A DNA stretch of 34,136 nt, taken from IMG/VR virus record IMGVR_UViG_3300025769_017291, positions 1 to 34,136 of that record, one strand, 5' to 3'. Source of the stretch: a virus. A model generated the notes under the pieces. The model was not told the origin of the DNA and made no database searches. It saw only the letters and a program-made list of their open reading frames with translations. The position numbers and the translations under genes are program-made. Shown piece by piece: positions 1 through 34,136 of the stretch. The stretch's first letter is position 1. Each line of letters opens with the position of its first letter.

Positions 1-1
1 G

Positions 2-73
2 ATTGACGAGCTAAAGGCAGATCTTGCGCGGCTGGAGGAAGTCTGGTTTCTGGCAAACGGCAAGCATTTATAA
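2..73 (+). CDS. C-terminal end of an unidentified protein (partial)
   Basis: An open frame enters from the left edge and stops with TAA just upstream of the first promoter block. The 23 visible residues (IDELKADLARLEEVWFLANG, then KHL) are amphipathic and charged, consistent with a terminal helix. Too little is present to assign a family. The frame is kept because it is open from the first base, is GC-rich like the genes that follow, and ends immediately before a promoter. Confidence 0.5.
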   Translation: MDELKADLARLEEVWFLANGKHL

Positions 74-75
74 AT

Positions 76-115
76 GTGTGACACGATCTGTCACAGGTCT
101 GTCGTATAATAGAGG
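76..115 (+). promoter_or_regulatory. Promoter with inverted-repeat operator, copy 1
   Basis: A perfect 7-bp inverted repeat, TGTGACA-CGATC-TGTCACA, lies at 77-95. Nine bases later comes TATAAT at 105-110, followed by AGAGG. No TTGACA-like -35 box lies at the usual 17-bp distance; that spot reads CACGAT inside the repeat. The repeat may therefore bind an activator or repressor that replaces -35 recognition. It drives the GTG-start gene at 155. The block recurs at 712-751 with 36 of 40 bases identical and the same 9-base gap. The half-site resembles a CRP half-site, but the spacing is wrong for CRP. Confidence 0.75.
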
Positions 116-154
116 ACACAGGGCAACAACGCCCACCAACACAGGAGAGATCAC

Positions 155-445
155 GTGAAAAAGATCACGCAAGAAGCCTTCGCGGCTTGGAAGTATGGAG
201 AATCATTCATGAAATCCAACACCCGCGTCACCCCTGAAGGATCGGTCTTCCTCCACGGGAACGAGATCGTCCGTGTGGGGGCTGACGCTGTCCTCGTCTC
301 CGACGGGGGTTTCGGGTGGTCGAAGACCACCCGCGAGCGTCTGTCACCGTGGATCACGTTCTCCCGGAAAAACGGGCAACCTCTCATGGATGGAAACCCT
401 TACGAATCAGGTACTTGGGTGGCTCTCACCCGCAAGACTTGGTAG
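155..445 (+). CDS. Small conserved phage protein, DUF8033-like
   Basis: A 96-residue protein beginning MKKITQEAFAAWKYGESF and including VFLHGNEIV, a Lys/Thr/Arg-rich 'TTRERL' segment and a closing aromatic stretch. From memory this order (KITxEA, LHGN, SDGG/SDAGW, TTKERLN, QxxxWYLNG) matches a family of small phage proteins often labelled DUF8033, whose function is unknown. The start is GTG at 155, with AGGAGAGATCAC directly upstream; an ATG at 216 would delete the conserved N-terminus. It is the first gene behind promoter copy 1, and its base composition is distinctly GC-richer than genes after 2.7 kb. Family assignment is moderate; function is unknown. Confidence 0.75.
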   Translation: MKKITQEAFAAWKYGESFMKSNTRVTPEGSVFLHGNEIVRVGADAVLVSDGGFGWSKTTRERLSPWITFSRKNGQPLMDGNPYESGTWVALTRKTW

Positions 446-457
446 CCCCAACCCCTA

Positions 458-501
458 ACCCCTTGATTTCCTTTCACTTTTTCCCTTCAGGAGAAAAACC
501 T
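458..501 (+). repeat. Pyrimidine-rich leader repeat before small genes
   Basis: This gap reads ACCCCTTGATTTCCTTTCAC, then CTTTTTCCCTTCAGGAG. A close copy (ACCCCTTGTTTTCTTTCAAC, then TTTTCAGGAG) occurs at 2092-2121. A related, partly duplicated version with two TTTTCCTTCAAC-like blocks lies at 1795-1833, and a looser one at 1148-1180. Each ends in a strong ribosome-binding site before a small gene. Role unknown; it could be a cassette boundary or an mRNA processing/translation signal. Confidence 0.5.
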
Positions 502-705
502 ATGTACTTTCAACACTTTGTAGCCGCTGTCTGTCAGACCCTCGAAAGCATGGATCACCCGATCGAAAAACTGCTCCCCCGCAGGGAGGCGGAAATGCTG
601 CTCTGCGATTGCTTCGAGGCCGGCTGGACACCAGACCAGACGATCGACAAGGTGCTCTCTGATGCTCGCGGGGAATGGCTCTTCAACGATTTTTGGAGGG
701 ATTGA
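502..705 (+). CDS. Hypothetical small phage protein
   Basis: A 67-residue acidic protein (MYFQHFVAAVCQTLESMDHP onward) with two Cys in 'LLCDCFEAGW' and an aromatic end 'LFNDFWRD'. Not recognised. The frame is open upstream to about 316, but the ATG at 502 is chosen because CAGGAG lies 9 bases upstream and the upstream stretch overlaps the previous gene and the leader repeat. It shares the promoter at 76-115 with the preceding gene and ends a few bases before promoter copy 2. Confidence 0.65.
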   Translation: MYFQHFVAAVCQTLESMDHPIEKLLPRREAEMLLCDCFEAGWTPDQTIDKVLSDARGEWLFNDFWRD

Positions 706-711
706 TCCAAC

Positions 712-751
712 GTGTGACGCGATCTGACACAGGTCGATCGTATAATAGAGG
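712..751 (+). promoter_or_regulatory. Promoter with inverted-repeat operator, copy 2
   Basis: This matches copy 1 at 36 of 40 bases. The inverted repeat (713-731, TGTGACG-CGATC-TGACACA) is imperfect here, and TATAAT (741-746) plus AGAGG are unchanged at the same spacing. The leader continues as GGGGCAACGAAGCC, echoing GGGCAACAACGCCC after copy 1; both can form a short GGC/GCC hairpin near the 5' end. It drives the gene at 796. Arm differences from copy 1 suggest graded affinity for the same regulator. Confidence 0.7.
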
Positions 752-795
752 GCAAGGGGCAACGAAGCCTCCCACAACGATCCGAGGAGATCACT

Positions 796-1119
796 ATGCA
801 ATACCGCGAATGGCGAAAAAACAAAGCAAAATCAGACACTTCCTTCGTTTCGGCGTGGAGAGATTCCAGGGGTCTCCCAGCCCTCTCTGATGCCGAGAAT
901 GCCGAGCGTTTCGACTCCTACCTCTGGCTGATGCGCGAGCTTGACAAAATCGTGCTTCGCAAGATGCGCGCCGAAGAGCGCGAGGAGCGCGAGCTTTCCG
1001 GCTCCCTTTCCTTTGAGCGCGAGCGTTACGGGGAGAACGTCGATTTTGACGACATCTCCCTCGACGTTGACGATGAAGTCGATGTGGACGGGCTTTCCGA
1101 CGAAGATCTCCCCTTCTAA
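796..1119 (+). CDS. Hypothetical charged small protein with acidic tail
   Basis: A 107-residue protein. The middle is Arg/Glu-rich and probably helical (RKMRAEEREERELSG). The last 30 residues are strongly acidic (VDFDDISLDVDDEVDVDG and onward). No family is recognised. An acidic tail of this type is compatible with DNA mimicry or protein docking, but nothing shows either. The start at ATG 796 follows CGAGGAGATCACT, the same AGGAGATCA ribosome-binding style used at 155 and 1434. It is the sole gene before a hairpin terminator and is expressed from promoter copy 2. Confidence 0.7.
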   Translation: MQYREWRKNKAKSDTSFVSAWRDSRGLPALSDAENAERFDSYLWLMRELDKIVLRKMRAEEREERELSGSLSFERERYGENVDFDDISLDVDDEVDVDGLSDEDLPF

Positions 1120-1127
1120 CCCTAACC

Positions 1128-1150
1128 ACCGCCCTTTGGGGCGGTTTCCT
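1128..1150 (+). terminator. Probable hairpin terminator
   Basis: A perfect 7-bp stem, ACCGCCC / GGGCGGT, with loop TTTG lies at 1128-1145, nine bases after a stop codon, followed by TTCCTTC. The stem is strong but the T-run is weak and interrupted, so termination may be partial and allow read-through into the 31-codon gene at 1196. Confidence 0.6.
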
Positions 1151-1195
1151 TCTAACTCCCTACTTTTCTTCACTTTTTCCTCGATGAGGTGCTAA

Positions 1196-1291
1196 ATGCT
1201 TGATTTTGCAAAACTTTCCCTTGGTGTCGCAATTGCAACCCTTTTCTACGCAGCCCCCGCGCTGATCTTCTTTGCGCTCCAACTTCCCTAA
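1196..1291 (+). CDS. 31-residue single-pass membrane peptide
   Basis: A short frame MLDFAKLSLGVAIATLFYAA continuing to PALIFFALQLP. After a short polar N-terminus, about 24 residues form one hydrophobic span. GATGAGGTGCTAA supplies a ribosome-binding site close to ATG 1196, and the pyrimidine-rich leader seen before other small genes of this region is present. No homolog is recognised. Small phage membrane peptides can serve in lysis control or superinfection exclusion, but nothing here shows that. It sits between a hairpin terminator and the next promoter. Confidence 0.5.
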   Translation: MLDFAKLSLGVAIATLFYAAPALIFFALQLP

Positions 1292-1334
1292 CAATATCAA
1301 CCGGTTACAAGAAAGTTTGTTTTTTTTCTTTTTT

Positions 1335-1409
1335 TTGTCAGAAAATCGGCTCAAAACCGTATAAGATAGTAAGACAAAGGGGCAGAGGGAAGCAATGGAG
1401 CTTCCCTCT
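1335..1409 (+). promoter_or_regulatory. Promoter and strongly structured 5' leader
   Basis: TATAAG at 1360-1365 is preceded by TTGTCA at 1335-1340, with a long 19-bp spacer. The leader then forms a perfect 10-bp hairpin: AGAGGGAAGC (1384-1393), loop AATGGA, GCTTCCCTCT (1400-1409), which GGGG (1379-1382) and CCCC (1414-1417) can extend outwards. The stem ends 24 bases before ATG 1434 and about 10 bases before AAGGAG, leaving the ribosome-binding site free. Likely roles are mRNA stabilisation or binding of a translational regulator. Confidence 0.55.
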
Positions 1410-1433
1410 TGAACCCCTCCCAAGGAGATCATC

Positions 1434-1787
1434 ATGAGCATCCATACTTTGTTCGAGTTGGCAATCGTCGAGTCCAAAGCAGCCCAAACCCGCGATCGCG
1501 TCCGCGACCTCGAAGCATTGCTTGGCTCTCTCGAACTCTCGGATCTCGTCGAGTTCGAGCTTGAGCGCATGATCGCTACGGAAAAGGCGCGCCTCGCGAC
1601 CCTTGAGCGCAGACTGCACTCTGTCGGTACGAAGGAACGTCTCGCGCTGGTGGAGCATGCGATCGAAGCCTGTTTTTGGAGCGAAGTCACTGACCAAGAA
1701 GAGCAGGAACTCGAAGCAGAGGCTGCGCTTCTGCGGTGCAGGCTCCTCCGAGAGGAAGGCAAAGCACCTGCACCGAACGCAGTCTGA
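1434..1787 (+). CDS. Hypothetical coiled-coil protein
   Basis: A 117-residue, almost entirely helical protein rich in Leu, Glu and Arg, with heptad-like spacing through 'RDRVRDLEALLGSLELSD' and 'LERMIATEKARLATLERR'. No catalytic motif is visible and no family is recognised; a homo-oligomeric or partner-binding coiled coil is likely. The start at ATG 1434 follows CAAGGAGATCATC. The gene uses GC-rich codons (GCG, CGC, CTC), unlike genes beyond 2.7 kb. Confidence 0.7.
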   Translation: MSIHTLFELAIVESKAAQTRDRVRDLEALLGSLELSDLVEFELERMIATEKARLATLERRLHSVGTKERLALVEHAIEACFWSEVTDQEEQELEAEAALLRCRLLREEGKAPAPNAV

Positions 1788-1840
1788 CCTAAGTTCCCGT
1801 TTTCCTTCAACTTTTTTTCCTTCAACTTCAGGAGCCAGCT

Positions 1841-2080
1841 ATGTCCTTGTCCCAATTGGCAAATCTTTTCTTCTTCGTTTCCCTCGCTGCCGTGGGGTTC
1901 TACGGCGTGATCATGTTCGTCTTGTGTGATCAGTATGTCCGCGCCCTGATGGATTCCCCAGAGGTCGACAGCTACGAGGTGATCGAAGCCACCCCTTCGA
2001 TCCTCCTCTTGTTCTCGGTCTCTCTGACCGGTTGCGTTGTTTGGTTCGCTGTGGGCGGCTTTTGCCAGACCTTCGCATAA
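1841..2080 (+). CDS. Small two-span membrane protein
   Basis: A 79-residue protein with two hydrophobic segments at about residues 6-28 (LANLFFFVSLAAVGFYGVIM) and 52-72 (SILLLFSVSLTGCVVWFAVG). A polar acidic loop (PEVDSYEVIEATP) separates them. The hairpin topology suggests an inner-membrane protein. Not recognised; a holin-like or exclusion role is possible but no lysis partner is next to it. The start at ATG 1841 follows TTCAGGAGCCAGCT within the repeated pyrimidine-rich leader. Confidence 0.65.
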   Translation: MSLSQLANLFFFVSLAAVGFYGVIMFVLCDQYVRALMDSPEVDSYEVIEATPSILLLFSVSLTGCVVWFAVGGFCQTFA

Positions 2081-2128
2081 CCAATTGACCCAACCCCTTG
2101 TTTTCTTTCAACTTTTCAGGAGATTCAA

Positions 2129-2431
2129 ATGAAAAAGGCTTTCACCGTAACTATCGAAAAAGGTTCAAGAATTGGCAAGGCTGTGATGGAGGCGACGAGC
2201 TTCTCGGAGATTCGCCGTCAGTTCGCCCTGATGCAGCGTAACGACGTGAATCTGAAAGGGTTTTCAATCGTCAAGATTCAGGAGAACGAAAAGCCCCAGC
2301 GTGTCGGGCGTTTCGAGCGTCCGACTCTCCGCAGCCCGATGGGCAGGCATCTTGACGCTGCAAGCAAAGCACAGCCTGCAAGAAAGAAAAAAGGAGAAGC
2401 GATCTTGAAAAAAGAAAACAAAAACAAATAG
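2129..2431 (+). CDS. Hypothetical small basic-tailed protein
   Basis: A 100-residue protein. The first 50 residues look folded (KAFTVTIEKGSRIGKAV onward), and the C-terminal half is strongly basic and likely disordered (PARKKKGEAILKKENKNK), suggesting nucleic-acid or surface binding. No family is recognised. The start at ATG 2129 follows CAGGAGATTCAA and the leader repeat. It is the last GC-rich gene; composition changes to AT-rich within the following 260-base gap. Confidence 0.65.
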   Translation: MKKAFTVTIEKGSRIGKAVMEATSFSEIRRQFALMQRNDVNLKGFSIVKIQENEKPQRVGRFERPTLRSPMGRHLDAASKAQPARKKKGEAILKKENKNK

Positions 2432-2651
2432 TTGCAAAGGGGGGTGCCCCTCCCCCCCTCCTCCTCGCCCTTTCCGGAATCTAAAATCCCCTGTAAGATC
2501 AGGGGGTTACGAGGCGGGGCTAGCCCTCACCACACACACAGAAAAATTTCAGAGATTCGAACCCTTTCCAATGACTTCCCAAAAAATCCAAATCCTTTCC
2601 AATATAACCCAATCCCAAAAAAATTCCTAGAAAAAAATCCCAAAATTTGAA
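2432..2651. other. Non-coding composition boundary with G/C hairpins
   Basis: This gap separates the GC-rich left part from the AT-rich rest. It starts with a G6 run and a C7 run (2439-2458) that can pair, then CCCCTG-TAAGAT-CAGGGG (2488-2505), a 6-bp stem with no clear T-run after it. From about 2570 it becomes A/C-rich (AAATCC and CCAAT runs). A frame can be read through it, but its Pro/Lys/Asn-heavy product with no ribosome-binding site looks spurious. The hairpins may terminate transcription from the left. Confidence 0.45.
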
Positions 2652-2683
2652 CCTTTTTGTTCTATTTATAATAAACAAAAAGG
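2652..2683 (+). promoter_or_regulatory. CTATTTA hairpin element, copy A
   Basis: A perfect 10-bp inverted repeat, CCTTTTTGTT / AACAAAAAGG, encloses CTATTTATAATA. The 3' arm contains the AAAAAGGA ribosome-binding site of the gene at 2693. Upstream sequence (CCCAAAATTTGAA) is also shared with the copy at 8459. TATAAT is embedded in the loop but no good -35 stands 17 bp upstream. Either a phage-specific promoter or an RNA hairpin that hides the ribosome-binding site; it recurs before several tagged genes. Confidence 0.55.
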
Positions 2684-2692
2684 ACAATCTAA

Positions 2693-3598
2693 ATGAAAAT
2701 CACCAAACCAATCTTAACCAAAATCATTAGGGAAGAAATTCTGGAAGAAATGATAAGACAGAAAGCTTCGAAAAATAAAGAAACAATTCTCCAAAGAGCA
2801 ATGACAGAAGCAAAAGTAGCAGAAAAGCAATACTTTAAAACAATCAAAATTTTCGATCAACTAGAAAGGTTCACTCCAACTCCTGTTATCAATGAAGCCA
2901 ATGACCGGGAAGAAGATCTGCTTGAAATATTCAAGAGATTATCAGATGAAGAAAAGCAGCAGCTTTTGACGGCACTAGACGAAGCTAGCGAAGCAGGAAA
3001 AAACATGAAAGAAATCACAGATAGCATCAAGAGCGACGGAGAGAAAGGCATCAGGGAAAAACTTGATGACATTTTTGTTAATGTTAGAATATTTTTCAAC
3101 ACAGTGAAGGTGTGGGGTGCTCTTGGCTTGATAGGGTGGGTAGGAAAGCAGTTGTATGATTCAGGCTTGGTTGGAATGATATCAAAAGCCTTGAGCGGTC
3201 TTATTTCTTTTGCAAAAAAAATTCCGGGCTTGAGTTGGCTAGCTGAAAAGCTTTTAGACATGTCAACAAAGTACGTCCTCCCAGCGGCGACAAAATTGGC
3301 CGGCTGGATCGGTGGCTTGAGTTGGTCAGCTATCAAGGCAGGGATCATTGCTTTTTCCAATTCGCACCCATTTTTGGCTGCTGGCGTTGCTGTTGTTATG
3401 TTTTCTTGGATTGGAGCAATGGTCGTGAAGGTGTTGAGACTTCTGACCCGGCCAACAAAAGAAGCTGAATTCTTTGATTTTATCCGAGGCCCGATTGCCT
3501 TCATGAAATGGTGTTATCAAAAAACATTTGGAGAAGAAAAAGAAATCAAAGAAAATCTTCTTGAACATTGCTTGACCTTTCATCTTTCACCTGCCTGA
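2693..3598 (+). CDS. Tagged membrane-active protein, possible packaged virion protein
   Basis: A 301-residue protein. Residues 1-20 are the shared tag ([20 protein letters not shown]), with I12-R13-E14 fitting a T4-type prohead protease site. Residues 25-130 are charged and helical. From about 140 there are several hydrophobic or amphipathic segments (GALGLIGWVGKQLYDSG; KYVLPAATKLAGWIGG; FLAAGVAVVMFSWIGAMVV), giving at least one true membrane span near residue 235. The body matches no family I recognise. A tagged, membrane-inserting protein would suit a role in genome entry, similar in logic to ejected internal proteins of other phages; that is inference. ATG 2693 follows AAAAAGGACAATCTAA. 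It stands alone between two hairpin elements. Confidence 0.75.
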   Translation: MKITKPILTKIIREEILEEMIRQKASKNKETILQRAMTEAKVAEKQYFKTIKIFDQLERFTPTPVINEANDREEDLLEIFKRLSDEEKQQLLTALDEASEAGKNMKEITDSIKSDGEKGIREKLDDIFVNVRIFFNTVKVWGALGLIGWVGKQLYDSGLVGMISKALSGLISFAKKIPGLSWLAEKLLDMSTKYVLPAATKLAGWIGGLSWSAIKAGIIAFSNSHPFLAAGVAVVMFSWIGAMVVKVLRLLTRPTKEAEFFDFIRGPIAFMKWCYQKTFGEEKEIKENLLEHCLTFHLSPA

Positions 3599-3662
3599 AT
3601 AAAGAACCACAAAAAGCTTCAATCTTCCAAAAAAAATTCCCAAATTGAAAAAAATGTCCGAT

Positions 3663-3692
3663 CCTTTGACCTATTTATAATAAATAAAAAGG
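3663..3692 (+). promoter_or_regulatory. CTATTTA hairpin element, copy B
   Basis: CCTTT (3663-3667) and AAAGG (3688-3692) flank GACCTATTTATAATAAATAA. The stem is shorter than in copy A, but the CTATTTATAATAA loop and its position just before the ribosome-binding site are kept. The upstream run CCAAAAAAAATTCCCAAATT also resembles the flanks of copies A and D. Precedes the pentapeptide gene at 3701. Confidence 0.5.
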
Positions 3693-3700
3693 AAGCCCCA

Positions 3701-4393
3701 ATGAGAATCACCAAATCAATCTTGAAAAAGATCATCAAAGAAGAGATCCTTCTAGAAATGATGGACAATCCAATTGCAAAGATGAGACAATTTGCTGCCG
3801 ATGACCACAAAAACATTAAAAATATCATACAAGCCTACAAACTAGCAGGCTCAATACAAAATGAAAATATGAAAAGAATGGCAATTGACTATTTCATGAG
3901 ACACTTTGGAGACGAACTGCATAGGATCAATCTGGGGAGAGCCAATCTGGAAACCTCCAGTCCGGAGGGAGTCAACCTGAAGAAAGCCAGTCTACAGAAA
4001 GCCAATTTGAGAGGAGTCGATCTGAAGGGAGTTAATCTGGAGGAAGCTAGTCTTTGGTGGGCCGGCCTAAAGGGAGCTAATCTGGAAGGAGCCGATCTAC
4101 AGGGAGCCGATCTACAGTCAGCCAATCTAGTGGAAGCCAATCTGCATAGAGCCAATCTTGAGGGAGCCAATCTGGAGTACGCCTATATGAAGAAAGCCAA
4201 TCTAACAGAAGCCAATCTGGAGGGAGCCATTCTGAAGGGGGCCTTTGCGTCGGGAGTCAATCTAGCGGGAGCCAATCTTGAGGGAGCCAATCTGGATGTC
4301 GCCGATCTGGAGGGAGCTACATACAACTCCAAGACTAAATTCAGTACAGGTTTCAACCCAGAAGAACGTGGTATGGTCTTAGTTAAGAAATAA
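3701..4393 (+). CDS. Tagged pentapeptide-repeat protein 1
   Basis: A 230-residue protein. The tag is residues 1-20 ([21 protein letters not shown]12-K13-E14). A helical linker (21-75) is followed by about 26 A(N/D)LxG-type pentapeptides at roughly 76-208, enough for a right-handed quadrilateral beta-helix of six to seven coils, then a short cap. In MfpA and Qnr this fold mimics B-DNA and binds gyrase; whether this protein does so is not shown. The DNA is built of degenerate 15-base units (GGAGCCAATCTGGAG-like), so copy number can change by recombination. It is a paralog of the protein at 6030 across the linker as well ([12 protein letters not shown]). It leads an operon with 4418 and 5113. 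Confidence 0.85.
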   Translation: MRITKSILKKIIKEEILLEMMDNPIAKMRQFAADDHKNIKNIIQAYKLAGSIQNENMKRMAIDYFMRHFGDELHRINLGRANLETSSPEGVNLKKASLQKANLRGVDLKGVNLEEASLWWAGLKGANLEGADLQGADLQSANLVEANLHRANLEGANLEYAYMKKANLTEANLEGAILKGAFASGVNLAGANLEGANLDVADLEGATYNSKTKFSTGFNPEERGMVLVKK

Positions 4394-4417
4394 GATTCCG
4401 AATAAAAAGGAAAAAAA

Positions 4418-5116
4418 ATGAAAATTAGCAAATCAACCTTAACCAAAATTATCAAAGAAGAAATTTTAAAAGAAATGACAACAGGTAATGAGCGATTCGC
4501 TCGAATCAGACAAGCTCTAGAGTCTGGTCAGGATATCCCGCCTGAAATTAGCAGGGAATTTACGCCCATGGAGGCAGATTTTGTTCGCCACCATCGTGCG
4601 GAAGAACGCCTTCATCAGCTTCGCTCTTTCTTTTTACGTGGGGAAAGAATCCCTCCCCTCAGAAACTTATCAGATTCAGAAAAAAAAGTGATTTTTAAAT
4701 CACTTGGGGAACTTGGGAACTCTCCCGGAATTCGAAACCAGCTAACTGGTCATCTGATGGATCAGTTCCCCTTGCGCGCTAGTGATGCAATTACTGCGGC
4801 TTTTGAAGACTTTGTTGCAGAAAAAAACTTGAATGAAGACCCCCAATTCGAAGAGGGATTCGAGAACCAAGAATATATGACTAATTATTTCGATATCCAC
4901 AACCAATTGGTTCTTGGCACGATCGAGAGGGCTGGAGGCGATTATCTTTATGATCATATTAAAGGTAAGGATCTTATGTCTGAATTAGAAAAAAAAATAG
5001 GCGAGTACATTCAAAAATGCACCAACCCTAGGAAAAGACCAGCAAAATTTAAAATCATACCTTACAGTAAATATCAATGGAATGCAGATGAAGATGATTA
5101 TGGAGAAGAACTATGA
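4418..5116 (+). CDS. Tagged hypothetical protein, paralog of the next gene
   Basis: A 232-residue protein with tag [20 protein letters not shown] (I12-K13-E14). After the tag, 'RFARIRQALESGQDIPPEI' and 'PMEADFVRHH' parallel '[16 protein letters not shown]' and '[10 protein letters not shown]' in the protein at 5113, so both share an N-terminal body domain of about 50 residues as well as the tag. The rest is acidic and helical with no known motif, ending in a DEDDYGEEL tail. ATG 4418 follows AATAAAAAGGAAAAAA, a spacing and sequence repeated before 6030. Its stop overlaps the next start (ATGA). Confidence 0.75.
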   Translation: MKISKSTLTKIIKEEILKEMTTGNERFARIRQALESGQDIPPEISREFTPMEADFVRHHRAEERLHQLRSFFLRGERIPPLRNLSDSEKKVIFKSLGELGNSPGIRNQLTGHLMDQFPLRASDAITAAFEDFVAEKNLNEDPQFEEGFENQEYMTNYFDIHNQLVLGTIERAGGDYLYDHIKGKDLMSELEKKIGEYIQKCTNPRKRPAKFKIIPYSKYQWNADEDDYGEEL

Positions 5117-6018
5117 AGATCACCAAATCAATCTTGAAAAAAATCATCAAGGAAGAGATCCTTCGAGAGATGATGAGCAATCAACGTGTGGAGAAAATCA
5201 GGAATGCGCTAACAACAAATAGAGATCTTCCTTTCAAAGAATTTGAAAATCCTATCGAAGCAAAATACGTGATTCACAACTTGAAGGTTGATTCCGATCC
5301 TGTTGTTAATGTTTTCGAAAAACTTAACAAAGAGGAAACCGTGCTTTATAGCGACATCACACCAAAGTTTGTTATGACTCTTATGGAAAAACCCAATTTG
5401 TTCTTTGCTCTTGCAAAGAGCTATGGAATTCAAGTGAAAATCCCAGATGATTATTTATTTAGATGGCCTGTCGATATGAGTCTGAACAAAATCTTTTCCG
5501 GGGGAGATCGAGAAAAGATTGACATATATAGAGTTGAATTGAATCTAGACACAGAGGGCCGAAAAGTTCGCAGCTTCATGACTTACTTGAACGGTGATGT
5601 GATTGGCACTGCTGTTTCGGATACTCAAGCACGAAGGGTTATTTCTTCTCCCGGCGGAGAGACAGTAAATTTGCGCACCACCGCTCCAAACGATCCTGTT
5701 TTTCAAAAATATTTAAGTGGAAAATCAACAAAACAAGTTGTTGACGAACTTGAAAAAGAATTGGGTGCAAAAAAAGCTTTCGAGCAGTTCCAAAACACAG
5801 TTGAAGAAGTAGAGCATATGATGGTTTGGAATGGACGACCGGGCTTTTCAGCACAGGTTCCCGAATCTGGGGTCGGTGGTGAATTGAGTTTCCACGATTT
5901 TTCAAACTATGAAGAAGACATTACAAGAGAACATGTCTTGAAATATATTCCTTCTTTGCTTTTGAAGGTCATGGAGCCTGACGACAAACTTCGCACTTAT
6001 CTTGCAAGATCCAAATAA
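5113..6018 (+). CDS. Tagged hypothetical protein
   Basis: A 301-residue protein with tag [20 protein letters not shown] (I12-K13-E14). It shares a segment after the tag with the preceding protein. A mixed alpha/beta body follows ([20 protein letters not shown], then [14 protein letters not shown]), perhaps a small globular domain, then helices. No catalytic motif is recognised. Its ATG lies inside the previous stop codon (ATGA), so translation is probably coupled. Over the first 60 bases its tag is almost identical in DNA to the tag of the gene at 3701, although the bodies differ, suggesting tag exchange between genes. Confidence 0.75.
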
Positions 6019-6029
6019 AAGGAAAAAAA

Positions 6030-6782
6030 ATGAAAATCACTAAATCAATATTAACCAAAATCATTAGGGAAGAGATCCTTCGAGAGATGATGGGCAATGA
6101 TCATCCAATTGCAAAGATGAGACAATTTGTTGACGTTGGTCATAAAGACATTGAGAATATTGCACGAGCGTTTAAGATTTATGCGTCAATAAAGAATAAC
6201 GCTCCTTTACAACAACTTGCATATGAGTATTTCTTGAACCACTTTGGAGACGATGGTAAGGTCAATCTGGAAGGAGCCGATCTAAGGGGAATCGTTCTGA
6301 ACGGCGCAAGCTTGCAAGGTGCTAAATTAAGAGGTGCTAACTTAGAAGGTGCAAGTTTGAACGGCGCAAATTTGCAAGGTGCTGACTTAAGAGGTGCAAG
6401 TTTGAAAGGCGCAAACTTGCAAGGTGCTGACCTTACCGGCGCTAACCTTATTAACTCTTATTTGGATAAAGCGAACTTTACCGCCGCTGACTTGACAAAC
6501 TCATTCATGACAAATGTTAGATTAAATAAAACTAATTTTACAGATGCAAATCTAGCAAATGTTCGTTTGCTCCCCTTCCGAGAACTCCTAGGAAGCATTT
6601 TTAAAGGGGCTAAGTGGAATTCTCGAACCATGATTCACAATTACTGGTTCGGTGACACTGGTGAATACACCAATCCAAACTCTGAAAAGTTCAGGGAAGA
6701 TAACGAGTTGGTTCAAACGGACGAAGTAGGTCCAATGAATGCTCCTGCCGACGCGGTTCTTTTGAGTGATCTATTTAAATAA
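6030..6782 (+). CDS. Tagged pentapeptide-repeat protein 2
   Basis: A 250-residue protein with tag [20 protein letters not shown] (I12-R13-E14). The linker matches that of the protein at 3701 ([14 protein letters not shown]). About 21 pentapeptides follow at roughly 78-182: first very regular ([10 protein letters not shown] types) and encoded by near-repeating 30-base units, later more divergent (ANFTA, SFMTN). A 65-residue non-repeat tail ends the protein. The fold should be a DNA-like right-handed beta-helix. The ribosome-binding site AAATAAAAGGAAAAAAA matches that before 4418. It closes the operon that starts at 3701. Confidence 0.85.
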
Positions 6783-6806
6783 AAGGAAAAAATTTCAACT
6801 TGGAAG

Positions 6807-6833
6807 CTTTTGATCTATTTACTGTAACCAAAG
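6807..6833 (+). promoter_or_regulatory. CTATTTA element, copy C (degenerate)
   Basis: CTTTTGATCTATTTACTGTAACCAAAG keeps the TTTTGATCTATTTA core found at 8461 but has only a weak 4-5 bp stem (CTTTTG / CAAAG). It stands 27 bases before the start at 6860, in the only sizeable gap between 6030 and 7299. Confidence 0.4.
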
Positions 6834-6853
6834 AATTTTCATAAAAGGAGAAG

Positions 6854-6918
6854 ATATAAATGAAAATTACAAGAAAAATGCTGAAAAAAATCATTCTGGA
6901 AGCAATGGAAGAAGAACT
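6854..6918 (+). repeat. 65-base perfect repeat covering a tag, copy 1
   Basis: Bases 6854-6918 (last 6 bases of the leader plus the first 59 bases of the gene) are identical to 7293-7357. Outside this block the two genes have no visible similarity. The identity covers the tag codons even at third positions, indicating recent copying or gene conversion of the tag alone. Confidence 0.9.
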
Positions 6919-7270
6919 GGGTTCCAAAGAACGAGATATTGCCGTGCTTAAGGGAATTGGATTCCACCCAGACTATCTTTCGCATGCCAATATTGAGCAA
7001 GTGGTTGATTATGCTCACGGTGGCGGTGTCAAAGCGGATTACGACGACATCACGAACCTAGATATGGATCGCTACCTTCGCAAATTTGCTAAGGAAAACC
7101 CTAGGAGCGAAGCCGGAAAGGTAGCTGCCAGAATTAACCGGATGGTTCAAGCTCGGGCGGTTCAAGAAGATGAAATTAGCCGCACCCGCGATCAAGCCTT
7201 GGGCATGGAACCGCTTGATGACGGCTCTTACTTAACAAGGAGTGGTGGTCCGGACTTTGGCGAGTATTGA
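6860..7270 (+). CDS. Tagged hypothetical protein
   Basis: A 136-residue protein with tag MKITRKMLKKIILEAMEEEL. I12-L13-E14 is followed by Ala, the best match in the window to a T4-type (L/I)xE|A cleavage site. The body contains 'GFHPDYLSHANIEQVVDYAH' and an Arg/Ala-rich helix (AGKVAARINRMVQARAVQE), with a Gly/Asp tail. No family recognised. ATG 6860 follows AAAAGGAGAAGATATAA. The tag is DNA-identical to that at 7299. Confidence 0.75.
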   Translation: MKITRKMLKKIILEAMEEELGSKERDIAVLKGIGFHPDYLSHANIEQVVDYAHGGGVKADYDDITNLDMDRYLRKFAKENPRSEAGKVAARINRMVQARAVQEDEISRTRDQALGMEPLDDGSYLTRSGGPDFGEY

Positions 7271-7292
7271 GAGTAATTGACGAAAGGAAAAT

Positions 7293-7357
7293 ATATAAAT
7301 GAAAATTACAAGAAAAATGCTGAAAAAAATCATTCTGGAAGCAATGGAAGAAGAACT
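7293..7357 (+). repeat. 65-base perfect repeat covering a tag, copy 2
   Basis: Identical to 6854-6918 and placed at the same position relative to its start codon, so two unrelated bodies carry one recently duplicated tag. Confidence 0.9.
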
Positions 7358-8048
7358 TGAAAGTGGTATGCGAAAGCAAGAAATTGAAGATGCCATGGCC
7401 GAGGCCGAGGAAGAGTACATCAACTTTGTCCACTTCGGCCCATCAAACCTAACTCGTGACGAAATGAAATACGCATTCGAACTGGCGATCCAAAAAGGCT
7501 TAACATACAGCACCCCTAGAGAATCTGTTGATAAAGAACTCGCAGAATACGCGCTTCAATTGGCGATGGAAAACGATTCAGATGTTCCCTTTGCAGAGCA
7601 TCAATTGACCCGAGAGGCTAAAGAATGGATGAAAGGCGCTGCACTAGGAGCGCTTGGTGAAGGTATCAACAGTGAACTTCAGGCGGTTATAGAAAAAGTC
7701 AAGTCTTATGATCGTAGCAAGGCACAGGCTGGTCGTCCCATGATGCCGCAGCCCGGCGAACCCGATGCTCTCTCTAGAGAACTTACAAGAGCACTGGTTA
7801 AAAGCCCTCAATTGGTGCGCTTTCTTTTGCCACCGGGTAAGTATTACTCGGAGATCCGCCCTCAAGTGACCGACAATGGTTCTCACTACGCAATCGAATT
7901 TACAGACCGTGGTGGGCGAGGTTATGTGCTTATGCGAACATACGCTGATCCGGATGGAACACCTGTTTCCTTCGGAATGATGGCCCGAAAGCGCAAGGGT
8001 GTTCCGAAAATTAGCTATGCCGGTGTTACAAAGGGCAAGCAAAAGTAA
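7299..8048 (+). CDS. Tagged hypothetical protein
   Basis: A 249-residue protein with tag MKITRKMLKKIILEAMEEEL (I12-L13-E14). Residues 20-110 are acidic and helical. About 150-249 looks like a beta-rich globular domain (HYAIEFTDRGGRGYVLMRTY, then GTPVSFGMM), ending in a basic GVTKGKQK. I do not recognise a family. The ribosome-binding site GAAAGGAAAATATATAA precedes ATG 7299. It is followed after 15 bases by another tagged gene, so 6860, 7299 and 8064 form one operon. Confidence 0.75.
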   Translation: MKITRKMLKKIILEAMEEELESGMRKQEIEDAMAEAEEEYINFVHFGPSNLTRDEMKYAFELAIQKGLTYSTPRESVDKELAEYALQLAMENDSDVPFAEHQLTREAKEWMKGAALGALGEGINSELQAVIEKVKSYDRSKAQAGRPMMPQPGEPDALSRELTRALVKSPQLVRFLLPPGKYYSEIRPQVTDNGSHYAIEFTDRGGRGYVLMRTYADPDGTPVSFGMMARKRKGVPKISYAGVTKGKQK

Positions 8049-8063
8049 AAAGGAGGCAAAAGC

Positions 8064-8273
8064 ATGAAAATCACAAAGAAAATTCTGAAAAGAATGATCT
8101 TGGAAGCGCTTCAAGAACAAGTAGTAGAAATGCCTCCGTCCTATTTGCAAGCTAGAGAGGTTCCAGAACCAGCCCCAAGGGAAGAATCTTTGGAATCTAA
8201 ACTGGAAAGACTGAGGGAGGAAAGGCCAGAAGATTATGAACTGGTTATGGACATCCTCATGAGCCTAGGCTAA
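8064..8273 (+). CDS. Small tagged protein
   Basis: A 69-residue protein with tag MKITKKILKRMILEALQEQV (I12-L13-E14, then Ala), a Pro-rich linker (MPPSYLQAREVPEPAPREE) and one acidic helix (LESKLERLREERPEDYEL). If the tag is removed, about 55 residues remain, so it may be a minimal scaffold or core peptide. GGAGGCAAAAGC precedes ATG 8064. It is the smallest complete tagged gene in the window. Confidence 0.7.
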   Translation: MKITKKILKRMILEALQEQVVEMPPSYLQAREVPEPAPREESLESKLERLREERPEDYELVMDILMSLG

Positions 8274-8280
8274 ACCCCAA

Positions 8281-8457
8281 TTGAAATCTATTTGTAAGTC
8301 CTGCCAATTCTGCCGAATAATCACAACAAAACGCAATTCAAAATTCATCTTGTGCCAAAATGACAAGGTTGAAGAAAAATATCCCCGACAACCCCAACTT
8401 CAATGTCCTCACTTTTCTGAAAAAGGAAAAGACGGGAAAAAAAATCCTCAAATTTGA
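8281..8457 (+). CDS. Small Cys-rich (zinc-ribbon-like) protein, TTG start
   Basis: A 58-residue frame starting at TTG 8281, the only possible start after the in-frame stop at 8266. Residues include C5, C8, C11, then FILC (C25), then KYPRQPQLQC (C42) PHF. The pattern CxxCxxC, F-x-L-C, YPxxP-x3-C-x-[GH]-[YF] matches small phage/prokaryotic putative zinc-binding proteins as I remember them; zinc binding is inferred. The ribosome-binding site is weak, so expression may depend on coupling to the gene ending at 8273, 7 bases upstream. Unlike its neighbours it has no tag. Its last codons overlap the block shared before CTATTTA elements. Confidence 0.6.
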   Translation: MKSICKSCQFCRIITTKRNSKFILCQNDKVEEKYPRQPQLQCPHFSEKGKDGKKNPQI

Positions 8458-8458
8458 A

Positions 8459-8490
8459 CCTTTTTGATCTATTTATTGTGAGCAAAAAGG
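8459..8490 (+). promoter_or_regulatory. CTATTTA hairpin element, copy D
   Basis: A perfect 8-bp inverted repeat CCTTTTTG / CAAAAAGG encloses ATCTATTTATTGTGAG. Compared with copy A, the loop has diverged (TAATAA to TTGTGA) while both arms pair, so the pairing itself is conserved. AAAAAGGA, the ribosome-binding site for ATG 8501, is again in the 3' arm. The upstream AAATTTGAA is also shared with copy A. Confidence 0.55.
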
Positions 8491-8500
8491 ATGAAACCAA

Positions 8501-8740
8501 ATGAAAATCACAAAAGATCAAATAACTCAAATTCTTTTCGAAGAGATCACAAAATCCGAAGTGAAAAAGATCTCTAAAAAAGAAGCAAAGAAAATCAAAA
8601 AAGAAATCGAAAAAAGCTTTGAAAAGAACCTTCGCTCCAAGATCTCAAAAGAGATCATTGAAGATGTTGTGAAGGGCCTTCTCAAGAAGTTCCATCGCGA
8701 ACTTTCCGTTAATTATCCACAATTGATCAATCGACTTTGA
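8501..8740 (+). CDS. Tagged Lys/Glu-rich helical protein
   Basis: A 79-residue protein with tag MKITKDQITQILFEEITKSE (L12-F13-E14). The rest is one long, very basic and acidic helix (VKKISKKEAKKIKKEIEKSF onward). Such small Lys/Glu-rich phage proteins recur in marine phages and resemble core or scaffold components, though the function here is unproven. The TGA stop is followed in the same frame by 24 sense codons that encode another tag (see the relic at 8747), so stop read-through would append a second tag. Confidence 0.7.
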   Translation: MKITKDQITQILFEEITKSEVKKISKKEAKKIKKEIEKSFEKNLRSKISKEIIEDVVKGLLKKFHRELSVNYPQLINRL

Positions 8741-8746
8741 TTTAAA

Positions 8747-8815
8747 ATCAGAATTTCCAAAAGAAAAGTAAACAAGATACTTTCTGAAGAAATCAATAAA
8801 CTATTTAATATATAA
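8747..8815 (+). pseudogene. Orphan tag relic (tag without a body)
   Basis: Reading from ATC 8747 gives I-RISKRKVNKILSEEINKLF, then NI and a stop. This matches the tag consensus at every key position (I3, S4, K5, V8, I11, L12-x-E14, E15, I16) but has ATC where ATG is expected and stops after 22 codons. One base change (ATG to ATC) plus loss of the body would explain it. It is in frame with, and directly after, the TGA of the gene at 8501. No ribosome-binding site is visible. Confidence 0.6.
8801..8815 (+). promoter_or_regulatory. CTATTTA element, copy E (degenerate)
   Basis: CTATTTAATATATAA lies 22 bases before ATG 8837 and overlaps the tag relic. It keeps the CTATTTA core but has no flanking stem. 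Possible promoter for the gene at 8837. Confidence 0.35.
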
Positions 8816-8836
8816 AACAAAAGGAGAATATTTGAA

Positions 8837-9844
8837 ATGAAAATTTCCAAAAAAGAACTCCAAGAAATTATCTTGGAAGAACTTAAAAGAGAAATGCTTG
8901 AAGAAGGCGAACTTGAAGAAGGACTTGGAAGGAAACTTCGAAGCCTTTTTGGGATGCAAACCCAAGAGGATTTCGACGAACTCGTGCCAGAAGTTACTCC
9001 GGGTTCACAACTGGAAAAGGCAAAAAAAGAGTTGGAAAGGCTTGCAACGAAAGGAGGAGGCCCAAACATTGCTATGGCAGACTTTATTCGAGATTTTGGA
9101 AAGTCTGATCCTGAGCTTGAAAAACTTGCGGCCTCCTATGATGAACGCTCTCCCAACACGAAAGGACCAGTAACAACCGCCGCACAACGCCTCAGCGCTC
9201 GCGCCGCTGCATCAAGGCAAGTTGGGCCTCCGACTTATCGAGGAGCAGGGCCGCTGGGGGAGGGGTTTATCAACGAAGCTTTCGAAATGAACTCCCTTGG
9301 TAAAAAAGACATGATTTATCTTTTAAAAGCATTTTTAGAAAATCCACCTCGCGCTTTTACCGGTTTTAAACCAACCGAATTTCACAAAAAACTACAAGAC
9401 GAAGTGATTACTCCCAAGGAAGGGGAGACTAGGCCGGATGCCAGCCCTGAACCCACGGCAGACTCAAGAAGTGAAATGCGAAACAAAATTCGTCAAGCTT
9501 TTAAAAATCTTGAAAAACAAGATAAAACCGGTTTTAATACACTCTTTGATAAAGAAACTGAGATTAGAATAGGTGAATTTTTAAAAAGCGCAAGCGAGAA
9601 AGAACTATCTAGTCTGGTAGACGTGGTTGACAATCTATTAAGATATATTGATTTCAATAGATTGAAAGAGGTTATTCTCCAAGTTGTTGGAACTGGGAGA
9701 CCCCCCAGAAAGAAGAGAGAAGTCAAGATGGATGAGCGGCTCATTCGAGAAAATACATCCTTGACCGGGTGGGATATGGATGTGATAATCTTGGAAGAAA
9801 TCATCAAAGATGCCTTCATCAGGGGCACCATTCGGTTCTTTTAA
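8837..9844 (+). CDS. Large tagged hypothetical protein
   Basis: A 335-residue protein with tag MKISKKELQEIILEELKREM (I12-L13-E14). It contains a charged linker, an Ala/Arg/Pro-rich middle (TTAAQRLSARAAASRQVG), a helical block (KKDMIYLLKAFLENP), a disordered stretch (EGETRPDASPEPTADSRS) and a C-terminal helical domain. No catalytic motif is recognised. The multi-domain, partly disordered layout fits a core or scaffold-like virion protein. ATG 8837 follows AAAAGGAGAATATTTGAA. Its last 26 bases overlap the 3' end of the convergent nuclease gene. Confidence 0.75.
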   Translation: MKISKKELQEIILEELKREMLEEGELEEGLGRKLRSLFGMQTQEDFDELVPEVTPGSQLEKAKKELERLATKGGGPNIAMADFIRDFGKSDPELEKLAASYDERSPNTKGPVTTAAQRLSARAAASRQVGPPTYRGAGPLGEGFINEAFEMNSLGKKDMIYLLKAFLENPPRAFTGFKPTEFHKKLQDEVITPKEGETRPDASPEPTADSRSEMRNKIRQAFKNLEKQDKTGFNTLFDKETEIRIGEFLKSASEKELSSLVDVVDNLLRYIDFNRLKEVILQVVGTGRPPRKKREVKMDERLIRENTSLTGWDMDVIILEEIIKDAFIRGTIRFF

Positions 9845-10589
9845 AAGGACATTTTGAGCAAGAAGTTTTTTTCTTTGGATAAAATCCTTTATCAATAAAA
9901 TGAACAGCTTTGTTCAAAGCTTCTTCCGCATTCTTCATTTTCCTATTACCAGTCGTTATTCTTACAAACTCTACTTGGTTTTTCTTTGCAGTTCTTTTTA
10001 GAAGTGCAAAGTAACACTCAATCATTTTTGGATCGATTTGAAGCTTTTCAGCAATGAATTTTTTGTAAAAAACCAACTGATAACCTGTGATCTTGTCCGA
10101 TTTTCTTCTTGCATCCCATCCCCAAGAGCAAGTTTTCCAATCAATAACGTAATGCTTACCAGTTTTTGGATCTTTTAGGATCAAATCCACAAATCCTTTG
10201 AATTTAAGGTCAGTTCCTTCAATGTTTTCATAAAGATCCATCTCTGTTTGAACAACTTCGCAACCTTCAAAAGCTTTTTTAAGCTCCGGAATGCAAATTG
10301 GAGCTAATTTCTTGCCTTGTTCCATAAAAGATTGCAAATCTTTTTCGATCTTCAGGTCTTCGTCAAGGCTTTCCCACTCTTTTTGGAAAGATTGTGAGAA
10401 ATTTTGAGCTTCTTCGCCTGTTTTCCACTCGTTTAAAAGCGTTTTTTCACAAACTTCGTGGATTGCTGTTCCAAAAGCAGTGAAAATGTTGCCTGTGAAG
10501 CCTTTTTTGCCGTCAATGTATTCGATTTTGAAACGATAAGGACACTCATCCCAAATTTTGAACCCTGAAAATGAAATATGCTGAACCAT
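9819..10589 (-). CDS. PD-(D/E)xK nuclease, Cas4/RecB-like
   Basis: A 256-residue protein with the layout of Cas4/RecB-type nucleases: C16 in 'WDECPYRF', H44 in 'GTAIHE', D135 in 'KGFVDLI', D150-W-K152 in 'YVIDWKTCSW', a 'GYQLVFY' motif, and a C-terminal C244-x2-C247-x7-C255 group. The four Cys (C16, C244, C247, C255) match the [4Fe-4S] arrangement of Cas4-like exonucleases. Probable role: DNA end processing in phage recombination or replication, or host DNA breakdown. It is a single leftward gene from a consensus sigma-70 promoter, opposite to its neighbours, so it is probably expressed early. AAAGGAGACCAAA precedes its ATG. No cas genes are nearby. Confidence 0.88.
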   Translation of the reverse strand: MVQHISFSGFKIWDECPYRFKIEYIDGKKGFTGNIFTAFGTAIHEVCEKTLLNEWKTGEEAQNFSQSFQKEWESLDEDLKIEKDLQSFMEQGKKLAPICIPELKKAFEGCEVVQTEMDLYENIEGTDLKFKGFVDLILKDPKTGKHYVIDWKTCSWGWDARRKSDKITGYQLVFYKKFIAEKLQIDPKMIECYFALLKRTAKKNQVEFVRITTGNRKMKNAEEALNKAVHFIDKGFYPKKKTSCSKCPFKRTEWCP

Positions 10590-10612
10590 TTTGGTCTCCT
10601 TTGTGTTTGTTG

Positions 10613-10647
10613 ACCTCTATTATACTAGTTATCGGTGTCAAAGTCAA
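10613..10647 (-). promoter_or_regulatory. Consensus sigma-70 promoter for the nuclease gene
   Basis: On the minus strand: TTGACT (10647-10642), a 17-bp spacer, TATAAT (10624-10619), then AGAGG. TTGAC also occurs twice in tandem (TTGACTTTGACA). The downstream TATAATAGAGG is the same 11-mer as in the two promoters at 105 and 741, linking regulation of the GC-rich and AT-rich parts. Confidence 0.85.
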
Positions 10648-10672
10648 CCTTTTTCTCGTGGGAGGATAAAAA

Positions 10673-11314
10673 ATGTCTGAAAAAATCTTCAACCTTACAA
10701 GAATTCGCTGGAAATTGGAAAATATGATCCTTGATGACATTCCAAATTTTGAGATCGTATCAAAAACAACTTCTTTTTTGATGAAAGTTCTTTCAATCAT
10801 TCTTTTTTTCAACAGATCCTTTATGACTTCGTACATTTCTGTGATTTATCCCAGAATGTATGTTCCAAAATTACCTTGGAAAGAAAACGACCACTATTCA
10901 GCCATTTTGGTGCTTGCTCACGAATGGGTCCATTTGAGCGATAGGAAGCGCTTTGGGCTTCTGTTCGACATTGGATACCTTTTTCCACAATGCCTAGCCT
11001 TCCTGAGCCTCCTAGCCCCCTTCCTGAGTGTCTGGTGGCTTCTTTGTTTGTTGTTTCTGCTTCCCATACCTTCTCCAACCCGTGCTTGGTTGGAATTTCG
11101 TGGCTATTCAATGACAATGGCTTGCAAATGGTGGTTGACTGGGAATGAAATCAACTATTATTGGATTGAAAGACAATTTGTTGGTCAATGGTATTATTTT
11201 ATGTGGCCTTTCAAAGGCATTGTTCGCAAAATGTTCGAAAAGCAAATGGAAAAAATCAAAAACGACGACCTTTCACCGGAACAAAGAAAGGTTAAAGAAA
11301 TCATCTTCTCTTAA
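10673..11314 (+). CDS. Membrane-embedded zinc metallopeptidase candidate
   Basis: A 213-residue protein. 'LAHEWVHLSD' gives an HExxH site (H83, E84, H87), and E141 in 'WLEFRGYSM' is a plausible third zinc ligand. Hydrophobic spans are near residues 35-58 and, as a long hairpin, 100-132. The active site would therefore sit beside the membrane. No exact family is recognised; the arrangement is loosely M48-like. It starts at ATG 10673 behind GGGAGGATAAAA and is divergent from the nuclease gene. Possible roles are host envelope or lysis-related proteolysis, or cleavage of a membrane substrate; none is shown. Confidence 0.72.
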   Translation: MSEKIFNLTRIRWKLENMILDDIPNFEIVSKTTSFLMKVLSIILFFNRSFMTSYISVIYPRMYVPKLPWKENDHYSAILVLAHEWVHLSDRKRFGLLFDIGYLFPQCLAFLSLLAPFLSVWWLLCLLFLLPIPSPTRAWLEFRGYSMTMACKWWLTGNEINYYWIERQFVGQWYYFMWPFKGIVRKMFEKQMEKIKNDDLSPEQRKVKEIIFS

Positions 11315-11315
11315 A

Positions 11316-11337
11316 CTATTTATTTATGTGATATAAT
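11316..11337 (+). promoter_or_regulatory. Possible promoter with CTATTTAT
   Basis: CTATTTATTTATGTGATATAAT combines the CTATTTAT core with a perfect TATAAT at 11332-11337. No good -35 is present. It lies 19 bases before the start at 11356 and could begin a rightward transcript through 18.2 kb. Confidence 0.4.
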
Positions 11338-11355
11338 AACATAAAGGTAGTTTGC

Positions 11356-11658
11356 ATGTCAAATAATAAATCAAAAAACCATTCAAAGTTTCTTTCTGCT
11401 TCGGTGGAATCAGCGAAAGATATCCTAGGTTTAAAAAACCCTTGGATTGTCAATGATTTTGAGTCTGAAGCTGGAAATACTAATATGAATGACGAAGAAA
11501 TCTATTACATTGCTGTTTTTGTTGCTGATTTGAAAACTTTGAAAGAACAAAGAGCCGTTTTTGATATTATTCATCTAAAATGTGATGATGATACAGTTGC
11601 TCGCTTCAAAACTTTGTTTTCAAACGAAAATTTAAACAAAATTATGTTGTCTTGTTAA
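11356..11658 (+). CDS. Hypothetical protein
   Basis: A 100-residue protein with a polar start (SNNKSKNHSKFLSASVES) and an alpha/beta-looking body (EEIYYIAVFVADLKTLKEQR, then DDTVARFKTLFSNENLNKIM). Not recognised. ATG 11356 follows AAAGGTAGTTTGC. It is the first gene of a run that continues with a nucleotidyltransferase 14 bases later. Confidence 0.6.
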   Translation: MSNNKSKNHSKFLSASVESAKDILGLKNPWIVNDFESEAGNTNMNDEEIYYIAVFVADLKTLKEQRAVFDIIHLKCDDDTVARFKTLFSNENLNKIMLSC

Positions 11659-11672
11659 AAAAGGAAAAATAA

Positions 11673-12698
11673 ATGTCTAATTTTATGGAAGAATGGAAAT
11701 ATTTCTTGGAAAACAAGAAAGATCCTTTGCCAAAGTCTCCTTTTCAAAAGAAAATGTTCAAAAATCACCCAAAAAAGAAGAAAGATCTTATTGGGAAGGG
11801 TGGGAACAAGTATAAGTCTAAGCCTTATACCGAAAAACCTTCAATGAAAAGGTCAAAATCTGCACCTCCTATTGGCGAAGCAAAAATTAAAGTTATTTTG
11901 AAAGAATTTATCTCAATGTTTGATTATTCTTCTTTTAATGTTCGAGATAGCCTTAATCCAGCCTTTTGGGGTGAAAAAGATGTTTTAAAAGCGGAAGTTG
12001 CAAACAAATTAATCCAAATTGGAAAAGACTTTTTTGAAAACAATCTTAAATTTCCAAAAAATGTCAAATTGATTGATATTAAATTTACAGGCTCTTTGGC
12101 GAACTACAACTGGACTGATAATTCCGACATTGACCTTCATCTTGTTATCGATTTTAAGAAAACAGGTGCCGATCCAAGCCTGATCCGTGATTATGTTAAT
12201 TCTAAAAAGAATCTTTGGAACGAACAGCACGACATTATGATGAAAGGTCACGAAGTTGAGATTTATGTTGAAAACTTAAGCGAAAAACATTATTCAACAG
12301 GTGTTTACTCTCTTTTGAATAATGAATGGATTGTTAAACCTTCCCCTGTTAAGCCTAGGATCGATGATCAGCAAATTATGGTTAAAATCAACGGCTTTCA
12401 ACAAAAGTTGGATCATTTAAAAGACCTTTTCGCAAAAGGACAATACAAGTCCTCTTTTATTTACGCCGAAAGTTTAATGGACAAGTTAAAAAATATGAGA
12501 ACTGCCGGTCTTGTGAAAGGTGGCGAGTTTTCTGTTGAAAACCTAACTTACAAAGCACTTCGCAAAGTTGGATTCATTGAAGAGATCTTTGATCTTAAGC
12601 ACGAAGCATATGACAAGATGATGTCTGTTGAATCGTCTGGTAATACACCGGGAGAACATCCCGTAGATCAAGGAACTTTAGTTTACTCAAATTTATAG
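11673..12698 (+). CDS. Polymerase-beta-type nucleotidyltransferase with N-terminal W-F motif
   Basis: A 341-residue protein. 'FTGSLANYNWTDNSDIDLHLVID' shows the superfamily signature: G140-S141, then D152-x-D154, with E196 in 'VEIYVE' as the likely third carboxylate. It should transfer a nucleotide to a protein, RNA or small molecule; the substrate is unknown. The N-terminus MSNFMEEWKYFLENKK resembles the second, W-x-x-F type of putative targeting peptide, then a Lys/Pro-rich disordered linker (to about 68) leads into the enzyme. The C-terminal 100 residues are helical. AAAAAAGGAAAAATAA precedes the start. If packaged, the enzyme could be injected with the DNA. Confidence 0.8.
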   Translation: MSNFMEEWKYFLENKKDPLPKSPFQKKMFKNHPKKKKDLIGKGGNKYKSKPYTEKPSMKRSKSAPPIGEAKIKVILKEFISMFDYSSFNVRDSLNPAFWGEKDVLKAEVANKLIQIGKDFFENNLKFPKNVKLIDIKFTGSLANYNWTDNSDIDLHLVIDFKKTGADPSLIRDYVNSKKNLWNEQHDIMMKGHEVEIYVENLSEKHYSTGVYSLLNNEWIVKPSPVKPRIDDQQIMVKINGFQQKLDHLKDLFAKGQYKSSFIYAESLMDKLKNMRTAGLVKGGEFSVENLTYKALRKVGFIEEIFDLKHEAYDKMMSVESSGNTPGEHPVDQGTLVYSNL

Positions 12699-12707
12699 GG
12701 CCTCACT

Positions 12708-13016
12708 ATGTTTAACGAAAAACAAATCAAACTCTTTCTTTGGGCAACCATCATCTTCAATCTGATCGATACAGTTGTTTCAATTTATGTTATCAAATTT
12801 GGGAATTTAAAAGAATCAAATCCAATAATGGACTTTTTCTTGAAGTTTGATTCAATTATGCCCTTTGTTTTTGCAAAAATGTTTTTGATCTGTTCTGGTT
12901 CTTACATTATTTGGAAAAGAAGAGATATGCTGATCGCTCAATTGGGAGCTTATTTTGTTTTTGGGTTTTATTGGGCTTTAATTGTTCAATTTTACTTTTT
13001 TTTAGTTTTAAAATAA
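12708..13016 (+). CDS. Small multi-span membrane protein, DUF5658-like
   Basis: A 102-residue protein with three hydrophobic segments (about 8-30, 50-68, 78-100). 'FNLIDTVVSIYVIKFGN' then 'ESNPIM' follows the pattern N-x2-D-x3-T/S... G-x5-E-x-NP-x-M that I associate with DUF5658 membrane proteins, of unknown function. Its start is 9 bases after the preceding stop, so it is co-transcribed with the nucleotidyltransferase. Family call is tentative. Confidence 0.65.
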   Translation: MFNEKQIKLFLWATIIFNLIDTVVSIYVIKFGNLKESNPIMDFFLKFDSIMPFVFAKMFLICSGSYIIWKRRDMLIAQLGAYFVFGFYWALIVQFYFFLVLK

Positions 13017-13047
13017 CTAATTAAGTTAAAACAAAAGGAACTTATAT

Positions 13048-13935
13048 ATGTCTAAATTTAGCTCGTATGAAAAAGATAAAAAAATATTTGATAATTGGCG
13101 GCAATTTGTGATCAAAGAACAAGTACAAGTTTCCGAAGAAGAGAAAAAAGCCCTGCAAGATTTAAAGTTTGGTCAAAAGTACGCAGTGGAAGATTTAAAA
13201 GATGTAAAAAATGTTGGTGGTTTATTGTACTTTTTAACCATCAAAAAAATTCTTAAAGTTGGACAATGGGATGAGGTTAAAACTAGTTTAGCACAAGGAT
13301 TAGAAAAAGTTGCTGATCAGCCTAAAAGACCGGTTATTGGAAAGTTAACTGGCTTTCTAAAAAATGCTCTGGGTGCGGGGGTGGCCGGTGCTACCGTTGG
13401 CACTCTTTTAACTTGGGCTGGAGCGACCACTTTAGCTGCCGCATCAGCCCCCGCCGCTGGCGTGGCTTTTGTTGGGCTAGCCCTTCTTAATCAAGTTGCT
13501 GGTGATACCGTTAACAAAGTGGTTGATAGTTTGTTTGATTTTGGATTGAAAACACTAGCAAATGAGAATAAAGAACTATTAGCTCAGTTGATAGGTCAGC
13601 CAGACACCGGGAAGGGTAAAAACACTAATGCTCCTTTGATTGGGTTGTTTGACCTAGATGATGATTATCAAGCTCTTGCCAGAGTTGTGACAGGAAAAAA
13701 TCCTGATGAATATTCCGATGTGGAAAAAGAGTCTTTGCAGTTGTTTTTAGAAAAGATTATTAAAGCTAGTATTGGTAATTTAGATACCACGATTGAAGAA
13801 ATTTCTGCACAACTGAATCATGACGCTGAGTTTAAAAAACTTATCAACAAAAAGCTCGGTATTGATGTGGGTGCAACAGAATCTAGTGTGGGATTGTATA
13901 TGGATGCCGATAAGAAAAAAGCTCCACAAAAATAA
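13048..13935 (+). CDS. W-F-tagged protein with membrane hairpin
   Basis: A 295-residue protein. The N-terminus has F14-DNWRQFVIKE (I22-K23-E24), a clear case of the second putative targeting motif ending in IxE. Residues 100-160 contain a Gly/Ala-rich hydrophobic pair (GAGVAGATVGTLLTWAGATT; APAAGVAFVGLALLNQVAG) able to form a membrane hairpin. The rest is acidic and helical. Like the protein at 2693, it joins a putative targeting peptide with membrane-inserting segments and could be ejected into the host envelope. No family is recognised. ACAAAAGGAACTTATAT precedes ATG 13048. Confidence 0.7.
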   Translation: MSKFSSYEKDKKIFDNWRQFVIKEQVQVSEEEKKALQDLKFGQKYAVEDLKDVKNVGGLLYFLTIKKILKVGQWDEVKTSLAQGLEKVADQPKRPVIGKLTGFLKNALGAGVAGATVGTLLTWAGATTLAAASAPAAGVAFVGLALLNQVAGDTVNKVVDSLFDFGLKTLANENKELLAQLIGQPDTGKGKNTNAPLIGLFDLDDDYQALARVVTGKNPDEYSDVEKESLQLFLEKIIKASIGNLDTTIEEISAQLNHDAEFKKLINKKLGIDVGATESSVGLYMDADKKKAPQK

Positions 13936-13954
13936 TATAGGAACTACATTTATA

Positions 13955-14863
13955 ATGCAAGAAATCAACAACAATACAGATCGAGATCTTTCTTCTCTTC
14001 AAAATATTTTAACTTCCTTTCTTCCTTATGCAAAAGAAAGATTGGGCTACGACAAGCCTTGTTGCGTTAATTTTGTGTCAGATGTTGAAAACTCAAAAAT
14101 GGACTTTGGCAAGACTGCTTATTATGATCCTTCAAATATGGAGATTGTAATTTATGTGGATGGAAGACATCCAAAAGATATGCTTCGTTCTATTTCTCAC
14201 GAATTGGTTCATCACGCACAAAATTGCAGAGGAGACTTTGATTTTCAGTTTGAAACAAATCCCGGATACGCTCAAAACAACCAAAAATTAAGAGAATTGG
14301 AAGCAGAAGCCTATTTACTAGGAAACGGATTTCTTGTAAGAGATTTTGAAGATTCAATAAAATTAGGAGACCAAGTTCTAATGGAATGGAAAAATAAAAA
14401 GAAAAATATCTTGAAAGAGTATAAAGATGTTTCTAGTGTCGAAAGAATCAAAAAGTTACCACAAACAGAAAAGTTTCTGGAAGTTATTAAAAAGCTAAAA
14501 ATTGACGATCAAAAAGAAGTGGCTCAAATTTCTAGTTGGCTTCTTCAAACTTTAGGCGTTAACGCAGAGACAATGAAAAAAGTTGTTCCTCTGCAACTGG
14601 CTGATCTAAAAGACGATCTAAAGACCTCAAATAAGGGAAAAGAAAGCATGAAAGAAGAAAAACTAAAAAATAAGAAAAAAGCTGATCTAAACAAAGATGG
14701 CGAAATTTCTTCGTACGAGGAAAAACGAGGAAAAGCAATTGAAGCTGCAATGGAAGACAGTGCTAAAGGAGATAACGAAAAAGGCGATGTCAAAGAACAT
14801 TATATCACTCGTTCTGAAATCGTCGGAAATGAATTAATGAAGCGTTGGTTTTCTAAAAAATAA
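13955..14863 (+). CDS. Zinc metallopeptidase with EF-hand-like tail
   Basis: A 302-residue protein. 'SISHELVHHAQN' provides HExxH (H82, E83, H86), and E116 or E118 in 'RELEAEAYLLGN' is the likely third ligand. The front half is a compact peptidase-like domain. The back half is helical and ends with 'ADLNKDGEISSYEEKRGKAI', an EF-hand/dockerin-like calcium loop (D-x-N-x-D-G-x-I-x-x-x-E) of a type seen in marine phage proteins. An 'ILKEY' at about 150 could be an internal (L/I)xE cut site. The frame is open upstream to 13820, but ATG 13955 is preferred because the upstream part overlaps the previous gene; ATAGGAACTACATTTATA precedes it. Confidence 0.78.
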   Translation: MQEINNNTDRDLSSLQNILTSFLPYAKERLGYDKPCCVNFVSDVENSKMDFGKTAYYDPSNMEIVIYVDGRHPKDMLRSISHELVHHAQNCRGDFDFQFETNPGYAQNNQKLRELEAEAYLLGNGFLVRDFEDSIKLGDQVLMEWKNKKKNILKEYKDVSSVERIKKLPQTEKFLEVIKKLKIDDQKEVAQISSWLLQTLGVNAETMKKVVPLQLADLKDDLKTSNKGKESMKEEKLKNKKKADLNKDGEISSYEEKRGKAIEAAMEDSAKGDNEKGDVKEHYITRSEIVGNELMKRWFSKK

Positions 14864-14878
14864 AAAGGATTTGTAAAA

Positions 14879-15136
14879 ATGGGTAGAAAAAAGAAAAGAC
14901 TTCGAATTTTGAAAAGACAACTTGATGCTAAAAAAGCATTGGAAGCTCTAGAGTTAGAAAAAGAACTTGCTCTAAAGGCAGAAGCAGAAAAGAAAGCGGC
15001 AGCAGAAGCTGAAGCAAAGAAAAAAGCCGAAGCTGAAGCAAAGAAAAAAGCCGAAGCTGAAGCAAAGAAAAAAGCCGAAGCAAAGCCAAAACCTAAAAAA
15101 GCAACAAAGAAAAAGGTAGTGAAAAAAGATGATTGA
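14879..15136 (+). CDS. Lys/Ala/Glu-rich helical protein with tandem repeats
   Basis: An 85-residue protein of low complexity: a basic head (GRKKKRLRILKRQLDAKK), an EAEAKKKA-repeat helix and a Lys/Pro-rich tail. The repeat resembles the TolA stalk in composition and should form a long, soluble single helix able to bind nucleic acid or acidic partners. Three perfect 24-base units lie at 15005-15076. The ribosome-binding site is AAAAAGGATTTGTAAA. The stop overlaps the next gene by 8 bases. Function unknown. Confidence 0.65.
   Translation: MGRKKKRLRILKRQLDAKKALEALELEKELALKAEAEKKAAAEAEAKKKAEAEAKKKAEAEAKKKAEAKPKPKKATKKKVVKKDD
15005..15085 (+). repeat. 24-bp tandem coding repeat (3.4 copies)
   Basis: Three perfect head-to-tail units of 24 bases (GAAGCTGAAGCAAAGAAAAA plus AGCC) at 15005-15028, 15029-15052 and 15053-15076, then a partial unit. 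Each encodes EAEAKKKA. The unit length keeps the reading frame, so slippage would lengthen or shorten the helix by eight residues. Confidence 0.95.
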
Positions 15137-15320
15137 TCATCGCAAAATGGCTCGTGACTTCCTAGAAGGAAAAACCAAACAAGAATATACCCTTTTAGAG
15201 CACCTTCAAGAAATTGAAAAAGAAGTCGAGCAATTACCTTCGGGCTGGAGAAAAGAACAAGTCAAAGAGCACATCAAAAGTGCCAAAAGAAAAGCAAGAA
15301 TTTTAACCAAGGATAATTGA
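15129..15320 (+). CDS. Small charged hypothetical protein
   Basis: A 63-residue protein (MIDHRKMARDFLEGKTKQEY onward), helical and charged with a conserved-looking 'LPSGWRKEQVKEHIKSAKRK'. Not recognised. It starts within the end of the preceding gene (8-base overlap) and ends four bases before the large fusion gene, so all three are translated from one message. Confidence 0.65.
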   Translation: MIDHRKMARDFLEGKTKQEYTLLEHLQEIEKEVEQLPSGWRKEQVKEHIKSAKRKARILTKDN

Positions 15321-15324
15321 TAAC

Positions 15325-18231
15325 ATGCAAGAAGAACTTCTTCTAGAGGGCGGCTTGGCCGGTCACATGTCCCACCTTTATGAAAATCCAAAACTTAAGT
15401 TTTCCGACATTAAAGAGATTTTCCGGAAAGCCGGAGTTGGAGAACTAGAGGGGACTGAAAAAACAGATGGTCAAAACCTTTTTATCTCGTATGACCTCGC
15501 TTCTAGCGAAGCGAGGGCAGCTAGAAACAAAGGGAACATTGCTAAAGGTGGGATGAACGCTGCTGAATTAGCTCAAAAGTTTGGCGGTCGTGGCTCTTTG
15601 GAAATTGCTTTCACGGAAGCTTTCAGCGCCTTTGAGAAAGCAGTCCAAACCCTCTCTGACGAAGAGATTTTAGACCTCTTCGGAGAAAGCGCAGATATTT
15701 TCTACAATGCTGAAATCCAAGATCCAAGAAACCCCAACGTTATTCAATACTCTATTCCCACTTTGAATATTCACCGCGTTGGCCATGTTAAAGTTGAGGA
15801 CGGCAAGCCAGTTTCTACAGATGATGTATCTTCAGATTTAGTTGCAAAATTGGAAAATGCAATTGAAAAAATCAAAGAAAAAGATGTTTTAGATAATTTT
15901 AGAATTCAAGTCAATGCTGTCCGAAGATTAGAGAAATTTGACAATGAAAACATCGCAAACGAATTCATTAATCGATTAGAAAGCTTAATTTCCGATGCTG
16001 GTCTTTCTGATTCAAACACTATTGGAGATTACCTTACCTTAAAGATTGTCCCAATGATCGTGGAAGACTTTCCTTTAATTCCGGAAGAGAAGCTGACCCT
16101 CTTGATGAAAAGGCTTTTTGAAGGAACTTCTGTTAAGCTTAATGACATCAAAGAAGGTCTACCAAAAGAAGCCCAACAACAAGTTTCAGCGGCATCTAAA
16201 AAGCTAGGCAAATACTTTAAAAAAGCTGTTAAACCTTTAGAAATGCTTGTCCATCAGTTCGCTGTTGAAATTCTTAAAAACTTTCAAAGCGCTTTTGTTT
16301 TGGATAACAAAGAAGAAGTCCAAAGATTGCAAAAAGAAGTTTCGGATGCTATCTCCGCAATCAGAGGCTCCGGTGTTGAAGAAGCTATTGGAATATTGAA
16401 CACACAATTAGAAAAACTTGTTGATGCAGAGGGTGTCTCTACTGCTGCTGAAGGTTTTGTTTTTGATTACGATGGAAAAACATACAAATTCACTGGTAAC
16501 TTTGCCCCTGCTAACCAACTCCTAGGTTTATTTAAATACGGCAGAGGAAAGATTCCCGCTTTGCAAAACCTTTTGCAAGAAAAGAAAAAGTTGGTTCTCC
16601 TTCCCGGTGGCTTCAAGCCGCCTACTAAAGCTCACAAGGCGATGATTGACTACTATGCTAGCCTGCCCGATGTTGAGAAGGTTTTGGTCCTGATCGGTCC
16701 CAAGTCTAGAGAAGAGTTTTCTAGAGAGCAATCAATGAAAACTTTTGATCTTTACAATTTAGATGGCAAAGTAGAAGTATTGGAGACTGATTATAATTCT
16801 CCCATTATGGCCGCTTATGAGTTTTTGATCAGCGACGAGAGAAGGGAAGCTTACAAAGATTTAGCTTTTACAATGGGTGCCGGCTCAAAAGACACGGACT
16901 CGAAAAGAATCGAAGAGTTTAAAAACTATTTTGAAGTTAAAAACCCAGACAAACTTCCGGAAGGGTTTTCTGTTGATGTTATCTCGCCCTGCGAAACACA
17001 ACCTTGTGTTGGGCCAGATGCCACTCCAATCAGTGCCACAAAACTTCGAAACGCAATTAGATCTAGGAATAAAGAGGCTATCAAGACAATGATTCCAGAT
17101 AACATTGATGTTGATCGCTTTATAGAGATCTATGACACTGGAAAACTCGAAGAAGCCTCTTCAATGGCTGCTGGAAACGTTCAGGGCTATTCTGCTCCTA
17201 TTTTCAAGAAAAAGAAAAAGGATAAGAAAGAAGAATTGAAAAAACTCATTAACAAAGGGATAGAAACCGTGAAAGAACAAAAAAGAATAGAAGAAGCGAA
17301 GTTTCGACAGATTGTCCAAGCTTTGGTTGTAAAAAAATACAAAACCCTTTTAGAACAAGAAGAGATGAAAGCAGGGGAAAGATCTACTGCTATTAACTAT
17401 CTTGAAAAAGTTCTGAAAATGATCATTCCGGGCAAAGTGGGCGGTTCCCAGTTGGAGCCAGAATACAGCGCCCTATCTACAGCAGCAGAACGTAGATCTT
17501 TCATTAAGCACGTTATTCAAGGTCTTTATGACGAGATTGCACCTGAAATATCTTTGGATGGTCTTATTTCTCGCTTCGAAGGAAGAAGGGAAGCTTTCTC
17601 GCAGAAAGATAAGCAGCCACTTATGGAACAGGAAGACATTAAAATTACTTTGGATGCTGAAGGGTTGCCAAAAACCGAAAAAGAAATTGAAGATGAAGAG
17701 TTGGCAGCGTCCGATGGCTTGACTACTGGTAAAGTTACCGATCGAGGCCCAGAAGATGATTTTCCGGAACCTCTCTCTGGTGAAAACTCGATTGGTCGGA
17801 AAGCAGCTTATCGCTTTATCTCAACCCAAAAAGCAACCATTGAAAATGCTCTAAAAGACCTTCAAATGACACCAGAAGAACTAGACATCTTCAAAAGAGA
17901 AAATCCCAACAAAGAAGAGCCTCAAGTCGAGTTTTTAGACTTTTTGTTTACCAATATCGCTCTTCATTTTGATCGTCTGGAAAACAAATATTTCAACTCT
18001 GAAGTTTCAATTTCACAAGACTTTTTCCAGAATGTGCTGAAACAAGCAACGGACGAAAAAGAAGCCGGTGCAGATATTGCGACCGCATCCGATCAGGCTG
18101 AACCTGACCTTGGGACTGAGGAGGGAGAAGTTGAATTAGACTTGGGAGAAGAAACTCCGGAAGGGGAAGAAGAATTGGAGCTTGACTTAGGAGAGGAAGC
18201 TCCAGAGGAAGAACTGGAGATTGAACTTTAA
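15325..18231 (+). CDS. Ligase-like adenylyltransferase fused to cytidylyltransferase-like domain
   Basis: A 968-residue protein. Domain 1 (about 10-410) starts 'GLAGHMSHLYENPKLKF' and carries motif I of covalent nucleotidyltransferases, K46-T-D-G49 in 'GTEKTDGQN', a possible motif III 'FYNAEI' (E130) and motif IV 'EGFVF' near 376, as in DNA/RNA ligases. Domain 2 (about 423-590) has 'LPGGFKPPTKAH' (HxGH-like, H437) and 'ISATKLR' (569), typical of cytidylyltransferase/NMNAT-fold enzymes. A helical region follows, then an acidic Glu/Asp/Leu tail of about 50 residues. Similar proteins are widespread in marine myophages, usually named only for the second domain. Likely chemistry is nucleotidyl transfer to RNA or DNA ends or a cofactor; the substrate is unknown. 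L6-L7-E8 could be a protease site. Confidence 0.8.
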   Translation: MQEELLLEGGLAGHMSHLYENPKLKFSDIKEIFRKAGVGELEGTEKTDGQNLFISYDLASSEARAARNKGNIAKGGMNAAELAQKFGGRGSLEIAFTEAFSAFEKAVQTLSDEEILDLFGESADIFYNAEIQDPRNPNVIQYSIPTLNIHRVGHVKVEDGKPVSTDDVSSDLVAKLENAIEKIKEKDVLDNFRIQVNAVRRLEKFDNENIANEFINRLESLISDAGLSDSNTIGDYLTLKIVPMIVEDFPLIPEEKLTLLMKRLFEGTSVKLNDIKEGLPKEAQQQVSAASKKLGKYFKKAVKPLEMLVHQFAVEILKNFQSAFVLDNKEEVQRLQKEVSDAISAIRGSGVEEAIGILNTQLEKLVDAEGVSTAAEGFVFDYDGKTYKFTGNFAPANQLLGLFKYGRGKIPALQNLLQEKKKLVLLPGGFKPPTKAHKAMIDYYASLPDVEKVLVLIGPKSREEFSREQSMKTFDLYNLDGKVEVLETDYNSPIMAAYEFLISDERREAYKDLAFTMGAGSKDTDSKRIEEFKNYFEVKNPDKLPEGFSVDVISPCETQPCVGPDATPISATKLRNAIRSRNKEAIKTMIPDNIDVDRFIEIYDTGKLEEASSMAAGNVQGYSAPIFKKKKKDKKEELKKLINKGIETVKEQKRIEEAKFRQIVQALVVKKYKTLLEQEEMKAGERSTAINYLEKVLKMIIPGKVGGSQLEPEYSALSTAAERRSFIKHVIQGLYDEIAPEISLDGLISRFEGRREAFSQKDKQPLMEQEDIKITLDAEGLPKTEKEIEDEELAASDGLTTGKVTDRGPEDDFPEPLSGENSIGRKAAYRFISTQKATIENALKDLQMTPEELDIFKRENPNKEEPQVEFLDFLFTNIALHFDRLENKYFNSEVSISQDFFQNVLKQATDEKEAGADIATASDQAEPDLGTEEGEVELDLGEETPEGEEELELDLGEEAPEEELEIEL

Positions 18232-18908
18232 TTCAACAAAGAATGAATCTTGTCACAAACCTCTGGACATTTCCTGCAAACTTCTTCCCTATCATAGCAA
18301 AAATAATCAGTGAAAACAACCGCATAATATTCCCTCAAAGAGGCCGCTGAATAAGGGGAAGGAAAACCTCCCAAGTGACCTCTCAATTTAGAATACCCCA
18401 CCTCTTCGTGAAAAAAGACATCCAAGTTTGGATTAAATTCTACCTTCAAGAAAGCTTTTTTATCACAATCATAACCGGCGCTTGTCAAGTTATTATAAAG
18501 ATTGTATCTTTTGTTGATAAAGTGATCTCTAATCTCTCCATCGCCATAGATATGATCTTGAAACTTTATCTCAGTGAAATGTGCCAATTCGTGAACAATA
18601 TCATCTAACATATCTTCAAAATCATCTTGTTTATTTGTGATATAAATTGTATTGTCTTTGAATACAGCATTCCTGTTCAACTCATCAAACTCTTTTAAAT
18701 GAGCCATATAGAAGCCATCTAAGCCCTCAACCAATTGAGGGGGGATCATATCTTCTACTCTTTGGATTACTGCTTCCGGGTTCACTTTTGAATAATCTGG
18801 TTCATGGACGATAACAAAAGGTACGCCGTGGATAAAATATTCTTTCATTTTCTTGTTTGAATAGCTGTTGCTATTGTGCCTTTCCGTTAAAAGTTGCCTC
18901 ACGCTCAT
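18228..18908 (-). CDS. Zinc metallopeptidase candidate with Cys-rich tail
   Basis: A 226-residue protein. 'DIVHELAHFTE' gives HExxH (H106, E107, H110), and E in 'SLREYYAVVF' is the probable third ligand. The tail has four Cys (FCYDREEVCRKCPEVC), possibly a second metal site or disulfides. Start choice: ATG 18908 (AAGGAATTTATTGAAA upstream) gives MSVRQLLTERHN, with L7-T8-E9 matching the prohead protease rule; ATG 18848 would remove 20 residues and has a poorer ribosome-binding site. The frame runs open to 19037, but that part overlaps the next gene fully. The stop shares TTAA with the convergent gene end at 18231. Confidence 0.72.
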   Translation of the reverse strand: MSVRQLLTERHNSNSYSNKKMKEYFIHGVPFVIVHEPDYSKVNPEAVIQRVEDMIPPQLVEGLDGFYMAHLKEFDELNRNAVFKDNTIYITNKQDDFEDMLDDIVHELAHFTEIKFQDHIYGDGEIRDHFINKRYNLYNNLTSAGYDCDKKAFLKVEFNPNLDVFFHEEVGYSKLRGHLGGFPSPYSAASLREYYAVVFTDYFCYDREEVCRKCPEVCDKIHSLLN

Positions 18909-19113
18909 TTTCAATAAATTCCTTTGCAAAGTCAAAATCTTGTGCTGCTTGTTCATATCCTCGAAAAAAGTTCTCTTCTGCAATAGCGATAACAAATTCA
19001 GGAAATTCATCAGCAACAACCTCAACAATGTTCTCAACTGTTACTTCTTCTTTTTCCTTATCGAGCAGGAGCTTCTCTCCAACATAATCAATCAAATATT
19101 GTTTTAAATCCAT
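18871..19113 (-). CDS. Small acidic conserved phage protein
   Basis: An 80-residue acidic protein (MDLKQYLIDYVGEKLLLDKE; 'VADEFPEFVIAIAEENFFRG', then YEQA). The sequence feels familiar from marine phages, where a short protein with 'AEFPEFxxAxAEENFxRGY' occurs, but no function is known to me. GAGGTGTAAA precedes its ATG, behind a possible promoter at 19138. Its 3' end overlaps the metallopeptidase start by 38 bases. Confidence 0.7.
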   Translation of the reverse strand: MDLKQYLIDYVGEKLLLDKEKEEVTVENIVEVVADEFPEFVIAIAEENFFRGYEQAAQDFDFAKEFIENEREATFNGKAQ

Positions 19114-19137
19114 TTTACACCTCGTTTTCTTTTTTAC

Positions 19138-19166
19138 ATTATAACACAGTTTGATTACAATTTAAA
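19138..19166 (-). promoter_or_regulatory. Possible sigma-70-like promoter
   Basis: Minus strand: TATAAT (19143-19138) with TTTAAA (19166-19161) at exactly 17 bp. The -10 is perfect, the -35 weak. It would give the 80-residue protein and metallopeptidase their own start inside the leftward block. Confidence 0.5.
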
Positions 19167-19679
19167 GTGTTTTATGCAATTTTTTATTCCAAAGTGAATT
19201 GGAGCGTTTACGCTTCTTTTTCTACTACCGGGAAATTTAAACTTGGAAGATTTAAGTTTGCAATCTTTTTTGATGCACATTTTGATCTCATCTAAGTCAA
19301 CCCAACACCAAGCATCATGTTCGGAATTCAACCTAGGTTCGAACTCATCAACAACTTCAACCAAGAAGGTGGTGTATTTAAAATCTTCTCTTTCATTGAC
19401 AAATTTGTCCATATAATCACGACCAGAAAGGTCTCTTCCAATCTCTTCTAGAGTTTCTCTTTGTGCTGTTTTTTCTGGCTTTTCACCTACCTTGGCGTGA
19501 CCGCCGGGAGAAGCAAGATGACCTGTCTCGGAACCATCTGCTCTTTTCAAGAGTAGAACGCTATCCTTCTGAGGGCAGTAAACAAAGAAGCCAGCACCTT
19601 CGTCTTGAGAGTCTTGATCTCTCAAGCTTTCTCTGATAAACTTACCCCATCCAAATTGAATATATTCTTCTTTTGACAT
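19155..19679 (-). CDS. Nudix hydrolase with N-terminal W-F motif
   Basis: A 174-residue protein. The Nudix box is G60-HAKVG-E66-KPEKTAQ-R74-E75-TL-E78-E79-I-G81, complete apart from Thr at the first hydrophobic position. It should cleave a nucleoside diphosphate linked to another moiety using Mg2+: NTP clean-up, NADH/ADP-ribose or RNA cap removal are all possible. The N-terminus has 'FGWGKFIRESLRD' (I15-R16-E17), the second putative targeting motif, placed before the Nudix fold. Helices and a basic tail close the protein. AAAAAGGAGACAACA precedes ATG. It lies 17 bases after the pentapeptide gene in one leftward operon. Confidence 0.85.
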   Translation of the reverse strand: MSKEEYIQFGWGKFIRESLRDQDSQDEGAGFFVYCPQKDSVLLLKRADGSETGHLASPGGHAKVGEKPEKTAQRETLEEIGRDLSGRDYMDKFVNEREDFKYTTFLVEVVDEFEPRLNSEHDAWCWVDLDEIKMCIKKDCKLKSSKFKFPGSRKRSVNAPIHFGIKNCIKHFKL

Positions 19680-19696
19680 TTGTTGTCTCCTTTTTA

Positions 19697-20389
19697 TTAA
19701 AACGGCTCATCTTCATCGTCTTCAAATTGAGTTGTGCCCGGACCGAACCAATCCATCCCCTTCGCTTCTGGATCAAGGTTGTCTGGTAGTATTGTGTTTT
19801 CATTGTATTTTGCGTCTTGAAGATTTGCGCCTTCAAAGTTAGATCCTTGGAAGCTAGATCCTTGAAGGTCTGCTCCTTGAAGATTTGCGTCTTTGAAATC
19901 ATATTGTTTGAAAATGCTGTTGCTTAGATCAGCCCCGGAAAGGTTTACGCCGGCGAAAGATGGCCGGTTGGCAGGATCAAACTCTTTATTTGCCAAGAGA
20001 TCTTTGACTTTGTTAACTGCATATGTAAAAGCTTCTGTATTCCATTCTTTGTCGTCCGGGCTTACATAGACATATGGCCCTGAGTCTGGGTCCATTTCGC
20101 TTTTTTCAAATCCAAACGTTTTTAAAATACCTTCATGATTTGGCCCATCAACATCGATAGAAGAGTACCTTTTTTGAATCTCTCCCTTTGAAGGAAAGAT
20201 CTTTTCCATCTCCGGTAAATGACGAATAGCATAATCAAGTGCGATTCCTTCCCCATCTAAAAGATCCATAATTTTGTATTTGTCTGGCTCTGGCTCCATT
20301 AAAAGTTGGCGGATCTCTGCAAAGGTTCTGTTTACATCCTCATCTTCTTTTAAAACAAACTTTCTCCAATTTTCCATAATCAATTTCAT
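19697..20389 (-). CDS. Pentapeptide-repeat protein 3 with W-F tag
   Basis: A 230-residue protein. The N-terminus MKLIMENWRKFVLKEDED carries W8-x-x-F11 and L13-K14-E15, the second type of putative targeting peptide. Residues 20-140 are alpha/beta and unrecognised. About 10 pentapeptides ([26 protein letters not shown]) lie at 145-196, too few for more than 2-3 beta-helix coils. A strongly acidic tail (TTQFEDDEDEPF) follows. The post-repeat 'AKYNENT...PEAKGM' resembles 'ATYNSKT...PEERGM' in the protein at 3701. Its ATG overlaps the PhoH stop by one base (TAATG), so translation is coupled to PhoH. Confidence 0.8.
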   Translation of the reverse strand: MKLIMENWRKFVLKEDEDVNRTFAEIRQLLMEPEPDKYKIMDLLDGEGIALDYAIRHLPEMEKIFPSKGEIQKRYSSIDVDGPNHEGILKTFGFEKSEMDPDSGPYVYVSPDDKEWNTEAFTYAVNKVKDLLANKEFDPANRPSFAGVNLSGADLSNSIFKQYDFKDANLQGADLQGSSFQGSNFEGANLQDAKYNENTILPDNLDPEAKGMDWFGPGTTQFEDDEDEPF

Positions 20390-21699
20390 TACAAAATCCT
20401 CGCTGCTAAACTGGCTACTTTTGATCTTTCGCCTTTTTGTAGGGTGATATGACCAGCCAATTCAGTTTGTTTAAAACTTTCAACTGCATATGTTAACCCG
20501 TTAGTTGTTTCATCAATATAAACGTTATCAATCTGCTCAATGTCTCCCGTCAAGACAATCTTTGTGTTCTCACCAACGCGAGTAATGATTGTTTTCAACT
20601 CATGTCTAGACAAGTTTTGAGCTTCATCAATGATAATATAAGCATCAGAAATAGAACGACCCCTTATATAAGTGAGAGCCTCCACTTCAATTAAGCCATT
20701 CGAAAGATATTCTTCCATCAGAATCTTATCATTGCCCATAAGATATTGCAAGTTATCTCTGATTGGAGCCAACCATGGCCTCATCTTTTCTTCCATTGAA
20801 CCCGGAAGAAAGCCAATATCTTTCCCAAGAGGTTGAACTGGCCTAGAAACAACAAGGGTTTTGTATCTTTCAGTATTCAGAACTTGCTCCATTCCGGCAG
20901 AGATAGCAGCAAGAGTCTTACCGGAGCCGGCCTTACCAATCAATGTAACCACAGGGACATCAGGGTTCATCAGAAGGTCAAGAGAGAACCTCTGCTCTTT
21001 GTTACGGGGCTTGATCAACCATTCGTGACCCTTGGCATCAAAGATGTGTTTGAGGGGGCTAGAGTAGCCTGTAAAGCGCGCTAACGCAGTCTTCTTTTCG
21101 TTCGAAGATGAGACCAGCATCACAAATTGATTTGCAAAAAGATTGTGTTCTTCGTTTTCTACAAAAACATCTTTTCTTGCATAGAACTGATCTACAATCT
21201 CTTCGTCCACCAAGATTGTTTTGAGGCCGGTATACAACTCTGAGGAATCTTTGACAACTTTCGAAGCTACGTATTCTTCACACTCAATGCCAATTGCGTC
21301 ACATTTAACTCGCATATTGATATCGCGAGAAACAACAATAACTTTCTTTTTGGGGTTTTCTCTTTTTTCGGTGAGGGCCACGCAGATAATCTGATTGTCG
21401 GGGTGTTTAGGGTCAAAACCTTCCGGAAGATACTCAATATTATACCCTTTGGTATAAATTAAGCCTTTTCCTTTTTCAATCCGGACACCTTTTTGAAGTG
21501 AACCTTTTGTTCTCAATTCATCTAAAATTCTAATGATCTGCCTTGCTTGTGCTCCAACTCCGTCTTGTCTTGTTTTGTGTTTGTCGATTTCTTCTAGAAC
21601 CTTCAGGGGGATAATAATATCGTTCTTTTTGAATTGTTTGATTGAATTTGCGTCTGTGAGATAAACTGAAGTGTCTAGGATGTAAGTTTTCTTTCTCAT
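20389..21699 (-). CDS. phoH: PIN domain-PhoH family ATPase
   Basis: A 436-residue protein. The N-terminal PIN nuclease domain (1 to about 150) has D9 in 'ILDTS', E36/E37, D101 in 'DNQIICVAL' and D126 in 'VSRDINMRV'. The C-terminal PhoH ATPase has Walker A G255-KAGSGK-T262, Walker B 'YIIIDEAQ' (354-361) and 'GERSKV' near the end. This PIN-PhoH (PhoH2/YlaK-like) layout is linked to RNA unwinding and cleavage; PhoH genes are common in marine phages, though their role there is unsettled. It heads a leftward operon with the pentapeptide and Nudix genes, so RNA or nucleotide metabolism is a shared theme. Its leader contains AACTATTTAATCAT and a 16-bp palindrome. Confidence 0.92.
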   Translation of the reverse strand: MRKKTYILDTSVYLTDANSIKQFKKNDIIIPLKVLEEIDKHKTRQDGVGAQARQIIRILDELRTKGSLQKGVRIEKGKGLIYTKGYNIEYLPEGFDPKHPDNQIICVALTEKRENPKKKVIVVSRDINMRVKCDAIGIECEEYVASKVVKDSSELYTGLKTILVDEEIVDQFYARKDVFVENEEHNLFANQFVMLVSSSNEKKTALARFTGYSSPLKHIFDAKGHEWLIKPRNKEQRFSLDLLMNPDVPVVTLIGKAGSGKTLAAISAGMEQVLNTERYKTLVVSRPVQPLGKDIGFLPGSMEEKMRPWLAPIRDNLQYLMGNDKILMEEYLSNGLIEVEALTYIRGRSISDAYIIIDEAQNLSRHELKTIITRVGENTKIVLTGDIEQIDNVYIDETTNGLTYAVESFKQTELAGHITLQKGERSKVASLAARIL

Positions 21700-21720
21700 A
21701 ATGCTTTCCTTGCAGTGATT

Positions 21721-21736
21721 TAGAGTTTAAACTCTA
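21721..21736. promoter_or_regulatory. 16-bp perfect palindrome between divergent genes
   Basis: TAGAGTTTAAACTCTA is fully palindromic and sits 21 bases upstream of the PhoH start and 78 before the serine protease. On the minus strand, CTATTTA (21747-21741), the core of the elements near the tagged genes, lies just upstream of it. This suggests an operator next to a promoter that serves PhoH; a spacerless palindrome fits a dimeric regulator. Confidence 0.55.
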
Positions 21737-21813
21737 TGATTAAATAGTTTTGATACTTTAAAGAAATTAGAAAACTAGTTAAAATTGTAACCCTAATTTG
21801 CGAGGAAAAAGCA

Positions 21814-22593
21814 ATGAGGAAACGTTTAATTTATTTTTATCTTTTTTTTATCCCACTTTGCTTCCATCTTGCTGGATGTTCCCACCTCACTTATTTCCGA
21901 TCGTTCGCAAAGAAAAACCCATTCAAGCAAAGAGCTTTTTTCAAGTTTGTTCGAGTAGCTACGATTCAAATCTGCAAACCGGCAAAATTTCATATTTCCT
22001 GTAGTTCTAGGCAGGTAAAATATGAAGGTTCAGCTTTCCACGTTCACAAAGAAGGAAAATGGAGTTATGTTTTGACTGCTGCTCATAACATATACCTCGA
22101 TCCAGTGCATCCAATGCACAGGAGAATGTTGAGCGCAATGAAATACAAGATCTCTGTGTCTAATGATCACTCTTATTTGATCGACTGGTATAAAAGAAAA
22201 CATAAGATCGTTGGCTTCAAAATGGTGAAGAAAGCTGATCTTGGCATTGTAAGAGTCAAATTAGTGAAAGATCTGCCAACTTACAGGATCGCCACGGAAA
22301 TGCCCCAAAAAGGCGAGAAAGTTTATAATACAGCCTCACCCCTAGGTTTCTTCTCAGGGAACGTTCTAGGGTTATATGAAGGTCGTTATCTGGGTAAAAA
22401 GATAATACCTATCAAAGGATATAAGTCTTTGATGGCGGTTTATACAATCCCAGTGATTGGTGGCTCTTCTGGATCTCCAATTTTAAATAAATGTGGAGAG
22501 GTGATCGGTATTGTTTCTTCTGTACATAGAAAATTTCATCATATCAGCTTTGGTGTGCCTCTTTCTGCTATTCGTTCTGCTATGTACAAATAA
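21814..22593 (+). CDS. Lipoprotein trypsin-like serine protease
   Basis: A 259-residue protein. A signal peptide with lipobox L19-A-G-C22 is followed by a chymotrypsin/DegP-type triad: H91 in 'VLTAAHN', D142 in 'KADLGIV', S219 in 'GGSSGSP'. There is no PDZ domain. It should be exported and anchored in the envelope of a Gram-negative host, or act in the periplasm. Candidate roles are degradation of envelope proteins, receptor modification or lysis support. ATG 21814 follows TTTGCGAGGAAAAAGCA. It ends exactly where the convergent gene ends, with no base between. A phage lipoprotein protease is notable, but trypsin-like genes do occur in large phages. Confidence 0.87.
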   Translation: MRKRLIYFYLFFIPLCFHLAGCSHLTYFRSFAKKNPFKQRAFFKFVRVATIQICKPAKFHISCSSRQVKYEGSAFHVHKEGKWSYVLTAAHNIYLDPVHPMHRRMLSAMKYKISVSNDHSYLIDWYKRKHKIVGFKMVKKADLGIVRVKLVKDLPTYRIATEMPQKGEKVYNTASPLGFFSGNVLGLYEGRYLGKKIIPIKGYKSLMAVYTIPVIGGSSGSPILNKCGEVIGIVSSVHRKFHHISFGVPLSAIRSAMYK

Positions 22594-22950
22594 TCACTTT
22601 CCTTGTTTTAAATTGAATTTACCTAAAAGTTCTCCAAGCCTATCTGGTGGTATACCTAAGAAAGAAGCTGCATTTCTTAGGTCTTTTCCGGCTGAAATGG
22701 CTGTTTTCAGTACAGATTCCTTAATTATTCTATCAATATTGTAGAAAATCCTCATACCATACAACTTTCCTCCTGCTGCTTTTGTAGCTGACTCCAGCTT
22801 TATTGCTATAAGATCTTCTAATGTTATTTGATCTATCTTAGAAAGAAAATTATTATCTATTTTTCCTTGATTTTTTAATTCATTTATGATAGAATAAGAC
22901 TTATAAGGACTTTTTGACTTAAGTTTTTTAAAATCTTCCCAGTAATCCAT
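22594..22950 (-). CDS. Small Fis-like helix-turn-helix protein
   Basis: A 118-residue protein beginning MDYWEDFKKLKSKSPYKSYS. 'LEDLIAIKLESATKAAGGKLYG' and the C-terminal 'VLKTAISAGKDLRNAASFLG' then 'IPPDRLGELLGKFNL' match a marine-phage family with a Fis-type helix-turn-helix at the end (KxEAARFLGI-like), as I recall it. Probable DNA-binding regulator. The start at 22950 is chosen for AAAGGAAATATC upstream; the frame extends to 22995, but that would run over its probable -10 region. It lies divergently from the glycan operon, and a repeated 20-mer is in both leaders, so it may control both. Confidence 0.72.
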   Translation of the reverse strand: MDYWEDFKKLKSKSPYKSYSIINELKNQGKIDNNFLSKIDQITLEDLIAIKLESATKAAGGKLYGMRIFYNIDRIIKESVLKTAISAGKDLRNAASFLGIPPDRLGELLGKFNLKQGK

Positions 22951-22964
22951 AATGATATTTCCTT

Positions 22965-22984
22965 TATTCTTTTTAAGCTTTAAA
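22965..22984. repeat. 20-bp direct repeat in divergent leaders, copy 1
   Basis: TATTCTTTTTAAGCTTTAAA; matches 23099-23118 at 19 of 20 bases. This copy lies between a minus-strand TATACT (22991-22986) and the start of the Fis-like gene, so it overlaps the expected transcription start. Candidate operator. Confidence 0.55.
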
Positions 22985-23071
22985 CAGTATAACATAAAGA
23001 TCTTATTATTTCAATAAAAAAATAAATTAAATTATTTTTCAAATTAGGTTAAAAAATATAAAAATGTATGT

Positions 23072-23118
23072 TATAATCTTTCTTAAGAATTTAAAAAATA
23101 TTCTTTTTAAGCTATAAA
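23072..23118 (+). promoter_or_regulatory. Glycan operon promoter and repeat copy 2
   Basis: TATAAT at 23072-23077 in very AT-rich DNA, with only TTAAAA at 17 bp upstream as a poor -35. Then come a 10-bp palindrome TTCTTAAGAA (23080-23089) and TATTCTTTTTAAGCTATAAA (23099-23118), the second copy of the 20-mer. It lies 26 bases before the first glycosyltransferase start and is the only sizeable gap before the 11-gene operon, so it probably controls all of it. Confidence 0.5.
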
Positions 23119-23143
23119 TTAATATTTCAAATAAGGTTTTAAT

Positions 23144-24424
23144 ATGAAGAAAACAAAGATCTTAACCATTTCTGATCATCCTTATTCTCCTTCTGGAGTA
23201 GGAACTCAAACAAAATATGTTATTGAAGCTCTTCTTAAGACTGGTAGATATGAGATCAGATCTTTAGCAGGAGCTATTAAACACGACAACTATACTCCTC
23301 AAAAAACAGAAGAATGGGGAGAAGATCTTATTATTTATCCTGTTGATGGATATGGAGATCAAGATTCAATTAGATCGATCATCAGAAATGAAAAACCTGA
23401 TCTTCTTTGGTTTATGACAGATCCTAGGTTTTATGGTTGGTTGTGGGAAATTGAAAACGAAATCAGACCACTTATGCCGATGGTTTATTACCACGTCTGG
23501 GACAACTACCCTTATCCAAAATACAATAAGAAGTATTATGATTCAAATGATGTTGTTGCTACGATTTCAAAGGTCACAGACGATATTGTAAGGACTCTTT
23601 CTGATGTTGAATGTCATTACATTCCACACGCAGTAGATTCTACAGCTTTCAAAAAGCTCCCAGAGGCTGAAATCAAAGAACACAGAAAAAAGATCTTCAA
23701 AGATAACCTTCTTGATAAAGAAGGAAATGAAAAAATGGTCTTTTTCTGGAACAACAGAAACGCTAGAAGAAAACAATCTGGATATCTTCTTTGGTGTTTT
23801 AAAGAATTCTTGGATAAAGTAGGCCATGATAAAGCAATCCTGATGATGCACACTGAGCCAAAAGACCCACACGGTCAAGATCTTGAAGCAATCATTCACG
23901 AACTGGGACTTATCAACGGGGAAGTAATCTTCTCAACAACAAAGTTGGACATTCCAACTCTTGGAAAAGTGTACAATGCAGTTGATTGCACAGTGAACAT
24001 TTCAGATGCAGAAGGATTTGGATTGGCTACTTTGGAATCTCTTTCTTGTGGAACGCCAATCATTGTGAATATGACCGGCGGACTTCAAGAGCAAGTGACA
24101 AACGGTGCAGATTGGTTTGGAATTGGCTTGTTTCCCTGTTCGAAGTCGGTTATTGGCTCACAGCCGGTTCCTTTTATTTACGAAGATCGACTAAATCAAG
24201 AAGATATTGTCAATGCTTTGGATGATATGTATCAGCTTTGGAAAAACAAAGATCCTGAATTTGAAGCAATGTCCCAAATGGGAATGGAACACGTTCAAGA
24301 AAACTACAACTACGAAAAGTTCTGTGAAACGTGGGTTGATCTGATTGACAAAACAGTTGAAAAGCACGGCTCTTGGGAAAATAGAAAAAATCATAAAACT
24401 TGGGTTTTGAAAGAGGTTATTTAA
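23144..24424 (+). CDS. GT-B glycosyltransferase, GT4-like
   Basis: A 426-residue protein of the GT-B fold. The N-terminal Rossmann-like start is 'ILTISDHPYSPSGVGTQTKY' with the Gly-rich acceptor loop; the C-terminal donor site has 'SDAEGFGLATLESLSCGTPI' (E-x7-E motif around 287-295). It transfers a sugar from a nucleotide donor with retention of configuration, judged by family. It is the first gene of the rightward glycan operon, whose next gene starts on its stop codon (TAATG). Codon use and AT content match the rest of the AT-rich part, so no recent transfer is evident. Confidence 0.88.
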   Translation: MKKTKILTISDHPYSPSGVGTQTKYVIEALLKTGRYEIRSLAGAIKHDNYTPQKTEEWGEDLIIYPVDGYGDQDSIRSIIRNEKPDLLWFMTDPRFYGWLWEIENEIRPLMPMVYYHVWDNYPYPKYNKKYYDSNDVVATISKVTDDIVRTLSDVECHYIPHAVDSTAFKKLPEAEIKEHRKKIFKDNLLDKEGNEKMVFFWNNRNARRKQSGYLLWCFKEFLDKVGHDKAILMMHTEPKDPHGQDLEAIIHELGLINGEVIFSTTKLDIPTLGKVYNAVDCTVNISDAEGFGLATLESLSCGTPIIVNMTGGLQEQVTNGADWFGIGLFPCSKSVIGSQPVPFIYEDRLNQEDIVNALDDMYQLWKNKDPEFEAMSQMGMEHVQENYNYEKFCETWVDLIDKTVEKHGSWENRKNHKTWVLKEVI

Positions 24425-25695
24425 TGAAAAAGAAAGTTTTGATTAAAGCTCCAATGTTGAGCCGATCTGGATATGGAGAACACGCTCGCTTTGTTCTTCG
24501 TGCTCTGCGAAGCAAGGAAGAGCTTTTCGACATTTATATCTTGAATATTCGCTGGGGTGATACCGGCTGGATTTGGGAAAACAATGAAGAAAGGCAATAT
24601 ATTGACGAGGCCATTAAGAAAACTGTTTTGATGCTTGAAGGTGCCAAGAAAGCAGGACAACATGTTCATTTTGATGTTTCGCTTCAAGTTACCATCCCGC
24701 AAGAATGGGAGAAGCTAGCTGCTGTCAATATTGGATGCACAGCCGGCACTGAAACAACTAAAATGTCCCCACAATGGGTTGAGAAAAGCAATCTAATGGA
24801 TAAGATTCTGGTCGTTTCAGAGCATACAAAATATGCTTTTGACAACACTGTATACAAGTTTCAACATCCACAAACTGGACAAGAGATTGTTTTTAGAAAT
24901 GAAACTCCTGTGGAAGTGACACACTACCCTGTTCGTAAAGCTACTCCTTGTCCGGAGTTTTTGGAACTTGATTTCAAGCACGATTTCAACTTTCTTTGCA
25001 ATGCGCAATGGTCTCCAAGAAAGAACTTGGAAAATACTGTTCGCTGGTGGCTTGAAGAATTTCAAGACAAGCCTTACGGTTTGATTCTAAAAGGAAACTT
25101 TTCGAAGAACTGTGTGATGGATCGAGAAAAGTTTGAGCAAAGAATCAATCATATTCTCAAAGACTTTGAAGAACGAGAATGCTCTGTTTATTATCTTCAC
25201 GGAGATATGACAGAAGAAGAACTTTCAGCCCTTTATCAGCATCAGAAAGTTAAATGTTTTATTAACTTGGCTCATGGCGAAGGTTTTGGCCTACCGGTCT
25301 TTGAAGCGGCTTATTATGGACTTCCAGTGATTGCCCCTGATTGGGGCGGCGTGGTCGATTTTCTTTACGCTCCGGACGACAAAGGAAAGAAAAAAGCTCA
25401 CTTCATGAAGGTTGATTACGATCTAAAGCCGGTCCAAGAAGAAGCTATCTGGGAGCCTGTCTTGATTAGGGACTCTCTTTGGGCCTTCCCAAAAAGGTTC
25501 TCTTATGTTTCAAGACTGCGAGACATTGTTAAGAGTTATGGAGTTTATCACTCAAAATCGAAGAAATTGAGAAAGTGGCTTTTGAAGGAGTTTGAGGCGA
25601 AAATGAAGTACCAGAATTTATTATCATTTTTGCCCACCATGACGAAAGAAGAAGAGAAGTGGCTACAAGAACTTTCAGAAATTGAACTGGTTTGA
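24424..25695 (+). CDS. GT-B glycosyltransferase, GT4-like
   Basis: A 423-residue protein. 'APMLSRSGYGEHARFVLRAL' is the acceptor-side Gly loop, and 'AHGEGFGLPVFEAAYYGLPV' is the donor-side E-x7-E motif near residue 288. It is distantly similar to the previous protein, consistent with sequential sugar additions. The start at 24424 shares one base with the preceding stop; an upstream ATG at 24400 lies in the previous gene and is not favoured. Confidence 0.87.
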   Translation: MKKKVLIKAPMLSRSGYGEHARFVLRALRSKEELFDIYILNIRWGDTGWIWENNEERQYIDEAIKKTVLMLEGAKKAGQHVHFDVSLQVTIPQEWEKLAAVNIGCTAGTETTKMSPQWVEKSNLMDKILVVSEHTKYAFDNTVYKFQHPQTGQEIVFRNETPVEVTHYPVRKATPCPEFLELDFKHDFNFLCNAQWSPRKNLENTVRWWLEEFQDKPYGLILKGNFSKNCVMDREKFEQRINHILKDFEERECSVYYLHGDMTEEELSALYQHQKVKCFINLAHGEGFGLPVFEAAYYGLPVIAPDWGGVVDFLYAPDDKGKKKAHFMKVDYDLKPVQEEAIWEPVLIRDSLWAFPKRFSYVSRLRDIVKSYGVYHSKSKKLRKWLLKEFEAKMKYQNLLSFLPTMTKEEEKWLQELSEIELV

Positions 25696-25701
25696 GGTGT
25701 T

Positions 25702-27303
25702 ATGAAAAAAATACTTTTTATATCTGATTTTTTTTATGACGAGGTTTTGGGAGGGGCAGAGTTAAACGACAAAATATTAATTAACTTTCTTTCCCAATCT
25801 TTTAATATAGAGAATATAAAATCAATAAAAGTTCAAAATACTGATGTTGACAGGGCAGACTTTATAATCGTCAGTAATTTTGTACAACTTTCTCATACAA
25901 TGGTTCAAAAAATACAAAGAGAAGCAAGGTATTTAATATACGAACACGATCATAAATACGTTGATACTAGAGATCCATCCACCTTCGTAGGTTATAAAAT
26001 ACCAGAAAAAAATATCACAAACAAGAACTTTTATTCAAATGCTAGGGCGGTGGTTGTTTTAAGTTCAATTTGCGCCGAGATTTTAAAGAATAATATACCA
26101 AATACTAATGTTATCAACATAGGTTGTAGCCTGTGGGATAGTGCCGATTTAGACTATATAGAAGACCTATTTTGTAAAGCTTCAAAGCAAAACAGGCAAG
26201 GTGTGTGCGTTTTGAAGAGCGATAATGCAATCAAAAACACTACAAAGGCAATTGAATATTGTGAAGCAAATGGCCTAACACCAGTTACCCCAATAAGGCA
26301 TCCTGAGTATAGAGAATTTTTAAGGATTATGAGTAAGTTTGAAACTTTTGTTTTTATTCCAAAAGTTTTAGAAACATTTTCTAGGGTCTGCGCGGAAGCA
26401 AAAATGCTGGGCGTACATTTAATAACTAACAAGAATAAGGTTGGATTTTGCAGCGAAGATATCTCAGAACTGCAAGGACTTGATTTAATACAACAGATTA
26501 AAAACAGGAATAAAAATGCTTTTAAGAAATTTAAAAGCATTATTTTAAGCTCGTTGGAGTGTAAAAAAGAAAATGTGACCGTTATCTTGAATTGCTATAG
26601 GAGACCTGAATATTTAAAAGAACAGGTAAAGGCCATCAGAGAGCAGAGTGTGAGTCCGAAACAAATTTGGGTTTGGGTAAACCACCATGAAGACAGTGAG
26701 GGGTTTGACTTCACCAGTTTGGGGGTGGATAGGGTGATTAAAAGTAATTTTAATTGGAAATATTTTGGCAGGTTCTCTATCGCAATGCTAGCCCAGACAG
26801 AATATGTTGCTATGTTTGATGATGATACAATTCCGGGACCAAAGTGGTTTGAAAACTGCTTAGAGACAATGTATAAGTTCAATGGTATTTTGGGGGGCGC
26901 AGGGGTTAAGCTCCGACATTCGATTTACCAAGGCCACAACAGAGTAGGGTGGTCATCATTAAATGATGACGTTGAAGAGGTGGATTTGGTCGGTCATGCT
27001 TGGTTCTTCAAGAAAGAGTGGCTTAAGTACATCTGGCTCGAAGAGCCCTACACATACGAAAATGGAGAAGATATCCACTTTTCCTATTGCGCTCAGAAGT
27101 ATGGTAACATTCGGACATTTTGCCCCCCACACCCTCGTAATAGGCAAGAGCTTCATAGTTCGATTAAGGGTTATGAATATGGAGTTGATGAGAAGGCATC
27201 TTCACACGTTAGTCGCCATGAAAAGTTCTATCTAGAGAGAGATTCTGCTGTTCAACATAGCATAGGAAACGGCTGGAAAACTTGTAAAATGAGGGGAATC
27301 TAG
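25702..27303 (+). CDS. Two-domain glycosyltransferase (GT-B plus GT-A)
   Basis: A 533-residue protein. Residues 1 to about 280 are GT-B-like ('ILFISDFFYDEVLGGAELND'; 'VLETFSRVCAEAKMLG' as a degenerate E-x7-E). From about 291 a GT-A domain starts with 'VTVILNCYRRPEYLKEQVKA' and has a DxD-type site in 'AMFDDDTIPGP' (about 372-375) and a late 'ENGEDIHFSYCAQKYG' acceptor motif. Both halves may be active, adding two linkages, or the first may be a structural remnant, since its E-x7-E is poor. The next gene starts on its stop codon (TAGTG). Confidence 0.82.
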   Translation: MKKILFISDFFYDEVLGGAELNDKILINFLSQSFNIENIKSIKVQNTDVDRADFIIVSNFVQLSHTMVQKIQREARYLIYEHDHKYVDTRDPSTFVGYKIPEKNITNKNFYSNARAVVVLSSICAEILKNNIPNTNVINIGCSLWDSADLDYIEDLFCKASKQNRQGVCVLKSDNAIKNTTKAIEYCEANGLTPVTPIRHPEYREFLRIMSKFETFVFIPKVLETFSRVCAEAKMLGVHLITNKNKVGFCSEDISELQGLDLIQQIKNRNKNAFKKFKSIILSSLECKKENVTVILNCYRRPEYLKEQVKAIREQSVSPKQIWVWVNHHEDSEGFDFTSLGVDRVIKSNFNWKYFGRFSIAMLAQTEYVAMFDDDTIPGPKWFENCLETMYKFNGILGGAGVKLRHSIYQGHNRVGWSSLNDDVEEVDLVGHAWFFKKEWLKYIWLEEPYTYENGEDIHFSYCAQKYGNIRTFCPPHPRNRQELHSSIKGYEYGVDEKASSHVSRHEKFYLERDSAVQHSIGNGWKTCKMRGI

Positions 27304-28319
27304 TGAAGTTTTTGTTTTGCTTTGGCACAAGACCGGAATGGATAAAAATAAAGCCTGTCTTAGACTCGATGAATGAGACAGATTACAGAGTTTATTTCAC
27401 AGGGCAGCACAAAGACTTGATTAAAGTTTCTGAAATCAAGCCGGATTATTTGAACGAAACTTGTGAAAATTTTAAAATCAAAAATAGAAAAGACAATGTA
27501 ATTGTGTCTTGTTTGGCTAATTTTCCAAATGATGTTGAATTTTCTCACGTTATAGTTCAGGGAGATACAGCATCTGCGTATGGTTGTGCTGTAGCCGCTT
27601 ACAATAGGGGTATCAAAGTTATTCACTTAGAAGCTGGTTTGAGAAGTTTTTCTTTGGATGACCCATATCCAGAAGAGGGTTACAGACAGATGATCTCTAG
27701 AATAGCGGATATTAATTTTTGCCCAACACAGCTTTCTAGGCAAAACTTAGAAAAAGAAGGTGTTTTAGGGAAAATTTATGTTGTAGGCAATACTGTTTTA
27801 GATAATCTTTTGCCCTTAAAAAGCAAGTCATCCTATGGAGACAAGGTTCTTGTAACTCTTCATAGGAGCGAAAACGACAAGATTTTAGAAAAATGGCTTG
27901 AAGCCATAAACAGAATAGCTTCAACAAACACAGGAACCGAATTTATTTTTATTATTCACCCGCGTCATAAGAATAGAGAGATAAAGTCTCTATTAGGGAA
28001 TGTTAAAATTTTAGAGCCTCTGTGTTACAGTGAGTTTATAAATGCCTTACTAAACGTAAAGTATGTTATAACAGACAGCGGGGGAGTTCAAGAAGAAGGC
28101 TCCTTCCTCAATAAGAAGATTGTTGTCTGTAGAGAGACAACAGAGCGCCCGGAAGGAATCACCAGTGGGCATTTAATTCTTTGTAAAGAGCCAAAGACTC
28201 TTAATAAGATAGTGGAAGAAGTTGAAAAAAACTATGAAATAGAGGAGGAATGTCCATATGGAGATGGGAAGTCATCTTCTAGGATTGTTGAAATTTTAAC
28301 CAAAAAGGATACATTGTGA
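27303..28319 (+). CDS. wecB: UDP-N-acetylglucosamine 2-epimerase family
   Basis: A 338-residue protein with the WecB signature: 'GTRPEWIKIKP' (8-18), 'VQGDTASAYGCAVAAYNRGI', 'HLEAGLRSF', 'YPEEGYRQMISRIADINF', 'IIHPRHKNRE' and 'TDSGGVQEEGSFLNK', then 'TERPEGI'. It would interconvert UDP-GlcNAc and UDP-ManNAc (or a related sugar nucleotide) and so supply a donor for the neighbouring transferases. It is slightly shorter than typical (about 370), with the missing part in variable loops. The start is GTG, overlapping the preceding stop by one base. Confidence 0.88.
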   Translation: MKFLFCFGTRPEWIKIKPVLDSMNETDYRVYFTGQHKDLIKVSEIKPDYLNETCENFKIKNRKDNVIVSCLANFPNDVEFSHVIVQGDTASAYGCAVAAYNRGIKVIHLEAGLRSFSLDDPYPEEGYRQMISRIADINFCPTQLSRQNLEKEGVLGKIYVVGNTVLDNLLPLKSKSSYGDKVLVTLHRSENDKILEKWLEAINRIASTNTGTEFIFIIHPRHKNREIKSLLGNVKILEPLCYSEFINALLNVKYVITDSGGVQEEGSFLNKKIVVCRETTERPEGITSGHLILCKEPKTLNKIVEEVEKNYEIEEECPYGDGKSSSRIVEILTKKDTL

Positions 28320-29051
28320 ATGTTTGAGTCTGGGTCAGAAAAGAATTTTAAAAAAGATTTAGAAACATTGATTAACAAACTAAGATCAAAAGAAAATTTC
28401 TCATTTAGCAAATATGCTGATGGTGAGCTTCATATTCTGTCAAATAAGCCAATCAATAACGGTGAATTCTGGTTTATTCCAGAAGAACACCAAGAGTTCA
28501 GAAAAGAAATGATTGAATCTTTCACCTATCGGAATGAAAATTATTATGTTGGAGTTTCTTGCCCATGTTGTATTGGCGGGATGTCTGTTCATGATTGGAT
28601 GAAAAAGAACAGCGGACAGAAAAAGGAAAATCTAACTTGGGCCAATTTATTTGTAAATGGAAACCATCAATATTATATTGAAAATATGGTGCCAGAGTAT
28701 GCCAAAAGAGATGTTGTTCTAGTCTCTAATATTGATTCAAATTTGGATAACCTACCCTTTCCAGTTAAGAGGCATTTTACAATAGGGAAAAATGCTTGGG
28801 TCAATGATCATCAAGTGGTAGAGCAGATTAAACAATGCATTAAAGATAACAATATTGTAGATAGTTTATTTTTATTTTGTGCAGGCCCGTTTGGAAACTT
28901 ATTGGCGCACCAGCTTTTTGAATTTAATGATAAAAACACGTATATTGATATCGGTTCAACACTAAATGTGTTTTTATTAGGGGAAGGGGGGAGAAACAGA
29001 GGCTATCTTAGGAAAGGTCAAAGCTACTTTAAAGAGTGCGTGTGGTCATGA
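28320..29051 (+). CDS. GT-D-fold-like glycosyltransferase
   Basis: A 243-residue protein. 'FSFSKYADGELHIL' resembles the 'R-Y-G-D-G-E' motif of GT-D (DUF1792) glycosyltransferases. Later segments 'DSLFLFCAGPFGNLLAHQLF' and 'NTYIDIGSTLNVFL' fit the fold's second half. A Cys-rich 'VSCPCCIGG' is unusual. The assignment rests on the motif pattern and the operon position. Its ATG directly follows the preceding stop, and its own stop overlaps the next ATG. Confidence 0.68.
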   Translation: MFESGSEKNFKKDLETLINKLRSKENFSFSKYADGELHILSNKPINNGEFWFIPEEHQEFRKEMIESFTYRNENYYVGVSCPCCIGGMSVHDWMKKNSGQKKENLTWANLFVNGNHQYYIENMVPEYAKRDVVLVSNIDSNLDNLPFPVKRHFTIGKNAWVNDHQVVEQIKQCIKDNNIVDSLFLFCAGPFGNLLAHQLFEFNDKNTYIDIGSTLNVFLLGEGGRNRGYLRKGQSYFKECVWS

Positions 29052-29497
29052 TCTTTATTTCTCATCGTGGAAACTTACATGGCAAAGTTAGAGAGCGTGA
29101 AAATAATCCGTTTTATATTTCGGAAGTTTTGGGAATGGGGTTCAATGTCGAAGTTGATGTGAGAAGAGTTGGAGAAGAGTGGTTTCTGGGACATGATGAG
29201 CCGGAATATCGAGTGGATAGGTTATTTCTAGAAGATGAAAGAATTTGGTGCCATGCAAAAGACATATACACACTGGGGTCTTTATTACGTATAGATTCCC
29301 ACTGTTTTTGGCACCAGACGGACGACGTAACTTTAACGTCCGAAAATTATATATGGACATATCCAGCAAAGCAGTTGAGTTCCAGATCTATAGCAGTGAT
29401 GCCAGAGGTGGCAAATTATAAGATTGTGGAATTAAAAAAATGTTCTGGTGTGTGTTCTGACAATATAATAGAATTTAGGAAAAAAATAAATGGATAA
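29048..29497 (+). CDS. Small GDPD-like (glycerophosphodiester phosphodiesterase) protein
   Basis: A 149-residue protein. 'ISHRGNLHG' (H6-R7-G8), 'VEVDVRR' (E35, D37) and 'FLGHDEPEY' (H49) reproduce the active-site pattern of GDPD enzymes, though at 149 residues it is about 60 percent of the usual length. It could hydrolyse a phosphodiester in a teichoic-acid-like or glycerol-phosphate-decorated glycan, or be a repurposed fold. ATG 29048 overlaps the previous stop (ATGA) and is preferred over the ATG 12 bases upstream. Confidence 0.72.
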   Translation: MIFISHRGNLHGKVRERENNPFYISEVLGMGFNVEVDVRRVGEEWFLGHDEPEYRVDRLFLEDERIWCHAKDIYTLGSLLRIDSHCFWHQTDDVTLTSENYIWTYPAKQLSSRSIAVMPEVANYKIVELKKCSGVCSDNIIEFRKKING

Positions 29498-30224
29498 TAT
29501 AGCTATTGTCACATGGACAAATACAGAATGTTCTGATGTGTGGCCTATGTACTTTGGTCGTTTAGATAGGCATGCTGGGTTTTTAAAAAGCTACGTTTTT
29601 TTGAATGAATATAGTGAAAAAATTGATAAAAAACACATCCAAATAACTAATAATGAAAATGAATCATTTTTTGAACGATTGGTTAAATGTTTACAAAAAG
29701 TTGATGAAGATTATATAATATATTCACAAGAAGATCATATATTTTATGATAATGTTGATTCTCAAAAATTAGAAGAATTATTTTTATTTTTTAGTGAAAG
29801 CAAGTATAGTTCACTTCGTCTTATAAAAAGTGGAGAATTAGCGGGAAGAAAGATAAAAGAGGGTATCTATGAAATACCCAGAGAATCTCCATATTTATAT
29901 TCTCAGCAAAGTGCCATATGGAAAAAGAAGGATTTGATTAGGTTGATGAATTTTTATCAACCTGTGACGTTTAGAGATGTGGAGGCGTATGGAAGCCTTG
30001 CGATGAATAATATAAATCAGCGGAGTTGTTATTGTTATTATAGTGAGCCACGCAGAGGAAGTTTACATTGGGATTCTTATGTCTTTCCCTATATTGCAAC
30101 GGCCATAGGAAAAGGTAAGTGGAACTTATCTCAATATCCAATTTTATTAAAAGAGGCACTAGAGGAATATTCGATAGATTATAGAGTGAGGGGTATTTAT
30201 GGAAGTCAAAATGGTCATATTTGA
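29490..30224 (+). CDS. Probable GT-A-like glycosyltransferase
   Basis: A 244-residue protein. 'DNIAIVTWTNTECSDVWPMY' looks like a first Rossmann strand, and 'EDYIIYSQEDHIFYDNV' provides a DxD-like acidic pair (E81-D82) at the place expected in GT-A enzymes. A late 'DVEAYGS' and 'EPRRGSLHWDSY' could be acceptor-side. No exact family is recognised; context supports glycan synthesis. Very AT-rich codons. It overlaps the previous gene by 8 bases and the next by 26. Confidence 0.6.
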   Translation: MDNIAIVTWTNTECSDVWPMYFGRLDRHAGFLKSYVFLNEYSEKIDKKHIQITNNENESFFERLVKCLQKVDEDYIIYSQEDHIFYDNVDSQKLEELFLFFSESKYSSLRLIKSGELAGRKIKEGIYEIPRESPYLYSQQSAIWKKKDLIRLMNFYQPVTFRDVEAYGSLAMNNINQRSCYCYYSEPRRGSLHWDSYVFPYIATAIGKGKWNLSQYPILLKEALEEYSIDYRVRGIYGSQNGHI

Positions 30225-30813
30225 TCTTGATGGTGTTTTAGTTGATGCATGTGAGTGGCACTATGTAGCACTAAATGAAGCTCTAGACGAAATAGCTAAT
30301 TATAAAATTTCTTATGCCGAGCATATCAAGACATTTAACGGAATCCCCACTCGGAAAAAACTAAAAAAACTCACAGAACTTGGGTACATAAGACAAGAAG
30401 ATCATAAAAAAATCAACAATCTTAAACAAGAAAAAACAATCCAGATTATAGATAAATATGCCACTGTAAGCCGCGAAAAGATTGAACTTTTATCTTTTTT
30501 AAAGAAAAGAGAAATTAAAGTTGCTTGTTATACAAACAGCATTAGAAAAACAGCTAATATGATGTTAGAGAGAACAGGGATTGTTGATTTTTTTGATCTA
30601 ATATTAACAAATCAAGATGTCTGCGAGCCAAAGCCAAGCCCGGAGGGGTATTTAAATATAATTGAACATTTTTCTATTGATAAGAAAAATACAATTATTG
30701 TAGAAGATTCTCCAAAAGGGCTGGAAGCCGCTATAAATTCCGGGTGTTTTGTGGTAAAAGTCAAAAACCCGGCAGAAGTCAATGTAAAAATGATAAGGGA
30801 GTTCATTTCATGA
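30199..30813 (+). CDS. HAD-family phosphatase (beta-phosphoglucomutase-like)
   Basis: A 204-residue protein. D9-L-D11-G ('VIFDLDGVLVDACEWH'), 'CYTNS' (motif II), K in 'EPKPSPEGY' (motif III) and 'TIIVEDSPKGLEAA' (motif IV) give a complete haloacid dehalogenase site with a small helical cap. It probably dephosphorylates a sugar phosphate made in this operon, or isomerises one. ATG 30199 is preferred for GAGGGG six bases upstream, although it overlaps the previous gene by 26 bases; ATG 30211 is possible. Confidence 0.85.
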   Translation: MEVKMVIFDLDGVLVDACEWHYVALNEALDEIANYKISYAEHIKTFNGIPTRKKLKKLTELGYIRQEDHKKINNLKQEKTIQIIDKYATVSREKIELLSFLKKREIKVACYTNSIRKTANMMLERTGIVDFFDLILTNQDVCEPKPSPEGYLNIIEHFSIDKKNTIIVEDSPKGLEAAINSGCFVVKVKNPAEVNVKMIREFIS

Positions 30814-31532
30814 AAGTGCTTATTCCGATGGCGGGAGAGGGTAGTCGCTTTGCAAAAGAGGGGTATACTTTTCCAAAACCTCTAATAAATGTCAACGGGA
30901 AACCGATGATACAAGCCGTGGTTGAAAATTTAGATTTCAATTGTGAGTATATTTTTCTTATTAGAAAGTCTCATCTGGATAAATATGACGGCCTTGTTTA
31001 TACCTTAAGCAAAATTACAAACGGAAATTATAAATATGTAATAGTGGATGAGCTAACAGAGGGGGCGGCATGCACAGCGCTATTGGCGGAAAAATATATT
31101 GACAATGATGAAGATCTTCTGATAGCAAATTCAGATCAAATTATCGAATATAGCAGAGAAAATTTTGAAACTCTAAAGAGTCTAACCAACGTTGACGCAA
31201 TTGTATACACGTTCAGTGATGTGCATCCTAAATGGTCGTTTGTAAAAACTAATACCAGAGGATTCGTCATAGAAGTGGCAGAAAAAAAGCCAATCTCAAA
31301 TATTGCAACGTGTGGAATTTATTGGTATCGTCGTGGATCTGATTTTGTAAAATATGCAAAAAATATGATAGACAAAGATATTCGTGTTAATAATGAATTT
31401 TATATTGCACCGGTATATAATGAGCTAATTGCCAATGGAAAAACTTTGATTCCATTTTACGTCAATAAGATGTGGGGAATAGGAACCCCAGAAGACTTGG
31501 TAAATTATACTAATAATTTGAAAGAAAATTAA
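30810..31532 (+). CDS. Sugar-phosphate nucleotidylyltransferase
   Basis: A 240-residue protein. 'LIPMAGEGSRFAKEGYTFPK' then 'PLINVNGKPMI' is the nucleotide-binding signature of NTP transferases, and 'LIANSDQI' holds the metal-binding Asp. It would activate a sugar-1-phosphate to an NDP-sugar for the transferases upstream. The start at 30810 overlaps the preceding stop (ATGA), with AAGGGAG in front. It is followed one base later by a second, larger enzyme whose first domain is of the same type. Confidence 0.85.
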   Translation: MKVLIPMAGEGSRFAKEGYTFPKPLINVNGKPMIQAVVENLDFNCEYIFLIRKSHLDKYDGLVYTLSKITNGNYKYVIVDELTEGAACTALLAEKYIDNDEDLLIANSDQIIEYSRENFETLKSLTNVDAIVYTFSDVHPKWSFVKTNTRGFVIEVAEKKPISNIATCGIYWYRRGSDFVKYAKNMIDKDIRVNNEFYIAPVYNELIANGKTLIPFYVNKMWGIGTPEDLVNYTNNLKEN

Positions 31533-31533
31533 C

Positions 31534-33651
31534 ATGACACTTGATAGAATTGATCTAGTATTTCCCTGCGCTGGTCGCGGGGAAAGATTTGGAAATAAAT
31601 TTAAACCTTTTTTAAAAATTGGGGACTTAACTTTTTTAGAAAAAGCATATGAACCGTTTATAAAATGGGATAAATTCATCAACAAAATATACATAATTAT
31701 TACAAAACAACAAGAAATTGATTACAAAGTTTCTTCTAAGGTTAGGGCCCTTTTTTCTGATAAGGTGCAAGTTCTTTTACTCGACAAAGAGACACGAGGT
31801 CCTTTACAAACTTTTTGTAAAGGTTATATTTTTGAAAAAAATAGTCTGAACAAGAAAGAGGATAAAAAATCTTCTGTGATCGTATGCGACTGTGATCATT
31901 CTGTTAATGTGGATCTTTTATTTGAAAGTATAGTAACAAAAAAACAAACTGATATCATAATACCAACTTATAAAATTGAAGAGAAAGAGCAGCATAATTG
32001 GTCTAAAATATTATTAAGTGACGGCAAGATTCAAAAATTTGCTAATAAAGAAAAAGTTGATTTCAAGAAATATGATGTGAGAGGCATCATAGGATGCCTA
32101 TTTTTTAGAGATTATAAAAGTTTTCTCAATATCGAGGAAAAACAGATAGAATTTTTTGAATTTATGCAAAACGAATTTGTGAATGGAAAGGGTATAGAAT
32201 TAGCGGGAGTTAAAAATGCCTATTTTTATGGTGACGAGCCAATGCTGCAAGCATGCTTAGAAAAAAGGAGAGGAGAGTGTACTATTTTTTGCGATATTGA
32301 CGGCGTGATAATAGAGCATAAAGATCATTCAACAAACGAAAAAGAATCAAATATCGTAATCGAAGGATTTCACAAGTTGAAAGAACTATCCGAACAGAAT
32401 CACAAAATTGTTCTTACGACTGCTAGAAGTTCAAAAAATAGAAAAAAATTGGAAAGAATGCTTAAAGAAAAGGGAATATATTATGATGAACTGATTATGT
32501 CCCTACCTTCTGGCCCTCGATTTTTAATTAATGATCGAAAGCCAAAAAAACCTTTCACTTCACAGGCAAATTCCTATGAAGTGGAAAGAGATCGTGGTCT
32601 AAGTTTGTTTGACATCGACAGAGTTCTAGATTCTAATAATATCAAAATAGTTTCAGATATGAGTGCCAACTCTTTTGCTAAAACTTATCTATTGAAAAAC
32701 GGCGAAAAACATTTTGTAAGAAAGCACATTTTCAAAGAAGGGAGAGAAAAACACTACGGCCAGTTAAAAAGGCAAAAAAATGATATAGAGAGGATGAACT
32801 TTATTGCAAAAGGCGTATGTCCAAAGATATATTGTGAGCATGATAGTGATATTGAATATTATTACGATATGGAATATCTTTCTGGGTATAAACCTCTTTC
32901 TGAGTTCGACGACGAAGGTGTTGTGTTATTTGCTTTGGAAAAGATTCTAGATGTAATGAGAAGCAGCATATACACTTACTCCACGCGTGTTGATCCTCTT
33001 GTTTGGGTGCATGAATTTTTACAAGAAAAAATATATCCAAAGTTTACAAGCTTCTCTTTGCTGGGGGAAGATTTTTTGACTATTATAGAAAGCGAAGAAA
33101 TATGGATCAACGAGAAAAAATATGTAGGTTTGCGCAAACTTTTTGACCTTTTAGATTTTCAGGATTTAGGACCAAGGGAGATTAGTATTGTACACGGAGA
33201 TCTGACGCTTGAAAATATTTTATATAACAACGAAAATAAAGATGTGCGTCTTATAGACATGGACGGTTCTAGGCTGTTTGATGCAAAAGAGTTGGATCTT
33301 GGCAAACAAGCACAGTCAATTATTGCCAACTATCAATCATGGAAATCGCTAGAAGGTTCTAATTTGATTAGATCTGTGAATATCGAGCAGAAAAAATTTA
33401 TAACAGAAGAGAAAAATTACATTCACATTAATACACAATTATCAAATAATTTGTTCGATCGGTGGTCTTCTATTCTATCTGTCCCTCAAAGAGACACTAT
33501 TAGGAAGGCATATTTCTACATGTCAACATATTTTATAAGATTTGTTCCATTTCGCCTACAGTTGGGTCGAGAGCATGGGATATATTCACTTTTGATGGCG
33601 ATTGTGTGGCTTAATAAATTAATAACCGAGGAGTTTGAAAATGAAAATTGA
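31534..33651 (+). CDS. Triple fusion: nucleotidyltransferase-HAD-APH-type kinase
   Basis: A 705-residue protein. Residues 1 to about 240 are an NTP transferase ('LVFPCAGRGERFGNKFKPFL', with 'VIVCDCDHSV' as acidic site). About 248-345 is an HAD phosphatase ('FCDIDGVII', 'VLTTARSS', 'FLINDRK'). About 355-705 is an aminoglycoside/choline-kinase-like phosphotransferase with H554-GDLTLEN ('IVHGDLTLENILY') and 'VRLIDMDGS' (D576). One chain thus offers kinase, phosphatase and nucleotide activation, the three steps that turn a free or phosphorylated sugar or alcohol into an NDP-activated donor (compare ADP/GDP-heptose and LicA/LicC phosphocholine pathways). The order in the chain is the reverse of the expected reaction order. 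Confidence 0.85.
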   Translation: MTLDRIDLVFPCAGRGERFGNKFKPFLKIGDLTFLEKAYEPFIKWDKFINKIYIIITKQQEIDYKVSSKVRALFSDKVQVLLLDKETRGPLQTFCKGYIFEKNSLNKKEDKKSSVIVCDCDHSVNVDLLFESIVTKKQTDIIIPTYKIEEKEQHNWSKILLSDGKIQKFANKEKVDFKKYDVRGIIGCLFFRDYKSFLNIEEKQIEFFEFMQNEFVNGKGIELAGVKNAYFYGDEPMLQACLEKRRGECTIFCDIDGVIIEHKDHSTNEKESNIVIEGFHKLKELSEQNHKIVLTTARSSKNRKKLERMLKEKGIYYDELIMSLPSGPRFLINDRKPKKPFTSQANSYEVERDRGLSLFDIDRVLDSNNIKIVSDMSANSFAKTYLLKNGEKHFVRKHIFKEGREKHYGQLKRQKNDIERMNFIAKGVCPKIYCEHDSDIEYYYDMEYLSGYKPLSEFDDEGVVLFALEKILDVMRSSIYTYSTRVDPLVWVHEFLQEKIYPKFTSFSLLGEDFLTIIESEEIWINEKKYVGLRKLFDLLDFQDLGPREISIVHGDLTLENILYNNENKDVRLIDMDGSRLFDAKELDLGKQAQSIIANYQSWKSLEGSNLIRSVNIEQKKFITEEKNYIHINTQLSNNLFDRWSSILSVPQRDTIRKAYFYMSTYFIRFVPFRLQLGREHGIYSLLMAIVWLNKLITEEFENEN

Positions 33652-34136
33652 AATATTTTATGATGGTTCAAGTGTGGCAGAATTTTGTAATTATCCTTTA
33701 GTAAGGGGGGTTACAACAAATATTTCCTTCCTAAAAAAAGCCGGGGTTAAGGATTACAAAAGTTTTGCTCTTAGTGTAATTCCTATGATGAATGGTCGCC
33801 CAATCTCTTTTCAGGTTTTTGACCCTACTCCGGAAGGCATTGAAAAACAGGCAAGAGAAATTTCTTCATGGGGTGAGAATGTATATGTGAAAATACCAGT
33901 TGTATATCCCTCCGGGGAGTCGGCAGTCCCTCTGATCAAAAAACTTTCAGACGAGGGTTTTAAAATTAATGTAACATGTGTCTATACTAGAGAACAAGTT
34001 GATGAAATTTATAAAGCAAGACTCTCCGGAGATTCAATTGTCTCGATCTTTTGCGGCAGGATTAATGATACTGGTACCGACGCGATGGAGATTATGTCCT
34101 ATACTAATGAGCGATTTGTTTCTGATTCGCATATTA
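33641..34136 (+). CDS. Transaldolase-family protein (partial, cut by window end)
   Basis: The first 165 codons of a transaldolase/fructose-6-phosphate aldolase-like protein. 'RGVTTNISFLKKAG' (23-27 GVTTN), 'FQVFDPTPEGIEKQA' and 'NVYVKIPVVYP', with K84 as the Schiff-base Lys, are characteristic. Later 'VSIFCGRINDTGTDA' matches the family's barrel strand with 'GRxxD'. It moves or makes C3 units on a ketose phosphate, so it could build a special sugar for this glycan. CGAGGAGTTTGAAA precedes ATG 33641, which overlaps the previous gene by 11 bases. The C-terminus is beyond the window. Confidence 0.85.
   Translation, partial: MKIEIFYDGSSVAEFCNYPLVRGVTTNISFLKKAGVKDYKSFALSVIPMMNGRPISFQVFDPTPEGIEKQAREISSWGENVYVKIPVVYPSGESAVPLIKKLSDEGFKINVTCVYTREQVDEIYKARLSGDSIVSIFCGRINDTGTDAMEIMSYTNERFVSDSHI

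Follow-up and report, generated by a model that had tools for sequence, protein, structure and literature searches.

Genes and leader peptides of the window

The window (the whole stretch of DNA analysed, 34,136 bases) is an entire IMG/VR record. Short N-terminal leaders built around W-x-x-[FY] were located on genes for a nucleotidyltransferase, a 295-aa protein, a Nudix hydrolase and a pentapeptide-repeat protein (Table 1). The peptides quoted in an earlier, sequence-only reading of this DNA were found where it had placed them, at the N-termini of products whose genes have ribosome-binding sites. That reading had proposed the formula W-x-x-F-[hydrophobic]-x-E, which taken literally fits only GWGKFIRE of the Nudix protein; the pentapeptide-repeat and 13048 proteins are one residue longer, NWRKFVLKE and NWRQFVIKE being of the form W-x-x-F-V-[LI]-K-E. 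The [LI]-x-E end is present in genes 13048, 19155 and 19697 and absent from gene 11673, whose EWKYFLEN had rightly been described as lacking a clean LxE. Distant orthologs of this nucleotidyltransferase, in G043 and G030, have MYTWKKFIEE and MNKWKKFLDE, with WKKFIEE or WKKFLDE lying directly before the domain. Homologs in cyanophages begin at the domain, with no leader, and the leader is therefore an add-on to the nucleotidyltransferase. In the Nudix protein, the Pfam NUDIX domain begins at residue 29, after the leader. In unrelated phages (G005 and G020), the W leaders on Nudix proteins are different ones, MKKWHNFVSE and MKGYVKAWKEFLEE. Genes 13048, 13955, 15325 and 18231 matched no family in Pfam or PHROGs.

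An early LxE had also been taken as a sign of packaging in the metallopeptidase-like protein at 18228. This argument did not survive: among genes in general, 8-15% have an [LI].E as early as this (first 8-12 residues), so that it cannot by itself mark this protein, for which no support for a cut was found beyond the early LxE.

Table 1 Leaders, junctions and related features (positions in the window unless a contig is named)
Feature	Position	Strand	Gene and remarks
Nucleotidyltransferase leader MSNFMEEWKYFLEN	11673..11714	+	Gene 11673-12698; stem present, cleavage triplet degenerate (L-E-N)
Long leader MSKFSSYEKDKKIFDNWRQFVIKE of the 295-aa protein	13048..13119	+	Gene 13048-13935; protein with Gly/Ala-rich hydrophobic stretch
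Short leader MQEELLLE, followed by GGLAGHMSH	15325..15348	+	Gene 15325-18231; fusion enzyme
Internal junction LEE/ASSMAAGNV of the fusion enzyme	17146..17181	+	Residues 608-619; resembles a gp23 cleavage junction
Early LxE of metallopeptidase-like protein, MSVRQLLTE	18882..18908	-	Gene 18228-18908; chance level
Nudix hydrolase leader MSKEEYIQFGWGKFIRE	19629..19679	-	Gene 19155-19679
Pentapeptide-repeat protein leader MKLIMENWRKFVLKE	20345..20389	-	Gene 19697-20389
Other leader, MKITKxxLxxII[KR]EE and close variants	2693..9844	+	Ten genes
Candidate leader peptide of W type, MKLLFENWRKYLNE
W-leader proteins with scaffold-type C-terminus	L289:9861-11504; L524:10287-11840
Recurrent M..K..LLxE gene	G001:20763; G005:620; G020:163706; G043:79853; G040:172687; G030:147367

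Motif frequency

A regular expression that was widened after inspection of the data, W..[FY].?[LIVM].E, matched the N-terminal 34 residues of 3 of the 41 window genes. The mean after shuffling of the N-termini was 0.037 and none of 2,000 shuffles reached three matches. No internal match was found at 8,982 positions of the window proteins. An N-terminal excess of the same pattern was obtained in G001, G008, G005 and G007, G001 being a near relative of the window that repeats its genes. In contigs picked by a different leader, 33 of 1,236 genes matched, against 1.3 expected from the internal rate. Random viral contigs had the motif in none of 1,154 genes; for the random control, a 16-base pattern gave 13 stretches only and a 14-base pattern was added.

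The leader as a module in IMG/VR

IMG/VR was searched for DNA encoding the stem MKL-x-F-E-N-W-R-K-[FY] (x is elsewhere given as [LI]). The query was restricted to the stem and the following residues were left free, because the three residues after the stem were the test. Seventy-four stretches were recovered, with 82 distinct and mostly unrelated proteins. Of 71 non-redundant stem proteins, 45 have [LI].E starting at residue 12 and nine have it starting at residue 13; at each later position it starts in 0-3 of them, which is near background. Thus 54 of the 71 have [LI].E at one of two adjacent positions, and about a quarter are without a clean in-register [LI].E. Both registers occur in the window, in its Nudix and pentapeptide-repeat proteins, the latter having the window's nearest match to the IMG/VR consensus MKLLFENWRKFLxE.

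One hundred leader proteins could be aligned over this consensus only (about 14 residues), with a mean column identity of 5%. Their matches are spread over 18 families in Pfam and 57 in PHROGs. Six are protein kinases and three are Nudix proteins, and there are matches to DnaJ, SAM lyase, HD, RNase_T and 5'-nucleotidase; some members of the stem set are clearly homologous to one another. A tblastn search of phage records with the bare 20-residue leader returned nothing, probably because the query was too short.

T4-like phage context

Close relatives of the window, with proteins 90-96% identical, were found on contigs of 157, 94, 31 and 12 kb. A prohead protease of the Peptidase_S77 (gp21) type is encoded on both of the large contigs, those of the near-identical relatives G001 and G004, as is a gp23-type capsid protein. 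The window phage is therefore T4-like. The window record itself, a 34-kb fragment, has no gp21. The gp21 of G001 itself begins MSKKLLTE.

The stem was phage-specific in that it had no match in 84,980 prokaryote genomes. Of the 13 leader contigs that reach 95 kb, 12 encode gp21. No gp21 was found on G005, a leader contig of 122.7 kb. One search of 41 leader contigs gave gp21 on 12 of 12 of at least 95 kb and on 2 of 29 shorter ones; short contigs are uninformative here because leader genes and gp21 can be far apart. Random contigs of at least 50 kb had gp21 in 2 of 16 cases, only two control contigs being of at least 95 kb, one of them with gp21. The association with gp21 could reflect the descent of one T4-like clade instead of function.

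The proposed likeness to the start of the T4 internal proteins was supported by a T4 control: among 262 called genes, N-terminal [WY]..[FY][ILV].E matched IPII and IPIII only. The aromatic pair has the same spacing in both, W-x-x-[FY] in the leader and Y-x-x-F in IPII and IPIII. T4 gp21 cleaves after L/I-x-E. Residues 4 and 7 of the IPIII signal are important for targeting, and residues 8 and 10 for processing (PMC9026906). Leader residues W8, F/Y11, L12 and E14 are spaced as these four T4 residues are. No enrichment of the T4-type late promoter TATAAATA was found upstream of the leader genes, and its absence there counts against head targeting.

The fusion enzyme

The product of gene 15325 seems, by eye and from the annotation of its relative in Microcystis phage Mel-JY01, to join a ligase-like KTDG module to a nucleotidyltransferase-like module. 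Its early LxE, which had been put forward as a sign of packaging, carries little weight alone; a cut is backed by its GG start and by an internal junction. Homologs (in the window, G020, G026, L317 and Mel-JY01) start with either M-GG[VL]AGHM or [LI]-x-E-GG, and a cut after [LI]-x-E would therefore leave the same GG N-terminus in both types. The internal junction LEE/ASSMAAGNVQGY is a near-copy of the junction LLKE/ASSMAAGDVEGF in gp23 of G001. From the position of this junction, and by analogy with T4, gp23 of the relative would be cut at that point. In an IMG/VR search for the junction, 117 of the 121 matches listed lay in gp23. Residues E610, S612, S613, G617, N618 and V619 are invariant in five fusion enzymes, within a linker that cannot be aligned.

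Five sequences yielded only a poor AlphaFold2 model of the fusion enzyme (mean pLDDT 47.8), which was set aside. The junction region had a pLDDT under 50, like much of the model. The isolate Mel-JY01 has no convincing genes with W or MKITK leaders; its three matches to the regular expression appear to be due to chance.

Long leaders, scaffold peptide and second leader

The leader of the 13048 protein belongs to a longer subtype, S-S-[FY]-E...W-R-x-[FY]-L-x-E, whose carriers on other contigs are 292-548 aa long. In two of these (518 and 548 aa) the C-terminus reads R-W-x-x-[LI]-A-G-I, which in this phage group is the signature of the scaffold protein gp22. Across 12 genomes and fragments this end occurs in ten genes, nine of them gp22-like and one with an MKI-type leader. 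Because of this scaffold-type peptide, the two proteins (L289 and L524 in Table 1) may have an address at both ends.

Ten consecutive window genes begin with MKITKxxLxxI-type sequences on otherwise different proteins, among them pentapeptide-repeat proteins and a 301-aa protein with hydrophobic stretches. Of 172 non-redundant IMG/VR proteins found with M-K-I-T-K-x-x-L-x-x-I-I, 165 have E at residue 14, which makes I-x-E; a second peak of LxE lies at residues 19-22. MKITK and W leaders occur on the same contigs, and it may be that both direct proteins to the same head, with MKITK as an additional address.

A further recurrent gene (Table 1) has an M..K..LLxE start followed by F-x-K-L-A-[NG], which looks like the R-M-x-x-L-A-G-I of the scaffold C-terminus moved close to the N-terminus.

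Interpretation and alternatives

Taken from sequence comparison, the W leader is very probably a capsid-targeting sequence of a T4-like phage that would be proteolytically removed from its enzyme cargo. The steps that we infer are docking to the scaffold, cleavage, packaging and ejection of the leader proteins. The aromatic pair of W-x-x-[FY]-(x)-[LI]-x-E would bind the prohead scaffold core and the bound leader would carry the attached protein into the prohead. The gp21-type protease would then cleave after the glutamate and free the enzyme inside the head, to be injected into the bacterium along with the DNA. The MKITKxxLxxII[KR]EE leader and the gp23-like internal junction of the fusion enzyme would be parts of the same system. 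The proposal that enzymes are packaged and cleaved as in T4 is thus supported, with a second register added to the motif and the metallopeptidase argument removed.

If the leader instead sorted proteins elsewhere (to the membrane, a replication compartment or another phage complex), LxE would be a docking surface and not a cleavage site. Leaders without a clean in-register triplet, that of the window's nucleotidyltransferase among them, fit this and count against head targeting; the rival is also helped by the fact that packaging is something we infer. It is nonetheless unlikely, since LxE directly adjoins the stem, the fusion enzyme has a gp23-like junction, two leader proteins carry a scaffold-like C-terminus and the T4 control returned the two internal proteins only. 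Less probable still is that the stem is a DNA or RNA element (a translation enhancer, a promoter or a recombination seam) of which the peptide is a by-product. The codons for L4, F5 and E6 are unusually uniform, in keeping with this (CTA in 33/62, TTT in 69/71 and GAA in 70/71 cases, against 14%, 78% and 72% for the same codons in other gene starts). Leu3, Arg9 and Leu12 are each written in five or six codons, the upstream DNA shows a weak ribosome-binding site only, and the window leaders vary in flanking residues and spacing and keep W, F and LxE, all of which speak against such an element. The uniformity of codons 4-6 is not explained by targeting alone and counts against head targeting; the leader may have spread as a DNA cassette.

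Two other explanations were rejected and are given next to no probability. Descent of the shared N-terminus from one ancestral gene would suit those members that are clear homologs of each other, but it is contradicted by unrelated folds: similarity ends at about residue 14 and the proteins fall into unrelated Pfam families. Chance matches to a short and loose motif might be suspected, as the LxE element alone is so common and the expression was broadened after looking. The shuffle tests in the window and four other genomes argue against this, together with the difference between the independently chosen contigs and the random ones.

Comparison with known systems and significance

The capsid-targeting sequence (CTS) of T4 was reportedly described by Mullaney and Black. 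The W leader and the CTS of IPII and IPIII (MKTYQEFIAE) are both short N-terminal sequences in which an aromatic-x-x-aromatic element is followed by [LI]-x-E, on unrelated proteins and in phages with a gp21-type protease. The W leader differs in having Trp for Tyr, the stem MKLLFENWRK, two registers and the longer SSFE subtype. Its cargo, known from sequence alone, consists of predicted kinases, Nudix proteins, nucleases and a nucleotidyltransferase, several per genome. Internal proteins of T-even phages are diverse and the CTS alone is conserved (PMC3012670). T4 also has an enzyme in its head, the ADP-ribosyltransferase Alt, which bears a propeptide at either end, each cut by gp21 (PMC9026906). 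The fusion enzyme of the window likewise has N-terminal and internal candidate sites; no sequence relation to Alt was found. In phage P1, the N-terminal signal of DarB suffices to bring a reporter into the head (PMC9024508), and the giant phage SPN3US cleaves proteins of its head and packages a large number of proteins; these are different phages, likened to the leader system by description. Polyvalent phage proteins are predicted virion-packaged enzymes that act early in infection (PMC5512222). Whereas those are multidomain proteins, the cargo described here consists mostly of separate enzymes under a common short tag.

The T4 system and the conservation of the CTS alone were thus already known, and a Trp-type leader with enzyme cargo at such a scale would be a new variant. 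A search of the open full-text literature, in which few subscription journals are represented, gave no report of this leader or of a Trp-type leader with enzyme cargo at that scale in uncultured phages.

A broader proposal, for and against which we see an equal case, is that two or more swappable N-terminal addresses (W, MKITK and perhaps the short M..LLxE) form a general cargo-loading code in uncultured T4-like phages and have spread as DNA cassettes onto many enzymes. Each virion would then bring in, as infection begins, a large set of effectors particular to its phage, and this set could be read from the sequence alone. T4 heads contain few internal proteins. With a rule for recognising head cargo in sequence, the enzymes that enter the host could be listed for many uncultured aquatic phages, including kinases, SAM lyase, Nudix hydrolases and nucleases. 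SAM lyase activity is known from anti-restriction. The rule would also provide further tags with which to load proteins into phage heads.

Other features of the window

Positions 1-2000 have a G+C content of 53%, against 33-43% elsewhere in the window, and may be a separate genome segment or mark a join made in assembly. Positions 23144-33651 contain a series of sugar-related genes (glycosyltransferase-, epimerase-, nucleotidyltransferase- and HAD-like, named from the look of their sequences). A further match of the Nudix domain of gene 19155-19679, at profile positions 517-624 of 794, is to phrog_15528, which has a portal-protein annotation, and there may therefore be a Nudix-portal fusion in some phages.
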